From contig DASZWD010000014.1 in the NCBI GenBank assembly GCA_035546775.1, forward strand, positions 1-64,000: a stretch of 64,000 bases of DNA. The letters are read 5' to 3'. Every line of letters starts with the position of its first letter. Position 1 is the stretch's first letter. The notes beneath the pieces were generated by a model that was not told where the DNA came from, made no database searches, and saw nothing but the letters and a program-made list of their open reading frames with translations. This DNA is from Acidimicrobiales bacterium. Lineage in GTDB: Bacteria > Actinomycetota > Acidimicrobiia > Acidimicrobiales > JACCXE01. The translations under genes were made by a program, and so were the position numbers. Positions 1 through 64,000 of this stretch are shown here, piece after piece.

Positions 1-770
1 AGGAGCTTGGCGGGATCGGGACTGTCGCCGGTCTGGTCGTAGGGCAGATCGGCCCCGGCGAGGCGCACGAGGCGCTCGTCGAGTGCGGTGATGCGTGCCA
101 GCTCGTCGTCGGTGTAGCTCTCGAACCGGCGGATGTGCGGGCGGGAAAACGCGGTGTGCAACGCGATGCGGGTGCCGGGCGCGGTGCGCCCGCCGCTGCA
201 GTGCCACGTGTGGCCCGTCCAGATCGCGATCGACCCGCGGGGCGCTTCGATGGCGACGGAGTCGTCGCGCCCTTCGCCCGGGCGCGGGTGACGGAACTTG
301 TGGTGGCTGCCGGGGACGACCCGCGTCGAGCCGAGCTCGCCGCTGAAGTCGTCGAGGCACCAGATCGCGGTGGCGACGTGGATCTGGGGCGGGAACGGCT
401 CGGGGAAGAACTGGTTGTCGGCGTGGATGTGGCCGGCGTTCGAGCCCTGGTGCAGCATGCTGCCGGTAATCGTGTTGACGACGTAGCCGGGGCCGAGCAG
501 GTGCGTCATCAGCGCCACCAGTTTCGGCGTGAGGACGGCCTCGGCCACCGCGTCGTCGTGCGCCAGGAGCCGGTAGACCATCGACGTGTTGGGGCCGAAG
601 TTGAACGGCTCCGAGCCGCGGGCGTGGTGCTCGTCGGTCACGCGGATGATCGCGGCGCGCAGCCGGTCGAACAACTCGATCGGCGCCGCGTTCTCGACGA
701 CGGTGTAGCCGATGGTCGCGAGATCCGACACGTTGCGCTCGAGCCCGAGCTCGGCGATCGCGGCCGGCAT
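1..770 (-). CDS. Phytanoyl-CoA dioxygenase family protein (3' end cut off)
   Basis: A Fe(II)/2-oxoglutarate-dependent oxygenase of the PhyH family, which typically hydroxylates acyl-CoAs or small organic acids in the cytoplasm. The reading frame is open from the ATG at 770 to the window edge (about 256 residues seen). The iron-binding HxD is visible as GHIHADNQFF near residue 115. The distal histidine is in a TWHCSGG segment followed by an arginine that would bind 2-oxoglutarate (TRIALH). The start lies 5 nt behind the stop of the upstream acyl-CoA dehydrogenase gene, so both are probably one transcript. It is a paralogue in family, though not closely in sequence, of the PhyH protein at 43976-44785. 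The substrate cannot be read from the sequence. Confidence 0.85.
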   Translation of the reverse strand, partial: MPAAIAELGLERNVSDLATIGYTVVENAAPIELFDRLRAAIIRVTDEHHARGSEPFNFGPNTSMVYRLLAHDDAVAEAVLTPKLVALMTHLLGPGYVVNTITGSMLHQGSNAGHIHADNQFFPEPFPPQIHVATAIWCLDDFSGELGSTRVVPGSHHKFRHPRPGEGRDDSVAIEAPRGSIAIWTGHTWHCSGGRTAPGTRIALHTAFSRPHIRRFESYTDDELARITALDERLVRLAGADLPYDQTGDSPDPAKL

Positions 771-775
771 TGGCG

Positions 776-1957
776 TCAGCTCCGCGGGACCTGCGACCAC
801 GGCAGGTCCTTGTCGACGCGCGGGTCGCCGGGGAGTCCGAGGACGCGCTCGGCGAGGATGTTCTTGCCGATGTCCGCGGTGCCGCCGCCGATCGTGCCGC
901 CCTTGGAAGTGAGGAACGCGCGCGCCACGTCGGGGTTCTCGTCGTTCATGGCTGATCCACCCATGAGCGTCGGTTGCACCATGTCGTAGTTGTCGATGAG
1001 CAGGCCGTCGGGTCCGAGGAACTCGAGAGCCAGCGCCCACGTGTCGTGCAGGATCGTGGTGTAGGCCAGCTTCACCACGGACCCTTCGGGGCCGGGCGTG
1101 CCCTGATCGCGCATCTCCTGGGCGCGGATGGTGGTGAGGCGCACCAGCTCGTTGTCGATCCAGGCGCGCACGAGTTCGTCGCGCGCCGCGTCGTCGTCGC
1201 GCCAGCGCTCCCGGAACAGGCCCATCGCCTCGCCGATGGCACCCGACCCACGCGGCGCGCGCGACAGGTGCCCGAAGGCAACGCGCTCGTTCATGAGCGT
1301 GGTGAGCGCGACCGCCCAGCCGTCGCCGACGTCGCCCACACGCAGTGCGTCGGGCGTGCGGGCGTCGGTAAAGAACACCTCGTTGAACTCGGCTTCGCCG
1401 TTGATCTGGCGCAGGGGCCGCACCTCGATGCCGGGCTGGCGCACGTCGATGAGGAAGTACGTGAGGCCGCGGTGTTTCGGCTGCTCCGGATCGGTGCGGG
1501 CGAGGATCATGGCCCAGTCGGCGATGTGGGCGAGCGTCGTCCACACCTTCTGGCCGTTGATGACCCACTCGTCTCCGTCGCGCACCGCCCGCGTCGCCAG
1601 CGACGCGAGGTCGGAGCCGGCGCCCGGCTCGCTGAAGAACTGGCACCAGATCTCTTCGCACGTGAACGCCTTGCGGAGGAAGCGCTGCTTCTGCTCCTCG
1701 GTCCCCCGGGCGACGATCGTCGGCCCCGCCATGCCGATGCCCATGAAGTTCACGTTCACGTTGCTCGGCGCGCCTGCTTCTTCGAGCCGGGCGTCGACGT
1801 CCTCCTGCAGCTTCGGGTCGAGCGCCAGCCCGCCGTAGCCGACCGGGAAGTGCACCCACGCCAACCCGAGGTCGTATTGCGCGCCCCAGAACTCCGCAGG
1901 TGGCGTCGTCGCCGGCGGGTGCTTGCGCAGCAGCTCGTCGATCAACTCGTCAATCAT
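776..1957 (-). CDS. Acyl-CoA dehydrogenase
   Basis: FAD-dependent alpha,beta-desaturation of an acyl-CoA thioester in the cytoplasm. The 393-residue length is normal for the family. Visible hallmarks are the FAD/substrate segment CQFFSEPGAGSDLAS near residue 110, the KVWTTLAHIADW segment near 140, and the C-terminal GGTADIGKNILAERVLGLP. A GAGGGAG-like purine stretch lies about 7-12 nt before the ATG, after an AT-rich segment (TACATT around 1995) that may be the promoter. It is followed 5 nt later by the PhyH gene. The FadE-like sequence resembles the actinobacterial enzymes used on branched or cyclic acyl chains, but substrate choice is not visible. Confidence 0.92.
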   Translation of the reverse strand: MIDELIDELLRKHPPATTPPAEFWGAQYDLGLAWVHFPVGYGGLALDPKLQEDVDARLEEAGAPSNVNVNFMGIGMAGPTIVARGTEEQKQRFLRKAFTCEEIWCQFFSEPGAGSDLASLATRAVRDGDEWVINGQKVWTTLAHIADWAMILARTDPEQPKHRGLTYFLIDVRQPGIEVRPLRQINGEAEFNEVFFTDARTPDALRVGDVGDGWAVALTTLMNERVAFGHLSRAPRGSGAIGEAMGLFRERWRDDDAARDELVRAWIDNELVRLTTIRAQEMRDQGTPGPEGSVVKLAYTTILHDTWALALEFLGPDGLLIDNYDMVQPTLMGGSAMNDENPDVARAFLTSKGGTIGGGTADIGKNILAERVLGLPGDPRVDKDLPWSQVPRS

Positions 1958-2002
1958 CAGGGGCTCCCTCGGCAGCCAGAATGTGAACCGTCATTAATGT
2001 AA

Positions 2003-3445
2003 TCAGCCGATGTCGATCGTCGGGCCGGTGTAGTTGAAGCAGCCGCAACCGTCGTCGAAACGAACAAGTCGCGCCGCGCTCGCGCCGTCGTGGCGGCCGG
2101 GACCGAACGTGTCGGCGATCGAGTACACCGGCTGGAACGACGTGCCCATCGACTCGACCGCCGTCCGCAGGGCGGCGGCGTCGAAGCGGCCGGCGCGCTC
2201 AACGGCCGCCTTGAGGAAGAACAGGGCGTCGCAGAACCGCGCGATCGAGGTGTTCTGCGCCGCCTGGTAACACAGCTTCGTGGCGTCGTTGGGTGGCGGC
2301 AGCTGGGCTGGATACACGTCGCTCGGCGGCGACCAGCCCACGGCGAGCGCGCCGTGCAGCTGACCCGCCGGAGCCTGATCGGTCACGAAATACGGGATGT
2401 CGAGCGAGTTCATGGCGTAGCGCGGCTTGAATCCCTGGGCCTGCGACGCGCTCATGAACAAGAAAGGCACGGCGCCGCCGGTCGGTACGAACAGCACGTG
2501 ATCGACCCGCTCGGCGCGCATGCGGAGGATGGCGCTGCCGATCTGCGCGCCGACGTCGGCCGCTTGCGCCGCCGAGTCGGGGTGGTTGAGGGCCACCTCG
2601 TCGACCACGTTGACGTGATGTGCGGCCAGCCGGGGCCGCAACACGTTGGCCACGAAGCGCGCGTGCTGGTCGAGGTCGTAACGCACGATGGCGACGCGCG
2701 CACCGGCGTCGAAGTAACCGCCGGACGCCAGGACGTCGACGTAGAAGCCCATGCGGTCGGCGTTCACCGAAAAGGGCATGTACAGGTAGGGCAGGTACTG
2801 CTTCCACTGCTGGCCGTCGACGACGTAGTGGTAGTCCCAGATCAGCGGAACGTGCTTCTTCGACAGACAGTCGGCGGTGACGATCGTCGGCAACACCGCG
2901 CCCGAGATCACCGCGAAGACGTGGTTGTCGTCGGCGAAGTCGGTGCACGTCGCCTGGCCCTCGGCGTCGAAAGAGCCGTCGAGCGGGTTGCTGAGGTGGA
3001 AGACGGGATCGATCTTGCGCCCGGCGATACCGCCGTGGTCGTTGATCCAGTTCACGAGGTTGCGCACGTAGGGCGTGGAGTCGGGTGGGGCGTTCTTCGC
3101 TCCGAGCGCGGTGTAGGCCGCGCCGAGGTCCTTGCTCAAGTGGAAGCCGATACGCACGGGCGCGCTCGTCGCGCGTCCGGCGACGGACGTCGCGCTCTTG
3201 CCCTTGACCGTCGACGCCGTACCCGCGGCCGCCGTTGGCGCTGTCGTGTTGCCGGTCGCAGTGTCGCCGGCCAGCGCACTCGTGGCACTGGCAGATGCTG
3301 CACTCGAGCTCGTCGACGTCGTGGCGTCGTTGCGCAGCAGCGCGTTCACGTCGACGCGCCGGCCGCCGCCGGTCGAGCACGCCGACGCAAACAGCACGAG
3401 CGTCGCCGCGGCCACCACCAGCGGTGTACGTCCCTTGTCGCTCAT
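2003..3445 (-). CDS. LivK-like substrate-binding lipoprotein
   Basis: Predicted extracytoplasmic ligand-binding protein of the branched-chain amino acid/amide (type I periplasmic binding protein) family, 480 residues. A lipoprotein signal ends in LFASACSTG with the lipidated cysteine near residue 23. A Ser/Thr/Ala-rich linker of about 75 residues follows, then the binding domain starting near VRIGFHLSKDLG. The segment with WINDHGGIAGRKI is typical of the family. The C-terminus carries an unusual DDGCGCFNYTGP motif shared with the paralogue at 20621-22138. It is divergently transcribed from the amidohydrolase at 3502 and lies about 1.4 kb from the LivHMG fusion gene, so it is a candidate binding partner for that importer. 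The ligand is unknown. Confidence 0.85.
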   Translation of the reverse strand: MSDKGRTPLVVAAATLVLFASACSTGGGRRVDVNALLRNDATTSTSSSAASASATSALAGDTATGNTTAPTAAAGTASTVKGKSATSVAGRATSAPVRIGFHLSKDLGAAYTALGAKNAPPDSTPYVRNLVNWINDHGGIAGRKIDPVFHLSNPLDGSFDAEGQATCTDFADDNHVFAVISGAVLPTIVTADCLSKKHVPLIWDYHYVVDGQQWKQYLPYLYMPFSVNADRMGFYVDVLASGGYFDAGARVAIVRYDLDQHARFVANVLRPRLAAHHVNVVDEVALNHPDSAAQAADVGAQIGSAILRMRAERVDHVLFVPTGGAVPFLFMSASQAQGFKPRYAMNSLDIPYFVTDQAPAGQLHGALAVGWSPPSDVYPAQLPPPNDATKLCYQAAQNTSIARFCDALFFLKAAVERAGRFDAAALRTAVESMGTSFQPVYSIADTFGPGRHDGASAARLVRFDDGCGCFNYTGPTIDIG

Positions 3446-3501
3446 TGTGAGTTGTAGTTAACTTCTTTTCGCTGGGCTGCGCCGGACGAAAGGGGTCGAC
3501 T

Positions 3502-4737
3502 GTGACCTACCGCATGGGGATCGCCGACGGCTATCCGATCATCGACGCTGATACGCACATCACCGAACCTCCGGATTTGTGGACGTCGCGCTTGCCGAAG
3601 AAGTACCTCGAGCAGGCGCCGCGCGTCATCGACGGCCTGCACGGTGGCAAGGCGTGGGCGATGCCGAACGGCAACACCATGTCGCTCAGCATCCTGATCA
3701 ACACCGCGGGTCAGCACCCCATGGACTGGGAGATGATCCCGAAGGACGGTTTCGACCGCATGCGCAAGGGCGCGTGGGATCCCGCCGAGCGCATCCAGGA
3801 CATGAACATCGACATGGTCGACGTGCACCTGATCTTCCCGTCCTACGCGTTCATGATCATGGGCAACGACAAGGATCACGACGCCTACCTGGCCAACGTG
3901 CGCGCCTACAACGACTGGATGGCCGAGTTCTGCTCGTACGCCCCCGACCGCTTGTACGCCTACGCCGCGCTGCCCCACAGCGGCGTCGAGGACGCGATCG
4001 CCGAGGCCAAGCGCATCCGCAAGTACCCGTGCTTCAAGTCGGTCGTGCTGCGCACCTGGCCCAGCGGGGCGACCGTCGCCAAGCACCCCGTCGACGACCC
4101 GTTCTGGTCGGCGATGGAGGATCTCGATCTCGGCGTCGCCTGCCACGTGGGCTTCAACATCGGTGGCGAACTACGCGATCCGGACGTCCTGCTCAATATG
4201 GCGACGCTGCCGTTCATCAACCAGGAGAAGCTCGCGATCTCCGCCATGCCGGTGCTGTCGGAGATGGTGCTCGGCGGCGCGCTCGAGCGTCACCCGCGGC
4301 TGCGCTTCGGGCTGCTCGAAGTGGGCGTCGCGTGGGTCCCGTTCTTCATGGAACAGTCCGACGACAACTACATGCGTCACCGCTTCTGGACCAACTCGCA
4401 CTTGTCGATGCCGCCGTCGGAGTACTGGAGCCGGCAGTGCTTCGCCAGCTTCCAGGTCGACACGTACGGGCTCGCCAACCGCGACCGTGTCGGCATCGAC
4501 ACCATCATGTGGACGAGCGACTACCCCCACGCCGGTTCCGACTGGCCCTACGCCCGTGAGCGCATCAACATGCAGCTCGGCCATCTGCCCGAGGACGAGA
4601 AGCGCAAGATCCTGTGTGACAACGTGGCGCGCTTCTACGGTCTCGACGCCTCCGACCTGGCGCGGGCGACGGGCGCGAGCACGAACGAGGCGAAGCCCAA
4701 GCGGGCGGCGAAGGCGCCCGTCAAGGCCCGGGCCTGA
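3502..4737 (+). CDS. Amidohydrolase-family metal-dependent hydrolase
   Basis: A TIM-barrel hydrolase or decarboxylase of the amidohydrolase_2 type (PF04909-like), 411 residues, cytoplasmic. The N-terminal metal site is IIDADTHITEPPDLW (DxHxxE). A later histidine is in ACHVGFNIGG, and the catalytic aspartate is in TIMWTSDYPHAGSDWP. The GTG start at 3502 is preceded by a purine-rich AAAGGGG about 6 nt upstream. The C-terminal 25 residues are Ala/Lys-rich. Enzymes of this subfamily act in aromatic and heterocyclic degradation in actinobacteria. The position just upstream of the importer operon suggests the same catabolic setting, but this is inference. Confidence 0.85.
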   Translation: MTYRMGIADGYPIIDADTHITEPPDLWTSRLPKKYLEQAPRVIDGLHGGKAWAMPNGNTMSLSILINTAGQHPMDWEMIPKDGFDRMRKGAWDPAERIQDMNIDMVDVHLIFPSYAFMIMGNDKDHDAYLANVRAYNDWMAEFCSYAPDRLYAYAALPHSGVEDAIAEAKRIRKYPCFKSVVLRTWPSGATVAKHPVDDPFWSAMEDLDLGVACHVGFNIGGELRDPDVLLNMATLPFINQEKLAISAMPVLSEMVLGGALERHPRLRFGLLEVGVAWVPFFMEQSDDNYMRHRFWTNSHLSMPPSEYWSRQCFASFQVDTYGLANRDRVGIDTIMWTSDYPHAGSDWPYARERINMQLGHLPEDEKRKILCDNVARFYGLDASDLARATGASTNEAKPKRAAKAPVKARA

Positions 4738-4799
4738 CGCGCTACGTTATTTCCCGTTCACATCGCGCCGGGTAGCTGAGCTCCCGGGAGAGGAGCCAG

Positions 4800-7700
4800 T
4801 TGCGGGTGGTGGGGTCCCCAAACCGGGCACGCGGCCTTCGTTGGTGGCGCGTCCTACTGGTGCTCGGTGTCGTGCTCGTGGCGCTCTTCCCCGCGACGCG
4901 CGGCCTGGCGGACGCACCGGCGCAGCAGGGCTGGTGGTACCGCCTGCACAGCGGCAGCATCGCCGCGCCGGCGCCCCCTGACGCACCCGACGGCGGGCTC
5001 TACGTCGCCGCCGATCCCGCCGGTCCGTTGGCGGTCGCCGCGCTGCGCTTCCGCGCCGCGGTGCCGGGCACGCTCACCCTGAAACTCGCGGACAGCACGG
5101 CGCCGGCGAGCACGTCGGTCGCGCTGTCGCCGGCGACCAAGGCGTGGACGGCAGTCCAAGACGGCGACTGGGCCAAGGCGCCGACCTACGACGCGTCGGT
5201 GTCGATCGCCGGCAAAGCCGCGGCGGACGGCAAGTCGATCACGTGGTCGCTACCGGCGACGTTCCCGCTCCGAGATGGCGCCATCGACGTCGTGCTGCTC
5301 CAGACCGGTTCGGGCCTGGCGTCGACGCCGCTGGTGAAGCCGGGTGGCGACGCCTACCAACCGACGGCGCCGCCCGTGACGGCGTCGACGGCGCCCGAAG
5401 TGGCGGTCACCGACGACGGCGCTGCCTTCGCCCCTGACGAGTTCGCCGGCGACATCGTTTCCGGCGACACCGTGCCGACCGACGACACGGTCGTGACCGA
5501 ACCCCCGGCGCCCGCCGGCGGCACGTTTGCCGAGCCGGGCAAGACCTTCGCCAGCGGTAGCGTTGGCAGCGGCAAGTCCGCCGGCGGCCTGCACCACCTC
5601 GAGTTTCCGTTCCCGGTGCTGGTGCTGGGCGCCATCACCGGCATGACCTACGGCATCCTCGCCGTCGGTCTGGTGCTGATCTACCGCTCGAACCGCATCA
5701 TCAATTTCGCCCACGGCGAGATCGGCGCGTTCGCCGCGGCGGTGCTCGGCGTCACCGTCACGCGCTGGCACGTGCCGTACTGGATCGCGTTCCCCGGCGC
5801 GCTCGCCATCGCGGCGGGGATCGGAGCGCTGAGCGAAGTCGTCGTGGTGCGCCGCCTGCGCAAAGCGCCGCCGGTGATGAGCATCGTCGGCACGCTCGGC
5901 CTCGCCAGCTTCCTGCTGGTGTTCTCGTTGGTGGTGAACAGCCAGGCGAGCGCGGGCCGGTTGTTCCCGCAGCCGGCGTTCCTCCCCGAGTTCGACATCG
6001 GCGCCCTTCGAGTCACCCGGGCGTACTCGGCGATGCTGTTCATCACGCCGCTGCTCGTCGCCGGCCTCGTCGTGTTCCTGCGCAAGAGCCGGTCGGGCCT
6101 CGGCATCCGCGCCGCGGCGGCCAACCAGGACGCGGCGCGCCTCGCCGGCGTCTTCGCGGCGCGCATGTCGACGCTGGCATGGGCGATCGCCGGAGCGGTG
6201 TCGGCCTTCACCGCCATCCTCGTGTTGCCGACACGCGGTTTCGCCAACGCGCAGTTTCTCGGTCCGGGCCTCCTGCTGCGTGCCCTCGCCGCCGCGGTGG
6301 TCGCGCGGATGGTCAGCCTGCCGATCGCCCTGTTCGTCGGCATCGCCGTGGGCATCGTCGAGCAGATGCTGTTGTGGAACTACCCGCGCGGCGGCCTCGT
6401 CGAGGCGGTCCTGTTCATCGGCATCCTGGCCGTGCTCGTGTTGCAGCGCAGCCGCGGGCTCACCCGCGACGAGGAGAAGGGGAGCTGGGCCGCGGTGCAG
6501 CCGTGGGAGCCGCTGCCCGAGAAGCTGCGCGAGATCTGGCCGATCCGCAACCTCGGCCTCATCATGGCGGGCATCGGCCTCGCCGTCGCCTTGTTGATGC
6601 CGGTGTTCTCGACGAACGCCACGTCGGTCACGCTCGTCGTGATCATGGCCTTCGCCATCGTCGGCCTCTCCGTCGGCGTGGTCACGGGCCTCGGCGGTCA
6701 GCTGTCGCTCGGTCAGTTCGCACTCGCGGGCGTCGGTGCCACGGTGTCCTACGTCGTCACGTACCACACCGGCAACTACTTCCTCGGCTTCCTGTGCGCC
6801 GGTCTGGCCGCGGCTGCGGTGTCGCTAGGTATCGGGATTCCGGCGCTGCGCATCCGCGGGCTCATGCTCGCCGTCACCACGCTCGGCTTCGCGCTGGCCA
6901 CCCAGGGCTGGCTGTTCCAGCAGTCCTGGATGCTCGGCGAGGGCATCGATCCCGGCCGGCCGATCATCGGCCACACCACCTTCGACACCGGCAAGAAGTA
7001 CTACCTATTCGCGCTCATCCCGCTCGTGCTGACCGTGTGGCTGGCGCGCAACATCTGGACGAGCGGCGTGGGCCGGCGCCTGCGCGCCATCCGCGACAAC
7101 GAGGCGGCGGCGCGGGCCTTCACCATCCCGTCCACCGCGGTGAAGCTGCAGGGGTTCGTGCTCGCCGGCTTCCTCGCGGGCGTCGGCGGCGCGGTGTACG
7201 GCCACGCACTGTCGCGCCTGTCGTCGACGGCGTTCCCGATCGGTGCGAGCATCAACGTCGCGGCGATGACCGTCCTTGGTGGCATCGGCGTGCTCGCCGG
7301 CCCGCTGATCGGCGCGTTCTACATCATCGGCATCCCACAGTTCCTCCCGCTCGACAATGCAGGGCTCGCGGCGACGTCGCTCGGCTGGCTCGTACTCATC
7401 TTGTACTTCCCGGGTGGCATCGCGCAGATGCTCAAGGGCGTGCGCGACCGGGTGATCGACTTCATCGCCCGGCGCGCCGGCGTCGACCCCGTCGCGATCC
7501 GCGCCGAAGAGGACGCCGCCGACGACGCCGTGCACGCGGCCGGACCGCTGGAGCTCACGCGCCACATCCCGCGCCACGTCCCCGAGGAGGGGCCGCTGCT
7601 CGAAGTGCGTGACATTGCCAAGTCCTTCGGTGGCGTGCGGGCCGTCGACGGCGTCAGCTTCGACGTGCGGCCGGGTGAGACGCTCGGGCTCATCGGCCAG

Positions 7701-8387
7701 AACGGCGCCGGCAAGACGACGCTGTTCGAGCTCATCGGCGGCTTCACCAAAGCCGACGCCGGCCAGGTCATCCTCGCCGGCAAGGACATCAGCAACTTCG
7801 GCCCCGAGGCCCGCGGTCACCTCGGCCTCATTCGCTCGTTCCAGGACGCGGCGCTGTTCCCGACGATGACGGTGCTCGAGACGGTGATGCTGTCGCTCGA
7901 GCGCGCTGAACCGACGCGGCTGCCGCTTTCACTCGTCGGGCTCGGCCGCACGGAGCGGCGCAAGGAGGAACGCGCCCGCGAACTCATCTCGGCGATGGGC
8001 CTCTACGCGTTCCGCAACAAGCAGATCGCCGCGCTGTCGACGGGTACGCGCCGCATCACCGAGTTGACGTGCCTCGTCGCCCTCGAGCCGACGCTGTTGC
8101 TGCTCGACGAACCCGCGTCGGGCATCGCGCAGCGCGAGACCGAGGCGCTCGGTGACCTGCTGGCGCGCCTGAAGCAGACCCTCGACATGACGCTGATCAT
8201 CATCGAGCACGACATCCCGCTGATCATGCGACTGTCCGATCGCGTGGTGGCGATGGAGTCGGGCCGCGTGATTGCGGACGGGACGCCCGACGAGGTGCGC
8301 AACAACCCACTCGTGGTCGAGTCGTATCTCGGCGGCGACGTGCGCGCCATCGAGCGTTCGGACGCACTCGTGGGGGTGGGGAAGTGA
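4800..8387 (+). CDS. Fused LivH-LivM-LivG ABC importer polypeptide
   Basis: A single 1195-residue protein that joins three normally separate subunits of a branched-chain amino acid-type ABC importer. Residues about 18-36 form a signal/anchor segment. Residues 40-260 form an extracytoplasmic Ala/Thr-rich, beta-type region. Residues 270-560 are a LivH-like permease (RSNRIINFAHGEIGAF), about 580-885 a LivM-like permease (GLGGQLSLGQFALAGVGA), and 920-1190 a LivG-like ATPase. The ATPase has Walker A GQNGAGKTT near 965, an atypical signature LSTGTRR near 1078 instead of LSGGQ, and Walker B LLLLDEPASG near 1100. The start is TTG with AGGAG 4 nt upstream; an in-frame GTG at 4806 is an alternative. 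The stop overlaps the next gene as TGATG. The second ATPase subunit (LivF) is on the MFS fusion two genes on. Confidence 0.9.
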   Translation: MRVVGSPNRARGLRWWRVLLVLGVVLVALFPATRGLADAPAQQGWWYRLHSGSIAAPAPPDAPDGGLYVAADPAGPLAVAALRFRAAVPGTLTLKLADSTAPASTSVALSPATKAWTAVQDGDWAKAPTYDASVSIAGKAAADGKSITWSLPATFPLRDGAIDVVLLQTGSGLASTPLVKPGGDAYQPTAPPVTASTAPEVAVTDDGAAFAPDEFAGDIVSGDTVPTDDTVVTEPPAPAGGTFAEPGKTFASGSVGSGKSAGGLHHLEFPFPVLVLGAITGMTYGILAVGLVLIYRSNRIINFAHGEIGAFAAAVLGVTVTRWHVPYWIAFPGALAIAAGIGALSEVVVVRRLRKAPPVMSIVGTLGLASFLLVFSLVVNSQASAGRLFPQPAFLPEFDIGALRVTRAYSAMLFITPLLVAGLVVFLRKSRSGLGIRAAAANQDAARLAGVFAARMSTLAWAIAGAVSAFTAILVLPTRGFANAQFLGPGLLLRALAAAVVARMVSLPIALFVGIAVGIVEQMLLWNYPRGGLVEAVLFIGILAVLVLQRSRGLTRDEEKGSWAAVQPWEPLPEKLREIWPIRNLGLIMAGIGLAVALLMPVFSTNATSVTLVVIMAFAIVGLSVGVVTGLGGQLSLGQFALAGVGATVSYVVTYHTGNYFLGFLCAGLAAAAVSLGIGIPALRIRGLMLAVTTLGFALATQGWLFQQSWMLGEGIDPGRPIIGHTTFDTGKKYYLFALIPLVLTVWLARNIWTSGVGRRLRAIRDNEAAARAFTIPSTAVKLQGFVLAGFLAGVGGAVYGHALSRLSSTAFPIGASINVAAMTVLGGIGVLAGPLIGAFYIIGIPQFLPLDNAGLAATSLGWLVLILYFPGGIAQMLKGVRDRVIDFIARRAGVDPVAIRAEEDAADDAVHAAGPLELTRHIPRHVPEEGPLLEVRDIAKSFGGVRAVDGVSFDVRPGETLGLIGQNGAGKTTLFELIGGFTKADAGQVILAGKDISNFGPEARGHLGLIRSFQDAALFPTMTVLETVMLSLERAEPTRLPLSLVGLGRTERRKEERARELISAMGLYAFRNKQIAALSTGTRRITELTCLVALEPTLLLLDEPASGIAQRETEALGDLLARLKQTLDMTLIIIEHDIPLIMRLSDRVVAMESGRVIADGTPDEVRNNPLVVESYLGGDVRAIERSDALVGVGK

Positions 8388-8866
8388 TGCGCCGCCTTGC
8401 CTTTGTCCTCGTGGTGTTGACGCTGCTGCCGGCGTGCGCTGTGAGCGGACTCGGCTTCTCGAACGACCACCGCGTTGACATCGTGGCGCCCGACAACCGC
8501 GCCAAGGTCGACCTGCCGGTCACCATCAAGTGGCGGGCGCCGGGCATCACGCACGCCGCCGACGGCACGCCGTTCTTCGTCGTGTTCCTGGACCGGGCGC
8601 CGATCCGTCCCGGACAGACGCTGCGTGCCGTGGCCGACGACAGCTGCAACCGGACGCCCGGCTGCCCGGATCTGGCGTACTTGCGCGACCGGTACGTCTT
8701 CGTCACAAAGAAGACTTCGCTCACGCTCGCCGTCGTTCCCAAGCCCACCGGTCAGCGGACCGGGGCCAAGGAGTCGCATGAGGCGACCATCGTCCTCGTG
8801 AACGCCGACGGCCGTCGCATCGGCGAAGCCGCCTACACCGTCGACTTCACGGTCAAGTCCCGATGA
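8387..8866 (+). CDS. Small lipoprotein between the two importer genes
   Basis: 159-residue predicted lipoprotein of unknown function. The signal peptide ends in LTLLPACAVS with the cysteine near residue 17. The rest has alternating hydrophobic strands (VDIVAPDNRAKVDLPVTIKW) reminiscent of an Ig-like beta sandwich, with a C-x6-C pair (DDSCNRTPGC). It overlaps the LivHMG stop by one base (TGATG), and its own stop overlaps the MFS-LivF start by four bases (ATGA). It is therefore translated with both importer genes and probably acts in the same envelope complex. An in-frame GTG one codon earlier (8384) is possible. Confidence 0.75.
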   Translation: MRRLAFVLVVLTLLPACAVSGLGFSNDHRVDIVAPDNRAKVDLPVTIKWRAPGITHAADGTPFFVVFLDRAPIRPGQTLRAVADDSCNRTPGCPDLAYLRDRYVFVTKKTSLTLAVVPKPTGQRTGAKESHEATIVLVNADGRRIGEAAYTVDFTVKSR

Positions 8867-11136
8867 CGACGACGTCGCGACGCACCAAGAAGACGGAGAA
8901 GCAAATGGCTGCGACCGTTGAACATCTCACCGAGATCCACGAGGCGGAGGCCGCCGTCGACACCCTCGAGTTGAGCCAGGACCGCCTGCGCGAGCGGGCG
9001 CGCCAGGTCATGGGCATCACCGGTGAGAAGGATGAGTCGACGCTCGTGCGGTTGCGCGACGGGATCGCGCAATCCAAGACCGGGTGGTACCCGCTGATCG
9101 CGCTCGGCGCACTCATCATCGTCGACCAGTTCCAGGGATTCGCGTTCTCGATCCTCGGCCCGGAAATCAGCCGCTCGCTGGGCGTGAGCAAGGGGCTGCT
9201 GGCGTTCCTCGTCCTGATCAAGACGATCACGATCACGTTCTCGTCCCTGCCGATCGCCGCCATCGTGCAGGGCAAGCCGCGCCGCGCCATGGTGGCCAAG
9301 GTCAGCGGCGCGGTGTGGAGCCTCGCCACTCTGGCGTCGGGCTTCGTCATCAACGTGTGGGGTCTGCTGCTCGTGCTGGTGGCCGACGGCGCGTCGACGG
9401 CGTCGGTCGAGTCGGTACACGCGCCCCTCATCATGGACAGCTACCCGACGAACGTGCGCGTGCGCGCCCTGTCGGCGTATCGCGGCGCCGTCGCCATCGG
9501 CACCGTGGCGGCGCCGCTGCTCGTCGGTCTCGTCACCGGCGTGTTCGACAAGACGTGGCGCTTCGTGTTCGTATCGATGGGCATCATCTGCTTGATCGCC
9601 GTGGCGGTTGCCTCGCGGTTGAAGGACCCGGGCTTCGGCGTGTTCGACACGGAGAAGATCAAGCAGGAAGTGCACCGCGACGCCGGCAACGGCACGGCGG
9701 AGGCGGCTCCGGACGTCGAACTCGGCTTCTTCGAGATCGTGCGGCGCGTCATGCTCATCCCGACGATCCGACGCCTGCTCGGAGCGTGGGCGGCAATCGG
9801 CGTGATGCTGTTCCCGTTCTACACGTTCCTCTTCTTCTTCCTCGACGAGAAGTGGGGCATGGGGCCGGGCGCCCGCTCGGTGTTCTTCGCCTTCGTGTGG
9901 GCCTGCGCCGTGCCGGCGCTCGCGTGGTTCGGCCGGCGCGGCGAAGCGATGTTCCGGGAGGACCCGGCCAAGCTGACGCGCTTCGTGTCGTTGCTCCTCA
10001 TCGGTGTCGTCATCGGCCTCGCCGTGGGCGTCGCGTCACCGGTGTTCCCCCTTATGGTCGCGGGCTTCGCCCTTGTGTTCCTGATGGCCACGATGCTCAC
10101 CCCCGCCGTGAGCATGATCGTGCTGTCGGTTGTCCCACCGAAGATGCGACCGCACACCTCCGCCCTGCTCGGCATCTTCCTCGCCGGAGTCGGTGGCATC
10201 GGCGGGCTGCTGCTGCTGAGCGGGATCGACCGCCGCTTCGGCCTCGCGGGCGCCATCGTGTCGCTCTCGGGCCCGATCCTCATTGCTGCCTTCGTGGTCT
10301 ACCGCACAGCGCCGCAGGTGCCGCTCGACCTCGATCGCATGATCGACGAGATCGTCGAGCGCGAAGAGCTGCGCGTCATGCAGAGCCAGGGCGTGCACCT
10401 GCCGATGCTTGCGTGCCGCCACATCGACTTCGCCTATGACCGCCTGCAGGTGCTTTTCGACGTGAACTTCACCGTCGACGACGGCGAGATGGTGGCCCTG
10501 CTCGGTACGAACGGCGCCGGCAAGTCGACGCTGCTGCGGGTCATCTCCGGACTCGGCCTGCCGTCGAAGGGCAGCGTGCACTTCCGCGGCGCCGAGATCA
10601 CCTACCTCGACGCCGAGCGAAGGCTGCATCACGGCATCACCCAGATCCCGGGCGGGCGCGCCGTGTTCGGCCCGATGACGGTCCTCGACAACCTGCGCGT
10701 CTACGGCCACAGCCTGGGACGCCGGCCGAGCGCCGTCGATGCCGGAATCGACAAGACCTTCGACGCTTTCCCCCGCCTCGCCGAGCGCCGCAACCAACTG
10801 GCCTCGACGTTGTCGGGCGGCGAGCAGCAGATGCTCGGTCTCGGCAAGGCGTTCATCCTCGAACCCCGCCTGCTGCTCATCGACGAGTTGTCGCTCGGTC
10901 TCGCGCCCAAGATCGTCGGCGAATTGCTCGAGATGGTGCGCCAGATCAACGCCCAGGGCACCGCCGTCGTCCTCGTCGAGCAGTCGGTGAACATCGCGCT
11001 GTCGCTCGTGAACCACGCGTACTTCATGGAGAAGGGCGAGATCCGCTTCGACGGGCGGGCCCAAGACCTGCTCGACCGCCCCGACTTGCTGCGCTCGGTG
11101 TTCCTCGAAGGCGCGGCGAAGGGCCTCGGCCACTGA
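8863..11136 (+). CDS. MFS-type transporter fused to a LivF-like ABC ATPase
   Basis: A 757-residue fusion of two transporter classes. Residues about 75-490 form a polytopic major-facilitator-like domain (first helix GWYPLIALGALIIVDQFQGF). Residues 510-757 form a LivF-type ATPase with Walker A LGTNGAGKSTLL near 547, signature LSGGEQQMLGLG near 650 and Walker B LLLIDELSLGLAP near 670. A hydrophilic segment of 70 residues precedes the first helix. The ATPase half supplies the second nucleotide-binding subunit missing from the upstream LivHMG fusion. The ATG at 8863 overlaps the previous stop. A second in-frame ATG at 8905 has GGAG 6 nt upstream and could be the real start. Whether the MFS half transports or serves as a scaffold or sensor is unknown. 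Confidence 0.88.
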   Translation: MTTTSRRTKKTEKQMAATVEHLTEIHEAEAAVDTLELSQDRLRERARQVMGITGEKDESTLVRLRDGIAQSKTGWYPLIALGALIIVDQFQGFAFSILGPEISRSLGVSKGLLAFLVLIKTITITFSSLPIAAIVQGKPRRAMVAKVSGAVWSLATLASGFVINVWGLLLVLVADGASTASVESVHAPLIMDSYPTNVRVRALSAYRGAVAIGTVAAPLLVGLVTGVFDKTWRFVFVSMGIICLIAVAVASRLKDPGFGVFDTEKIKQEVHRDAGNGTAEAAPDVELGFFEIVRRVMLIPTIRRLLGAWAAIGVMLFPFYTFLFFFLDEKWGMGPGARSVFFAFVWACAVPALAWFGRRGEAMFREDPAKLTRFVSLLLIGVVIGLAVGVASPVFPLMVAGFALVFLMATMLTPAVSMIVLSVVPPKMRPHTSALLGIFLAGVGGIGGLLLLSGIDRRFGLAGAIVSLSGPILIAAFVVYRTAPQVPLDLDRMIDEIVEREELRVMQSQGVHLPMLACRHIDFAYDRLQVLFDVNFTVDDGEMVALLGTNGAGKSTLLRVISGLGLPSKGSVHFRGAEITYLDAERRLHHGITQIPGGRAVFGPMTVLDNLRVYGHSLGRRPSAVDAGIDKTFDAFPRLAERRNQLASTLSGGEQQMLGLGKAFILEPRLLLIDELSLGLAPKIVGELLEMVRQINAQGTAVVLVEQSVNIALSLVNHAYFMEKGEIRFDGRAQDLLDRPDLLRSVFLEGAAKGLGH

Positions 11137-11149
11137 CCCCAGGAGAGTC

Positions 11150-11986
11150 ATGACGTACAAGAACGAAACCATCCTCGTCGACATCGACGGCGGCGTGGCC
11201 ACGGTCACGCTGAACCGTCCCGACGCCCACAACGCCATGGACGCGGCGATGCTCGACGAGTTTCACGCCGCGCTGCGCGGCCTCGACGCCGACCCCGCCG
11301 TGCGCGCCATCGTGCTTACCGGCGCCGGCAAGTCGTACTGCGCCGGGGTTGACATCTCGAGCGGGGCCGATGCCTTCCACCAGGACGAGAACAGCGCCCT
11401 CGAAGCCGACGCGGCGATGGTCGTCGACAACTTCTCGCTGTGGCGCCTGCGCACGCCCCTCATCGGCGCCATCAACGGCGCGGCGATCGGCGCCGGGCTC
11501 ACGCTGGCGTTGCTCGTCGACATCGTGTTCGTGGCCGACGACGCCAAGCTCAGCTTCCGCTTCAGCCGCCTCGGCATCCTGCCGGAGGCCAACTCGCTGT
11601 GGCTGCTGCCGCGCCTCGTCGGCATCCAGCATGCGCTCGACCTGTTGCTGTCGGGCCGCGACTTCTCCGGCGCCGAGGCCGCGGCGATCGGTCTTGTCAA
11701 GCAAGCGGTGCCCCGCGCCGAACTGCTGGCGACGGCGCAGGCGTACGCCCGCGACATCGCCGACAACGCATCACCGATGTCGACGGCGCTCATCAAGCGC
11801 CTGACGTACCAGTACCTCCAGGAGACCGACCGCGGCGCGGCCATGACCGAGGAGACCGACTGGACGTGGTGGACGGGAACGCAGCCCGACATCGTCGAGG
11901 CCATGACGGCGCGCATGGAACGCCGGGCGCCGCAGTGGATCACCACCAAGCTCGACGTGCCCGACAAGCTCCCGCCGCGCGACTGA
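11150..11986 (+). CDS. Enoyl-CoA hydratase/isomerase family protein
   Basis: 278-residue crotonase-fold protein, cytoplasmic, acting on acyl-CoA thioesters. The oxyanion-hole segments are TGAGKSYCAGVDIS (near 57-70) and AINGAAIGAGLTLALLVDI (near 105-123). In the usual active-site region the sequence reads LSFRFSRLGILPEANS. This lacks the canonical PE and GAGGTQ residues of true hydratases and is closer to the isomerase-like branch (PE followed by LLPRLVG). AGGAG lies about 7 nt before the ATG. It is 13 nt behind the MFS-LivF gene and 1 nt before the amidase gene, so it belongs to the operon. It could be an isomerase, hydrolase or hydratase. Confidence 0.88.
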   Translation: MTYKNETILVDIDGGVATVTLNRPDAHNAMDAAMLDEFHAALRGLDADPAVRAIVLTGAGKSYCAGVDISSGADAFHQDENSALEADAAMVVDNFSLWRLRTPLIGAINGAAIGAGLTLALLVDIVFVADDAKLSFRFSRLGILPEANSLWLLPRLVGIQHALDLLLSGRDFSGAEAAAIGLVKQAVPRAELLATAQAYARDIADNASPMSTALIKRLTYQYLQETDRGAAMTEETDWTWWTGTQPDIVEAMTARMERRAPQWITTKLDVPDKLPPRD

Positions 11987-11987
11987 C

Positions 11988-13400
11988 GTGAGTGCCACTC
12001 CGCTCACCGTGAAGGACGCAGCCGCGGCGCTACGCGCCGGTGAGGTCACGAGCGTCGCGCTCACCCAGGCGGCGATCGATCGCGCCGAGCGGCTCGACAA
12101 GGAACTCGGCACCTACATCGTCCGCGGTGACGACGCGGCGCTCGCCGCCGCGGCGGCCGCCGACGCCAAGTTCGCCGCGGGCGTCGACGACGGCCCGCTG
12201 CAAGGCATCCCCGTCGGCGTGAAGGACATCGTCGCCACCGCCGACGCGCCGACCACGTGCCAGAGCCTGGTGATGGACCCGGAGTGGTGCGCCGGAGAGG
12301 ACGCGCCGGTCGTCGCCCGCTTGCGCGCCGCCGGTGCGGTGATCACCGGTAAGACGACGACGATGGAGTTCGCCATCGGTACGCCCGACTTCTCCAAGCC
12401 GTTCCCGATCCCGCGCAACCCTTGGAACACGGAGTGCTGGGCCGGCGGGTCGAGTTCGGGTACCGGCAACGGCGTCGCCGCCGGACTGTTCTTCGCCGGT
12501 ATCGGCACCGACACCGGCGGCAGCATCCGTATCCCGTCGGCGTTCTGCGGCGTGACCGGGCTCATGCCGACGTACGGGCGCGTGCCGAAGTCGGGCGTGT
12601 TCCCGCTCGGCTACTCGCTCGACCACACCGGCCCGCTGGCGCGCGGCGCGTGGGACTGCGCGGCGATGCTCGACGTGCTCGCCGGCTACGACGCCACGGA
12701 CCCGTACTGCTCGCAACGTCCCGTCGACGACTACGTCGGCGCGCTTACCGGATCCGTCGACGGCCTGCGCATCGGCGTGGTGCGCGCTTTTCACTTCGCG
12801 CCCGACGACGACCCCTCCGTCGTTGCCGCCTTCGACGCCGCCGTCGCCCAGTTGGGCGACCTCGGTGCGCGCGTGACGGAGATCGTGTTGCCGTACTACC
12901 TGGAGATCACGGCCGCGATGCTCGTCACGATGTGCGCCGAGGCGTTCGCCATTCACCGCCGGGATATGGCGAGCCGCTGGGACGACTACTTCGAGAACAC
13001 GCGGCAGATCGTGGCGCTGGGCGCGCTGTTCAGCGGTAGCGACTACGTGCAGGCGCAGCGCGTGCGCCGCGTTGCGCAGCGCGCGCTGGCGGGGTTGTTC
13101 AGCGACGTCGACGTGATCCTCACGCCCACGGCGACCGTGGGGTCTCCGACGTATGCCGCCATGGAGGCGAGTGGCCCGCTCGGCCTGCTGGCCAAAGTGC
13201 ACACGGGATACTGGGACGCGGTCGGCAACCCGGTGCTCGCGCTGCCAATCGGCTTCACCTCCGAAGGCCTGCCGCTGAGCATGCAACTGGCGGGTCGACC
13301 CTTCGACGAGGCCACGATCCTGCGCGCCGGCGACGCGTACCAGTCGGCCACCGACTGGCACGTGCGTATCCCGCCCATGGCCCAGGAGGTGCAGGCATGA
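11988..13400 (+). CDS. Amidase signature-family enzyme
   Basis: 470-residue cytoplasmic amidase of the GatA/AtzE class, which hydrolyses a carboxamide with a Ser-cisSer-Lys triad. The lysine is visible in IPVGVKDIVATAD near residue 80. The glycine/serine-rich signature is WAGGSSSGTGNGVAAG, followed by GIGTDTGGSIRIPSAFCG. The start is GTG one base after the crotonase stop. The C-terminus overlaps by four bases (ATGA) with a 59-residue GatC-like gene, so the pair is probably a two-subunit enzyme. There is no GatB nearby, so this is unlikely to be the tRNA amidotransferase. The substrate is unknown. Confidence 0.9.
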   Translation: MSATPLTVKDAAAALRAGEVTSVALTQAAIDRAERLDKELGTYIVRGDDAALAAAAAADAKFAAGVDDGPLQGIPVGVKDIVATADAPTTCQSLVMDPEWCAGEDAPVVARLRAAGAVITGKTTTMEFAIGTPDFSKPFPIPRNPWNTECWAGGSSSGTGNGVAAGLFFAGIGTDTGGSIRIPSAFCGVTGLMPTYGRVPKSGVFPLGYSLDHTGPLARGAWDCAAMLDVLAGYDATDPYCSQRPVDDYVGALTGSVDGLRIGVVRAFHFAPDDDPSVVAAFDAAVAQLGDLGARVTEIVLPYYLEITAAMLVTMCAEAFAIHRRDMASRWDDYFENTRQIVALGALFSGSDYVQAQRVRRVAQRALAGLFSDVDVILTPTATVGSPTYAAMEASGPLGLLAKVHTGYWDAVGNPVLALPIGFTSEGLPLSMQLAGRPFDEATILRAGDAYQSATDWHVRIPPMAQEVQA

Positions 13401-13576
13401 CCGACGAGGAGAAGGTCTCGGTGCTGTTCGCCGCGGCCGGGATCTCCCCGCACGCCGAGGAGCTGACGTTCTTCGCCAACGCCTACCCGATGATGCGGAT
13501 GATGGCCGACATGCTCTACACCGTCGACGCCGCCAAAGACGAGTCTCCCGGACTCGTCTTCGAGCCCGCGCCGTGA
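13397..13576 (+). CDS. GatC/AtzG-like small amidase subunit
   Basis: 59-residue acidic protein starting MTDEEKVSVLFAAAGIS and ending ESPGLVFEPAP. The order of elements (a helix with EEL and a spaced Phe, then a second helix, then an acidic/Pro-containing tail) resembles GatC and the AtzG-like (DUF4089-type) proteins that accompany dedicated amidases. It overlaps the amidase stop by four bases and the CocE start by four (GTGA), so translation is coupled on both sides. The family assignment rests on pattern, size and context, not on an alignment. It may stabilise the amidase or wrap around it as GatC does with GatA. Confidence 0.65.
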   Translation: MTDEEKVSVLFAAAGISPHAEELTFFANAYPMMRMMADMLYTVDAAKDESPGLVFEPAP

Positions 13577-15255
13577 TCTTGGGCGTCGCGCGCGGACTGC
13601 TGTGTTTCGCGCTCGCGAGCGTGCTCGGTATCGCGGCGTTCGCTCCCGCGGCGGGCGCGTCGGACCCAAACGCGTACACGTTGACGCAGACGTACATCGC
13701 GTCGAGCAACGGTGTGAAGTTGCACACGGCGGTGTTCCGTCCCGCAGGTGCCGGGCCTACCGCGAAGACCCCCGTCATCCTCACCGTCAGCCCGTACTTC
13801 ACGAGCGGCATGACACCGCTCGGTCCCTACGACCCCTCGGGCAACCCGACGCCGACCCCGGGGAGCTTCGCCGAGCGCGCGTCGGTCTTCGCCCACGGCT
13901 ACAGCGTGGTGCAGGTGGCCTTGCGCGGCTACGGCGCCAGCACGGGTTGCTACGACGAGGGCGGCCCGGGTGAGCGCCAGGACGTGAAGCGCGCCGTCGA
14001 GTGGGCGGCGTCGCAGCCGTGGTCGACGGGCAGGGTCGGCATGGTCGGCCACAGCTACGACGCGCAGACGCAGTTGATGGCGCTCGGCATGCACCCGAAG
14101 GGACTTGCCGCGGTCGTGCCGTCGGCGGCGCCCGCGGGCTACGCCAACTTCTTCTCCGCGGGCGTGAGCACGGTGACGGGCCGCGCCTTCGGTGCCTTCT
14201 ACGGCGTCAGCGACCTCCTGCCGCCGAGCACCAAGGCGCCGGCGTCACAACAGGTGAACGCCGCGCACGGTCCGCTGTCGTACCCCACGTGTTATGCGAC
14301 CACGCCGGTGGGCACCTACTCCGATCGCGCCGACAGCCGGTACTGGCGCGACCGCGACCTCGGCGCGCTGGCGGCGGGCACCACCATCCCGGTGATGGCG
14401 GAGCAGGGCTTCGACGACTTCAACGTGCGGTCGTCGAACTTCACCGCGTTCTGGTCGGGCCTCAAGGGCCCCAAGCGCGCCTTCCTCGGTCCGTGGGATC
14501 ACGGCCTCAGCCACGACGGGCCGGGCAACACCTTCGAGACGCTGCGCTGGCTCGACGCGTGGGTGAAGAACGACCCCGCAGCGCAGGCCTACGAGCGTGC
14601 CGCGCCGCCGATCACGGTGCAGGACATCGACGGTCGCTACCGGGCCGAGGAGACGTGGCCGCCGGCCGATGCAGTGGGGAAGGCGTTCCGCATCCGCAGC
14701 GGCGACTACCTCGACAGTGCCGTCAACTTCAGCGAGAACGGGCTGCCGCCCGCGGTGACCGGCGCCGCCGGACTCAAGAAAGCGCCCACGCCGCTGCCCA
14801 CCGGCGTCGGCACGTGGACGTTCTCGCAGCCGCTGGCGCAGTCGCTGCGCATCTCCGGTCAACCGTCGGCGCGCGTGCACGTTCGCAGCGTCGCGCCCCG
14901 CACGACGCTGATCGCCCTGCTCTACGACGTGGCGCCGAACGGCAACGCCAAGTTCGTCGGCCGCGGCGGTCGCCTCCTGCGCGCCCGCGGCGAGCAGACC
15001 GTCACCGTCACGCTGTACCCGAACGACTGGGAGTTCGCACCCGGCCACCGCGTCGGTCTACTGCTCACCGGTTCTGACGGCGTGTGGCTCGAGACCGGCA
15101 ACACCGGCACCGTCGTCCACGTCATCGGCGGCAGCCTCGTCCTACCGGCGCTCACCCAGCCGCGCACCGCGTTCTTGCCCGGTGGCCCCTATCCGGTGCT
15201 GCCGCAGATCCCGCCGTTCCGCATCAGCCCGCAGACGATCCGCCAACGCAGCTAG
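13573..15255 (+). CDS. Secreted CocE/NonD-type alpha/beta hydrolase
   Basis: 560-residue X-Pro dipeptidyl-peptidase/cocaine-esterase family hydrolase. It begins with a signal peptide (LCFALASVLGIAAFAPAAGAS), so it should act outside the membrane. The nucleophile elbow is MVGHSYDAQTQ near residue 160, a variant of the usual GxSYxG. A likely acid/base histidine is in LGPWDHGLSHDG. The C-terminal 200 residues form the jelly-roll domain typical of the family. The GTG start overlaps the GatC-like gene. As the last gene of the importer operon it could release an amide or ester substrate outside the cell before uptake. Confidence 0.87.
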   Translation: MILGVARGLLCFALASVLGIAAFAPAAGASDPNAYTLTQTYIASSNGVKLHTAVFRPAGAGPTAKTPVILTVSPYFTSGMTPLGPYDPSGNPTPTPGSFAERASVFAHGYSVVQVALRGYGASTGCYDEGGPGERQDVKRAVEWAASQPWSTGRVGMVGHSYDAQTQLMALGMHPKGLAAVVPSAAPAGYANFFSAGVSTVTGRAFGAFYGVSDLLPPSTKAPASQQVNAAHGPLSYPTCYATTPVGTYSDRADSRYWRDRDLGALAAGTTIPVMAEQGFDDFNVRSSNFTAFWSGLKGPKRAFLGPWDHGLSHDGPGNTFETLRWLDAWVKNDPAAQAYERAAPPITVQDIDGRYRAEETWPPADAVGKAFRIRSGDYLDSAVNFSENGLPPAVTGAAGLKKAPTPLPTGVGTWTFSQPLAQSLRISGQPSARVHVRSVAPRTTLIALLYDVAPNGNAKFVGRGGRLLRARGEQTVTVTLYPNDWEFAPGHRVGLLLTGSDGVWLETGNTGTVVHVIGGSLVLPALTQPRTAFLPGGPYPVLPQIPPFRISPQTIRQRS

Positions 15256-15259
15256 GCGT

Positions 15260-15838
15260 TCAGGCCGAACCAGAGCCCCCGGGGGCGTCGTCCGCTACCG
15301 CGGCGAGGAACTCGCGCACCGCGCGCTTGGTGCGCAAGACGTGCAGCGTCACTCGATCGGCGTGGGTCTCCAAGACCCGGAGTTCGAGCGCAGGCTCCGA
15401 GTTGCGAACGCGCCAGATCCGGAAGACGAGCCACCACTCGTCCTTCATCCGGCGCCAGGCCGAGTCGACGCATCCGTCGGGCATTTCGGTTCCCGCCGGC
15501 CGCCGAATCCCGCGCACGAACGCCCGCGCGGAGCAGACCCACCACGGGGTGTCGAGATACACGACCGTGTCGGCGCGCTCGACCCGCAACTCGAGGGTCT
15601 CGTGATAGTTGCCGTCCGCGATCCACTCGTCGCCGGCGAGCAGGGCACGCTGCTTCTCCCGCCACGCTTCGGCCGAAGGTTCCACCCAGCCAGGCCTCCA
15701 GAAGTGGCGATCGAGGACGACGAGGGGAAGGCCGGTCTTGGCCGCCAGCGCGCGCGAGAAGGTGCTCTTGCCGGCGCCGGCCAAACCCGACACCACGACG
15801 CGTCGCCCCACTCGAGTCGCCGGCGCGTTCGTCGTCAT
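15260..15838 (-). CDS. P-loop kinase-like NTPase
   Basis: 192-residue cytoplasmic protein with a Walker A motif VVSGLAGAGKSTFSRALA near residue 20. It is followed by VLDRHFWRPGW and VYLDTPWW, the layout of the adenylate kinase-like 'topology modulation' (FlaR-type) proteins. These are small-molecule kinase relatives of unproven substrate. It lies 12 nt behind the CocE-type gene at 15851-17605 and ends 4 nt from the stop of the convergent CocE gene. It is probably the last gene of a three-gene minus-strand transcript. The function is not established for this family. Confidence 0.75.
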   Translation of the reverse strand: MTTNAPATRVGRRVVVSGLAGAGKSTFSRALAAKTGLPLVVLDRHFWRPGWVEPSAEAWREKQRALLAGDEWIADGNYHETLELRVERADTVVYLDTPWWVCSARAFVRGIRRPAGTEMPDGCVDSAWRRMKDEWWLVFRIWRVRNSEPALELRVLETHADRVTLHVLRTKRAVREFLAAVADDAPGGSGSA

Positions 15839-15850
15839 AGCAAGCGAGCC

Positions 15851-17605
15851 TTAGAACGGCAAAGGTGGGAGCACCATCGGACCGGGCTCGGGCTGGATCG
15901 GGAGAGTCACGTAGCTGGGGTGCTCGGCGTCGTGGAACAACGCGGTGTGGGCGACGGGGCCCGAGGCGTCGTCGCCGACCGAGTTGCCGGTGTTCATATT
16001 GCGGTCGAGGTGGGGGAACGCGCTCGACGTGATCTGCAAGCGCACGGACATGCCGGGTTCGAAGCGGTAGCCGCAGGGACCCAGCTGCACTTCGATGCCG
16101 TAGACGGCGCCGGGTTCGAGCAGTGACGGCGTCGTGTACCCGTCGCGGTAGCGGGCGCGCACCGCGCCGTCGGCCAGGTTGATCGACGTGCCGCCGGGCC
16201 ACACGACGCACAGCTTCACGACGAAGTCGGTGTCCTTGACGTCGGTGCTGAACCACAGGTTGGCGGTGATGTCACCCACGAGTTCGGTCGGCTCGGTGAA
16301 GGGCGGCGACGTGTAGCAGAGGACGTCGTCGCGCTGCTCGACGCGGGTTTGCTCGTACGGTCCCGCGACCGTGGTGCCGCCGGTGTACATGACGCGGAAG
16401 CCCCACGACGGCGCTGGGTCGTGCGGGTTGTACTCGTAGCAGTCGGGTGACTCGCTGGACACGGGTTCGGCGCGGGACAGAACACCGTCGCCCGCGGCCG
16501 AGTTCGCACGGCCGCGGGAGTGGAGGTACCAGCGCTGGAACTCGGTGCCGGGGATCGGCCAGGCATCGGCCTCCCGCCACTCGTTGACGCCGAGCACGAA
16601 GTAGCGCACCGGCGCGATGTCGACGTCGGCGCCGCGGAGGTGACGGTCGTAGTACTTGAGGTGCAGCGCGGCCACGCCGGAGCCTTCGGCCGAACCCAGC
16701 CCGCCGACGCCGAGACAGCCGACGAAGTTGCCGGCGAAGTTGTGCGTCCACGGACCGATGATCATGCGCGTGTCGTTGCGGGCCACTTCGGTGGCCGACG
16801 TCTCGCGCATCAAGTTGAACTGGTCGGCCCCGCCCGCGTTGTCGTACCAGCCCCACGTCCATAGCGCCGGCACGTGGAACAGCTTCTCCTGATGGCCACC
16901 CTTGAGCGTCACCACGTTCTCGACCATCTCGACCGTGTCGGTGTAGCGCGGCATGCCGGCGCTGCGCAGCGTGAGCAAGTCTCGTAGTGGCAGCGTCTGT
17001 GACGCCAAGTCGGGACGGGTCATGGCGTTGAGCAGAGTCGTGAGGTCGGCCGGGTCGGCGCCTCCCGTCGGCAGCAGCTTCATCACGCGGTCGATGGCGA
17101 GGCCCGACATCCAGCCGATGGTCATCGACTCGAGCGGCAGACTGCCGTGGCCGATCGCCCGCACCGGTCCCATGCCCATGAGCGACGGGGCGATGGCGCG
17201 CAGGTGCGGCGGGTTGCTCATGGCCGCCGCGATCTGGGTTTCGGCGACGTACGAGCCGCCCGCCATGCCGACGTTGCCGTCGCTCCAAGGCTGCGACGCC
17301 ACCCACTCGATCGTGTCGTACCCGTCGTCGACGTTGGCGGCGGTCAGATCCTTGAAGTCCCACTCGCCCTCGGACGCGAAGCGGCCGCGGATGTCCTGCA
17401 GCACGTAGGCGTAGCCCGCCTGCGCCGCGGTCCACGGCGGGCAGTACCGGTTCGTGGCGAACTGGACGCCCTTGTTGTACGGCGTGCGCGACACGATCGC
17501 CGGCACCTTCGCGTTGATGTCGGGGCGCACGACGTCGGCGCGCAGGATGACGCCGTCGCGCGTCTTCATCTCGACGTCATAGTCGATGCGGATGCTGTGA
17601 GGCAT
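15851..17605 (-). CDS. CocE/NonD-type alpha/beta hydrolase (cytoplasmic)
   Basis: 584-residue member of the X-Pro dipeptidyl-peptidase/CocE family. Unlike its neighbour at 13573 it has no signal peptide. The nucleophile elbow GMAGGSYVAETQ lies near residue 140. A likely His is in IIGPWTHNFAG, and a C-terminal jelly-roll domain follows (PTELVGDITANLWFST). It is 5 nt behind the kinase/aminotransferase fusion gene, so the two are co-transcribed. It would hydrolyse ester or amide bonds of small molecules; the substrate is unknown. Confidence 0.88.
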   Translation of the reverse strand: MPHSIRIDYDVEMKTRDGVILRADVVRPDINAKVPAIVSRTPYNKGVQFATNRYCPPWTAAQAGYAYVLQDIRGRFASEGEWDFKDLTAANVDDGYDTIEWVASQPWSDGNVGMAGGSYVAETQIAAAMSNPPHLRAIAPSLMGMGPVRAIGHGSLPLESMTIGWMSGLAIDRVMKLLPTGGADPADLTTLLNAMTRPDLASQTLPLRDLLTLRSAGMPRYTDTVEMVENVVTLKGGHQEKLFHVPALWTWGWYDNAGGADQFNLMRETSATEVARNDTRMIIGPWTHNFAGNFVGCLGVGGLGSAEGSGVAALHLKYYDRHLRGADVDIAPVRYFVLGVNEWREADAWPIPGTEFQRWYLHSRGRANSAAGDGVLSRAEPVSSESPDCYEYNPHDPAPSWGFRVMYTGGTTVAGPYEQTRVEQRDDVLCYTSPPFTEPTELVGDITANLWFSTDVKDTDFVVKLCVVWPGGTSINLADGAVRARYRDGYTTPSLLEPGAVYGIEVQLGPCGYRFEPGMSVRLQITSSAFPHLDRNMNTGNSVGDDASGPVAHTALFHDAEHPSYVTLPIQPEPGPMVLPPLPF

Positions 17606-17610
17606 TTGCG

Positions 17611-20532
17611 CTACCAGCCTTCGGTGAGGACGCGGTCGAGCGTGTCGACCACGCGGTCGGCGTCGTCGAGGGTGAACATCATCGGCGGCTTGAACTTGAG
17701 CACGTTGTCGAAGCGCGCGTTGGGGTAGGTGATCACGCCGAGGCGCATCATGCGCTCGCTGATCAGATACGCCTGGCGCGTGGCGGGTTCTTTGGTGGCG
17801 CGCGACGTGACCAGTTCGACGCCGGCGTAGAGGCCCTTGCCGCGCACGTCGCCGACCAGTTCATGGCGGTCCTGCAACGCCGTCAGCCGGGCGACGAAGT
17901 GCGAACCGACGACCTCGGCGTTGTGCTGGAGGTCTTCGTCGTCGAGCACGTCGAGCACGGCGTGGGCGATGGCGCACGAGACCGGGTTGCCGGCGAAGGT
18001 GTTGAAGTAGCGCATGCCGTTGTCGAAGGCGTCGGCGATCTCGCGCGTGGTCGCTACCGCGGCGATCGGGTGACCGTTGCCCATTGGCTTGCCCATCGTG
18101 ACGATGTCGGGCACAACGCCGTGGTCCTCGAAGCCCCAGAAGTTGGTGCCGAGGCGGCCGAAGCCGACCTGCACTTCGTCGCTCACGCACAACCCGCCGG
18201 CGGCGCGCACGGCGGCGAACACCGCGGCGAGGTAGCCGTCGGGCAGCACCACCTGGCCGGCGGTACCCATCAACGACTCGGCGAAGAACGCGGCGGGCGG
18301 TCGGTTCGCGGCCACGAGGCGATCGACGACCGCGACGGCGTCGGCGGCGTAGTGCTCGCCCGCGCGCGCGTCGTCGTAGCCGTACGCGCCGCGGTAGCGG
18401 TCGGGCTGGGCGAAGGCGTGAGTCGTCGCCGGCGCGCCCGTACCCCCGGGACCGTCGTAACGGTTCGGGCTGATGCCGGTGACCGCGATGGTGTTGCCGT
18501 GGTACGCGGCGTCGAGCACGTACACGTCTTCGCGCTGCGTCGTCGTGCGCGCCATGCGCAACGCCAGGTCGTTGGCCTCGCTACCGGTGCACACGAAGAA
18601 CAGCACGTTCAGCGGATCGGGCAGCCGGGCCGCCAAACGGTCGGCGTAGGTCGCCAACGCTTCGTAGACGAAGCGGCTGTTGGTGTTGAGCCGCCGCATC
18701 TGGCGAACACCGGCGGCGACGACGTGGGGGTGGCAATGGCCGACGTGGGTCACGTTGTTGACCGCGTCGAGATACTGGAGGCCGTCCTCGTCGGTGAACC
18801 ACGCGCCGCGGCCGCGCACGAGGTTCGGCGGGCGCTGGTAGTACGAGCGCTGCGAACGGGCGATGCGCTGCTCGCGCACGCGCAGCACGTCGTCGACGCG
18901 CAGCGCTGTGGACGCATGGGGGGCGACACCGAGAAGCTGCGTGGGATCGAGCGCGACCCCGCGCCAGAACTCGCGCTCGCTGGCGCGCACGCGGCGGGGC
19001 ACGGCGGTCGGCAGGCACAGGACCTGCACGTGTAGAGCTGCGGTGGCCGTGCCCAGCGTGTCACCGGCCGCGAGCGCGGCCACGGCGCTGGGCGCGAGGC
19101 CGCGGACGTGCGTCCAGAACGTGACGCCGTCGCCGGTCGCGTGTCGTAGCACGAGGCCGTCCCCGTCGCGTGTCTCCACCATGCCGGCGAAGGGCGCGTG
19201 GATCGTCGTGCCGGCGGGGCAGAACACGTCGACGCCGAGGCTGATGGTGGCGGGTTCGACGGCGCCCTCGCCCCGCGGCGCGGCGTCGCCGAAGCGCGCC
19301 TCGTCGTAGCCGGCGTAGACCGCGCCCGCCGAGCCAAGCGCCGCGGGTTCGTCCGGGCCGTCCCAGCGTTCCGACGCCGGGGAGAGATCGACGTAGCTCA
19401 CCGGAGCGTCGCCGAGCAGCGGGGCTGTGTTCGCGGTCGCGAGCCATGCGGCAACCCGGGACGCGGCGCCCACCGCCACCCGCCCGCACGCGTGGCGCAA
19501 CCGCGCCTCGGCGACGCGCGGTTCGATCAGTGCCAGGTGCTCGATCACCGGAAAGGTGTGGCGCATGCGGGCCCGGCCGTACTCGTTGGCGCCGTCTTCG
19601 GCTTGGCGCCGGGACCAGGTCGTCGCGTTGGCGCACAAGCGCACGGCCGCGAGCGGGAACACCACCGCGAGTTCGTCGTCGCTGAGCGGGCGCACGTCGT
19701 CGAAGCCGCGCACGACTTCGCACGCCGCGGCGAGCGGATCGGGCTTGCGCAGCATGGCGTAGGCGACTGCGATCGCGAGTTCGGCGACCTGCACGGTGTG
19801 CAGGGCGTCGCTCGGGTCGATCACGCCGCTGACGTGCGCCGTGCCGTCGGGCGCGTGCGTGACGAGCACGTTGAAGTCGTTGAGGTCCTGGTGGACGATC
19901 CCCGTCGGAAGGCCGTCGAGCTTGGGCGTCACGTACTCGTCGAACCAGCCGACGATGCGGTCGATCGCGCCGCGCCGCGCCGCGTCGTCCACGAAGCCGA
20001 CGCATTCGCGTACCGCTTCGGGGGCGCGCCGCATGTCCCAGTGGTGGGTGCGCGCTGCGGCCGGATCGTCGAAATCGGACAGCGCCTCCGTGAGCCGGGC
20101 GGCGGTCGCGCCGACCTCGCGCAACAATTCGGGCCGATGCCACGGCAGTGACGACAGCAGCGTGCCCGGCACCCAGGTCAGCAGCCGCGCCAGGTGCTCG
20201 CGGCCGCCGAAGCTCGTCGCGGCCACGTACTCACCGGTCACCGTCGGCAGCGCGCGCGGTACTCCGAAGGGCAGTTCCTTGCCCGCCAGGTGCTCCAGCA
20301 GGCGGACTTCGAAGTCCAACTCGGCGCGCGACGCGCCGGCGCGCGCCACCTTCAGGACGTAGCGCCGGGCGTCGTCCGTTTCCACGAGCACGTTGCGGTC
20401 GGCTTCGCCGTGCAGCACCTCTTCGGTGACGGCCATCTGCGCAAAGGCGTCGCGCGCGAGACGGACGGCGTCGCCGGCCGCGAGTTGCGCGCTGCCCTGC
20501 GTGCTGCGCTCGTACGGCGCGGCGCCGCTCAC
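17611..20532 (-). CDS. Kinase (APH fold) - pseudo-M23 - class III aminotransferase fusion
   Basis: 973-residue three-domain enzyme. Residues about 1-330 are an aminoglycoside phosphotransferase-fold kinase with the catalytic loop IVHQDLNDFNVLV and a DPSD metal-site variant. Residues about 400-530 resemble an M23/LytM domain (SLGVDVFCPAGTTIHAPFAG), but the first zinc histidine is replaced by Ser. Residues 540-973 are a class III PLP enzyme with the PLP lysine in TMGKPMGNGHP. The same kinase-plus-phospholyase pairing exists in humans as hydroxylysine kinase with 5-phosphohydroxylysine phospho-lyase, or as ethanolamine-phosphate phospho-lyase. A likely role is therefore phosphorylation of an amino alcohol followed by elimination of phosphate and ammonia. 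The start is uncertain: GTG 20532 keeps the whole kinase N-terminus, and ATG 20436 would trim it. Confidence 0.85.
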   Translation of the reverse strand: MSGAAPYERSTQGSAQLAAGDAVRLARDAFAQMAVTEEVLHGEADRNVLVETDDARRYVLKVARAGASRAELDFEVRLLEHLAGKELPFGVPRALPTVTGEYVAATSFGGREHLARLLTWVPGTLLSSLPWHRPELLREVGATAARLTEALSDFDDPAAARTHHWDMRRAPEAVRECVGFVDDAARRGAIDRIVGWFDEYVTPKLDGLPTGIVHQDLNDFNVLVTHAPDGTAHVSGVIDPSDALHTVQVAELAIAVAYAMLRKPDPLAAACEVVRGFDDVRPLSDDELAVVFPLAAVRLCANATTWSRRQAEDGANEYGRARMRHTFPVIEHLALIEPRVAEARLRHACGRVAVGAASRVAAWLATANTAPLLGDAPVSYVDLSPASERWDGPDEPAALGSAGAVYAGYDEARFGDAAPRGEGAVEPATISLGVDVFCPAGTTIHAPFAGMVETRDGDGLVLRHATGDGVTFWTHVRGLAPSAVAALAAGDTLGTATAALHVQVLCLPTAVPRRVRASEREFWRGVALDPTQLLGVAPHASTALRVDDVLRVREQRIARSQRSYYQRPPNLVRGRGAWFTDEDGLQYLDAVNNVTHVGHCHPHVVAAGVRQMRRLNTNSRFVYEALATYADRLAARLPDPLNVLFFVCTGSEANDLALRMARTTTQREDVYVLDAAYHGNTIAVTGISPNRYDGPGGTGAPATTHAFAQPDRYRGAYGYDDARAGEHYAADAVAVVDRLVAANRPPAAFFAESLMGTAGQVVLPDGYLAAVFAAVRAAGGLCVSDEVQVGFGRLGTNFWGFEDHGVVPDIVTMGKPMGNGHPIAAVATTREIADAFDNGMRYFNTFAGNPVSCAIAHAVLDVLDDEDLQHNAEVVGSHFVARLTALQDRHELVGDVRGKGLYAGVELVTSRATKEPATRQAYLISERMMRLGVITYPNARFDNVLKFKPPMMFTLDDADRVVDTLDRVLTEGW

Positions 20533-20607
20533 CGAACCACGCGTCCGTCGAGGCTCCCCACGCGACGAGCCTAGCGGTGCGCCGGGAACCGGGACCGGAA
20601 CAGCGGT

Positions 20608-20613
20608 TAACCT
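20608..20613 (+). promoter_or_regulatory. -10-like TAACCT box, LivK-like gene 20621
   Basis: TAACCT ends 7 nt before ATG 20621, so transcription would start at or next to the start codon. Ribosome-site purines are absent. Confidence 0.5.
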
Positions 20614-20620
20614 CCGGGCG

Positions 20621-22138
20621 ATGCGACTCCGGGGGATCACAGCGGTCCGGATCGTCACCGCCGCGTGCGTCGCGTTGTTCTACGGGGGCCTCGTCGGCCT
20701 CGCGGTCAGCGCGACGTTCGGCCGCGACGACGCCCGCACGGGCCCCGTCGGCGGGACGGCGCTGGCGCGCCGCGACGTCGGCCTGACGGTGCCGAGCGAA
20801 GGTGACGCCTCCGTACCCGACGCGGCCACGATCGCCGGCGCGCCGACCACGTCGAACCTCGGCGTGAACGCGGTTGCAACCGCGAGTCCGCCCTCGACGC
20901 GCCCCACGAACCCGGCGGCAATCAAGTCGGCGGCGGCGCGGCCGATCCAGGTCGGGATCCAGTTCAACGATCCGAGTTCGGACACGGCCTACAACGTGCT
21001 CGGCGTCAAGGGCACGACCACTGGCGACGGCAAGGGTGCGTACCAAGCGCTCATCGCCGACATCAACGCGCGCGGAGGTCTCGGCGGGCGCAAGGTCGTT
21101 CCCGTCTTCTATTCGAACAACAACACGCAGGGCACCTTCGACTCGCAGAGCCAGGCGGCGTGCTCGGCCTTCACCGAGGACAACCGGGTGGAGCTCGCGG
21201 TCGTCACCGGCACGGCGAGCCGGCTGCTGCCCAGTTGCATGGCGGCGCACCACGTGCCGACGCTGCCGGTGGGCAACATCATCCTCGACGACACGCTGAT
21301 GTCGCAGTGGGCGCCCTACGTCTACTGGGAAGGCATGCTGAGCCTCGATCGGTGGGCCCCGTGGATCGACCTGCTCGCGTCCAACGGCTACTTCGACCCG
21401 GGCGCCCGCGTCGGGCTCGTCGCCTACGACACGGCGATGCACCACCGTGTCGTCGAGCGCGTGATCACTCCCGCGCTGGCGCGCGTAAAGCACGCACCGG
21501 TCGACGTGGCCTACGTCGGCGAACCGCAGTCGGTCAGCGGCCTGGGCTCGAGCGCGACGGAGTTGAGCAACGTGATCCTGCGCTTCCGCAGCCAGCAGAT
21601 CGACCACGTGATGTTCGTGGCGACGCAGGGCGCGGTGCCGTTCCTGTGGATGCCCGAAGCCGATTCACAGGGGTACCGCCCGCGGTACGGGCTGACGACG
21701 GCCGACTTTCCCTACGTCGTGCAGGCGAACGCGTCGGCGAACCAGATGCGCGGCGCGCTGGGCATGGGGTGGACGCCGGTGCGCGACGTCAACTACGCGC
21801 AGGACCCGGGCGGCAATCCCGCGGCCACGCGCTGCGAGGCGCTTATGGCCAAGGCCGGGAACGCGTCGTCGGATCGTTCGGCGGATTGGCAGTCCCACAT
21901 TGCGCCCTGCGAGGCGATGTTCTTCTTCGAGGCGGTCATGGCGCACGGCGGCGAAGCGGGTGGCGCCGCGTTCCGATCGGGCGTCGACCAGCTCGGCACG
22001 TCGTACGAGTCACCGCACACGTTTGCCACCCGCTTCGTGTCCGGTCACTTCGACGGCGCGTCGAAAGTGCGACTCCTGCGCTACGACCAGGGGTGCGCGT
22101 GTTTTTCCTACGCCGGCCCGCTCGTGGACGTCCCGTAG
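20621..22138 (+). CDS. LivK-like substrate-binding protein, second copy
   Basis: 505-residue extracytoplasmic binding protein of the type I family, paralogous to the one at 2003-3445. An N-terminal hydrophobic segment (ITAVRIVTAACVALFYGGLV) anchors or exports it, and there is no clear lipobox. An Ala/Thr/Pro-rich linker leads to a binding domain beginning near IQVGIQFNDPSSDTAYNVLG. It contains DINARGGLGGRKV and ends with QGCACFSYAGP, matching the Cys-x-Cys-Phe tail of the paralogue. The ATG lies 7 nt behind a TAACCT box, suggesting a leaderless transcript. It may serve the same fused importer with a different ligand; this is inference. Confidence 0.83.
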   Translation: MRLRGITAVRIVTAACVALFYGGLVGLAVSATFGRDDARTGPVGGTALARRDVGLTVPSEGDASVPDAATIAGAPTTSNLGVNAVATASPPSTRPTNPAAIKSAAARPIQVGIQFNDPSSDTAYNVLGVKGTTTGDGKGAYQALIADINARGGLGGRKVVPVFYSNNNTQGTFDSQSQAACSAFTEDNRVELAVVTGTASRLLPSCMAAHHVPTLPVGNIILDDTLMSQWAPYVYWEGMLSLDRWAPWIDLLASNGYFDPGARVGLVAYDTAMHHRVVERVITPALARVKHAPVDVAYVGEPQSVSGLGSSATELSNVILRFRSQQIDHVMFVATQGAVPFLWMPEADSQGYRPRYGLTTADFPYVVQANASANQMRGALGMGWTPVRDVNYAQDPGGNPAATRCEALMAKAGNASSDRSADWQSHIAPCEAMFFFEAVMAHGGEAGGAAFRSGVDQLGTSYESPHTFATRFVSGHFDGASKVRLLRYDQGCACFSYAGPLVDVP

Positions 22139-22142
22139 CCGC

Positions 22143-23177
22143 CTAGCCGAAGCGGTGCGTCACGTAGTCGTGGCGCGACGGTGGTCCAGCGGTGAGATGC
22201 AGCGCGGGTTGGCCCGCGAGTGTCATGACGACCGAGTAGAAGGTGAAGCCGCGATCGCCGCCCGTGCCCCGGCACAGCGGCGGCTCGCGCAGGAACGCCG
22301 CGGCGTCGGCGACACCGATCGGCCCGACGGAGTTTTCGAGGTGCTGGCGGATCGCGTCGAGGCGCTGCTCGGAGTTGGTGACGTGCCCACCGCTCGTTCC
22401 GTCGACGGCCGCCGCGCCGATCGGGTGATTCGTGTGGGCCAGCCACGGCGACGTGCCGGTGACGTCGCGCACGCCGCCGGCGCCGCACTCGAGGTCGGCG
22501 ACGCCGTCGGGCGAGCCGACGATGTAGTTCTGCCCTGACGCGTGCGGCACCGAATTCACCACTGCTACGGCATCGGCGAACGAACGCTGGTCCGCCATTA
22601 AGCGGATAACGAAGGCGACCGGCAGCCCGTGCGCGTCCGTCGGCAACTGGTCGAGGGTGTTGACGCACACGCCGATGCCGTGTTCGTTGAGTGCGTTGGT
22701 CGCGACCATCCCGGCATACGACGGCGCCAGCACGCGCGGGCCGCGGCTCGGCCGGACGTCGAGCAGCACCTGCAGCCCGTCGAGCCACGAAGGCAGATCC
22801 ATGTTCTGACCGATCACCGCGTCTTGCGCGGGACCGGGCTGCACGCCGAAGCCGCTGCACGCCTCCGCGCGGATGTTGGCCGCCCGCGTCCACCAGTCCT
22901 CGTCGAGCAGGTTGAGCGCCCACACGGTGCGCACGTCGACGCCCGACGCGCGGGCAACGCCCTCGAGTTCTTCCACGAGCCACGGTGTGCGGGCGCGGGC
23001 CGTCGCCTGGAAGCCGCCGTGGTCGACCAGCGCCGCGAGGTGGTCGGCCCAGTGCTCGCCGACGTCGTGACGCCACCGTTGTGCCGCTTCGACGATGAGA
23101 TCGCGCGCCTGCTCCCCGTGCGCCTCACCCCGGGCCGCGGGCTCGCCTTCGAGCAGCAACGTCCGTGTCACAGTCAC
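22143..23177 (-). CDS. C45-family N-acyltransferase/peptidase (Ntn hydrolase)
   Basis: 344-residue protein of the acyl-CoA:6-APA acyltransferase/carcinine hydrolase family. The likely autocatalytic nucleophile is Cys107 in RAEACSGFG. It is followed by typical segments IGQNMDLPSW and YAGMVATNALNEHGIGVCVN. In this family self-cleavage before the cysteine gives two chains that hydrolyse or form amide bonds. No signal peptide is seen. The start is GTG. It is convergent with the LivK-like gene at 20621 (4 nt between stops). It fits the abundance of amide/ester hydrolases in this region; the substrate is unknown. Confidence 0.82.
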   Translation of the reverse strand: MTVTRTLLLEGEPAARGEAHGEQARDLIVEAAQRWRHDVGEHWADHLAALVDHGGFQATARARTPWLVEELEGVARASGVDVRTVWALNLLDEDWWTRAANIRAEACSGFGVQPGPAQDAVIGQNMDLPSWLDGLQVLLDVRPSRGPRVLAPSYAGMVATNALNEHGIGVCVNTLDQLPTDAHGLPVAFVIRLMADQRSFADAVAVVNSVPHASGQNYIVGSPDGVADLECGAGGVRDVTGTSPWLAHTNHPIGAAAVDGTSGGHVTNSEQRLDAIRQHLENSVGPIGVADAAAFLREPPLCRGTGGDRGFTFYSVVMTLAGQPALHLTAGPPSRHDYVTHRFG

Positions 23178-23196
23178 GGCTTACCAGCCGCGCGGT

Positions 23197-24228
23197 TCAG
23201 AAGGCGTACTTGCGCATGCGGCGCCGCGTCATCTCGTAGACGCCGCCCATCGCGGCGAGCGCCGCGAGGATCGCCACGATCTGCCACGTCCAGTTCGACG
23301 GAGGTTCGGTCGCGACCGCGGCCACCGCCGAGTTCGTCGCCTGCGGCGCCGGCGCGGTCCGTGCGCCCTGGCGCGCCACCGTCTTCTTCGCCGACGGGCC
23401 GATCCACTGGAACGTCGGGCCCGCGGCGGGCGCGGCGTCGTCGATTACTTCCTCGGCGCCGTCGGCGACCGACTCGAGTTGGTACGCGAGCAGGCCGCCG
23501 ATGTGGGGCAGCTTCGTCGCGCCGCTCGCAGGGAACGCGACCTGGAACGGGAGCGTGGGATCGGGAACCTTGAACGGCGTGATGGCGATCCCGAAGTTCT
23601 CCGCGCCATCGGCCCACGCTTCCATGAACGGACCGAGGTCGACGCGGAACTTGCCGCCGCCGTAGGACAGCGGGCTCGACGTGCCGCAGTCCATCTTCGG
23701 TGCGGTGGCGAGCGATCCTCCGACTTGATTGTGGAACCCCGAGGTTGCGAGGCACGCCTTCATCTGGGCGTTCTCGGGCTTGATCGTGCCCGCCGTCGGA
23801 CGGGTGTCGACGGGCAACGTCAACTCGCCCTCGGAGACCTGCGCGCCGTCCGGCAGTGAGGACAGGTCCAGCTTGATGTAGGTCCGTGCCGTCTCGACCG
23901 CTCCGATGAAGCCGACGTGGAGCGAGTCGGCCGGATACGGGCTGACCGCGGGAACGTCGAGGGGCACGGCGCTGGGCACCGTCGGCATCGTGTTGAGCTG
24001 CGCCAGCAGACACCCGGCGGGCGTACCGCACGTGTTGACGCCAGTGAGTTGGTACCAGGCCTCGACCACGGTGCCGATGGTGAGCTGCGTCGGTTCGACG
24101 TCGGGCACTGCGGGCGCGTCGGGAATATCGGCGGTCACGTCGTCGGCGGTCGCCGTGCCGGCCGTAATCAGCAGGGTCGTCATGAAGACAGCCGCCGCCA
24201 GTGCCGCCATCCGCCGTGTACTTCGCAT
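23197..24228 (-). CDS. Secreted, C-terminally membrane-anchored protein
   Basis: 343-residue protein with an N-terminal signal peptide (AALAAAVFMTTLLITAGTATA). It has a 230-residue extracellular region with four cysteines and beta-strand patterns resembling DNRLRE-type surface domains (ARTYIKLDLSSLPDGAQVSEGELTL is split over residues about 110-135). A low-complexity Ala/Thr linker follows, then a C-terminal helix (IVAILAALAAMGGVYEM) ending in an arginine/lysine-rich tail. A strong ribosome site, AGGGGAGGG, lies about 5 nt before the ATG. Such architecture suggests a cell-surface adhesion or wall-associated role, but I cannot name a function. Confidence 0.7.
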   Translation of the reverse strand: MRSTRRMAALAAAVFMTTLLITAGTATADDVTADIPDAPAVPDVEPTQLTIGTVVEAWYQLTGVNTCGTPAGCLLAQLNTMPTVPSAVPLDVPAVSPYPADSLHVGFIGAVETARTYIKLDLSSLPDGAQVSEGELTLPVDTRPTAGTIKPENAQMKACLATSGFHNQVGGSLATAPKMDCGTSSPLSYGGGKFRVDLGPFMEAWADGAENFGIAITPFKVPDPTLPFQVAFPASGATKLPHIGGLLAYQLESVADGAEEVIDDAAPAAGPTFQWIGPSAKKTVARQGARTAPAPQATNSAVAAVATEPPSNWTWQIVAILAALAAMGGVYEMTRRRMRKYAF

Positions 24229-24298
24229 TTCGCCCTCCCCTCGGCTGAGAGGCCAACGAATTAACCGTCGTTTTCTCGCGTGGGCCGCGGGCGTCGCG

Positions 24299-24871
24299 TC
24301 AGGCGGCCTCGTGGAGCGTCCGTGCCGTGATCCGCGGCGTCTGTGGCGTCCGCGGCATGAGCACCCGGTACATCGTGAGGAAGGCGACGACCGCCGCGGC
24401 CGTCGCGTAGGCGCCGAAGAGGACGAGGTTGCGGTGATCGGCCCCGGCAGTGAAGCCGTGGGCCGTCGCCAGCACGAACCCGCCGAAGCTCGCCGCGTGC
24501 ACCCGCCGCCACAACCGGCGCGGCAGGCGCTTCATGAGCAACGACGTCGCTTCGACCGCCAGGGAGCAGTAGAACGCCAGCACACCGAGCGCGACGGGAA
24601 GCGGTTTCCAGTGGCTGGCGAAGGGCACCAGGATGTCGGCGCGACCGAAATGGACGTAGCCGTCGGCGACGATCGTGGCGAGGTGCAAGCCGAGGAAGAC
24701 GACCGACAGTCCACCGAGGAAGCGGTGCAGGTCGAGCAACCACTTCGGCGCTGACCGTTTGCGCACGAGGCGCGTCGACAGCAGCAGGCCCCAGATCACC
24801 GACGCCGACAGCAATCCCCACGCGACGATGCCCGTCGCGCGCGCCAGATACCACCACGCCTGCGGATTCAC
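24299..24871 (-). CDS. Ferric-reductase-like haem membrane protein
   Basis: 190-residue polytopic membrane protein with about five to six helices. Histidines are placed as in the ferric reductase-like/YedZ-MsrQ family: LDLHRFLGG, FLGLHLATI, RRVHAASF and ATAHGFTAG. These would bind two b haems and pass electrons across the membrane. The gene overlaps apbE by four bases (ATGA). The pairing of such a reductase with an ApbE flavin transferase is typical of extracytosolic flavin electron-transfer systems. No FAD/NAD domain is fused, so an electron donor must come from elsewhere. Confidence 0.8.
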   Translation of the reverse strand: MNPQAWWYLARATGIVAWGLLSASVIWGLLLSTRLVRKRSAPKWLLDLHRFLGGLSVVFLGLHLATIVADGYVHFGRADILVPFASHWKPLPVALGVLAFYCSLAVEATSLLMKRLPRRLWRRVHAASFGGFVLATAHGFTAGADHRNLVLFGAYATAAAVVAFLTMYRVLMPRTPQTPRITARTLHEAA

Positions 24872-25752
24872 GCCGCCAACTCCACAAGATCTTGGGAGCC
24901 GATCAGCGAGCCGTCGCCGCGCACGGCGATCACCGATGCGTTGCTGGCGACGCTGGTGTCGCCGGCCACCATGACTGCGGTCGCCAGCGCTTCAGCCCAC
25001 CAGCCGTCGCCGGCGACGACGGTGGCGGCGACGAGATCATGGGTTGCGGGCGCGCCGCTCGAGGGGTCGACGATGTGGTGCCAACTGCCGTCCGGGCCCC
25101 AGCACCGGCGCAGCCGGCTGCTGGTGGCGACTGCGCCATCGGTCAGCGCGAGATGCACGAGCGCGGACTTGCCGAATGGGTCGGCGATATCGACCACCCA
25201 GCGCCCGGCCGCGGGACCTTGTCCGGCGCAGCGCACGTCGCCACCGAGGTCGACGAGCACGCCCTCGGCGCCGCGTGCCATCAGTTCGGCCACGAGCATG
25301 TCTCCGGCGAGGCCCTTGCCGATGCCGCCCGGATCGACGCCGACGCCAGGTGGCAGGAGCACCGTGCTGGCGTCGGCGTCGAAACTGATCGCAGCGCATC
25401 CGGGCGCGGCGGCTGCCACGGAGCGGGGTGTCGACGTGGCCTCGAGGTCGCCAAATGATCGGTCGTATCCGTTGGCCGCGACGGCGTCGAGCACGGTCGG
25501 GTCGTAGCGGCCGGCGGTGGCGCGCCAGGCGGCGCACGCCGTTTCCACCAGCCGGTACGTGTCGGCCGTCACCGCAACCGGGGCGCCGTTCGCGCCGCGC
25601 AGACGGCTGATCTCGCTGTCGGGCCGGAAGCGGCTCCAGCGCGACTCGAGTTGCTCGACGCGCGCGGCGGCATAGGGCAGCAGGCCGGCGTCGCCCTGCA
25701 CCGCGACGAGACACGACGTGCCCATCGCGTCGAAGCGCAGTTCAGCTGGCAC
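24868..25752 (-). CDS. apbE: FAD:protein FMN transferase (ApbE)
   Basis: 294-residue ApbE-family enzyme that attaches FMN from FAD to a threonine or serine of an exported target protein. Family marks are FDAMGTSCLVAV at the N-terminus, SRFRPDSEISRLR, and DPGGIGKGLAGDML (the usual GGIAKG segment) near residue 145, followed by VLVDLGGDVRCAG. No clear signal peptide is visible with the GTG start at 25752, so it would act in the cytoplasm or be anchored otherwise. It overlaps the preceding small gene by 11 bases and the reductase-like gene by four, so all four genes of 24299-26534 are coupled. Confidence 0.92.
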   Translation of the reverse strand: MPAELRFDAMGTSCLVAVQGDAGLLPYAAARVEQLESRWSRFRPDSEISRLRGANGAPVAVTADTYRLVETACAAWRATAGRYDPTVLDAVAANGYDRSFGDLEATSTPRSVAAAAPGCAAISFDADASTVLLPPGVGVDPGGIGKGLAGDMLVAELMARGAEGVLVDLGGDVRCAGQGPAAGRWVVDIADPFGKSALVHLALTDGAVATSSRLRRCWGPDGSWHHIVDPSSGAPATHDLVAATVVAGDGWWAEALATAVMVAGDTSVASNASVIAVRGDGSLIGSQDLVELAA

Positions 25753-26122
25753 GGCTGGCCGTTGTCGGCGGCGACGATGGCGGTGCCGCGATCACGACCG
25801 GCGGGGGCGCCTGCTGGGCGGTGGGCGGTGCAGGTGGCGTTGTTGCCGGCTGGGCCGCGGGGGCGGGGGGAGCGGCCGCAGCCGGCGGACGTGACGCGAC
25901 CGGCGCAGTGGCCCCTGCGACGGGGGGCGCGGCCGGTCGCGTCACGACGACGTGGATGACGAGCGGTTCGGGCGCGGTCGTCGTGGTTGGTGCGGCCGCC
26001 GACACAGTCGCGGTCGTGGCACCCGACTCCGCGAGGAGCGAGGCGATGGCCGCCACCGCGGCGGCGCTGAGGCCGAACACGATGCGCCGGCTGGCGCCGG
26101 CGGCGTGCGGCCGCTTAGTCAT
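25742..26122 (-). CDS. Small exported Ala/Pro-rich protein; possible flavinylation target
   Basis: 126-residue protein of unknown function. One hydrophobic segment near the N-terminus (RRIVFGLSAAAVAAIASLL) is followed by AESGATTATV and then a long Ala/Pro/Thr-rich low-complexity tail. The sequence contains SGAT, the core of the motif that ApbE modifies, placed just outside the membrane. This may be coincidence, since the upstream Asp of the motif is absent. The ATG at 26122 overlaps the end of the preceding gene by eight bases, and the stop overlaps apbE by 11. Coupled translation suggests a role in the same electron-transfer unit. Confidence 0.55.
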   Translation of the reverse strand: MTKRPHAAGASRRIVFGLSAAAVAAIASLLAESGATTATVSAAAPTTTTAPEPLVIHVVVTRPAAPPVAGATAPVASRPPAAAAPPAPAAQPATTPPAPPTAQQAPPPVVIAAPPSSPPTTASRAS

Positions 26123-26534
26123 CGCCCTGGTGCGGATCGGTCGTCGCGGTGGTGTCGGGGTGGTCGTCGTGGTGGTCGAAGCGGGCCGTTGTCGAGGTGG
26201 TCGCGGCGAACATCGTGGTGGTCGTCGTCGACGGCCACGAGGGTGTCGTGAGGTCACCCGACGGCGCCTGTGTCGCCGCGACAACCGAGCCATAGGTCAC
26301 CGGGGTTGTCGGCGCGGTCGGGGCGGACGCCGCGACGTCGTCGGTCGGCGTCGCCGGTTCCTCGTCGTAGACGTACTCGACCGGGCGGGGCGGGGCGGCA
26401 GACGTCACGCTCAGCCGGCCGACGTTGTCCTTGCCGGGATGAGTGACGAGGTTCGTCGCCGCGTAACCGAACGAGCCGACGACCATGGCCAGAGCGGCAC
26501 CCGAAGACGCGAGAAGAGCCATCCGTCGATCCAT
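26115..26534 (-). CDS. Small membrane-anchored Thr-rich exported protein
   Basis: 139-residue protein with an N-terminal hydrophobic segment (MALLASSGAALAMVVGSFGYAA, residues 5-26) and a low-complexity Thr/Ala/Asp-rich outer part ending in a His/Asp-rich stretch (FDHHDDHPDTTATTDPHQGDD covers two runs). The His/Asp tail could bind metal. It is first in the four-gene unit with the small exported protein, apbE and the haem membrane protein. The ATG follows a TACCGT box by 6 nt, consistent with a leaderless start. I do not recognise the family. Confidence 0.6.
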   Translation of the reverse strand: MDRRMALLASSGAALAMVVGSFGYAATNLVTHPGKDNVGRLSVTSAAPPRPVEYVYDEEPATPTDDVAASAPTAPTTPVTYGSVVAATQAPSGDLTTPSWPSTTTTTMFAATTSTTARFDHHDDHPDTTATTDPHQGDD

Positions 26535-26540
26535 AACGGC

Positions 26541-26546
26541 ACGGTA
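26541..26546 (-). promoter_or_regulatory. -10-like TACCGT box, gene 26534
   Basis: TACCGT on the minus strand, 6 nt before ATG 26534. The 80-nt gap to the kinase stop (26615) otherwise holds nothing I can name. Confidence 0.45.
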
Positions 26547-26614
26547 CGAATCGGCGGATGAGGCGCGGCTTCGTGCAGGGTTAGCCGACGGTAAAGGTTG
26601 CGCGCCCTTTCTCC

Positions 26615-28000
26615 TCAGGCCGGACGAATCGGGCGCGTGACCCGGAGCGTCACGACGGCGTCGATCCCGCCGCCGTCGCGGGCCAGCAGTTGCGCCGTGC
26701 CGCCGCAGCCGTTGGCGAGCTGCCCCACGATGGCCAAGCCGAGTCCCGTGCCGCCGGGAGACGCGTCGGGGCCGCGCCAGAACCGGTCGAAGGCGCGCGC
26801 CCGCTGGTCGGCGTCGAGGCCGGGGCCGCGGTCGGCGACGTGCAGCACGGCGTGATCGTCGACCACGTCGACGGACACGGCGACGACCGACGCGTCGGGG
26901 GCGACCTCGAGGGCGTTGTCGATCAGGTTGTCGAGGATCTGCTCGAGCGCGTCGGTCGTCGCCAGGACCCACACGTCGTCCGGGGTCACCAGCGAGATCG
27001 AGACGCCGACTTCTGCGGCGACGGACTGCCACGTGTCGACGCGGGCGCGCACCACGGGTGCCAGCGCCACGGGAGCGACGGCCGAAGTTGTTTCCGGTAC
27101 CCGCGCCAGCGTGAGCAGCGTGTCGGTGATGCGCGTGAGTCGGGCCGTCTCTGACCGGGCCGCGGCGAGGTCGCCCTGCAATTGCGCGGGCGCGCGCGAC
27201 TCGATGTTCTCGAGTTGTAGGCGCAGCGCGGCGAGCGGCGTGCGCAGCTGGTGCGAGGCGTCAGCCACGAACGCTTGCTGCGCATCGAGTGCCGCCTGCA
27301 CCTGCGCCGCTGAGTCGTTGAACACCATCGCCAGCTCGCGCAGTTCGGGCGCGCCGCTGTCGGTCGGCGCGCGGGCGCCGAGGTCGCCTGCGGCGATGTG
27401 CCTGGCCGCTGTCTTCAACCGCTCCACCGGCGACGTGACCAGCCGCGCCAGCCCGAAGCCGATGGCGGCGGCGATGGCGACCACGATCACGCCGAGGCTG
27501 GCCAGCGCAATCCACAGGTTGCGGATACGCGTGTCGAGGGTCGAGCTCGGATACGTCACCCGCACGGCCCCGTGGACGACCCCGCTCGAGGCCACCGGAA
27601 TGGCGACGAAGAGCAAATCCCCGTTCAGGGTCTTCGAGTGGCGCTGGCCTTCGGCCAGCCTGCCGCGCAAGGCGGCGCGGATCTCGGCGCGGTTCGTGAA
27701 GTCGACACCGAGGTTCGCCGGTTGTTGCGAGTCGGCGACGCTGTGTCCCGAAGTGTCGACCACGACGATGCGACCGCCCGGGTTCTTGGCGTAGCGGGCC
27801 AGGGTCGCGTCGATCGGCGGCTTCGTGTGTTGCTCGAGCGCATCCTCCGACAGCGTCGCGATCACTTGGGCGTCGTGTTCGATGTCGCGGAAGAGCTGGT
27901 CGCGCTCGCGTGACGAGAACGTGTGGCCGAGCGGCCAGGCGAGCGCCACCACCACGAGCACTGTCAGCACGACGTAGCTCAGGACGAGCCGGCGCGTCAC
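26615..28000 (-). CDS. Sensor histidine kinase
   Basis: 461-residue membrane sensor kinase. The N-terminal helix is VLSYVVLTVLVVVALAWPLG, followed by an extracellular domain of about 140 residues, a second helix (IALASLGVIVVAIAAAIGFG) and HAMP. The H-box reads DASHQLRTPLAALRLQ (autophosphorylated His near residue 245), then the N-box DNLIDNALEV, G1 DRGPGLDADQ and G2 GGTGLGLAIVGQ. The GTG start at 28000 overlaps the response regulator stop by four bases (GTGA), the usual coupled arrangement. The signal sensed is unknown. The small exported proteins and apbE unit directly downstream are plausible but unproven targets. Confidence 0.92.
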   Translation of the reverse strand: MTRRLVLSYVVLTVLVVVALAWPLGHTFSSRERDQLFRDIEHDAQVIATLSEDALEQHTKPPIDATLARYAKNPGGRIVVVDTSGHSVADSQQPANLGVDFTNRAEIRAALRGRLAEGQRHSKTLNGDLLFVAIPVASSGVVHGAVRVTYPSSTLDTRIRNLWIALASLGVIVVAIAAAIGFGLARLVTSPVERLKTAARHIAAGDLGARAPTDSGAPELRELAMVFNDSAAQVQAALDAQQAFVADASHQLRTPLAALRLQLENIESRAPAQLQGDLAAARSETARLTRITDTLLTLARVPETTSAVAPVALAPVVRARVDTWQSVAAEVGVSISLVTPDDVWVLATTDALEQILDNLIDNALEVAPDASVVAVSVDVVDDHAVLHVADRGPGLDADQRARAFDRFWRGPDASPGGTGLGLAIVGQLANGCGGTAQLLARDGGGIDAVVTLRVTRPIRPA

Positions 28001-28662
28001 GCTGTCGTCTCGAAGCGGTAACCGACGCCGCGGATGGTGCTGATGAGTTCGGGGCGGCCGAGCTTCTTGCGCAGTGAGGCGACGTGGACGTCGAGCGTCT
28101 TGGTGGGTCCGTACCAGTGCGGGTCCCACACTTGATCCACGATGTCTTCGCGCGTCCGGACGACGCCGGGTTGCTCCATCAGCATCGCCAGTAGTTCGAA
28201 CTCCTTCGGTGTCAGTTCGAGTTCGGCCCCGTCGACGAAGACCCGCCGGGCGCCGCGGTCGACCCGGATGGGGCCGACGGTCTGCACCGAGGCCGGCGGC
28301 GCCGCCGCGCCCGACGTGCGGCGCGTTACCGCCGTGATCCGCGCCACGAGCTCGCGGAACCCGAAGGGCTTCACGATGTAATCGTCGGCTCCGAGTTCGA
28401 GCAGCACGACGCGGTCGATCTCGTCGCCGCGGGCCGTCACCACGATGATCGGCACGCTGCTCGCCTTACGAATGTCGCGGCAGACCTCCTTGCCGTCGAT
28501 GTCGGGGAGCCCGAGGTCGAGCAGCACCAGGTCGTGTTGCGCCGCGGCGTCGACCGCCTCCCGGCCCGTCGTCACGTGATCGACCTGGTAGCCGTAGCGG
28601 ACCAAACCCTCGGCCAGCGGGTTGGCGATGCTCGGGTCGTCCTCGACGATCAGGAGGCGCAC
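27997..28662 (-). CDS. OmpR/PhoB-family response regulator
   Basis: 221-residue two-component regulator. The receiver domain has the acidic pocket VEDD (residues 6-9), phospho-acceptor Asp49 in LVLLDLGLPD and the conserved Lys in YIVKPF. The C-terminal winged helix (residues about 125-221) has ELTPKEFELLAMLMEQPG and LRKKLGRPELISTIRGVGYRF, typical of OmpR/PhoB DNA binding. GTG at 28662 gives the standard N-terminus; the frame stays open far upstream, but that extension is antisense to dnaX. It is divergent from dnaX, with 33 nt between starts. Confidence 0.93.
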   Translation of the reverse strand: MRLLIVEDDPSIANPLAEGLVRYGYQVDHVTTGREAVDAAAQHDLVLLDLGLPDIDGKEVCRDIRKASSVPIIVVTARGDEIDRVVLLELGADDYIVKPFGFRELVARITAVTRRTSGAAAPPASVQTVGPIRVDRGARRVFVDGAELELTPKEFELLAMLMEQPGVVRTREDIVDQVWDPHWYGPTKTLDVHVASLRKKLGRPELISTIRGVGYRFETTA

Positions 28663-28683
28663 GAGAGGGATCTTCTCATCCCG

Positions 28684-28689
28684 TAGATT
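28684..28689 (+). promoter_or_regulatory. -10-like TAGATT box, dnaX
   Basis: TAGATT ends 6 nt before the dnaX ATG, in the 33-nt gap shared with the divergent response regulator gene. Confidence 0.55.
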
Positions 28690-28695
28690 CGGGCC

Positions 28696-30417
28696 ATGCC
28701 CGAAGACGTCGCCTACCAGTCGCTCTACCGGCGCTTCCGGCCCCAGACGTGGTCGGCCGTGCGGGGCCAGGACCACGTCACCGTCGCCCTGCGCAACGCC
28801 GTACGTGACGACCGCGTCGGCCACGCCTACTTGTTCAGCGGACCGCGCGGGACGGGCAAGACGACCTCGGCGCGCATCCTGGCCAAGGCGCTGAACTGCG
28901 AGAAGCCGATCGACGGCGAGCCGTGCGACGCGTGCGAGAGCTGCATGGCGATCGCCGGCGGCACGTCGCTCGACGTGCAGGAGATGGACGCGGCGTCGAA
29001 CAACGGCGTCGACGCCATCCGCGACCTCGTCAGCCGCGTCGCCCTGGCGACGCCCGGTCGCTGGAAGATCTACATCATCGACGAGGTGCACATGCTCTCG
29101 CCGGCGGCGTCGAACGCGCTGCTCAAGACGCTCGAGGAGCCGCCGCCTCACGTCGTGTTCGTGCTGGCGACGACGGACCCGCAGAAGGTGTTGCCGACGA
29201 TCCGGAGCCGCACGCAGCACTACGAGTTCCGCCTCATCTCCGCCGAGACGCTCGCCGACCTCGCGCGCGACATCGCGGCCGAGGCGGGGCTGCCCGTCGA
29301 CGACGCGTCGATCGACGTGGTCGCCCGCCGCGGTCAGGGCTCGGCGCGCGACGCGCTCTCCGCTCTCGACCAAGTGGCGGCGTCGGGCGGCGCGGCCGTC
29401 GAGGAGGCCGACCCGACCGTCGACATCGTGGCTGGGCTTGCCGCCCACGACGCCGGGGCGACGCTGGTGGCCACGGCGCGGGCGCTGGCCGCGGGGCGCG
29501 ACGCCCGCCGTCTCGGCGAAGCGATCCTCGCCCGGCTGCGCGTCGGGTTCCTGGCGCTGCTGGCGCCCGACCTCGACGTCGACGCCCGCGACGCCACGAT
29601 CGAGGAGCACGCCCGCCAGCTCGGCGCCGCCGGCATCACCCGCGCCCTCGAAGTCGTGGGCGACGCCGTTACGTCGATGAAGGAGGCGGTCGACGCCCGC
29701 GTGGCACTGGAGACGGCGCTGGTGCGCCTCAGCCGCACCGACCTCGACGTCGCTCCGTCCGCGCTGCTCGAACGCATCGACCGCCTGGAGCGCCGACTCG
29801 GCAACGAGGGCCGCGCCGGCGCAGCCGAGCCCGCCGCCGGCGAACCGGCCAAGGCCGTGGCCCCGCCGCCGGCGCGCCCGACCGCCGCCGCGGCCGCAGC
29901 GCGGCCGTCCCTGCGCATGGAGAAGCCGGCGGCGCCCAAGCCGACCAAGGCTCCGGCGGCGGCACCGGACACCGAGGCGGCGGCGTCGCCCGCCGCGCCG
30001 CCGTCGCTCGCTCCCGGCGAGCTGCCCGACCGCGAGACGCTCACCCTGGCGTGGGCCGACTCGATCCTCGACACCCTCAAGCCCGGGGTGAAGGCGAAGT
30101 TTCGCGGCGGGCGCTGGGTCGACGCGCCCACGCCGACGTTCGCCCTGCCGACCGACATTCACCGCAAGCGCTGCGACGAATTCCGCACCGAGGTGCAGGA
30201 GGCGCTGAGCAAGCACTTCGGCGTGAAGGTGCCCCTCACGCTGGTGACCGACGGCTCGACGCTGGCGCGTTCCGAGCCGTCGCGCGCTGTCGACGCCGCG
30301 CCCGACGACGTCGTCGAAGACGTCGGCGACGTGGCCGATTTGGAGGACGCCGGGCCGGTAGCCTCGGGCGCGGCCCGACTGCTCGAAGCATTCCCGGGCG
30401 CAGTGGAGGAAGAGTGA
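28696..30417 (+). CDS. dnaX: DNA polymerase III subunit gamma/tau
   Basis: 573-residue clamp-loader ATPase. The N-terminal AAA+ domain has YRRFRPQTWSAVRGQDHV, Walker A SGPRGTGKTTSA near residue 52, a zinc site with cysteines in NCEKP...CDACESC, Walker B YIIDEVHML and sensor 1 LATTDPQK. Domain III follows, then an Ala/Pro-rich linker (about 360-430) and a C-terminal tau-like region ending near residue 573. The ATG is 6 nt behind a TAGATT box, so the mRNA may be leaderless. The stop overlaps the YbaB gene start (GTGA). I see no A-rich slippery site for a shorter gamma form. Confidence 0.97.
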   Translation: MPEDVAYQSLYRRFRPQTWSAVRGQDHVTVALRNAVRDDRVGHAYLFSGPRGTGKTTSARILAKALNCEKPIDGEPCDACESCMAIAGGTSLDVQEMDAASNNGVDAIRDLVSRVALATPGRWKIYIIDEVHMLSPAASNALLKTLEEPPPHVVFVLATTDPQKVLPTIRSRTQHYEFRLISAETLADLARDIAAEAGLPVDDASIDVVARRGQGSARDALSALDQVAASGGAAVEEADPTVDIVAGLAAHDAGATLVATARALAAGRDARRLGEAILARLRVGFLALLAPDLDVDARDATIEEHARQLGAAGITRALEVVGDAVTSMKEAVDARVALETALVRLSRTDLDVAPSALLERIDRLERRLGNEGRAGAAEPAAGEPAKAVAPPPARPTAAAAAARPSLRMEKPAAPKPTKAPAAAPDTEAAASPAAPPSLAPGELPDRETLTLAWADSILDTLKPGVKAKFRGGRWVDAPTPTFALPTDIHRKRCDEFRTEVQEALSKHFGVKVPLTLVTDGSTLARSEPSRAVDAAPDDVVEDVGDVADLEDAGPVASGAARLLEAFPGAVEEE

Positions 30418-30755
30418 GCGACGACGACGCACCGCAGCCGCAAATGCAGATGCCCGACATGGGCGAGTTGCTGCGCCAGGCGCAGGCGATGCAGCAGCAG
30501 CTGGTCGACGCGCAGAACGAGATCGCCGACCAAGAGGTCGAGGGCGAGTCGGGCGGCGGGGTCGTCCGCATCGTCGCCACCGGCGGCGGCGAGTTCGTCT
30601 CGGTCCACATCGACCCCGAGGTGTTCGCCGACGGCGATGCCTCGATGGTCGAAGACCTCGTGCTCGCCGCGCTGCACGACGTCGCCGACAAGGTGCAGGA
30701 ACTCAACGCCAACGCCTTGGGCGGTCTGAGCGGGCTCACCGGCCTGCTCGGCTAG
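30414..30755 (+). CDS. YbaB/EbfC nucleoid-associated protein
   Basis: 113-residue DNA-binding protein of the YbaB/EbfC family. It forms a dimer that binds DNA and is usually encoded between dnaX and recR, as here. Visible features are a Gln/Met-rich N-terminal helix (LLRQAQAMQQQLVDAQ), a central GGGVVRIVATGGGEFVSVHID strand region split over residues about 44-64, and a C-terminal helix with a Gly/Leu-rich tail. The GTG start overlaps the dnaX stop by four bases. recR starts 2 nt after its stop. Confidence 0.92.
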   Translation: MSDDDAPQPQMQMPDMGELLRQAQAMQQQLVDAQNEIADQEVEGESGGGVVRIVATGGGEFVSVHIDPEVFADGDASMVEDLVLAALHDVADKVQELNANALGGLSGLTGLLG

Positions 30756-30757
30756 CG

Positions 30758-31387
30758 GTGTCGGTTTATGCCCAGAGCGTCCAGCAGCTGATCGACGAGC
30801 TGGGCCGGCTACCGGGGGTCGGGCCGAAGTCGGCGCAGCGCATCGCCTACCACCTGCTGCGATTGCCGAAGGAAGACGCGCACCGGCTGGCCAGCAGCAT
30901 CGAAGAGGTCAAACGCCGCATCACGTTCTGCCGCCGCTGCTTCGACATCGCCGAGACCGACGGCACCGGCGCCAACGACGACGTGGAGTGCGGGCTGTGC
31001 CAGGACCCGCGGCGCGAAGAGCACGTCCTGTGCGTGGTCGAGGAACCCAAGGACGTCGTCGCTGTCGAGAAGACGAATCGCTACCGCGGGCGCTACCACG
31101 TCCTCCAGGGGCACCTCGACCCGATCCGGGGTGTCGGCGGCGACCAACTGCGGCTGGCGGAGCTGATCAAGCGCATCGACGCCGAAGCGATCACCGAGAT
31201 CATCGTGTGCACCAACCCCAACATCGAGGGTGAGGCGACGGCGCTGTTCGTGGCCAAGGAAGTACGCGAGGGTCATCCCGACGTGAAGGTCACCCGCATC
31301 GCGTCAGGTCTGCCGGTCGGCGGCGACCTCGAGTACGCCGACGAGCTAACCCTCGGCCGCGCGCTGGAAGGCCGCCAAACCATCTGA
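30758..31387 (+). CDS. recR: Recombination protein RecR
   Basis: 209-residue recombination mediator that works with RecF/RecO at gapped DNA. The helix-hairpin-helix LGRLPGVGPKSAQRIAYHLL is near residue 16. The four-cysteine zinc site is CRRC and CGLC (residues 57-60 and about 78-81), followed by a TOPRIM domain with VVEEPKDVVAVE and LEYADELTLGRALEGR. The GTG start lies 2 nt behind the YbaB gene. The 14-residue spacing with GTGAND between the cysteine pairs is slightly long but within normal variation. A perfect hairpin follows the stop. Confidence 0.97.
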   Translation: MSVYAQSVQQLIDELGRLPGVGPKSAQRIAYHLLRLPKEDAHRLASSIEEVKRRITFCRRCFDIAETDGTGANDDVECGLCQDPRREEHVLCVVEEPKDVVAVEKTNRYRGRYHVLQGHLDPIRGVGGDQLRLAELIKRIDAEAITEIIVCTNPNIEGEATALFVAKEVREGHPDVKVTRIASGLPVGGDLEYADELTLGRALEGRQTI

Positions 31388-31395
31388 ACCTTGCG

Positions 31396-31442
31396 TTCTG
31401 TGAAGGGTTTTCCGTGCTCTGCACGGAAAACCCTTCACAGAA
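31396..31442. terminator. Perfect 22-3-22 palindrome between convergent genes
   Basis: Left arm 31396-31417 (begins TTCTGTGAAGGG) and right arm 31421-31442 are exact reverse complements, with loop TCT. It sits between the stops of recR (31387) and the thiolase gene (31449, opposite strand), so it can end transcription from both sides. No long T-run follows, so it may act as a bidirectional or Rho-assisted terminator. A diverged copy with the same arm ends and spacing is at 59448-59494. Confidence 0.8.
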
Positions 31443-31448
31443 GCGTGG

Positions 31449-32627
31449 TTAGAGCGTCTTGACGATCAGGGCGTCGCCCTGGCCGCCGCCGCCGCAAAGG
31501 GCGGCGGCGCCGGTGCCGCCACCGCGGCGCTTGAGCTCGTGCAGCAGGTGCAGCGCCACGCGGGTGCCGGACGCGCCGATCGGGTGACCGAGGGCGATGG
31601 CGCCGCCGTTCACGTTGCAGATCTCGTCGGTGATGCCGAGGTCGTCCATCGACGCGAGGCCGACGGCGGCGAAGGCCTCGTTGAGCTCGAACAGGTCGAC
31701 GTCGCTGACCTGCTTGCCGATCTTGCCGAGCGCCTGCTTGATCGCCCGCGCCGGCTGGGTCAGCAGCGACGGGTCGGGACCGGCCACTTGGCCGTAGGCG
31801 AGGACCTCGCCGAGCGGGTCGACGCCGAGCTTCTCGGCCACGGCCTTGCTCACCACGATGACCGCGGCGCCGCCGTCGCTGATCTGCGACGCGTTGCCGG
31901 CGGTGATGGTGCCTTCCTTGTCGAAGGCGGGACGCAGGCCACCGAGGCTCTCGGCGGTCGTGCCGGGACGCACGCCTTCGTCGGTGTCGACGATGACCGG
32001 ATCGCCCTTGCGCTGCGGGATCTCGACGTTGACGATCTCGGCGTCGAAGCGGCCGTCCTTCATGGCGGCGGCGGCGCGCTCGTGCGAATTGGCCGAGAAC
32101 GCGTCCTGCGCCTCACGGCTGATCTTGCCCGCCGCGTAGCGCTCCGTGGCGAGGCCCATGGCGCAGTGGTCGAACGAGCAGGTGAGCCCGTCGTGCATCA
32201 TCGAGTCGACGAGGGTGCCGTCACCGAGCTTGTAGCCGGAGCGGGCACCCGGGAGGAGGTGGGGCGCCTGGGTCATCGACTCCATGCCGCCGGCCACCAC
32301 GATGTCGGCTTCGCCCGCCTGGATCATCAGGTCGGCGAGGTAGATGGCGTTGAGGCCCGACAGGCAGACCTTGTTGATCGTCGCGGTCGGCACGTCCATG
32401 CCGATGCCGGCGTTGACCGACGCCACGCGCGACGGGTTCTGCCCCTGCCCCGCCTGGAGCACCTGGCCCATGAAGACGTACTGCACGCGGTCGGGCGTCA
32501 CGCCGGCGCGCTCGAGCGCCGCCTTGATGGCGATGCCGCCGAGATCCATGGCGGTCAGCGATGCGAGCGCACCGGAGAGCTTGCCGATCGGGGTACGGGC
32601 ACCAGCGACGATCACGGACCCGGCCAT
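31449..32627 (-). CDS. Acetyl-CoA acetyltransferase (thiolase)
   Basis: 392-residue thiolase that joins or splits acyl-CoAs. The nucleophile Cys88 is in INKVCLSGLNA. The catalytic histidine is in NGGAIALGHPIGASG near residue 345, and the second cysteine is in AALCGGGGQGDA near 377. Sequence and size fit the biosynthetic/degradative acetyl-CoA acetyltransferase type. A TTGGAGG ribosome site lies about 8 nt before the ATG. It would supply acetoacetyl-CoA to the 3-hydroxybutyryl-CoA dehydrogenase encoded at 59501, the entry to the ethylmalonyl-CoA route. Confidence 0.93.
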   Translation of the reverse strand: MAGSVIVAGARTPIGKLSGALASLTAMDLGGIAIKAALERAGVTPDRVQYVFMGQVLQAGQGQNPSRVASVNAGIGMDVPTATINKVCLSGLNAIYLADLMIQAGEADIVVAGGMESMTQAPHLLPGARSGYKLGDGTLVDSMMHDGLTCSFDHCAMGLATERYAAGKISREAQDAFSANSHERAAAAMKDGRFDAEIVNVEIPQRKGDPVIVDTDEGVRPGTTAESLGGLRPAFDKEGTITAGNASQISDGGAAVIVVSKAVAEKLGVDPLGEVLAYGQVAGPDPSLLTQPARAIKQALGKIGKQVSDVDLFELNEAFAAVGLASMDDLGITDEICNVNGGAIALGHPIGASGTRVALHLLHELKRRGGGTGAAALCGGGGQGDALIVKTL

Positions 32628-32672
32628 GGGTCAACCTCCAAGAAGACGTGTTGTTAGGAAGAGATCAGCTTA

Positions 32673-34169
32673 CTAACCGGTAACGTCGATTCCCGCGGCC
32701 TTGGCGATCACGGGTAGCTCCGAGACGATGTTGTCCAGCAGATCCCACAGGTCGGGGATCAGCTCCCGGCAGCTGACGAGGCCCCAGTCGAGCGAGTCGC
32801 GGTAGCTCTGCACGGTGATGTTGAGGCCCTGGCCGTCGAGGATCGTGGAGACGGGGTAGTAGTGCAGCAACTCCGCGCCGGCCATGTAGAGCGAGTTGCG
32901 CGGGCCCGGCACGTTGGAGACCGTCACGTTAGCCGCCGGGTTCAGCCGCTCGCCGAGGCGCAGCCGGGTCGACAGGCGCGTCGCCTGGGCGAACACCGCG
33001 GGGGGTGAGAACTGGGTGAAGTCGGTGAGCGTCTCGGCGGGCACGGCCATGAACAGGTCCTTGGCCTCGTTCATCGACTCGTGCACGAGCCGGATGCGCT
33101 CGAGCGGGTCGGCCTCGTTGGTCGGCAGCGCCGCGAGCAGGCCCGACACGCGATTGGTCCACTTGTGCTCTTCGAGACCCGTGCGGATCGAGACGGGCAC
33201 CATGGCCACGAGGGGATCGTCGGGCAGCACGCCGTGGTTCTCGAGGTAGGTGCGTAGGCCGCCGGCGCACATCGCCATCACCACGTCGTTGACGGTGGCG
33301 CCGATGGCGTTCTTGACCGTCTTCACGTCGGCGAGCGACGACGAGCGGAAGGCGAAGCGGCGGTGGGCGGTGATGGTGGCGTTGAACGGCGTGCGGGGCG
33401 CGCTCAGGTTCGCCATCGCCGGCGGTCGCTTGAGGCCTTCCTCGCGCGGCCGGCCGAGGTTCAGCAGCGTGCCGACGGGGCCGCGCAGCTGGGCTCGCAC
33501 CTGCCGCGCCGTGGTGGCCAGCACCGGGTTGCGCGTCGCCTCGCCGAGTTCACGCGCCGCGCGCGCCGCCAACAGGACGAATCGTCCAGGCTTGCGCGCC
33601 AGGCTGGCGGCGGTACGCGCCAGCACGTCGGCCTGTGACGGTGCCGGCTCGGGCCGCCAATCGTGGTCGGGCGGTGGGATCTCAGCGCCCTCCGGCGTGT
33701 CGTCGAGCATCATCGTCAGCAACTCGGCGCCCGACGCACCGTCGACCGTGGCGTGGTGGACCTTGGTGAGGATGGCGAACTGCCCGTCCTCCAACCCTTC
33801 GATCACGTAGGTCTCCCACAGCGGGTGATGCCGATCGAGGGGACGGCCGATGATGCGGGCGATCACGTTCGCCAGCTGGTCGGGGCCGCCCGGGGGCGGC
33901 ACGGCGGTGTGGCGCACGTGGTAGTCGAGGTCGAAGTCGGGGTCCTCGATCCAGAACGGGTGGTCGAGGCCCAAGGGCACCTCGACGAGGCGGCGGCGCA
34001 GCGGCTCGAGCAGGTGCAGGCGCTCGGCGATGCTCGCCTTCCAGGCGTCGTAGGGCGAGTAGGCCGGATCGTCGGGTCGGCGCAGGATCGACAGGCCCGA
34101 CACGTGACCGAACTGCTTGTCGGTCTCGACATACAGGAACGTTGCGTCCAAACCGGTCAGCTGTTGCAT
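32673..34169 (-). CDS. Wax ester synthase/diacylglycerol acyltransferase (WS/DGAT)
   Basis: 498-residue bifunctional acyltransferase that makes wax esters or triacylglycerol from acyl-CoA at the membrane/lipid-body surface. The catalytic HHxxxDG reads KVHHATVDGASG (His138-His139, Asp143-Gly144). Further family marks are MQQLTGLDATFLYVET at the N-terminus, ATVNDVVMAMCAGGLR and TVSNVPGPRNSLYMAG. The start follows a TACTCT box by 7 nt. The gene lies 45 nt behind the thiolase start on the same strand. Such enzymes are common in lipid-storing actinobacteria. Confidence 0.94.
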   Translation of the reverse strand: MQQLTGLDATFLYVETDKQFGHVSGLSILRRPDDPAYSPYDAWKASIAERLHLLEPLRRRLVEVPLGLDHPFWIEDPDFDLDYHVRHTAVPPPGGPDQLANVIARIIGRPLDRHHPLWETYVIEGLEDGQFAILTKVHHATVDGASGAELLTMMLDDTPEGAEIPPPDHDWRPEPAPSQADVLARTAASLARKPGRFVLLAARAARELGEATRNPVLATTARQVRAQLRGPVGTLLNLGRPREEGLKRPPAMANLSAPRTPFNATITAHRRFAFRSSSLADVKTVKNAIGATVNDVVMAMCAGGLRTYLENHGVLPDDPLVAMVPVSIRTGLEEHKWTNRVSGLLAALPTNEADPLERIRLVHESMNEAKDLFMAVPAETLTDFTQFSPPAVFAQATRLSTRLRLGERLNPAANVTVSNVPGPRNSLYMAGAELLHYYPVSTILDGQGLNITVQSYRDSLDWGLVSCRELIPDLWDLLDNIVSELPVIAKAAGIDVTG

Positions 34170-34176
34170 ACGGGCG

Positions 34177-34182
34177 AGAGTA
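34177..34182 (-). promoter_or_regulatory. -10-like TACTCT box, WS/DGAT gene
   Basis: TACTCT on the minus strand, 7 nt before ATG 34169. The divergent gap 34170-34233 also holds the 8-bp palindrome GTGTACAC at 34208-34215, a possible operator half. Confidence 0.45.
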
Positions 34183-34218
34183 CGCCCCGCTGAAAGTGAA
34201 TGCGCCTGTGTACACCGG

Positions 34219-34224
34219 TAGCTT
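34219..34224 (+). promoter_or_regulatory. -10-like TAGCTT box, Ccr-like gene
   Basis: TAGCTT ends 9 nt before ATG 34234. No ribosome site is visible in between. Confidence 0.45.
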
Positions 34225-34233
34225 GTTCGCTCT

Positions 34234-35397
34234 ATGGGAAAGACCGTTCGTGCCTACGCCATCGCCACCGACGCCATCGCCGCTGAGAAAGAGCGCGCCG
34301 GCACTACCGACGACATGGACATCACCAACGTCGTCCACCTCGACAAGCTCGAGTTGCGCGACGTCGGTCCGAACGACGTGCGCTTCAAGGTGCTCGCCGT
34401 GTCCGCCGAGCACAACATCAACCACGCGGCGCTCGCCGACACCATCAACATCGCCGAGGCCCGCGGCGGCAAGATCTACCCGGGCAACTCGGCGCTCGGT
34501 GAGGTGGTCGAGGTCGGTGGCAACGTCACCAAGTTCACGCCCGGCGACATCGTCATCACGCACTGCAACGGCGAGCCCGACGAGTACGGCTATCCGCTGC
34601 GCATTTGGGCCTACGACCAGCCCGAGTCGATCGGCTGGTACGGCGAGGAAGCCGTCGTCGGCGACTGGCAACTGATCAAGGCGCCGCTCGACTGCGGGCT
34701 CAACCTGTGGGAGATGGCGGCGCTGCCGCTGCGGGCGCCGACGGCGTACCACCTGTGGCGTCGCGCCATCGGCATCTATCGCGTCAAGGTGCCCTACGAG
34801 CGCCGCGCCACGATCAACGTGCTCGGCTTCGGCGGCGGCGTGTCGGAACTATTCCTGCAGCTCGCCAAGGCCGAGGGCCACAACGCCTACTTCTGCTCCG
34901 GCTCGCCCGAGCGACGTGAGGCGCTCGAGAAGCAGGGCATCGTCGGCATCGACCAGAAGCAGTTCAACCGCTTCGCGTCGAAGGACGACATCAAGGCGTT
35001 CCGCAAGCACTGCTCGCAGATCACCGGCGGCGAGGACTTCCACGCGGTGTGCGACATGCTGCGCGGCCCGGTGTTCGAGGCGGGCCTCGCCGTGGCCGCC
35101 CGCATGGGCGTCAACGTGTCGGCGGGCTGGCAGCTCAGCCAGGTCGTCACCTACAACTCGACGGTCATGTCGGTGAAGCAGGTCACGATCGACCACACGC
35201 ACTACGAGACGCCGCTGGGTTGCGAAGCGGCGACCGAGCTGTACGGCAAGGTCTTCCGCCCGACGGTGCACAAGGAGATCTACTCGTTCGAGGATCTGCC
35301 CCGTTGCTTCAAGGAGATGCACGACAACACGCAGACGGGTATCCCGATCATCCGCATCGCCGAGGAGATGCCCGACTCGGTGAAGGGGTTGCTGTAG
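34234..35397 (+). CDS. Crotonyl-CoA carboxylase/reductase-like dehydrogenase
   Basis: 387-residue medium-chain dehydrogenase/reductase. Segments VKFTPGDIVITHCNGE-like (residues about 105-120) and RIWAYDQPES near 130 resemble crotonyl-CoA carboxylase/reductase. The protein is shorter than the usual 430-450 residues, and the nucleotide loop reads GFGGGVSE rather than GASGGLGS. It is therefore a divergent Ccr-like or related acyl-CoA reductase, probably NADPH-dependent. It is followed with no spacer by the epimerase that acts on methylmalonyl- or ethylmalonyl-CoA, which supports a C4-CoA role. The ATG is 9 nt behind a TAGCTT box, and no ribosome site is visible. Confidence 0.7.
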   Translation: MGKTVRAYAIATDAIAAEKERAGTTDDMDITNVVHLDKLELRDVGPNDVRFKVLAVSAEHNINHAALADTINIAEARGGKIYPGNSALGEVVEVGGNVTKFTPGDIVITHCNGEPDEYGYPLRIWAYDQPESIGWYGEEAVVGDWQLIKAPLDCGLNLWEMAALPLRAPTAYHLWRRAIGIYRVKVPYERRATINVLGFGGGVSELFLQLAKAEGHNAYFCSGSPERREALEKQGIVGIDQKQFNRFASKDDIKAFRKHCSQITGGEDFHAVCDMLRGPVFEAGLAVAARMGVNVSAGWQLSQVVTYNSTVMSVKQVTIDHTHYETPLGCEAATELYGKVFRPTVHKEIYSFEDLPRCFKEMHDNTQTGIPIIRIAEEMPDSVKGLL

Positions 35398-35799
35398 ATG
35401 CTGCTGACCGAAATCGACCACGTCGCCATCGCCGTCAACGACCTCGAAGCCGCGATCAAGTACTACCAAGACGCCTTCGGCGCGACCGTCGACCATCGTG
35501 AGGTCGTCGAATCCGACGGCGTCGAAGAAGCGTTGCTGAAGGTGGCCGAGAGCTATATCCAGCTGCTCACGCCCACGCGCCCGGACTCGCCCGTCGCCAA
35601 AGCGATTGAGAAGCGCGGTGAGGGCCTGCACCACGTCGGCTACCGCGTCGACGACTGCGCCAAGGCACTCGAGGCCATCGTCGCCGCCGGTGGCACCGGC
35701 ATCGACAAGGCGCCGCGTCCTGGCTCGCGCGGCACGACCGTCGCCTTCGTGCACCCCAAGGGCTCCTTCGGCACGCTCATCGAACTCGTCCAGGAGTAA
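35398..35799 (+). CDS. Methylmalonyl/ethylmalonyl-CoA epimerase
   Basis: 133-residue glyoxalase-fold enzyme that flips the 2-carbon of methylmalonyl-CoA, and of ethylmalonyl-CoA in the ethylmalonyl-CoA pathway. Metal-ligand segments are EIDHVAIAVNDLEAAI (His near residue 7), GEGLHHVGYRVDD (His near 80) and GTLIELVQE at the end (Glu). It starts directly behind the stop of the Ccr-like gene and ends 5 nt before the serine esterase gene, so the three are probably co-transcribed. The window mutase (56490-58439) would use its product. Confidence 0.93.
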   Translation: MLLTEIDHVAIAVNDLEAAIKYYQDAFGATVDHREVVESDGVEEALLKVAESYIQLLTPTRPDSPVAKAIEKRGEGLHHVGYRVDDCAKALEAIVAAGGTGIDKAPRPGSRGTTVAFVHPKGSFGTLIELVQE

Positions 35800-35804
35800 C
35801 CGGC

Positions 35805-36959
35805 GTGGACATCGGGGGGGATGTCGCGCCGGGTTTCGAGCCGGTCCGCGACGCGTTCGTCGCCAACTTCGCGCGCGGCGCTGAACTCGGCGCGGCGGCG
35901 GCGATCTTCAAGGACGGCGTGAAGATCGTCGACGTGTGGGGTGGTGTCGCCGACAAGGACACGGGCGCCCCGTGGAACGACGACACGCTCCAGTTGGTGT
36001 TCTCGACGACGAAGGGCGCGACGGCGGCCTGCGCCGCGTTGCTCATGCAGCGCGGCTTGCTCGACGTCGACGCGCCCGTCGCGGAGTACTGGCCCGAGTT
36101 CAAAGCCGAGGGCAAGGACCGCATCCCGGTGCGCTGGCTGCTGTGCCACCGCGCCGGGTTGCCGGCGCTCGACGAGCCGCTGACGCCCGAGCAGGTGTGC
36201 GCCTGGGATCCCGTGGTCGACGCGCTGGCGGCGCAGAAGCCGTGGTGGGAGCCCGGAACCAAGCACGGCTACCACGCCTTCACCTACGGCCATCTCGTGG
36301 GCGAAGTGGTGCGGCGCATCAGCGGCAAGTCGCTCGGGCAATTCTTCGCGGAGGAGATCGCCAACCCGATCGGCGCCGAATTCTTCATCGGTTTGCCCCA
36401 ATCGGAAGAACACCGCGTCACCAAGTTGGTGCAAGGCGCGCCGCCGGCGGGCAACGTCGCCATGACCGACGACATCAAGGAACTCGTCGCGGGAATCATG
36501 GATCCGACCTCGTTGATCTCCCACACGTTCAACTTCGCCAAGCCGGCGCTCGATCTCGATTCGCCCGCGGTGCACGCGGCGGAGATCCCCGCCGCGAACG
36601 GCATCTGCACTGCCCGGGGCCTCGCCCGCTTCTACGCCAGTCTCATCGGCGAGGTGGACGGTGTGCGCGTGCTCGACCCGTCCACCGTGGCGACCGTCAC
36701 CACCGAGCAGTCGAACGGCAAGGACGAGGTGTTGCGCAAGATCACCCGCTTCGCCCTGGGCTTCATGCTCGACGGGCCCGACGTGCCGTATTTCGGTTCC
36801 GGCTCGTTCGGCCACGACGGCGCCGGCGGCTCACTCGGCTTCGCTGACCCCGAATCGGGCATCGCGTTCGGCTACGTGATGAACCAGATGAATCAGGGCA
36901 TCAACGCCGACCCCCGCCCGCACGCAATTATCCAAGCATTGAAGGGATGTCTGTCATGA
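35805..36959 (+). CDS. Beta-lactamase-fold serine hydrolase, copy 1
   Basis: 384-residue class C beta-lactamase/EstB-type esterase without signal peptide. The SxxK nucleophile motif is FSTTKGATA near residue 70. The YxN-like element is in KHGYHAFTYGHLVGE near 155, and the family helix is RISGKSLGQFFAEE. In this family the enzymes mostly cleave small esters rather than beta-lactams. The GTG start is 5 nt behind the epimerase gene. It overlaps the next gene by four bases. That gene is a close tandem paralogue, indicating a local duplication. Confidence 0.9.
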   Translation: MDIGGDVAPGFEPVRDAFVANFARGAELGAAAAIFKDGVKIVDVWGGVADKDTGAPWNDDTLQLVFSTTKGATAACAALLMQRGLLDVDAPVAEYWPEFKAEGKDRIPVRWLLCHRAGLPALDEPLTPEQVCAWDPVVDALAAQKPWWEPGTKHGYHAFTYGHLVGEVVRRISGKSLGQFFAEEIANPIGAEFFIGLPQSEEHRVTKLVQGAPPAGNVAMTDDIKELVAGIMDPTSLISHTFNFAKPALDLDSPAVHAAEIPAANGICTARGLARFYASLIGEVDGVRVLDPSTVATVTTEQSNGKDEVLRKITRFALGFMLDGPDVPYFGSGSFGHDGAGGSLGFADPESGIAFGYVMNQMNQGINADPRPHAIIQALKGCLS

Positions 36960-38146
36960 CGGAGATTCACGGCGAGGTCGCCCCGGGTTTCGAGCCGGTG
37001 CGCGACGCGTTCCAGGCGAACTTCGATCAGCACGGCGACGTCGGCGCCGCGTTCGCGCTGTACAAGGACGGTGAGAAGGTCGTCGACCTGTGGGGCGGCG
37101 TCGCCAACCAGGACACGGGCGCGGCGTGGAACGAGGACACGCTGCAGCTGGTGTTCTCGACGACGAAAGGCGCTACCGCCATTTGCGCGCACCTGCTGGC
37201 CCAGCGGGGCGATCTCGACTTCGACGCGCCCGTCGCCGAGTACTGGCCCGAGTTCAAGGCCAACGGCAAGGAAAACGTGCCGGTGCGCTGGCTGCTGTCG
37301 CACCGCGTCGGCCTGCCGGTGCTCGACTCGCCGCTCACGCCCGAGGAGTACTACGCCTGGGAGCCGGTGGCCCAGGCGCTGGCGGCCAAGAAGCCGGAGT
37401 GGGAGCCGGGCACGAAGCACGGCTATCACGCCGTGACCTACGGCAATCTCGTGGGCGAGGTCGTCAAGCGCATCAGCGGCAAGTCGCTCGGCACGTTCTT
37501 CCGCGAGAACGTGGCCGAGCCGCTCGGGCTCGACTTCTGGATCGGCTTGCCCGCGTCGGAGGAGCCGCGGGTGACCAAGCTCATCTCGTTCCAACTCGGC
37601 GCCACCGAAGAGCAGCGCTCGATGTTCAAGGACTTCGACATCTCCGCGTTGCCCGAAGAGATGCGTCCGATCGTGCAGGCGTTCATGGACCCGAACTCCC
37701 TGTCGAACCGCGCCCTCACCGGCGTCACGCAACCGGCGATGGACTTCAACTCAAGGGCCAATCACGCGGCGGAGATTCCCGCGGCCAACGGCATCACGAC
37801 GGCGCGCTCGTTGGCCAAGATGTACGCCGCCCAGATCGGCGAGGTCGATGGCGTCCGTTTGATGAACGACGAGACCGTGGCCAACGCCATCGTCGAGCAA
37901 TCCAACGGCCCCGACGCCGTGCTCATGATCCCGACGCGCTTCGGCCTCGGCTTTTTCCTGGAGTCGGACTTCTCGCCGCTGTTCGGGCCCCGCTCGTTCG
38001 GTCACGCCGGCGCCGGTGGCTCCCTCGGATTTGCCGACCCCGACGCCGGCATCGGTTACGGCTACGTGATGAACAAGATGTCGACGAACCTGTCGGGCGA
38101 CCCGCGCACGATCGGCCTCGTCGACGCCATCAAGTCCTGCCTGTAG
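36956..38146 (+). CDS. Beta-lactamase-fold serine hydrolase, copy 2
   Basis: 396-residue tandem paralogue of the preceding gene, with SxxK as FSTTKGATA near residue 69, KHGYHAVTYGNLVGE and RISGKSLGTFFREN. The middle carries an insertion of about 12 residues (ATEEQRSMFKDFD region) absent from copy 1. ATG 36956 overlaps the previous stop (ATGA) and has GAAGGG 9 nt upstream; ATG 36947 is an alternative. A 25-bp stem hairpin follows the stop. Small-ester hydrolysis in the cytoplasm is the likely activity. Confidence 0.9.
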   Translation: MTEIHGEVAPGFEPVRDAFQANFDQHGDVGAAFALYKDGEKVVDLWGGVANQDTGAAWNEDTLQLVFSTTKGATAICAHLLAQRGDLDFDAPVAEYWPEFKANGKENVPVRWLLSHRVGLPVLDSPLTPEEYYAWEPVAQALAAKKPEWEPGTKHGYHAVTYGNLVGEVVKRISGKSLGTFFRENVAEPLGLDFWIGLPASEEPRVTKLISFQLGATEEQRSMFKDFDISALPEEMRPIVQAFMDPNSLSNRALTGVTQPAMDFNSRANHAAEIPAANGITTARSLAKMYAAQIGEVDGVRLMNDETVANAIVEQSNGPDAVLMIPTRFGLGFFLESDFSPLFGPRSFGHAGAGGSLGFADPDAGIGYGYVMNKMSTNLSGDPRTIGLVDAIKSCL

Positions 38147-38157
38147 CTCCCACCTCT

Positions 38158-38210
38158 CCGAACTGGTCCTGTCCAGAACCGGAAACCGGTGCTGGACAGC
38201 ACCAGTTCGG
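38158..38210. terminator. Long hairpin behind the esterase pair
   Basis: Arms 38158-38182 and 38186-38210 pair over 25 bp with two mismatches around loop AAA (arm begins CCGAACTGGT). It lies 11 nt behind the stop of the second esterase gene and upstream of the amidohydrolase start at 38273, so it probably ends the 34234-38146 transcript. No T-run follows. The rest of the gap to 38272 holds only a TATGGT box. Confidence 0.7.
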
Positions 38211-38257
38211 CTTGGGAGTTCCAGTTGGAGGCGTCGTGCTTGGCCACAGCCGAACGT

Positions 38258-38263
38258 TATGGT
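38258..38263 (+). promoter_or_regulatory. -10-like TATGGT box, amidohydrolase 38273
   Basis: TATGGT ends 9 nt before ATG 38273, downstream of the hairpin that closes the previous transcript. Confidence 0.4.
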
Positions 38264-38272
38264 CCGAGCCCG

Positions 38273-39328
38273 ATGGCGTTTAACGGTCCCGGTTTCGTCG
38301 ACCACCACACCCACCTGCTGCGCGTCTGCGCGCAGGTGAAGCCGCCCTACGACTACACCTCGCCCGAGTCGATCGCGCAATACCACCGGTCGTTGGTCGC
38401 CGCCGGGCAGACGCCGATGGACGCGGCGGGTGAGTGGCTCGACGAGAGGCTCGACGCGCAGTTGATGGCGGGACTCACGCGCGCCGCGGAACTGGGCATC
38501 TGCCAGATCACCGAAGCCGGCATGCACGACTGGGAGTATTTCGACACACTGCTGCGCCGCCGCGACACCGATCGTCTCCCGTGCCGCGTGCGCGTCCTCG
38601 TCGCCAGCGGGCTGGCGGCCGAAGGCATGCGCGACCGCACCAAGGATCCGGACCTCGACGTGATCGGCGTCAAGTTCTACGCCGACGGTTGGGTGGGCCC
38701 CCGCACGTGCGCGCTGTGTGCGCCCTTCGCCGACGTGCACCCGAAAGACGACGGCGTGCTGTTCTGGGAACCGCTCAAGTTGGCCCGCGCCGCCGCCCCG
38801 CTGGCCGAAGCCGGCTGGACGATCGCCACCCACGCCATCGGCGACCGCGCCGCCATCGCCGTGCTCGACGCCTACGAGATGATTTTCGACGGCGACAAGG
38901 ACGCGGCCCTCGCCAACGGGGCGCGCATCGAGCACGCGCAGGTGCTGTCGCCCGCCATCATCGACCGCTTCGCCGATCAGGGCGTCACCGCATGCATCCA
39001 GCCGAGCTTCGCCGTGAGCGATCGCGAGTCGGCGGCCGCCGCCCTCGGCGACGAGCGGTGGAAGCGGTCCTACGACTGGCAAGGACTGCTGCGCGCCGGC
39101 GCCCGCGTCATCTGCGGCAGCGACTACCCGATCGAGACGATGGACCCGCTCGTCGGCCTGCGCGACCTCACCACCGCCGTGACGCGGGGCTCCAAGCTCG
39201 ACGTCAAGACCGCGTACGAACTGATGACCGACGAGTCCGTCGGGGTGACGACGCTGAACCAGGACCCGCGCGAGATCGACGAAGCCGACATCGGCGACCT
39301 CGAAGTCCTAGGAACCCACCCCGCCTGA
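38273..39328 (+). CDS. Amidohydrolase (YtcJ-like), compact form
   Basis: 351-residue metal-dependent hydrolase. The binuclear-type ligands are all visible: HxH in GFVDHHTHLLR at residues 8-13, the bridging-lysine region VIGVKFYADGWVG, His in IATHAIGDRA, His in IEHAQVLSP and the catalytic Asp in CGSDYPIETMDP. Family members of the amidohydrolase_3/YtcJ type normally carry 50-60 residues before the HxH that build a beta-sandwich. Here the HxH is almost at the start and the protein is about 190 residues shorter. The ATG is 9 nt behind a TATGGT box. An upstream in-frame extension to 38189 would run into the hairpin and is unlikely. Confidence 0.8.
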   Translation: MAFNGPGFVDHHTHLLRVCAQVKPPYDYTSPESIAQYHRSLVAAGQTPMDAAGEWLDERLDAQLMAGLTRAAELGICQITEAGMHDWEYFDTLLRRRDTDRLPCRVRVLVASGLAAEGMRDRTKDPDLDVIGVKFYADGWVGPRTCALCAPFADVHPKDDGVLFWEPLKLARAAAPLAEAGWTIATHAIGDRAAIAVLDAYEMIFDGDKDAALANGARIEHAQVLSPAIIDRFADQGVTACIQPSFAVSDRESAAAALGDERWKRSYDWQGLLRAGARVICGSDYPIETMDPLVGLRDLTTAVTRGSKLDVKTAYELMTDESVGVTTLNQDPREIDEADIGDLEVLGTHPA

Positions 39329-39332
39329 TGTC

Positions 39333-39376
39333 GTGTGCGGAGTTGCTCCGGCTTTCGCCGGGGCAACTCCGCACAC
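39333..39376. terminator. Hairpin between convergent genes
   Basis: Arms 39333-39352 (GTGTGCGGAGTTGCTCCGGC) and 39357-39376 pair over 20 bp with one T-G wobble around loop TTTC. It sits between the stop of the amidohydrolase (39328) and the stop of the methyltransferase gene (39379, other strand) and probably terminates both. The GGCTTTCGCC core is like the dispersed palindromes seen in many bacterial genomes. Confidence 0.75.
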
Positions 39377-39378
39377 GG

Positions 39379-40758
39379 CTAGCGCGCGAGGTCCGCTGGC
39401 GTCCAGAAGCCGGGGGATGGGTGAACCGCCGCGCCGGTGGCGTAGGACGCCAGCCGCGCGATGTGGGCGTCGTCGACGGTGGAGATCACGTCGAAGACCG
39501 CGCTCGGTCCGGCGGAGCGCAGCACCGTGTCGCCCTCGCTCGGCCGCCTCGGCAGGCCGGGGGTGAGCAGCACGACGCGCACGTCTTCGAGGCGGCCGTG
39601 GCAGGCGCTGGCGACGCCGAGGGCGCGCCACACTGCGTCCATCGTCTGCAAGCCGGGGCGGTGGGACGTGTTGGCGCCGGGCACGTCGAACAGCCACTCG
39701 CGTCCGGTGCCGTCGAGGGCGCGGAAGTCGACGATGACGCCGGCCTTCGGCACGCGGTAGTTCTCGTGGGTGATGGTGAAGCCCGACGACGCCAGCACCT
39801 TGTGCGCCAACTGGTGGGCGTTGACCTCGCCCGCAACGTCGGGGATCCGCTCGGTATCGGCGAGCCGGGCGCGGGCGACGTCGAGGTACGTCGCGTCGAG
39901 GTCGTAGCCGACGTAGCGCCGGCCGAGTCGCTTCGCCGCCACCATCGCCGAGCCGCTGCCGACGAACGGATCGAGCACGAGGTCGTCCTCGTAGGTGAAC
40001 AGCCGGATGAGTTGCTCGGGCAGTTCGACGGGGAACGGCGCCGGATGCCCGACGCGCTTGGCCGACTCCGGAGGGATCGTCCACACGTCGAGTGTGAGGT
40101 TCATGAAGTCGTCGGTGCTCACCGTGTTGACGTGCGGTAACCCGGCGGCGGCGCGTTGCTTGGCGTTCAACGCGCGATCGAAGCGGCCCTTGCTGGCGAT
40201 CACGACGCGCTCGGTCACGTCACGCAGGACCGGGTTGGCCGCGCTGCGGTACGAGCCCCAGGCGCACGAGCCGCTGGCGCCCTCGCTCTTGCGCCACACG
40301 ACCTCGCCGCGCAGCAGCAGGCCGAGCTCGTCCTGGAGGATGCGGATGACGTCGGCCGACAGGCTGCGGTAGGGCTTGCGGCCGAGGTTGGCGACGTTTA
40401 CCGCGATGCGACCGCCGGGCTCGAGCTTGCGGGCGCACTCGGCGAACACGTCGGTCAGCAACTGCAGGAATTCGAGGTAGGAACCGGGCACACCCTCGCG
40501 TTGCAGTTCTTCCTCGTACTGCTTCCCGGCGAAGTACGGGGGCGAGGTGACGACAAGCGCGACCGATCCGTCGGCCACCGCGTCCATGTGACGGGCGTCG
40601 CCGTGCACGAGGGGCTCGGCGACCGGAAGGGGCGGCAGCACGCGATCATCGGTCGACACTTCGGGGGAGCGGAAGCGGCCGTAGAAGCCCGATGCGTCGT
40701 GGTTCTCGCGCTTGCCGACGCCGAAGTTCGACGTGGTCGTCCCCTTCTTCGGCTCCAC
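39379..40758 (-). CDS. Site-specific DNA methyltransferase with C-terminal extra domain
   Basis: 459-residue amino-methyltransferase of the N4-cytosine/N6-adenine type. The catalytic motif IV is VTSPPYFAGK near residue 70 and the SAM-binding motif I is LDPFVGSGSAMVAAKRLG near 285, so the order is beta-class. After about residue 320 a further 135 residues follow, with strands like GVIVDFRALDG and WLFDVPGA, which could be a degenerate nuclease-like or recognition domain. No restriction enzyme is encoded next to it, so it may be a solitary methyltransferase; its target sequence is unknown. GTG 40758 is 8 nt behind a TAGCCT box. The open frame beyond it is antisense to the next gene. Confidence 0.88.
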   Translation of the reverse strand: MEPKKGTTTSNFGVGKRENHDASGFYGRFRSPEVSTDDRVLPPLPVAEPLVHGDARHMDAVADGSVALVVTSPPYFAGKQYEEELQREGVPGSYLEFLQLLTDVFAECARKLEPGGRIAVNVANLGRKPYRSLSADVIRILQDELGLLLRGEVVWRKSEGASGSCAWGSYRSAANPVLRDVTERVVIASKGRFDRALNAKQRAAAGLPHVNTVSTDDFMNLTLDVWTIPPESAKRVGHPAPFPVELPEQLIRLFTYEDDLVLDPFVGSGSAMVAAKRLGRRYVGYDLDATYLDVARARLADTERIPDVAGEVNAHQLAHKVLASSGFTITHENYRVPKAGVIVDFRALDGTGREWLFDVPGANTSHRPGLQTMDAVWRALGVASACHGRLEDVRVVLLTPGLPRRPSEGDTVLRSAGPSAVFDVISTVDDAHIARLASYATGAAVHPSPGFWTPADLAR

Positions 40759-40766
40759 GCTGCGTA

Positions 40767-40772
40767 AGGCTA
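40767..40772 (-). promoter_or_regulatory. -10-like TAGCCT box, DNA methyltransferase
   Basis: TAGCCT on the minus strand, 8 nt before GTG 40758. This supports GTG over upstream extensions. Confidence 0.45.
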
Positions 40773-40782
40773 CGGCCTCGCC

Positions 40783-41634
40783 ATGAAACTCGGGATCCTC
40801 ACGCCGGTTTTGACCCTCGTGCCCCGCGGCCACGCCCGCTGGGAGCGCGATGGCACCATCGACGACGTCGCCCGCATCGCCGAGGCCGCCGACCGCCTCG
40901 GGTACGACCACCTCACCTGCAGTGAGCACGTGGCGGTGCCCGCGGCCGCGGTCGCCGTGCGCGGCGGGCGCTACTGGGATCCGCTGGCCACCTTCGGTTT
41001 CCTGGCGGCGCGCACGACGCAGATCCGGTTCGCCACCGACGTGCTCGTGCTCGGCTACCACCACCCGCTGGCGATCGCCAAGCGGTACGGCACGCTCGAC
41101 CGCGTCAGCAACGGCCGGCTCGTGCTCGGCGTCGGCGTCGGCACCCTCGAAGAGGAGTTCGCGCTGCTCGACGCGCCCTTCGACGATCGGGGCCCGCGCG
41201 CCGACGACGCGCTGCGGGCGTTGCGCGTCGCGCTGTCGGATCCGGTGCCGGCGTACCACGGCGACTTCTACGCCTTCGAGGACATGGTGCTCGACCCGAC
41301 GCCGGTGCAGGGGCACGTGCCGTTCTGGATCGGCGGACGTTCGGCCCGGTCGCTGCGACGCGCCGTCGAACTCGGCGACGGCTGGTGCCCGTTCTGGCTG
41401 GCGCCAGACAAGGCGGCCACGTGGTTGGCGCGCCACGACCTCCCGATGAACTTCGAGGTGGTCTTACAGACTGATGTGCCCGTCGATCCCGTGGGTGCGC
41501 CCGACGACGCCCGCGCCGCCGCCCAGCGGCTGATCGACGCCGGCGCCACGGCGTTGTCGCTGCGCTTCGTGCACCACTCCGTCGACCACTACATCGAGCA
41601 GCTCGACGCGATGCAGCAGTTGCTAGGGGAGTGA
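40783..41634 (+). CDS. LLM-class F420-dependent oxidoreductase
   Basis: 283-residue luciferase-like TIM-barrel flavin/F420 oxidoreductase, cytoplasmic. Family segments are AEAADRLGYDHLTCSEHV, TFGFLAARTTQIRFATDVLVL, RVSNGRLVLGVGVG and VPFWIGGRSARSLRRAVELGDGW (the last two spread over residues 105-200). The actinobacterial F420-type is more likely than FMN given the Ddn-like gene at 55225, but the cofactor is not provable here. It is divergent from the methyltransferase with 24 nt between starts, and its end overlaps the convergent gene at 41623 by 12 bases. Confidence 0.87.
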   Translation: MKLGILTPVLTLVPRGHARWERDGTIDDVARIAEAADRLGYDHLTCSEHVAVPAAAVAVRGGRYWDPLATFGFLAARTTQIRFATDVLVLGYHHPLAIAKRYGTLDRVSNGRLVLGVGVGTLEEEFALLDAPFDDRGPRADDALRALRVALSDPVPAYHGDFYAFEDMVLDPTPVQGHVPFWIGGRSARSLRRAVELGDGWCPFWLAPDKAATWLARHDLPMNFEVVLQTDVPVDPVGAPDDARAAAQRLIDAGATALSLRFVHHSVDHYIEQLDAMQQLLGE

Positions 41635-42273
41635 TCGTGTCCAGTCGAAGGGTGTGAGGCTGACGAAGGGGGCGGCGAACCGCACGGGCTGGGTCAGTGC
41701 GTCCGACAACGCGGCGCCGACGGCAACGGGATCACCGTCGAGGTAGCAAACGGTCAGGTGGCGACCCGTGGTGTCCACGAGACGCTCGTGGAAGCGAGCG
41801 CCGATGTACCGCCACACGCCGGCAACACCATCGAGTGCGGGGACCGCGACGGGTTCGTCGCTCACGATCAGATACGCGCCCCGATTGGGCCGGAACGGCA
41901 GAACCTCCGGTCGCACTACCGCCGAAGTGGCGCCGGCGAACGCATACCCCGCCAACTCGACCGGCGGCAGTCGCAGCGGCATGCGACCGGCCTCCCGCAA
42001 CTCGGCGCCGAGGGTGAAGAAGCGCTCGAGCGAGCCTTTGTCGGCGAAGAGGTACTGCACCACGTGGTCGGCGGCGTCGAGCGAACCGTCGCCGGTGGCG
42101 CGGGCGGAGCGGCACTCGGGCGTCGACACCCAGCGCTGACCGAGCACGAGCGAGCGCATCGAGTACTGCTCGGGCAGGTGATCGAGGCTGTGCCACGCGA
42201 GGTAGGCGGCGTCGTCACCATCAGGCGAGCGTTCCGACAACGACAACACGCAGAGTCGTACGGACGCGGCCAC
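41623..42273 (-). CDS. EthD-like conserved protein of unknown function
   Basis: 216-residue protein that I do not recognise with certainty. Two halves show an alpha/beta ferredoxin-like pattern, with YLAWHSLDHLPEQYSMRSLVLGQR split over residues about 22-45 resembling EthD/dimeric barrel proteins. The later part has GVWRYIGARFHERLVDT. GTG 42273 is 7 nt behind a TAGGCT box; the TTG at 42294 is less likely. The stop overlaps the end of the LLM gene by 12 bases. Confidence 0.6.
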   Translation of the reverse strand: MAASVRLCVLSLSERSPDGDDAAYLAWHSLDHLPEQYSMRSLVLGQRWVSTPECRSARATGDGSLDAADHVVQYLFADKGSLERFFTLGAELREAGRMPLRLPPVELAGYAFAGATSAVVRPEVLPFRPNRGAYLIVSDEPVAVPALDGVAGVWRYIGARFHERLVDTTGRHLTVCYLDGDPVAVGAALSDALTQPVRFAAPFVSLTPFDWTRSLP

Positions 42274-42280
42274 GCGTCCG

Positions 42281-42290
42281 AGCCTAGGTT
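42281..42290. promoter_or_regulatory. Overlapping divergent -10 boxes (AGCCTAGGTT)
   Basis: The ten bases contain TAGGCT on the minus strand (42286-42281, 7 nt before GTG 42273) and TAGGTT on the plus strand (42285-42290, 7 nt before GTG 42298). Both starts are leaderless in layout, and the two polymerases would compete for the same site. Confidence 0.5.
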
Positions 42291-42297
42291 TCAACCC

Positions 42298-43122
42298 GTG
42301 ACGTATTCACTCGTGGTGCGCGACGCCGAGACGGGAGCCTTCGGCGTCGCCGTGCAGTCGCACTACTTCTCCGTCGGCTCTGTCGTGCCCTGGGCGCGTC
42401 CCGGTGTCGGCGCGGTGGCGACGCAGGCGATGGCGGAGATCAGCTACGGCCCGCGCGGGCTGCAGCTGATGGCGGCCGGCGAATCGGCGGCCACGGCGCT
42501 GGCGTCGTTGCTCGCCGAAGACGCCGGGCGCGAGACGCGCCAGGTGGCGATGGTCGACGCCGACGGCGTGGCGGCGGCCCACACCGGCGCCTTGTGCATC
42601 GCGCACGCCAGCCACATCGTCGGTGACGGCTGGACGGTCGAAGCCAACATGATGCGCAACGCGGGTGTGCCCGAGGCGATGGCCGAGGCGCTCGCGGCGG
42701 CCGAAGGTGCACCGCTCGCCGACCGGTTGCTCGCTGCCCTCGACGCCGCCGAGGACGCCGGCGGGGACGTCCGCGGCAAACAGTCCGTGGCGATGTTGAT
42801 CGCGCCGGCGGAAGGCGAGCCGTGGGCCCGCGACCTCGACCTGCGGGTCGAGGACCACGTCGACCCGCTCGCCGAGATGCGCCGCCTCCTCGCCGTCCAC
42901 CGTGCGTATCGCGGCGGCGACGCCGGCGTGCTGGGCGAGAACTTCGAGCTGCGCTTCTGGCAGGCGATCGCGCTCGCCGTCAGCGGCGACGTCGACGCGG
43001 CGCGCGCCGAGATCGCGGCGGCGTGTGCCGTCGAACCCGGCTGGGGCGAGCTACTGCGGCGCCTACCGGCGGCGGGCGTCTGGCCGCTCGAAGTCGAAAT
43101 CATCGAGCAACTGCTCGCTTGA
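42298..43122 (+). CDS. DUF1028 (Ntn-hydrolase-like) protein
   Basis: 274-residue protein matching the DUF1028 pattern. The N-terminus is VTYSLVVRDAETGAFGVAVQSH, followed by SVVPWARPGVGAVATQAMAEISYG and the central VDADGVAAAHTG. The C-terminal 90 residues contain helices typical of the peptidoglycan-binding or TPR-like tail seen in some members. The family is Ntn-hydrolase-like but has no proven reaction. The GTG start lies 7 nt behind TAGGTT. It opens a chain of five coupled genes to 46523, with four-base or one-base overlaps. Confidence 0.82.
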   Translation: MTYSLVVRDAETGAFGVAVQSHYFSVGSVVPWARPGVGAVATQAMAEISYGPRGLQLMAAGESAATALASLLAEDAGRETRQVAMVDADGVAAAHTGALCIAHASHIVGDGWTVEANMMRNAGVPEAMAEALAAAEGAPLADRLLAALDAAEDAGGDVRGKQSVAMLIAPAEGEPWARDLDLRVEDHVDPLAEMRRLLAVHRAYRGGDAGVLGENFELRFWQAIALAVSGDVDAARAEIAAACAVEPGWGELLRRLPAAGVWPLEVEIIEQLLA

Positions 43123-43976
43123 AGCGCCTCGTCGCCACCGTCGTCGCTGCGGTGGCACTGGCCGCCAGCGCGTGCAACGCCGGCGTCGATCGCTACAGAC
43201 CGAAGTTCGCCGCCGCCGAGAAGATCGCTGCGCCCAACGGGCCGGTGGTGTTCACCGTTGGCTCGCACGACGAGATCGTCTACGGCGAGTTGCGCACCTT
43301 CGACCTGTATTCGCTGAGGATCGGTGGCGCGCCGACCCTGCTTCGGCACTTGCCGACCAAGCCCGATTCGTTGACCGTCGACCAGCACGGCGTCGTCTAC
43401 GTCGCCGCACGCGACAACCGCCACCACCTCGCGATCACGCGCTACGCCAACGGTGGCGAGCCGACTGACGTATGGCGCAGCGGCGCGTCGCGTTTCGCCG
43501 CTCACGTCGCCATCGCTCCCCACGGGCCGCTCATCGTCGGGTGGCATGATCGCCTCCTCAGCCTCAACCCGCGGGGATCGGCGACGCAGGTTGGCGCGCG
43601 CGTTTCGGACGGTTGGACCGACCCCGTGTTCAGCTTCGGCCGCGGGAACCGGATCTGGGTGACCGACAACGCTCTGCCCCTCGGAAAGGAACGCGCGGCG
43701 CGCGGTCGCGACAAGAGCATCAAGCACCGCAACCGGTTCGCGGCGGTTATGCCGCCCTACACCAATCCCTCGGGTGTGGTGCTGGTGAAGGACGAACTGC
43801 TTTTGTGCAGCCGCACGCACCACAAGGTGTACCGCCTCCACATCGGCATCGACGACGCCCCGCACTGGCGCGGCCTCATGGCGGGGCTGTACTGCGACCG
43901 CGACATCGGGTTGCTTTCCGACGGCTCGCTGATCACCGCGCAAACGAACGCCCTGTACCGCTACCCTGCGCGCTGA
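43119..43976 (+). CDS. Lipoprotein with beta-propeller-like repeats
   Basis: 285-residue predicted lipoprotein. The TTG start at 43119 overlaps the DUF1028 stop (TTGA) and gives the signal LKRLVATVVAAVALAASAC with the lipidated cysteine near residue 19. The mature part shows recurring strands with short turns (LTVDQHGVVYVAARDN, VAIAPHGPLIVGWHDR, NPSGVVLVKDELLLC, IGLLSDGSLITAQTN), an arrangement like a six-bladed propeller. No catalytic motif is recognised. The stop overlaps the PhyH start by one base (TGATG). Confidence 0.7.
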   Translation: MKRLVATVVAAVALAASACNAGVDRYRPKFAAAEKIAAPNGPVVFTVGSHDEIVYGELRTFDLYSLRIGGAPTLLRHLPTKPDSLTVDQHGVVYVAARDNRHHLAITRYANGGEPTDVWRSGASRFAAHVAIAPHGPLIVGWHDRLLSLNPRGSATQVGARVSDGWTDPVFSFGRGNRIWVTDNALPLGKERAARGRDKSIKHRNRFAAVMPPYTNPSGVVLVKDELLLCSRTHHKVYRLHIGIDDAPHWRGLMAGLYCDRDIGLLSDGSLITAQTNALYRYPAR

Positions 43977-44785
43977 TGGATCCTGCCGCGGTCACCGAGC
44001 ACGCCAAGCGCATCGAAGAGGATGGCTACACGATCGTCGAGAACGCCGTCGACCTCGACGTCGTCGACGCCATCGCCGACGACCTCGCCCGCCTCGAACG
44101 CGACCTCGACGTCAAGCCGTCGACCAACAGCTTCGAAGGTCTCCACACGCTGCGCGTCTACAACCTGCTCAAGTACGGCCCGGTGTGGGAGCAGATCCCG
44201 GTGCACCCCAACGTGCTGCCGATCGTCGAGCAGGTGCTCGACCCGGGGTGCCTCGTGTCGTCGTTGTCGTCGATCAACATCGGGCCGGGCGAAGTGGCCC
44301 AGCCGATCCACGCCGACGACCAGCTGATCCCGATCCCCAAGCCGCACCCGCCGACGGTGTGCAACTCGATGTGGGCCATCACCGACTTCACCGAGGCCAA
44401 CGGGGCGACGCGGCTCATGCCGGGCACGCACCTGGTCGACCACAGCCCGAACTACGGCCAGGCCTACGACACCATTCCCGCCGAGATGGCGAAGGGTTCG
44501 GTGCTCGTGTGGCACGGCTCGCTGTGGCACGGCGGCGGCGCCAACACGACCGACGGGCGGCGCATCGGCATCGCCATGAACTACTGCGCCGGCTACATCC
44601 GCCAGCAGGAGAACCAGCAGCTTGGTCTGCCACCGGCGCTGGTGCGCACGTTCGCGCCGCGGCTGCAACAACTCGTGGGCTACGGGATCTACACCGGCCT
44701 CATCGGCCACATCGACAAGCAGTCGCCGGCCAAGGCGCTGTTCGGGGAAGGCGGCGATCAGATGCTGTGGGACATAGTCGGATGA
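43976..44785 (+). CDS. Phytanoyl-CoA dioxygenase family protein
   Basis: 269-residue Fe(II)/2-oxoglutarate oxygenase. The facial triad is visible in VAQPIHADDQLIP (HxD near residue 113-115) and LWHGSLWHGGGANTT (distal His). The 2-oxoglutarate arginine is in DGRRIGIAMNY. Size and order match the PhyH family. It is coupled on both sides: TGATG with the lipoprotein before and ATGA with the alpha/beta hydrolase after. The substrate is unknown; a hydroxylation followed by hydrolysis by the next enzyme is a reasonable guess. Confidence 0.9.
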   Translation: MDPAAVTEHAKRIEEDGYTIVENAVDLDVVDAIADDLARLERDLDVKPSTNSFEGLHTLRVYNLLKYGPVWEQIPVHPNVLPIVEQVLDPGCLVSSLSSINIGPGEVAQPIHADDQLIPIPKPHPPTVCNSMWAITDFTEANGATRLMPGTHLVDHSPNYGQAYDTIPAEMAKGSVLVWHGSLWHGGGANTTDGRRIGIAMNYCAGYIRQQENQQLGLPPALVRTFAPRLQQLVGYGIYTGLIGHIDKQSPAKALFGEGGDQMLWDIVG

Positions 44786-45657
44786 GCGTCTTAGGGGCGT
44801 GGGAGGCGTACGGGACCTACGTGCAGGCGCCGATGGGCGAGGTGTTCTACGCCGACATCCACGCCGAGGCTGACGCCGGGCTCGACCCGATCCTCGTCAT
44901 CCACGGTTACCCATCGTGCTCGTATGACTGGCACGGCTGCCTGCCCACGTTCACGGCCCGCCGCCGCGTCGTGCTCGTCGATCTGCCCGGCTTCGGCCTG
45001 TCGGCCAAGCCCGACGTCCGCTACTCGATCCGCCTGTACGCCGACGCCGTCGAAGCGGTGATGGACGCCACTGGCATCGAGAGCGTCGCCCTCGTCACCC
45101 ACGACATGGGCGACACCGTCGGCGGCGAGATCCTCGCCCGCGACATCGAAGGCGCGCTCGACTTCGCCATCAGCGAGCGCGTCATCACCAACGGCTCGGT
45201 CTACATCGACATGGCGCAGCTCACCAATGGCCAGCAGTTCCTCCTGGCCGCGCCCGACGCGTTGCTCGACGAAGGGTGGGGCGGCGATGGCTCGGCGTTC
45301 CAGGCCTCGCTGGCCGCTATCTGCTCACCGACGAACCAACCGGCGGCCGACGACCTCGCGGCACTGTGGGCGTTCATGTCGCACAAGCAGGGCGAGCGGT
45401 TGCTGGCGCGCACGATCCGCTACATCGAGGATCGCCGCGCCGAAGAGTCGCGCTTTACCGGTGCCATCGAGAAACACCCGTCGCCCCTCGGCGTGGTGTG
45501 GGGCGCCCTCGACCCAGTCGCCGTCTACCCGATGACCGACAAGCTGCTCGAGGCGCGGCCGGACGCGCGGCGCATCACCTTCGACGACGTCGGCCACTTC
45601 CCGATGCTCGAGGCGCCGCAGCGCACCGCCGAGGCCATCGTCTCGCTGCTCTCGTGA
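44782..45657 (+). CDS. Alpha/beta hydrolase (haloalkane dehalogenase/epoxide hydrolase-like)
   Basis: 291-residue cytoplasmic hydrolase. The oxyanion-hole segment is VIHGYPSCSYDW near residue 37. The nucleophile elbow is VTHDMGDTVGG near 107, where Asp (not Ser) is the nucleophile as in haloalkane dehalogenases and epoxide hydrolases. The catalytic His is in DDVGHFPMLEAP near 272. The ATG overlaps the PhyH stop by four bases, and its own stop overlaps the exonuclease start (GTGA). The Asp nucleophile separates it from the Ser esterases elsewhere in the window. Confidence 0.85.
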   Translation: MSVLGAWEAYGTYVQAPMGEVFYADIHAEADAGLDPILVIHGYPSCSYDWHGCLPTFTARRRVVLVDLPGFGLSAKPDVRYSIRLYADAVEAVMDATGIESVALVTHDMGDTVGGEILARDIEGALDFAISERVITNGSVYIDMAQLTNGQQFLLAAPDALLDEGWGGDGSAFQASLAAICSPTNQPAADDLAALWAFMSHKQGERLLARTIRYIEDRRAEESRFTGAIEKHPSPLGVVWGALDPVAVYPMTDKLLEARPDARRITFDDVGHFPMLEAPQRTAEAIVSLLS

Positions 45658-46523
45658 TCCGCGTTCATCTCATCGACGGAACGTACGAACTGTTCCGTCA
45701 TTTCTACGGCCAGCGCGACGAGTCGACGCGTACCGGCACCGCCGCGGTGCGCGGCGTGCTGTCCACGGTGCTGCAACAGATCCAGGACGGCGGATCGCAC
45801 ATCGCGGTGGCGACCGACCACGTCATCGAAAGCTTCCGCAACACGCTGTGGACCGGCTACAAGACGTCGGCCGGCATGGATCCCGAGTTGCTCTCGGTGT
45901 TCGGCCTGCTGGAGGACGCGCTGGTGGCGATGGGCGTCGCCACCTTCGCCATGGTCGAGCTCGAAGCCGACGACGCGCTGGCCACGGTCGCCGCCGTCGC
46001 GGCCGAGGACGAGACCGTCGAGCAGGTGGTCATCTGGACGCCTGACAAGGACCTCGGCCAGTGCGTGCGCGAGGACGAGCGCGTCATCCAGGTCGACCGC
46101 CGCGCCGGCAAGGTCATCAATGCCGACGGCGTGCGCGAGAAGTTCGGTGTCGATCCGGCGTCGATCCCCGACTACCTCGCGCTGGTCGGCGACAGCGCCG
46201 ACGGCTTCCCCGGCCTGCCCGGTTTCGGGGCCAAGACGGCGGCCGCGCTCCTCAAGCACTACAAGCACATCGAAGCGATCCCCGACGCGCCCGGCCAGTG
46301 GGAAGTGACGGTGCGCGGCGGCGGCACGCTGGCGTCGACCCTCGCCACCCATCGCGACCTCGTCGGGCTGTTCAAGGAGCTGGCGACTCTGCGCGTCGAC
46401 CGCACGCTGCTCGACGACGTGAAGGACCTCGAGTGGCAGGGCCCGACACCGGAACTGGCGTCAGTCGCCACGCAGTTCGACGGCGCGGCGATAGTCGCTC
46501 GCGCCCACAACCTCGCCAGCTAG
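45654..46523 (+). CDS. Stand-alone 5'-3' exonuclease (Pol I N-domain type)
   Basis: 289-residue flap endonuclease-like nuclease, related to the N-terminal domain of DNA polymerase I. The N-terminus VIRVHLIDGTYELFRHFYG carries the first metal aspartate, the cluster LEADDALATVAAVAA follows near residue 103, and WTPDKDLGQC gives further ligands. The helix-hairpin-helix is LVGDSADGFPGLPGFGAKTAAALL. The GTG start overlaps the hydrolase stop by four bases. The TAG stop overlaps that of the convergent gene at 46520. It could process flaps or RNA primers. Confidence 0.88.
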   Translation: MIRVHLIDGTYELFRHFYGQRDESTRTGTAAVRGVLSTVLQQIQDGGSHIAVATDHVIESFRNTLWTGYKTSAGMDPELLSVFGLLEDALVAMGVATFAMVELEADDALATVAAVAAEDETVEQVVIWTPDKDLGQCVREDERVIQVDRRAGKVINADGVREKFGVDPASIPDYLALVGDSADGFPGLPGFGAKTAAALLKHYKHIEAIPDAPGQWEVTVRGGGTLASTLATHRDLVGLFKELATLRVDRTLLDDVKDLEWQGPTPELASVATQFDGAAIVARAHNLAS

Positions 46524-47215
46524 AAGACGAGGGCCAGCGCGGCGGGCAGGCACGTGGCACCGGGCAACGCGGCAAAGGCGGCGACGCCGGGTTCGACCGT
46601 CGAGGCCACCTGCGTCTCGCCGGCGAGCACCTGGTCGCGGTGCGGGCCGTAGACCGGCGCCAGCGTGTCGAAGCCGCGCTGCTCGAGTGGGTGCAGCACG
46701 GCGATGGCGGTGTTGACCTGATCGGCGTGGGCGTCGAGTTGCTGGCCCCCGGCGATGATCATCGGGCCGAACAGCGGGAACGCCGGCGCGAACGCCGGCA
46801 CCATGGCGAACGCCTCGGGAGAGAACGGCCCGAACGCCGGCACGAGGGTGACGAGGTTGGCGAGCCCCGCTTGCTGCATCGGCACGGGCAGGCCGAGCTC
46901 GCAGGCGGCGAGCGCCACGCTGCCGCCGCGGCTCGAGGGCGCGGGCGGGGAGTCGGGTGCGCTCGGCGCGGGCGCGCGGGTGCTCAGCGCGGGCGCGTCC
47001 AGCGCGGCGCCCAAGACGGCCGGCGCCGGTTCGGGCAACGACGCCGCGATCGGCTGGGCCAGTCGCGGCGTCGTGATGCCGAGCGAGCCGTCGGGCACGC
47101 GCACTCCGTCGCGACCCGGGCGGTAGGCGCGGGCCAGCAACGCGAACGTCGCCAGCGCCACGAACGCAATCACGATGACGACGACAGCAACGGCGCGCGT
47201 GCGCGTCGCGGTCAC
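46520..47215 (-). CDS. Membrane-anchored protein of unknown function
   Basis: 231-residue protein with one N-terminal helix (AVAVVVIVIAFVALATFALLA) and an extracellular Ala/Pro-rich linker. A hydrophobic C-terminal region follows (LVTLVPAFGPFSPEAFAMVP, then PLFGPMIIAGGQQLDAHADQ) with two cysteines. The GTG start overlaps the stop of the large gene upstream by four bases, so the two proteins are probably made together and may interact. I do not recognise a family. The stop codon overlaps that of the exonuclease gene on the other strand. Confidence 0.6.
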   Translation of the reverse strand: MTATRTRAVAVVVIVIAFVALATFALLARAYRPGRDGVRVPDGSLGITTPRLAQPIAASLPEPAPAVLGAALDAPALSTRAPAPSAPDSPPAPSSRGGSVALAACELGLPVPMQQAGLANLVTLVPAFGPFSPEAFAMVPAFAPAFPLFGPMIIAGGQQLDAHADQVNTAIAVLHPLEQRGFDTLAPVYGPHRDQVLAGETQVASTVEPGVAAFAALPGATCLPAALALVF

Positions 47216-49653
47216 TTGGCAGCGGTCATTTCGGCGGTCATTTCGGCGGTCATGTTGGCCTCGGCGCGCTTGAGGTCGACGATGCGCAGCCCGACGTTGT
47301 TGCACTCCTCGCACACCTCTTCGGGCACGATGCCGAAGCGCATGAGGATGCCGAAGATCTTGCAGCCGAGGCAGTAGCCGACGAAGGCCTCGAGCGACGC
47401 GGCGAACACGAGCAAGCCGAGCACGACCTGGGCACCGAACCAGTGACCCGTCAACGCCAGCAGCAAGGCGGTGCCCGAGAACGTCACACCCATCGCCTGG
47501 GCAAACCGCTTCGGCGGTCCGGCGACGAGCTTCTCCTTGAAGGGCAAGCGCGGCGTGATCTGGCGCGTCACGAGCTGGCCGAGCGGGCTGAGCTTGGGAC
47601 CCGTCAGCACCCGGGCGACGAAGCCGTAGAAGAGCACCGGCAGGAGCCACTGCGCGTCGAAGACGATCGCGGCGACGGCCATCAGCACGACGCCGGTCGC
47701 AACCAGCCGCGCCGACACTTCGTTGACCGGATTGGGAAAGCCGATGAGATTGGGCACGGAACCATCCTCCTGAGCGGATCGCCAGACAAGTAACGCTGCG
47801 CCGATCACGAGGATTCCGGGCAGCACGAAGAACCACGGGAACAACCAGAACGGCGGGAGCGCGACGACGGCGTTGAAGTTGTCGAGGTTGTCGGCCATCG
47901 CGGCGATCATTGGCGCCATCTGGCCCGACTGCTTGGGCCACTCGGCGCTCAGCGCGCTCGCCGCCGGCAGCGCGTGACCAGCCGCCGTCTCGGCCGGCAC
48001 CACCTTGTTGCGCAGGTCACCCTCGGCGAGGCCGATGGTGAGGAAGTAGCCCTGGACGTGGGTCACCTTGGCCGGGGTCATCAGCGGCTTGAAGTCGTTG
48101 ATCATCTCGGCGCCGTGCGGGGCGCGACTGAACATCTGGAACATGGCCGGGGCGGCGATCAGTCCGACGCCGAGCAGCGCCAGCGCGGTGAGCCGCGCGC
48201 GTTTCACGCCGCCGAACAACAGCCACGCGGCGACGGCCGCGATCATCACGCCGGGCAGCACGAAGAACCACGGGAACAACACGAACGGTGGCAGGGCGGC
48301 AACCCCGTCGTACTTCGGGATGTCGCCGCGCATCGTCGTGAGCATGTCGGTCATGTCGTGGTCGATGGCCGGCCACTGCCGGTTGAGCGCGGCGACGCCG
48401 GGATATTTCGCCGCGTACGGGGCGACCTCCGTGTTGGCCTTGTCGATGTCGCGCATGAAGCCCGAGAAGCTGTCGATCTTCTGCGCCGTCATGTACGGCC
48501 CGAACGACGTGATCATGTCGCCGCCCTTGGGCGCCCGCGTGAACATCTGAAACCCGACCGGGGCGAGCGCCAAGCCGACGCCGATCGCCAGCGCGGTCAA
48601 CGTCGGGCCCTTACGCGACTTCGTGCGGGTTGTGGAACGGCGGTGTCCCGTAACCCGCATGAAGTCGTCGGGGTCGTTGTCGGGGTCGTCGGTCCGTGTC
48701 GGCACCAGGAGGGTGACAGCGGCGCCCACGCCGAGGATCGACGTCAGCACGATGAGCCACGCCGGCGGCAGCCACCCCTTCGCTTTGACCGCACCCACGA
48801 GTTGCGTGCCGCCGCCCGACGCGGCGGGCGGCACGGTGTTGTCGGTCGCCGCCGCCTCGACCTGTGTCGGCAGGGTCGTGGCGGTGATCGCGTTGTTCGT
48901 CTTGGTGCTGCCCGCCGCCGCGGCTTTGCCCGGTGTCGCCCCGCCCGACGTCGCGGCCGCCGCGCCCGCCGCCCGGAACGTGCCGGTCAGATGCCACACG
49001 CCGGTGAAGTCGTTGAACGGCCCGCCCACGACCGTGCTCGCCCACTCGAGAACGAACGCGCCGCTGGAGGCGTCATAGGTGCCGTGTGCTGCGGTCGTGA
49101 GCCCCGGCGCCGAGCCGTCGGGCTTGGGTGCGCCCTGGTTGAAGTCCTGCTTGTTCCACGTGGCCGCCCAGGCCCGCAGGTCGCCCGAGAGATGACCGGA
49201 CGCGTCGGCCCGCAGCGACAGCGGCGGCACCGACTTGCCCGTCTGGCGGTCGGTCGGGTCGGTGGAGAGGCCGAACTGCACGCCGAAGAACGTGGCCGGC
49301 ACGACGATGCGCGTCGCCAGGCTGTTGCCCGACCCGTCGAAGGCGGGCGACGGCGTCGGCTGGTAGGCGCCGGTCACGAAGCCGCCGTCGGAACCCGGGG
49401 CGGCGAGGGTGTAGGTCTGGTCAGAGCACGTCGAGTCGCCGTTGGCGACGAAGGGGCCGTTCTGCACCGACCCACTCGGCTGCACCATGCGGAAGTAGCT
49501 GCCGCTGGGCGCGCCCGACGCGCAGGCGCCGGGCGTCAGGCGGAAACTGCCGACGAGGTCATCTGTTTCCGCCCCGGCTGGCCGGGGCAAGCCGAGGATG
49601 ACGGCGAACGCGACGAGGCAGACGGCGGCTCGGCGCAATTCCCGACTAAACAC
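47212..49653 (-). CDS. Large multipass membrane protein with duplicated module and DUF4395-like end
   Basis: 813-residue protein. A signal peptide precedes an extracellular beta-type domain of about 210 residues and a Thr/Ala linker. The middle (about 345-640) contains two copies of a helix-loop-helix unit of about 140 residues. Both start near GVGL(A/I)A(A/P) and (G/A)xFQMF(T/S)RAP, and both end with VALPPF(V/W)LFPWFFVLPG. The last 150 residues resemble DUF4395, with GYCLGCKIFG and CEECN cysteine pairs. The C-terminus ends in a three-fold MTAE repeat. GTG 49653 is 6 nt behind a TAGAAT box. The function is unknown; the cysteine pairs suggest metal or redox chemistry at the inner face. Confidence 0.7.
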   Translation of the reverse strand: MFSRELRRAAVCLVAFAVILGLPRPAGAETDDLVGSFRLTPGACASGAPSGSYFRMVQPSGSVQNGPFVANGDSTCSDQTYTLAAPGSDGGFVTGAYQPTPSPAFDGSGNSLATRIVVPATFFGVQFGLSTDPTDRQTGKSVPPLSLRADASGHLSGDLRAWAATWNKQDFNQGAPKPDGSAPGLTTAAHGTYDASSGAFVLEWASTVVGGPFNDFTGVWHLTGTFRAAGAAAATSGGATPGKAAAAGSTKTNNAITATTLPTQVEAAATDNTVPPAASGGGTQLVGAVKAKGWLPPAWLIVLTSILGVGAAVTLLVPTRTDDPDNDPDDFMRVTGHRRSTTRTKSRKGPTLTALAIGVGLALAPVGFQMFTRAPKGGDMITSFGPYMTAQKIDSFSGFMRDIDKANTEVAPYAAKYPGVAALNRQWPAIDHDMTDMLTTMRGDIPKYDGVAALPPFVLFPWFFVLPGVMIAAVAAWLLFGGVKRARLTALALLGVGLIAAPAMFQMFSRAPHGAEMINDFKPLMTPAKVTHVQGYFLTIGLAEGDLRNKVVPAETAAGHALPAASALSAEWPKQSGQMAPMIAAMADNLDNFNAVVALPPFWLFPWFFVLPGILVIGAALLVWRSAQEDGSVPNLIGFPNPVNEVSARLVATGVVLMAVAAIVFDAQWLLPVLFYGFVARVLTGPKLSPLGQLVTRQITPRLPFKEKLVAGPPKRFAQAMGVTFSGTALLLALTGHWFGAQVVLGLLVFAASLEAFVGYCLGCKIFGILMRFGIVPEEVCEECNNVGLRIVDLKRAEANMTAEMTAEMTAAK
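47221..47253. repeat. 12-bp tandem repeat at the 3' end of the large membrane protein gene
   Basis: About 2.75 copies of a unit reading GGCGGTCATTTC on the plus strand. On the coding strand it gives Met-Thr-Ala-Glu repeats, so copy-number changes keep the frame. It is a possible slippage site of minor effect. Confidence 0.6.
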
Positions 49654-49659
49654 ATCATA

Positions 49660-49665
49660 ATTCTA
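49660..49665 (-). promoter_or_regulatory. -10-like TAGAAT box, large membrane protein gene
   Basis: TAGAAT on the minus strand, 6 nt before GTG 49653. An out-of-frame ATG just upstream is not used. Confidence 0.5.
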
Positions 49666-49674
49666 GGGTCACGC

Positions 49675-50364
49675 TCACCCCAATGACAATTGGGGCCGCT
49701 CGATCGCCTCGCGGAGGCGCTCCAGATACTCGCGCCGGGGGACGTTGACGCACCCGAGCGACATCAGATGCTGGGTCTGCCACTGGCAGTCGAGCAGCAC
49801 CCCGCCACCGGCCGCGAGTCGTTCGACCAGACCGACGAGGGCGACTTTCGAGGCGTCGGTGCGCCAGTGGAACATCGACTCGCCGGCGAACAGGCCGCCG
49901 ACGGCGACGCCGTAGAGCCCACCGGCGAGTTCGCCCGTGGCGACCGTCCACGCCTCGACCGAGTGCGCCCAGCCGAGGCGGTGCAACTCGCCGTAGGCCT
50001 CGGCGATGGCGCCGTTGATCCACCCACCGGCGCGGCGTGGGTCGGCGCAGGCCCGCACGACCTCGGCGAAGGCGGTGTCGACGCGGATGTCGAAACGCGC
50101 CGTCGCCTTGCGCAGTGACCGGCTGACGATGAGCCCGTCGAGCGGGATGACGCCGCGGGGATCGGGTGACCACCAGCCGATGCCGGTCCGGTGGCCCTCG
50201 CCGATCGGCATGGGGAACAGGCCGCGGCGATAGGCGGCGATGAGCGTCGACGGCTCCAGATCGGCCCCGACCCCGGCGAGGCCGACGTGATCGGTGTCGG
50301 TCGGATCGGGCAGTTCCCACCGGCACGGCCCGGGATCGACCGGTTCTCGGCTCGTTGTCGACAC
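49675..50364 (-). CDS. aat: Leucyl/phenylalanyl-tRNA--protein transferase
   Basis: 229-residue N-end rule enzyme that adds Leu or Phe to proteins with basic N-termini, marking them for ClpAP. Family marks are AAYRRGLFPMPIGEGHRTGIGWWSPDPRGVIPLD (spread over residues about 35-70), HRLGWAHSVEAW, GLYGVAVGGLFAGESMF and DCQWQTQHLMSLGC. GTG 50364 has a GGAG 5-8 nt upstream. It is divergent from the carboxylase gene, with 24 nt between starts. The length is normal. Confidence 0.95.
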   Translation of the reverse strand: MSTTSREPVDPGPCRWELPDPTDTDHVGLAGVGADLEPSTLIAAYRRGLFPMPIGEGHRTGIGWWSPDPRGVIPLDGLIVSRSLRKATARFDIRVDTAFAEVVRACADPRRAGGWINGAIAEAYGELHRLGWAHSVEAWTVATGELAGGLYGVAVGGLFAGESMFHWRTDASKVALVGLVERLAAGGGVLLDCQWQTQHLMSLGCVNVPRREYLERLREAIERPQLSLG

Positions 50365-50376
50365 GACTCCATCTTC

Positions 50377-50382
50377 TACGCT
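50377..50382 (+). promoter_or_regulatory. -10-like TACGCT box, acyl-CoA carboxylase
   Basis: TACGCT ends 6 nt before ATG 50389, in the 24-nt gap to the divergent aat gene. Confidence 0.5.
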
Positions 50383-50388
50383 CGCCGC

Positions 50389-51944
<1,556 letters not shown>

Positions 51945-51945
<1 letters not shown>

Positions 51946-52130
51946 TGCCGATTTCAGAGCCGACCTCTGACGTGCTGGCGGTGATCGTGGCGGCGGTCGA
52001 CGCGGTGTGGCCCCGGGCCGTCGTCGTGACAGGTCCGCGGCGCAAGGAGAACGAGGCGCCGTCATGGCGTTTCAGCGGCCGGCACTGGAACGCGCCGGTT
52101 CCGGTCAACCGCGCCCGCCCGCGGTTCTAA
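51945..52130 (+). CDS. Acyl-CoA carboxylase epsilon-like subunit
   Basis: 61-residue protein overlapping the beta-subunit stop by one base. A short N-terminal helix (DVLAVIVAAVDAVWP) is followed by a basic tail with spaced tryptophans (PSWRFSGRHW). This is the layout of actinobacterial AccE/PccE epsilon subunits that stabilise the alpha-beta complex. Assignment is from size, context and pattern. Its stop lies inside the TAAGTT box of the next gene. Confidence 0.7.
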
Positions 52131-52133
52131 GTT
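52128..52133 (+). promoter_or_regulatory. -10-like TAAGTT box, metallophosphoesterase
   Basis: TAAGTT includes the stop codon of the epsilon-like subunit gene and ends 9 nt before ATG 52143. Confidence 0.4.
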
Positions 52134-52142
52134 GGCGCCTCT

Positions 52143-53144
52143 ATGGCGCCTGAACTCACCACGGTCTCAGAGTCGACCGCCGTCGTCTTCGACGGCACCG
52201 AGGTCACCCGGTACGACGACCTGGCGTCCGACGCAGCGTTCGACTTCGACGGCGTCGTGGGCCGCACGCTGCCGCACCCGGGCGGCGAGTTGCTGTGCCG
52301 GTTCGCCACCGTCAACGACGTGCACTTCGGCGAGACGGAGTGCGGCGTCATCGAGGGCATGGACCTCGGCCCGATCCTGTCGGTGGACGAGGGGGAAACG
52401 CCGTACCCCGAGACGATGAACACCTCAGCGGTCGCCGAGATCGCCGCCATCGATCCGGCAGCCGTCGTGGCCAAGGGCGACCTCACGACCCACGGGTCGA
52501 TCGCCGAGTACGACCAGTTCATGGCCTGCTACGGCCACGCCTTCGGCGACAGGCTCGTCCACGTGCGCGGCAACCACGACGGCTACTTCGGCGAGACCTT
52601 CGCCGCCGACGCGCCGATCGAAGTCGTGCTGCCCGGCGTCACTCTCGCCGTGCTCGACACCGTCATCCCGCGCCACAGCACCGGCCAAGTGTCGCTGGCG
52701 CAGCTCGAATGGCTCGACGAGTTGGCAGCGCGCACCGATCAGACCGTCCTCGTCTTCGGTCACCATCACGTGTGGTCGCCGGCGTCGAAGACGCGCGAGC
52801 CGACGTACTTCGGCATCTCGCCCGACGACTCCGAGCAGCTGGTCGACGTCTTCACCCGTCATGCGAATCTGCGCGGCTACTTCGCCGGTCACACCCACCG
52901 CAACCGCGTGCGACTCATCCCATCGACCGATCAGGTGCCGTGGGTCGAAGTGTCGGCCACCAAGGACTTCCCCGGCGCGTGGGCCGAGTACCGCGTCTTC
53001 GAAGGCGGCATCCTCCAGGTAATGCACCGCATCGCGTCGTCCGAGGCACTGGAGTGGACCGAGCGGACGCGGGCGATGTTCGGCGGCCTGTACCCGCAGT
53101 ACTCGTTCGGCGAGATGAAGGACCGCTGCTTCGTCGTCTGCTGA
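52143..53144 (+). CDS. Calcineurin-like metallophosphoesterase
   Basis: 333-residue phosphoesterase with the full set of dimetal motifs. These are TVNDVHFGE (DxH near residue 60), VVAKGDLTTHG (GD near 112), VRGNHDGYF (GNHD near 143), VFGHHHVW near 205 and FAGHTHRNR (GHTH near 245). Cytoplasmic, no signal peptide. The substrate could be a cyclic nucleotide or a phospholipid-like ester; it cannot be told from sequence. The ATG is 9 nt behind TAAGTT. Confidence 0.88.
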   Translation: MAPELTTVSESTAVVFDGTEVTRYDDLASDAAFDFDGVVGRTLPHPGGELLCRFATVNDVHFGETECGVIEGMDLGPILSVDEGETPYPETMNTSAVAEIAAIDPAAVVAKGDLTTHGSIAEYDQFMACYGHAFGDRLVHVRGNHDGYFGETFAADAPIEVVLPGVTLAVLDTVIPRHSTGQVSLAQLEWLDELAARTDQTVLVFGHHHVWSPASKTREPTYFGISPDDSEQLVDVFTRHANLRGYFAGHTHRNRVRLIPSTDQVPWVEVSATKDFPGAWAEYRVFEGGILQVMHRIASSEALEWTERTRAMFGGLYPQYSFGEMKDRCFVVC

Positions 53145-53177
53145 CTAGAAGCGCCACGCGGCGGGCACGCGTGTTCT

Positions 53178-55238
53178 ATGGCAGTGCCGCTGAGCCCCGC
53201 TCCCGTCACGCAGCCCGACGGTGACCTACTCCCGGCCTATCTGAGCAACGGCGTGGTCGGGTTGCGGGTGCGCGACGTCCCGCTGCGTGCCGGCTTCGCG
53301 ACGCTGAGCGGACTCGAGGGCGAACACCCCGAAACCGGGATCGCCTGCGTCCCAGCGATCCCGTACCCACTCGCCGGCGACATCCAGGTCGACGACTTTC
53401 GCCTGTCGCACCACGGCGGGCGCGTCGAGATCGTCGACCAGCGCTACGACTTCTCCTGTGGCGAACTGACGTCGCGTTTGCGCGTGCGCGCCGGTGACGC
53501 CGAAGTGCGCGTCGAGGTGCTGACGTTTTGCTCGCGCACGCAACCGTCCGTCGTCGCCCAGGAGACGACAGTGTCGGTCGACCGCGACGCACGCGTGGCG
53601 CTCACCGCGACGATCGATCCGAGTGGCGTTCCGGGCAGCTGGTACTACCGGTCGACGTCGGTTCCGGGCGCGGGCGACGACTCGGTCGACGGCGTGATGC
53701 TGTGGTCGACCCTGGGTGAGTTGGCCACGTGCGGTCTGGCGATGTCGACGGAGTGTTCGAACCCGTTCGCGCAACAGACCCGCGACGAGAGCCGGAACCG
53801 CCCGCTGCGCACGACGTATGCCACCGACCTGTCGGCCGGTGAGCCACTTACGGTGCGTCACCTCACGGCCGTCGTGCCGAGCGCCAACCATGCACAACCT
53901 CACCGTCAGGCGGTGCGGCTGGTGGCCACGGCCCACCGACGCGGGTTCGAGCAATTGCGCTCCGACAACCGCGCCGCGTGGGCCGACTTGTGGTTGGCGC
54001 GGCCGTTCCTGAGCGGCGCCGAGCGGCGCTGGCAGGAAATGGTCGACGCCGCGTTCTTCTACGTCCACACATCGACGCATCCCGGCTCGCTCAGCACGCA
54101 CCCGTTCGGCCTGGCGCAGTGGTACGGCTACCACTACTACTACGGCCACGTGATGTGGGACGTCGACACGTTCATCGTCGCGCCGCTCACCCTGACGTCA
54201 CCACCCGCCGCCCGGGCGCTGCTCGACTTCCGCTCCCGCTGCCTCGAAGCCGCGCGCGAGAACGCCCGCCTCGGCGGGTACACCGGGGTGCAGTTCCCGT
54301 GGGAGGCCAGCCCGTCACGAGGCGAGGAAGCCGCGCCAGCGCTCGGAACGGCGTCGGCCTACGAGCACCACGTGTCGGCCGACGTCGCCCACGCCTTCGC
54401 CCAACTCGCGCATGCACGGGGCGACGACGTGTTCTTGCGCGACAAGGCGTGGCCGGTGCTGGCCGGATGTGCCGACTGGTTGGTCAGCCGCGCGGTGCGT
54501 ACCAGCCGGGGCTGGGAAATCCGTGAGGCGATGGGGATCGCGGAGCGCAAGGAGCCGGCGGACAACAGCGCCTTCGTGAACATGAGCGCGACCGTGGCGC
54601 TCGACGACGCGCTGTGGTGCGCCGAGCGCCTTGGCGTCGACGCGCCCGCCGCGTGGCGCTCGATGCGCGACGGCCTCGTGCTGCCCGTGCGCGACAACGT
54701 CGTCGTGGACCACGACGGCTACGACCCCGACGAGGAAAAGGGGGCGACTCCGGCGGCGCTCGCTGGCGTCTTCCCGCTCGGTTACACGTTGCATCCCGAG
54801 GTCGAGGCGGCGACCCTGCGCTTCTACCTCGACATGGCCGACGAGTACGTCGGCAGCCCGATGCTCTCCGCGCTCCTCGGCGCGTGGGCGGCGCGCGCCG
54901 GCGACCGGGCGGAGGCGACGCGCCTGTTCGACGAGGGCTACGCCAAGTTCTGCTCGTCGCGGTTCAACGTGATGCACGAGTACCGCCACGACCGGTTCCC
55001 CGAACAACCCGTGAGCGGACCGTTCCTCGCCAATGCGGCTGGCTTCCTCATGGCGTTGCTCTACGGCTTGCCCGGCATCGCGGTGGGTCCCGGCGAACCG
55101 GCGTCGTGGTGCGCGCGACCCGTCGCCATGCCCGACGCGTGGGACGGCATCGAAGTGGAGCGTCTGTGGGTGCGCGACGCCCCGATGTCACTGCACGCGT
55201 GCCACGGCGACGCGCGCGCCCGCCTTACGCCGGCGTGA
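53178..55238 (+). CDS. GH65-like glycoside hydrolase/phosphorylase
   Basis: 686-residue (alpha/alpha)6-barrel enzyme related to glycoside hydrolase family 65. An N-terminal beta-sandwich (residues 1-270) precedes the barrel. The substrate segment is YYGHVMWDVDTFIVAPLTLT near 325. The region AERKEPADNSAFVNMSA near 455-470 matches the place of the catalytic glutamate (E followed by DN-x-TN in the family). The pattern is closest to the protein-glucosylgalactosylhydroxylysine glucosidase branch rather than to maltose or trehalose phosphorylases; this is my reading from motifs. No signal peptide. The stop overlaps the convergent gene by 14 bases. Confidence 0.78.
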   Translation: MAVPLSPAPVTQPDGDLLPAYLSNGVVGLRVRDVPLRAGFATLSGLEGEHPETGIACVPAIPYPLAGDIQVDDFRLSHHGGRVEIVDQRYDFSCGELTSRLRVRAGDAEVRVEVLTFCSRTQPSVVAQETTVSVDRDARVALTATIDPSGVPGSWYYRSTSVPGAGDDSVDGVMLWSTLGELATCGLAMSTECSNPFAQQTRDESRNRPLRTTYATDLSAGEPLTVRHLTAVVPSANHAQPHRQAVRLVATAHRRGFEQLRSDNRAAWADLWLARPFLSGAERRWQEMVDAAFFYVHTSTHPGSLSTHPFGLAQWYGYHYYYGHVMWDVDTFIVAPLTLTSPPAARALLDFRSRCLEAARENARLGGYTGVQFPWEASPSRGEEAAPALGTASAYEHHVSADVAHAFAQLAHARGDDVFLRDKAWPVLAGCADWLVSRAVRTSRGWEIREAMGIAERKEPADNSAFVNMSATVALDDALWCAERLGVDAPAAWRSMRDGLVLPVRDNVVVDHDGYDPDEEKGATPAALAGVFPLGYTLHPEVEAATLRFYLDMADEYVGSPMLSALLGAWAARAGDRAEATRLFDEGYAKFCSSRFNVMHEYRHDRFPEQPVSGPFLANAAGFLMALLYGLPGIAVGPGEPASWCARPVAMPDAWDGIEVERLWVRDAPMSLHACHGDARARLTPA

Positions 55239-55659
55239 ACTCGATGACGGGGATGTCGCGGTCGGTCTTTTCCTGATAGCCGGCGTAGCCGTTGTACGCG
55301 GAGGTGATGCGCGGCCAGATCGCTTCCTTCTCCTCGTGCGAGAGGATGCGGGCCACCATCGGCTTGGTGTCGGTGCCGTGGCGTGTGATCTCGACGTTGG
55401 CGTTGGCCTGAAGGTTCAGGAACCACATCGGGTGCTTGGGCCCGCCGCCCCAAGACGCGACAAGGTAGATCGTGTCGCCGTCGACGATGGGCGCCGTCAA
55501 CATCGTCTGACGCTTCTCGCCGGTCTTGCGCCCGGTCGTCGTAAGGACCACGGCCTCCATGTTCATGACCTTGCCGCCGACCTTGCCCCGCGTCGCGGTG
55601 AACAAACTGCGGTGCAGGAAGTTGACGACTTTGGCGGCGGGGTCTCGGCGGTCGGCCAT
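55225..55659 (-). CDS. Deazaflavin (F420)-dependent nitroreductase-family protein
   Basis: 144-residue split beta-barrel protein of the Ddn type, which uses F420H2 to reduce quinones or nitro compounds. Characteristic segments are AVVLTTTGRKTGEKRQTML, YLVASWGGGPKHPMWFLNLQANANVEI (split) and a C-terminal TDRDIPVIEFTP. The ATG lies 6 nt behind a TAACCT box. It supports F420 use in this organism. Its end overlaps the GH65-like gene. Confidence 0.9.
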   Translation of the reverse strand: MADRRDPAAKVVNFLHRSLFTATRGKVGGKVMNMEAVVLTTTGRKTGEKRQTMLTAPIVDGDTIYLVASWGGGPKHPMWFLNLQANANVEITRHGTDTKPMVARILSHEEKEAIWPRITSAYNGYAGYQEKTDRDIPVIEFTPA

Positions 55660-55665
55660 GGCGGC

Positions 55666-55671
55666 AGGTTA
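55666..55671 (-). promoter_or_regulatory. -10-like TAACCT box, Ddn-like gene
   Basis: TAACCT on the minus strand, 6 nt before ATG 55659. Confidence 0.5.
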
Positions 55672-55744
55672 GGCGCCCAACGACGCCCGACAACAGGCCG
55701 TTCGGCCCTATCTCGTGAGCGTCCGCACGGCGTTGGCTGGGTGC

Positions 55745-56458
55745 ATGGAAGCGAACGCGCAGAACGCCTATCCCGCTCGCCTCGACGCCCGCCTGGACAA
55801 CCCGGGACGCTGGTTGTGGCTCGTCAAGTGGATCCTCGTGATCCCGCACGTCGTCGTGCTCTTCTTCCTCTGGATCGCAGTGACAGTGCTCACGATCGTC
55901 GCCGGCGTGAACATCCTCTTCACCGGGCGCTACCCGCGCAGCATCTTCGACTTCAACCTCGGCGTGATGCGCTGGAGTTGGCGGGTGTCGTACTACGCCC
56001 TCAGCGGGTTCGGCACCGACCAGTACCCGCCGTTCTCGCTCCAGCCCGATCCCGACTATCCCGCCGACTTCACGGTCGACTACCCCGAGCACCTGTCGCA
56101 GGGACTCGTGCTGGTGAAGTGGTGGCTGCTGGCCCTCCCGCACATCCTGATCGTCGCCGTGCTCGCGGGCGGTTGGGGCTTGGGCTGGAACGGAGGGTGG
56201 CGCGCCGCCAGCGGTGGGGGACTCATTTCGTTGCTGTCGCTCGTCGCCATCGTCATCAACGCAGTGAAGCGCGAGTACCCGCAGTCGCTGTTCGACCTCA
56301 TCATGGGCCTCAACCGCTGGTGTTTCCGCGTGCTGGCCTACGTCTCACTGATGCGCGACGAGTACCCGCCGTTCCGCCTCGACGGCGGCGGCACCGATCC
56401 CGGAACGATGACACCACCGCCTGCGACCGGAGGCACGAAGTCGTCACTCGCGGCGTAG
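55745..56458 (+). CDS. DUF4389 membrane protein
   Basis: 237-residue protein with two copies of a unit in which a helix is followed by an amphipathic segment. The first has WILVIPHVVVLFFLWIAVT then TGRYPRSIFDFNLGVMRWS and YPPFSL. The second has WWLLALPHILIVAVLAGGWG then KREYPQSLFDLIMGLNRWC and YPPFRL. This is the DUF4389 pattern. About four membrane helices are expected. ATG 55745 is chosen; GTG 55715 would add ten residues. The function is unknown. Confidence 0.8.
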   Translation: MEANAQNAYPARLDARLDNPGRWLWLVKWILVIPHVVVLFFLWIAVTVLTIVAGVNILFTGRYPRSIFDFNLGVMRWSWRVSYYALSGFGTDQYPPFSLQPDPDYPADFTVDYPEHLSQGLVLVKWWLLALPHILIVAVLAGGWGLGWNGGWRAASGGGLISLLSLVAIVINAVKREYPQSLFDLIMGLNRWCFRVLAYVSLMRDEYPPFRLDGGGTDPGTMTPPPATGGTKSSLAA

Positions 56459-56489
56459 TTATGGACCGCCGGCGGGCGCATCCTGCGCG

Positions 56490-58439
56490 CTAGGCGGCGT
56501 TGGTGGCGCGGTACTTGGCGACGAGGTCGACGACTTCGCCCATCATCTCGGCGAGTGCGTAGTCCTTCGGCGTGTACACCGCCGCGACGCCGTTCTCGAG
56601 CAGCTTGGCGGCGTCCTCGTCGGGGATGATGCCGCCGACGATCACGGGCGCGTCCACGCCCTCGGCGCGCAGCAAGCGCAGCACTTCGGGAACGAGTTCG
56701 AGGTGACCGCCCGACAGGATCGACAGACCGACCACGTCGACGTCTTCGTCGCGGGCGGCATCCGCGATCTGCTGGGGGGTGAGGCGGATGCCTTGGTACA
56801 CGACCTCGAAGCCGGCGTCGCGCGCGGCCACGGCCACCTGCTCGGCGCCGTTGGAGTGGCCGTCGAGGCCGGGCTTGGCGACGAGGAACCGCGGCGGCCC
56901 GCCGGCGAGCGCCTTGACCTTGGCGACGGTCGGGGCCATCTCCTCGCCGCGGCCGCCGACGGCGCCCGCCACGCCGGTCGGGGCGCGGTACTCGCCGAAC
57001 ACCTCGCGCAAAGCGGCGCCCCACTCACCGGTGGTGCCGCCGGCGTGGGCCAGTGCGATCGTCGCCGGGAGGATGTTCTCGTCGGTGGCGGCGACGCGCT
57101 TGAGCTCGGCCAGCGCGGCTTCGACGGCCGCGTTGTCGCGCGCCGCCTTCCAGGCCTTCAGGTCTTCCTTGGCCGCGACTTCGACGGCCGGGTCGACCTT
57201 CAAGATCGCGCCCTCGCCTTCAAGCGGGGAGTCCGCGGTTTCGGTGAAGCAGTTCACGCCGACGACCTTTTGCTCGCCGACTTCGATGCGGCGCGCCCGC
57301 GCCGCTTGTGACCGCACCAGGCGCGCCTTCATCTCCTCGATCGCCTCGAAGGCGCCCCCGAGGGCGAGGATCTCGTCGAGTTCGGCGGTGGCAGCGTCGA
57401 CCAATTCCGTCGTGCGCGCCTCGATCACGTGCGAACCGTTGAAGATGTCGTCGTACTCGAGCAGGTCGGTCTCGAAGGCGAGGATCTGCTGCATGCGCAG
57501 CGCCCACTGCTGATCCCACGGCCGCGGGAGGCCGAGGGCCTCGTTCCACGCCGGCAGCTGCAACGAGCGCGTGCGGGCGTCCTTGGACAGCGTCACGCCG
57601 AGCATCTCGAGCACGATGCGCTGCACGTTGTTCTCAGGTTGCTGTTCGGTGAGGCCGAGCGAGTTCACTTGCACCGCGTAACGGAAGCGACGCGCCTTGG
57701 GGTCCTCGACGCCGTATCGCTCCCGCGTGATGCGATCCCACAAGATGCCGAAGGCGCGCATCTTGCACACCTCTTCGATGAAGCGGATGCCGGCGTTGAC
57801 GAAGAAGCTGATGCGCTCGACGACCTTCGGCAGTTCCTCTTCGGTCACCTGACCCGACTCGCGCACGGCGTCGAGCACGCCGATCGCCGTCGCCATGGTG
57901 AAGGCCAGCTCCTGAACGGGCGTCGCTCCCGCCTCCTGCAGGTGGTAGCTGCAGACGTTGATCGGGTTCCAGCGCGGCACGTGGCGCACGGTGTAGGCGA
58001 TGGTATCGACGGTGAGCCGCCGCGACGCCTCGGGCGGGAAGATGTAGGTCCCGCGTGACAAGTACTCCTTGATGATGTCGTTCTGCGTCGTGCCGCCGAG
58101 CACCGCCGGGTCGATGCCGCGGTTCTCCGCATTGGCGACATACAGCGCCAGCAGCCACGACGCCGGCGCGTTGATCGTCATCGACGTGGTCAGCTCGTCG
58201 AGGGGGATCTGGTCGAACAGCTGCTCCACGTGTCCGAGGTGGACGACGGGGACACCGACCTTGCCGACCTCGCCCGTGGCTTCGGGGGCGTCGGGGTCGT
58301 AGCCGGTCTGTGTAGGCAGGTCGAAGGCGACGGACAAGCCGGTCTGGCCCTTCGACAGATTGGTCCGGTACAACTCGTTCGACGCCTTGGCCGTCGAGTG
58401 ACCGGAATACGTGCGCATGACCCAGGGGCGATCGGCCAT
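56490..58439 (-). CDS. ecm: Ethylmalonyl-CoA mutase (MeaA type)
   Basis: 649-residue B12-dependent mutase that turns ethylmalonyl-CoA into methylsuccinyl-CoA. The N-terminal barrel starts RTYSGHSTAKASNELYRTNL and has GLSVAFDLPTQTGYD. The joining region holds LPAWNEALGLPRPWDQQWAL. The C-terminal B12 domain has the DxHxxG motif as KPGLDGHSNGAEQ, then LSILSGGH and VGGIIPDEDA. Barrel and B12 domain are on one chain, and the motifs match Ecm/MeaA better than the two-subunit methylmalonyl-CoA mutase. Starts at ATG 58439 (preferred by the usual N-terminus) or GTG 58454. Confidence 0.9.
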   Translation of the reverse strand: MADRPWVMRTYSGHSTAKASNELYRTNLSKGQTGLSVAFDLPTQTGYDPDAPEATGEVGKVGVPVVHLGHVEQLFDQIPLDELTTSMTINAPASWLLALYVANAENRGIDPAVLGGTTQNDIIKEYLSRGTYIFPPEASRRLTVDTIAYTVRHVPRWNPINVCSYHLQEAGATPVQELAFTMATAIGVLDAVRESGQVTEEELPKVVERISFFVNAGIRFIEEVCKMRAFGILWDRITRERYGVEDPKARRFRYAVQVNSLGLTEQQPENNVQRIVLEMLGVTLSKDARTRSLQLPAWNEALGLPRPWDQQWALRMQQILAFETDLLEYDDIFNGSHVIEARTTELVDAATAELDEILALGGAFEAIEEMKARLVRSQAARARRIEVGEQKVVGVNCFTETADSPLEGEGAILKVDPAVEVAAKEDLKAWKAARDNAAVEAALAELKRVAATDENILPATIALAHAGGTTGEWGAALREVFGEYRAPTGVAGAVGGRGEEMAPTVAKVKALAGGPPRFLVAKPGLDGHSNGAEQVAVAARDAGFEVVYQGIRLTPQQIADAARDEDVDVVGLSILSGGHLELVPEVLRLLRAEGVDAPVIVGGIIPDEDAAKLLENGVAAVYTPKDYALAEMMGEVVDLVAKYRATNAA

Positions 58440-58461
58440 AGCCAATATTTTCACTTTTCTG

Positions 58462-58467
58462 TACGCT
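58462..58467 (+). promoter_or_regulatory. -10-like TACGCT box, coiled-coil protein gene
   Basis: TACGCT ends 7 nt before ATG 58475 in an AT-rich gap shared with the divergent mutase gene. Confidence 0.5.
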
Positions 58468-58474
58468 TGCCCGT

Positions 58475-58975
58475 ATGCGCAGTACGGGTCGGGTCAAGAT
58501 GGTCGTCCGGGGACTGGCGGTTGCCGCCGTCGCGGCGTCACCACTGGCCGCCCTCGAGGCCGACGCCGCCGTCAACACCGGCACCGCCACTGCGAGCGGG
58601 CCGGGCATTTCGATCGAGAACACCGGCGGCAACGTCGAGTACGGCGTCGGGCACAGCGAGTCGAAGGTCGTCCTGGGCGATGGAGGCGGCGCCGCCCCCG
58701 CGATCGCGGCGCCGAATGCTCTGTCGACGAAGGCCGCACCGGTTGTCGACCCCGCTGCCAGTGCACGAGCACGCGCCAAGGCCATGGCCGACGCCGCCAA
58801 GGCGCGGGCGCAGGCCGCCGTCGACGCCGCCCGGCTGCGCGCCGAGCAGGCGGTGGAGCAGGCGCAGCAGCAGGCCGATCAGGCCAAGGCGCACGCCGCC
58901 CAGCAGTCGCAGGACGCCCAGACGCGCGCCGAGACAAATTCGGCATCGGCGTCGTCGTATTCCTCCGCCGACTAG
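58475..58975 (+). CDS. Secreted Ala-rich coiled-coil protein, 1
   Basis: 166-residue protein with a signal peptide (VVRGLAVAAVAASPLAALEADA). A Gly-rich part of about 60 residues (GPGISIENTGGNVEYGVGHS) comes next. A long charged/Ala/Gln helix (residues about 92-150, rich in Ala-Arg-Ala and Glu-Gln-Ala repeats) looks like a coiled coil, and the end is Ser-rich. The ATG is 7 nt behind a TACGCT box. I know no family. Its neighbour at 58999 has the same kind of helix, so they may form a pair at the cell surface. Confidence 0.6.
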   Translation: MRSTGRVKMVVRGLAVAAVAASPLAALEADAAVNTGTATASGPGISIENTGGNVEYGVGHSESKVVLGDGGGAAPAIAAPNALSTKAAPVVDPAASARARAKAMADAAKARAQAAVDAARLRAEQAVEQAQQQADQAKAHAAQQSQDAQTRAETNSASASSYSSAD

Positions 58976-58998
58976 TCCCGCTACTACTCTTCGCCGCC

Positions 58999-59445
58999 AT
59001 GCAGTGGCTCAGGGAACGTATTCATTTCGGTTGGGTCGGCGGCGCCGCTCTCGCCATGATCCTGGCGTACTTCGCCACCGGGACGCCGACGCTGTCGTTG
59101 TCCAACGCCGCGACCGACCAGCCGGCGATGCCGACGATCCCGACGGTCACGCAGCCGACGACGCCGACGATCCCGCCGACGTCTATCCCGAGCACTCCCA
59201 CCACTCAGCCCCACGTCGACACGCCCGAGCCCCCCGATGTCAGCGGCGCCGTGGGCGACGCCCAGGACCAGGCCGACCAGGCTCGTCAGGCGGCCGAAGA
59301 GCAGCGTGAGGAGGCCGAGGCCGACGCCGCGCAGCAGAAGGCCGACGCCGAAAAGCAGGCGGCCGACGCCCGCGCCGATGCCGAGCGCCAGCGCGCCGAG
59401 GCGCAGCGCCAGGCCGACGCCGAGCGCGCCGCCCACCCCCACTGA
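58999..59445 (+). CDS. Membrane-anchored Ala-rich coiled-coil protein, 2
   Basis: 148-residue protein with an N-terminal anchor (GWVGGAALAMILAYFATG) and a Pro/Thr-rich spacer (TIPTVTQPTTPTIPPTSIP). A C-terminal Ala/Glu/Gln/Asp-rich helix of about 65 residues follows (QARQAAEEQREEAEADAAQQ and onward) with heptad spacing. It starts 23 nt behind the other coiled-coil gene and is followed by a hairpin. The function is unknown; such proteins can act as spacers or wall linkers. Confidence 0.6.
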   Translation: MQWLRERIHFGWVGGAALAMILAYFATGTPTLSLSNAATDQPAMPTIPTVTQPTTPTIPPTSIPSTPTTQPHVDTPEPPDVSGAVGDAQDQADQARQAAEEQREEAEADAAQQKADAEKQAADARADAERQRAEAQRQADAERAAHPH

Positions 59446-59447
59446 CC

Positions 59448-59494
59448 TTCTGTGAAGGAATTCCCGTGCACAGCACGGAGACTCCTTCACAGAA
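59448..59494. terminator. Second copy of the 22-3-22 palindrome
   Basis: Arms 59448-59469 (begins TTCTGTGAAGGA) and 59473-59494 around loop ACA. The outer 12 bp and the inner 6 bp of each arm pair, with four mismatched positions between them. The ends and the CCGTGC/GCACGG core equal those of the hairpin at 31396-31442. It sits between the convergent stops at 59445 and 59501. Confidence 0.75.
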
Positions 59495-59500
59495 CGTGCA

Positions 59501-60349
59501 TTAGTAGGTGTAGAAGCCCTCGCCCGACTTGCGGCCGAGACGCTCCGCGCTCACCAGGCGACGCAGCGTCGGCGCTGCCGCGTAGTTCGGGTCCTTGAAC
59601 TCGGCGTAGAGGGCGTCGAGGATCGACAGGCTGGTGTCGAGGCCGACGAGGTCGAGCAGTGCCAGGGGACCCATCGGGAAGTTGCAGCCGCCCTGCATCG
59701 CCGAGTCGATGTCCTCGGCCGAAGCGACGCCGCGCTCGAGCATCTTCACCGCGTTGTTGAGGTACGGGAACAGCAGAGCGTTGACGATGAAGCCGGCCTC
59801 GTCCTTCACCGTGACCGGTGCCTTGCCGCACTTCTTGGCGAACTCGAGCGCCTCGGCGATCGTCTCGTCGCTCGCCGTCAGGGGGCGCACGACCTCGACG
59901 AGCTTCATCGCCGTGGCCGGATTGAAGAAGTGGATGCCGCACACGCGCTCGGGCCGGCCCGTCTCCATGGCGAGGTCGATGACCGACAGCGTCGACGTGT
60001 TGGTAGCGAGGATGGCGCTGTCCTGCACGAGGCGGTCGAGCTCGTTGAACAGTTCCTTCTTGACCGCCAGGTCCTCCACGACGGACTCGATCACCAGATC
60101 GCAGTCCTTGAGCGCGTGCAGGTCAGACGTGGCGGTGACGCGCGCCAGCGTGGCGTCGCGGTCCTCGGCCGTGATCTTCTCGCGGTCGACCTGCTTGGCC
60201 AGCGACTTCTCGAGTGACGCCACCATGGCGTCGGCCGTCTCCTGCCTGCGGCTGCGCAGGATCACCTCGTGGCCGGCTTTGGCGGCCACTTCGGCCACCC
60301 CCGAGCCCATGATTCCGGAACCGACAACACCGACACGATTGATCGTCAT
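59501..60349 (-). CDS. 3-hydroxybutyryl-CoA dehydrogenase
   Basis: 282-residue NAD(P)-dependent enzyme that interconverts acetoacetyl-CoA and 3-hydroxybutyryl-CoA. The Rossmann motif is VGVVGSGIMGSGVAEVAAKAG at the N-terminus. The catalytic His is in CGIHFFNPATAMKLVEVV near residue 138, the conserved Asn in DEAGFIVNALLFPYLNNA, and the C-terminal end is RLGRKSGEGFYTY. The ATG is 8 nt behind TAACGT. It links the thiolase (31449) with crotonyl-CoA formation and the Ccr-like reductase (34234). Confidence 0.95.
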   Translation of the reverse strand: MTINRVGVVGSGIMGSGVAEVAAKAGHEVILRSRRQETADAMVASLEKSLAKQVDREKITAEDRDATLARVTATSDLHALKDCDLVIESVVEDLAVKKELFNELDRLVQDSAILATNTSTLSVIDLAMETGRPERVCGIHFFNPATAMKLVEVVRPLTASDETIAEALEFAKKCGKAPVTVKDEAGFIVNALLFPYLNNAVKMLERGVASAEDIDSAMQGGCNFPMGPLALLDLVGLDTSLSILDALYAEFKDPNYAAAPTLRRLVSAERLGRKSGEGFYTY

Positions 60350-60357
60350 GGCGGCAG

Positions 60358-60363
60358 ACGTTA
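60358..60363 (-). promoter_or_regulatory. -10-like TAACGT box, 3-hydroxybutyryl-CoA dehydrogenase
   Basis: TAACGT on the minus strand, 8 nt before ATG 60349. Confidence 0.45.
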
Positions 60364-60375
60364 CTCGGCGGTAGC

Positions 60376-60381
60376 TAGCTT
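60376..60381 (+). promoter_or_regulatory. -10-like TAGCTT box, methyltransferase homologue
   Basis: TAGCTT ends 7 nt before GTG 60389 and fixes that start. Confidence 0.45.
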
Positions 60382-60388
60382 CCCCGGG

Positions 60389-60856
60389 GTGGATCACCCC
60401 CGCATCGACCCCGGTGTTCGCCGCGAACGGCTGGTGGCCCGCGCCCGCGGCCGCACGCTCGAACTGGGCGAGCCCCGCGATTGGCTGACCAACTCGGACC
60501 TGCCGCTGCACGCGTACGACACCGTCGTGTCGGTGCTGGAACTGTGCCGTGTCGACGACGTGTACTCGGCGCTGCTCCGGGTCAAGGAGCTGCTGGCGCC
60601 CGACGGGCAATTCCTCGCGCTCGAACACGTGCGGGCGACGGGTTGGCGCGGCCGCGTGCAGGACGCGGCGTCGCCCGCGTGGCGGCGGGTGGCGCGCCAG
60701 TGCCACCCCGACCGCGACATCGTCGACGTCCTGCGCAAGAACGGCTTCGCCATCACCGACTGCGACCGGTTCGCCCTCGATGGCGCGCCGCCCCTGCTGC
60801 GTCAAGCAGTATCGGTCGTGGCAATTCGCAAAGTGCGCAACGAGGTGGCGTCGTGA
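60389..60856 (+). CDS. N-terminally shortened METTL7-like methyltransferase homologue
   Basis: 155-residue protein. From residue 35 on it reads like the second half of a class I methyltransferase of the METTL7/UbiE-like group: YDTVVSVLELCRVDDV, LLAPDGQFLALEHVRATG, SPAWRRVARQCHPDRDI and LRKNGFAITDCDRF. The first half is abnormal. GRTLELGEPRDW replaces the glycine-rich motif I, and about 50-60 residues between motif I and motif IV are missing. It is probably unable to bind SAM in the usual way. GTG 60389 is 7 nt behind TAGCTT. It overlaps the next gene (GTGA). Confidence 0.65.
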   Translation: MDHPRIDPGVRRERLVARARGRTLELGEPRDWLTNSDLPLHAYDTVVSVLELCRVDDVYSALLRVKELLAPDGQFLALEHVRATGWRGRVQDAASPAWRRVARQCHPDRDIVDVLRKNGFAITDCDRFALDGAPPLLRQAVSVVAIRKVRNEVAS

Positions 60857-61521
60857 CGACTGGTTGGCTGGCGTTGGTGGGCGGTCAGGAATGGACCGAC
60901 GGCACGCGTCCGATCGACGAGTTGTTGCTCAAGGAATCGGGCGCCAAAGAGGTGCTCGTGGTCGCGACGGCCGCCGCCTACGAGCAGCCGCAGAAGGTCG
61001 TAGCGGCCGCCGCCGCATACTTCGGAGAACTCGGAGCGAAGGTGAAGTCGGCCGACGTCTACGGGCGGAGCGCGGCGATGGACAAGGCGGCGGTCAAGGC
61101 AGTGCGCGCCGCCAAGCTCGTCTACTTCGGCGACGGCTCCCCCCTGCACGCACGGTCGGTGTTCAAGGACACGCCGTGGTGGGACGCGCTGGTCGAAGCG
61201 TGGAACGACGGTGCGGCCGTCGCCGGCACCGGTGCGGGCGCCATGATCCTCGGCGACCCGATGGTCGATCCTCGCGGCGGCGCCTTCACCCTGGGACTCG
61301 GGCTTATCCCGTCGCTGGCGGCGATGACCAAGACGCAGGACTGGCACCACGAAACCAAACGACGGACGATCCAGCTGGCGACCAAGGGACTGCCGCTGGT
61401 CGCCGTCGACGAGGCCACCGCCGCGCTGCGTTCCCCGACGGGCGAGTGGTCGGTGCTCGGCGTCGGCGCCGCCACCGTCTACGTCGACGGCGCCGAAGTG
61501 CCTCTCAGTCGGCTTCCGTGA
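60853..61521 (+). CDS. Peptidase S51/cyanophycinase-like protein lacking the nucleophile
   Basis: 222-residue class I glutamine amidotransferase-fold protein. WLALVGGQEWTDG and VLVVATAAAYEQPQKV match the S51/cyanophycinase group. The nucleophile elbow, usually GTSAGA or SSAGAM, reads AVAGTGAGAMILGDP, so the catalytic Ser is Gly. It is followed by LGLGLIPSLAAMTKTQDWHHETKRR, split over residues about 148-173, where the catalytic His would be. This points to a pseudoenzyme or a changed chemistry. The GTG start overlaps the preceding gene. Confidence 0.75.
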   Translation: MTTGWLALVGGQEWTDGTRPIDELLLKESGAKEVLVVATAAAYEQPQKVVAAAAAYFGELGAKVKSADVYGRSAAMDKAAVKAVRAAKLVYFGDGSPLHARSVFKDTPWWDALVEAWNDGAAVAGTGAGAMILGDPMVDPRGGAFTLGLGLIPSLAAMTKTQDWHHETKRRTIQLATKGLPLVAVDEATAALRSPTGEWSVLGVGAATVYVDGAEVPLSRLP

Positions 61522-62053
61522 TCCGGATGGAGTTGATCTTGACTTCTTCCTTCGGGGTGCCGGAGCCCGTCCCCAGGTCGTTGATCGTCTTGACGACGTC
61601 GAGGCCCTGGATCACCTGACCGAACAGCGAGTACTGCGGTGGCAGGCGAACACCGTCTTGGCCGCTGATGATGAAGAACTGCGAGCCGTTCGTGTTGGGG
61701 CCGGCATTCGCCATCGCCAGCGACCCGAGCTCGTAACGCCCGGCGGGCGGCAACTCGTCGTCGAAGCGGTAGCCGGGCCCGCCGCGCCCCGATCCCTCGG
61801 GGCAGCCCCCCTGGAGCACGAAGCCGGGGATGATGCGGTGGAAGTTGAGCCCGTCGAAGTAGTTGTGGCGGGCAAGGAACACGAACGAGTTGACCGTCTT
61901 CGGCGCGCGCTCGGGCGCGAGGGCGACGGTGATGTCGCCCTTCGACGTCGAGATCACCGCGGTGTAGCGCTTGTTGGGGTCGATGCCCATGGGCGGCTCG
62001 GCGGAGAACTGCGTCGTCCGCTCCGAAAGGTGGTCGGCGGGAAAATCGGACAT
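61505..62053 (-). CDS. Cyclophilin-type peptidyl-prolyl isomerase
   Basis: 182-residue cytoplasmic cyclophilin. Active-site segments are NFHRIIPGFVLQGGCPEGSGRGG (split over residues about 76-98) with the catalytic Arg, and MANAGPNTNGSQFFII near 116-131. The protein has a 27-residue N-terminal extension. A GAGGAG ribosome site precedes the ATG, 2 nt behind the stop of the membrane cyclophilin gene, so the two are co-transcribed. The 3' end overlaps the S51-like gene by 17 bases. Confidence 0.94.
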   Translation of the reverse strand: MSDFPADHLSERTTQFSAEPPMGIDPNKRYTAVISTSKGDITVALAPERAPKTVNSFVFLARHNYFDGLNFHRIIPGFVLQGGCPEGSGRGGPGYRFDDELPPAGRYELGSLAMANAGPNTNGSQFFIISGQDGVRLPPQYSLFGQVIQGLDVVKTINDLGTGSGTPKEEVKINSIRITEAD

Positions 62054-62055
62054 CG

Positions 62056-62853
62056 CTACTCCTCGGTGATGGTGACGGAAATCATGTGGTGCTCGACATT
62101 GGGTTCGCCGCTGCCCGAGCCGTCCTTGTTGATCTTCTTGACGACGGACAGGCCGGCGGTCACGTGGCCGAACGGCGAGTACTTGGGTACCCCGCCGACC
62201 GCACTCAGCAACGTCTGGGCGCCGTTGTCCGACGCCACGAGGAAGAACTGCGAGCCGTTGGTGTTGGGGCCTGAGTTCGCCATGGCGACGTCGCCGTCGG
62301 TGTAGACGTAGCCGTCGGGGATCTCGTCTTCGAACTGATAGCCGGGGCCGCCCGTGCCGTTGCCCTGCGGGTCACCGGTCTGGTCCATGAAATCGGGGAT
62401 CACGCGGTGGAAGATGATCCCGTCGAAGAAGTGGTTGCGGGCCAGGAACACGAAGTTGTTGACCGTCTTCGGCGCCGCCTCGGCGTTGAGGTCGACGGTA
62501 ATCGTGCCGGCGTCGGTCTTGATCGCGGCCGTGTACTTCTTGGCCGGGTCGATGCACATGATCGGCGCGTGGTCGAACACGGTGAAGCGCTTCGCTGTGC
62601 CCTTCGCCGGAGGACACACGTCGGCGTTGCCCTTGAGTGGTTTTGCTGTTGTCGTCGTCGTGGCGGTCGCCGTCGAGTTGTTGTCGCTGCCGCCGCCCTT
62701 CATGGCGTAGGCGAGCGCGGCGCCGACGAGCACGACCGCCACGACGGCGACGATGATCTGAGTCCGGCGCTTCTGTCGTTGCGCGGCCGCGGCCATCGCC
62801 TGCTGGCGGGCCCGGGTGTTTTCGCGCTGGCGCTGTCGTTTGTCGCTGGGCAC
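62056..62853 (-). CDS. Membrane-anchored cyclophilin-type isomerase
   Basis: 265-residue cyclophilin with an N-terminal basic segment (SDKRQRQRENTRARQQ), a single helix (IIVAVVAVVLVGAALAYAM near residues 33-52), a Thr linker and an outer catalytic domain. The active site has IFHRVIPDFMDQTGDPQGNG and MANSGPNTNGSQFFLV. It should help fold exported proteins. GTG 62853 follows a TAGCTT box by 8 nt. It is paralogous to the cytoplasmic cyclophilin that follows. Confidence 0.93.
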   Translation of the reverse strand: MPSDKRQRQRENTRARQQAMAAAAQRQKRRTQIIVAVVAVVLVGAALAYAMKGGGSDNNSTATATTTTTAKPLKGNADVCPPAKGTAKRFTVFDHAPIMCIDPAKKYTAAIKTDAGTITVDLNAEAAPKTVNNFVFLARNHFFDGIIFHRVIPDFMDQTGDPQGNGTGGPGYQFEDEIPDGYVYTDGDVAMANSGPNTNGSQFFLVASDNGAQTLLSAVGGVPKYSPFGHVTAGLSVVKKINKDGSGSGEPNVEHHMISVTITEE

Positions 62854-62861
62854 GGCGTCGA

Positions 62862-62867
62862 AAGCTA
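62862..62867 (-). promoter_or_regulatory. -10-like TAGCTT box, membrane cyclophilin
   Basis: TAGCTT on the minus strand, 8 nt before GTG 62853. Confidence 0.45.
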
Positions 62868-62910
62868 GCCGACGCTCAAATCGACTTCGAAGGCGGGCCC
62901 GGTAGGCCGG

Positions 62911-62916
62911 TAGCCT
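62911..62916 (+). promoter_or_regulatory. -10-like TAGCCT box, lysC
   Basis: TAGCCT ends 8 nt before ATG 62925, in the 71-nt gap to the divergent cyclophilin gene. Confidence 0.45.
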
Positions 62917-62924
62917 TAAACCCC

Positions 62925-64000
62925 ATGTCTTTGGTCGTCCAGAAGTACGGCGGCACCTCCGTCGCCGATCCCGAGCGCATTCGCGAGGTGGCGGAGAACG
63001 TCGCCCGCACGCGCCGGCAGCACGACGTCGTCATCGTCGTGTCGGCCATGGGCAAGGAAACCGACGACCTGCTACGCCTCGCCCGCGAGGTCGCCAAGAA
63101 GCCGTCGGGCCGCGAAATGGACATGCTGATCACCGCCGGTGAGCGCAAGGCCACGGCGCTGGTGACGATGGCGCTCGAAGAGATGGGCTGCCCGGCGCAG
63201 AGCTTCACCGGCAGTCAGGCCGGCTTCATCACCGACACCGAGCACCAGAACGCCAAGATCCTCGAGGTCCGCCCCGAGCGCCTCGTCGAGGCGATCAGCT
63301 CCGGGCGGGTGCCCGTCGTCGGCGGGGCCCAGGGCATGTCGACGGCCCGCGAGATCACGTTCCTCGGCCGCGGCGGCTCGGACACGACGGCTGTCGCGCT
63401 GGCGGCGTCGCTCAACGCCGACTCCTGCGAGCTGTACACCGACGTGTCGGGCGTGTTCACCGCCGACCCGCGCATCGTCCCGTCCGCGCGTCGGATGCCG
63501 CGCCTGAGCTTCGACGAGATGCTCGAGATGACGGCGACGGGTTGCCCCAAGCCGGCCATGCGTTCCGTCGAGTTCGCCCGCACGCACCACGTCCCGCTCC
63601 ACATCCGCTCGGCCTTCACGTGGGAGCCGGGCACCTGGGTCGCCGAGGAGGACCCCACCATGGAACACGCCATCATCACCGCCGTCACCCACGACCTGTC
63701 CGAAGCCAAGGTCACGGTGAATGCGGTGCCCGACGCCCCCGGCATCGCGGCGCGGCTGTTCCGGGCCCTCGCCGACAACGGCGTGAACGTCGACATGATC
63801 GTGCAGGACGTCAGCCACGACGGCACGACCGACATCTCCTTCACGACGCCGGCCGAAGACGTCGACACCGCGTTGAAGGTGGCCAACGACGTCGCCGCGG
63901 CGGTCGGCGGTGGCGACGTCGCCGCCGATCAGCAGATCGGCCGCGTGTCGCTGATCGGCGCCGGCATGAAGACGCACCCCGGTGTGGCGGCGACGATGTT
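62925..64000 (+). CDS. lysC: Aspartokinase (3' end cut off)
   Basis: First enzyme of the aspartate pathway to Lys, Met and Thr, phosphorylating aspartate. 358 residues are visible before the window end, out of about 410 usual. The kinase domain starts VVQKYGGTSVADPERIREVA and has VVSAMGKETDDLL, TAGERKATALV, GRGGSDTTAVALAA and YTDVSGVFTADPRIV. The regulatory ACT region begins near residue 265 (AKVTVNAVPDAPGIAARLF). The ATG is 8 nt behind TAGCCT. In many actinobacteria lysC is near recR; here 31 kb separates them. Confidence 0.96.
   Translation, partial: MSLVVQKYGGTSVADPERIREVAENVARTRRQHDVVIVVSAMGKETDDLLRLAREVAKKPSGREMDMLITAGERKATALVTMALEEMGCPAQSFTGSQAGFITDTEHQNAKILEVRPERLVEAISSGRVPVVGGAQGMSTAREITFLGRGGSDTTAVALAASLNADSCELYTDVSGVFTADPRIVPSARRMPRLSFDEMLEMTATGCPKPAMRSVEFARTHHVPLHIRSAFTWEPGTWVAEEDPTMEHAIITAVTHDLSEAKVTVNAVPDAPGIAARLFRALADNGVNVDMIVQDVSHDGTTDISFTTPAEDVDTALKVANDVAAAVGGGDVAADQQIGRVSLIGAGMKTHPGVAATM

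Follow-up and report, generated by a model that had tools for sequence, protein, structure and literature searches.

ABC and MFS proteins are transporter superfamilies of very large size that normally differ in their power source, ATP in the one and ion gradients in the other. The described systems closest to the locus reported here are the LivKHMGF importer (HAAT, TC 3.A.1.4) on the ABC side, and the Spinster transporters HnSpns, SPNS1 and SPNS2 on the MFS side. In HnSpns, Asp41 and Glu129 were described as buried proton switches, with the buried arginine Arg122 nearby and Asp87 in motif A, and the D41N/E129Q variant was found no longer to undergo the change that protons bring about on the intracellular side (PMC9440201). 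The same TM1/TM4 network was backed by a preprint on a mycobacterial Spns (PMC13192786). The window, that is, the whole stretch of 64,000 nucleotides that was analysed, is contig C14 of a 3.75-Mb draft genome (75 contigs, 97.5% complete), and it encodes an importer of the first type in which a domain of the second type is joined to one of the ATPases.

Domain Organization of the Importer

The features of the locus are as follows.

2003..3445 (−): LivK-like substrate-binding protein (Peripla_BP_6; Pfam E = 2e-16)
3502..4737 (+): Amidohydro_2 enzyme (Pfam; not conserved in the clade)
4787..4795 (+): Shine-Dalgarno-like ggagaggag 5' of the chain 1 TTG start (sequence)
4800..8387 (+): chain 1, signal peptide, CBM-like outer domain, LivH, LivM and LivG (TTG start, 1195 aa)
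4908..5420 (+): extracytoplasmic jelly-roll domain fused onto chain 1 (homologs, structure model)
5607..6449 (+): LivH permease domain (profile match; BPD_transp_2)
6564..7478 (+): LivM permease domain (profile match; BPD_transp_2)
7590..8342 (+): LivG ATPase domain (PRK11300 E = 2e-61; PF12399; motifs)
8384..8387 (+): GTGA overlap of lipoprotein start and chain 1 stop (sequence)
8384..8866 (+): lipoprotein with lipobox LLPAC and a small domain (GTG start, 160 aa; clade marker)
8863..8866 (+): ATGA overlap of chain 2 start and lipoprotein stop (sequence)
8863..11136 (+): chain 2, Spns-like MFS and LivF ATPase (ATG start, 757 aa)
9070..10356 (+): Spinster-like MFS domain with the proton-coupling residues replaced (profile, fold, residue alignment)
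10315..10386 (+): helix from the MFS part into LivF, residues 485–508 (chain 2 model)
10405..11115 (+): LivF ATPase domain (PRK11614 E = 2e-53; motifs)
11150..11986 (+): enoyl-CoA hydratase (Pfam; also in L035 and L041)
11988..13400 (+): amidase (Pfam; not conserved in the clade)
20621..22138 (+): second LivK-like protein (286-bit match to the 2003..3445 protein)

The two fusions asserted by the earlier note, LivH-LivM-LivG and MFS-LivF, were confirmed from the open reading frames and their Pfam domains: chain 1 matched BPD_transp_2 twice, ABC_tran and the PF12399 branched-chain ATPase tail, and chain 2 matched MFS_1 (profile positions 6–343 of 347) and ABC_tran. The best NCBIfam matches were LivG for the ATPase of chain 1 and LivF for that of chain 2, both below the curated equivalog cut-offs. 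By motif reading, LivG presents Walker A GQNGAGKT, signature LSTGT and H-loop EHD, and LivF presents Walker A GTNGAGKS, signature LSGGE and VEQ in the H-loop position; Walker A and Walker B are retained in both, the signature being canonical in LivF only. The locus thereby displays two BPD_transp_2 permeases, a LivG-type ATPase with its PF12399 tail, a LivF-type ATPase, intact ATP-binding motifs and a LivK-like protein encoded nearby, all of them features of HAAT/LivFGHM importers. Both LivK-like proteins announced near the importer were recovered, although the second had no Pfam match. The fixed 1:1 stoichiometry that had been proposed may reasonably be inferred, since the subunits are fused. 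Across the Liv loci, most LivG proteins of the lineage carry LSTGT or LSTGS in place of the LSGGQ signature, and LivF retains LSGGE/Q with VEQ at the H-loop; judged from these motifs, the Liv loci possibly have two ATP sites of which one is consensus and the other degenerate.

Chain 1 had been described as LivH, LivM and LivG only. This composition holds, but ahead of LivH the chain also carries a signal peptide and then an extracytoplasmic domain (roughly residues 37–207), both of which had been missed. The outer domain, whose junction with LivH constitutes a third fusion at the locus, is homologous to a secreted protein whose gene lies near the Liv-MFS loci L005, L029, L034, L035, L042, L046 and L072, complete separate copies of which possess a C-terminal hydrophobic stretch. 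Its model (pLDDT 86.8) is a jelly roll with CBMs as the closest folds (7vbo, Z 11.4; 8wab, Z 10.7), and a Foldseek search with it gave no match with E under 0.001. Binding of a ligand or sugar by this domain is a guess, as the Foldseek result alone is not significant. The small lipoprotein gene was found, as claimed, wedged between both chains, sharing four bases with each neighbour (GTGA and ATGA), and these overlaps suggest translational coupling.

The AlphaFold2 model of chain 2, obtained for this one chain alone, presented a complete MFS fold (pLDDT 92.8, pTM 0.89). The nearest folds were SPNS2 (8ex5, Z 39.8) and SPNS1 (9boi, Z 39.7) for the MFS half and 1ji0 (Z 33) for the LivF half, and the sequence profile of the MFS domain matched HnSpns over most of its length (E = 2.8e-44). 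Sequence and fold both place the domain in the Spns branch. The spacer between the MFS and LivF profile matches was near-constant across the fusions (13–29 residues).

Distribution and Locus Forms

With a 29-row profile (E ≤ 1e-130), MFS-LivF fusions were found in 80 of the 296 sampled genomes of Acidimicrobiia and in 19 of the 396 genomes of a phylum sample, nearly all of them matched over the whole fusion. Cultured carriers are Kribbella pittospori NRRL B-24813 (L053), Yinghuangia seranimata and Embleya sp. NBC_00888, the record of the latter having no annotation at the locus. The concern that the long frames might break was answered by relatives of chain 2 at 53–62%, full length and uninterrupted by stops, from four further genomes of the order. 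Co-occurrence of the two fusions in related genomes was looked for and found: at every locus with enough DNA, MFS-LivF lies beside a fused LivH-LivM chain, with LivG on either chain and rarely separate, and a split between LivH and LivM was seen at none of these loci. The one-chain LivH-LivM-LivG form (HMG) with MFS-F was observed in 31 loci, HM with MFS-F-G in about 30 and a separate LivG in a few; these counts include a few contigs twice, and the split LivG of L033 looks like a frameshift.

The genome of the window holds about 20 Liv loci, 16 of which have a joint LivH-LivM chain. They comprise one-chain HMFG (five), HMG with a separate F (two), HM with FG (one), HM with MFS-F-G (three), HMG with MFS-F (the window) and partly or fully unfused sets. 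Liv fusion is therefore ordinary in this genome, and the striking element is the MFS-LivF join. The five one-chain loci (L007, L010, L013, L016 and L019) carry LivH, LivM, LivF and LivG in one frame of 1237–1361 codons, and in L013 a free Spns-like MFS (962-2374, −) lies about 2.9 kb from the one-chain importer. Frames above 1700 codons read in L043–L048 and L050 had suggested giant single chains of 1700–2200 aa, which were rejected for these loci: the MFS frame is just open upstream across the HM gene, which sits in another frame. L082 (CAMDCI010000036.1), titled Bifidobacterium breve, has an MFS-LivF-LivG locus near-identical to that of the Actinomycetota MAG L083 and is probably a mislabelled MAG.

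In the tree of MFS domains, the window falls into a clade of 13 (SH-aLRT 100, stem length 1.46), hereafter the window clade, and the free-standing MFS proteins L013, L133, L134, L135, L136 and L137 nest among the MFS-F-G fusions. Two members of the window clade, Kribbella and a Frankiales MAG, lie outside the class, which suggests transfer between lineages. The kept core of the clade consists of HMG, MFS-F, the lipoprotein and LivK, and the surrounding enzymes vary. The lipoprotein was present in all 12 testable loci, directly upstream of MFS-LivF in 11, and was absent from the MFS-LivF loci compared outside the clade; relatives of the LivK-like protein at 2003..3445 were found in 9 of the 13 loci.

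The coupling of the importer to amide/ester and acyl-CoA enzymes, and with it a dedicated uptake-and-degradation system, had also been put forward. The enzymes are indeed present at the window locus, but across the 13 clade loci the neighbours are not conserved, so that a degradation system could be spoken of only locally. A degradation pathway shared across the clade was likewise rejected, the neighbours being aminotransferase, thiolase, MlrC, MR_MLE and carboxylesterase, varying by locus. From the nearby enzymes, the substrate may be an amide, an ester or an acyl compound, a hint that holds for the window locus only. Two hydrolases of the S15/PepX_C (CocE-like) type and an acyltransferase of the AAT family (PF03417) are also encoded near the importer (13573-15255, +; 15851-17605, −; 22143-23177, −). 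Another fusion in the window is a 1015-aa protein (17611-20658, −) that joins an APH-type kinase domain to a class-III aminotransferase.

Proton-Coupling Residues and Selection

The comparison with HnSpns rests on D41, D87, R122 and E129, the Y277 and R289 rows being left out. At these four positions the window has Q91, Q136, L172 and T179, so the proton-coupling set is missing. The D41 position is acidic in none of the 13 members of the window clade versus 50 of the 58 other fusions, the motif-A D87 is found in 0 of 12 aligned clade rows versus 58/58 other fusions and 11/11 free MFS proteins, and R122 in 0/13 versus 53/58 and 11/11, respectively. The E129 position is Thr or Ser in the clade; as this glutamate is missing in most sister fusions and relatives too, it is uninformative alone and is no clade marker. 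With D41, D87 and R122 lost, proton drive is an unlikely basis for a second path in the window clade. All 13 clade loci descend from the one stem branch, and the losses may accordingly represent one set of events, retained since. New charges have appeared in the clade, namely D175 (12 of 13) and Lys or Arg at 330 (12 of 13), from which a rewired coupling network is possible. The residues W232, P256, G259, D192 and R429 are kept across the family.

In the closest pair of loci the pN/pS value was 0.32 for the MFS part, 0.38 for LivH and 0.32 for LivM, and this similarity indicates that the MFS part is not decaying; in more distant pairs its constraint was often weaker than that of LivF. Across 54 loci, the distances of the MFS part correlated with those of LivH and LivM (r 0.85–0.86) as well as the LivH distances did with those of LivM (0.86). 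Within the window clade (12 loci) the correlation between MFS and LivH was 0.24, versus 0.85 between LivH and LivG. Such low tracking would fit a changed role of the MFS domain and not a tight structural interface.

Proposed Mechanism and Alternative Explanations

The window locus is best read, with about an even chance of this being right, as encoding a two-chain ATP-driven LivFGHM-type importer in which the MFS domain would be a built-in helper that is not driven by protons. LivK would hand the substrate to the LivH/LivM channel, and the LivG/LivF pair would supply the power. The MFS domain, its proton drive presumably lost with the coupling residues, would keep LivF at the membrane next to LivHM and may give a lipophilic substrate a passive side entry. 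The lipoprotein and the CBM-like domain would be outer-face parts, serving in substrate capture or envelope docking.

The earlier note had raised a possible second path for transport, running through the MFS half. On this reading, that half would be an active secondary transporter, physically coupled to the ABC importer and working in import or in export or exchange of a product or lysolipid. The complete MFS fold agrees with two such paths, as do the D41, D87 and R122 mostly retained in the sister fusions and the free MFS proteins nested among the MFS-F-G fusions, which suggest that the domain can work alone there, outside the window clade. In sister clades a second path is accordingly plausible, but in the window clade it is weakened by the replacement of the named coupling residues throughout. 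The Spns proton-coupling data come from other proteins. We consider a second path rather unlikely here. The same loss of residues, together with MFS distances decoupled from LivH inside the clade, would be expected if the domain served only to tether LivF to the membrane and to set its dosage, without any transport-related role. Twelve conserved helices would, however, be needless for a simple anchor, W232, P256, G259, D192 and R429 would hardly be kept across the family, and a pN/pS close to the values of the two permeases would not be expected for the MFS part in the closest pair; the tether is thus also an improbable explanation.

Lost proton coupling with retained purifying selection could also mean that the energy source was switched, ATP turnover by LivF moving the MFS domain through the linker helix. 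The near-constant spacer and the helical linker of the high-pTM model point this way. Against this, LivF is expected to engage LivHM and LivG, and the model is that of one chain alone, which makes direct ATP drive a distinctly remote explanation. A broader form of the idea, in which the MFS fold was taken over by the ABC importer, lost its proton coupling in this clade once fused to LivF and is now part of the ATP-driven machine, being either moved by ATP or a passive gate for the same substrate, is held only tentatively and as rather doubtful. A frameshift, misassembly or chimeric contig might be suspected from the draft state of the genome, with its 75 contigs, and from the seemingly frame-broken LivG of the relative L033. 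The same fusions recur in dozens of genomes, among them cultured and single-contig ones, and an assembly artefact was rejected as having a negligible probability. The importer with a built-in, non-proton-driven MFS helper remains the preferred reading.

Comparison with Known Systems

An MFS domain fused to a Liv ATPase was found neither described nor tested in the open-access papers searched, most subscription papers lying outside that scope. A HAAT importer that has a Spns-like domain built in is thus apparently undescribed, this novelty being provisional because the literature coverage is partial. A lineage-wide ABC-MFS fusion with one branch devoid of the proton-coupling residues makes the re-powering of an MFS fold, or its reduction to a helper, testable. 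For annotation, such genes can be mistaken for a common MFS transporter or a common LivF.

The window MFS domain resembles the Spinster transporters in its sequence profile match and fold, and differs from them in being fused to an ABC ATPase and in the replacement of the positions of HnSpns D41, D87, R122 and E129. With the LivKHMGF importer the locus shares the two BPD_transp_2 permeases, LivG with the PF12399 tail, LivF and a LivK-like protein nearby, whereas it has two chains instead of four separate subunits and its LivF lies behind an MFS domain; it further has a dedicated lipoprotein and a CBM-like outer domain on LivH. The one-chain HMFG importers, five of them in the same genome, also have fused Liv domains, but all four of these lie on one chain and no MFS is present. 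The loci with HM and MFS-LivF-LivG, known from the window genome (C19, C44 and C45) and the class, have the same parts, MFS family and pairing rule as the window, and are distinguished from it by LivG on the MFS chain, by the missing lipoprotein and by D41, D87 and R122, which are mostly kept.
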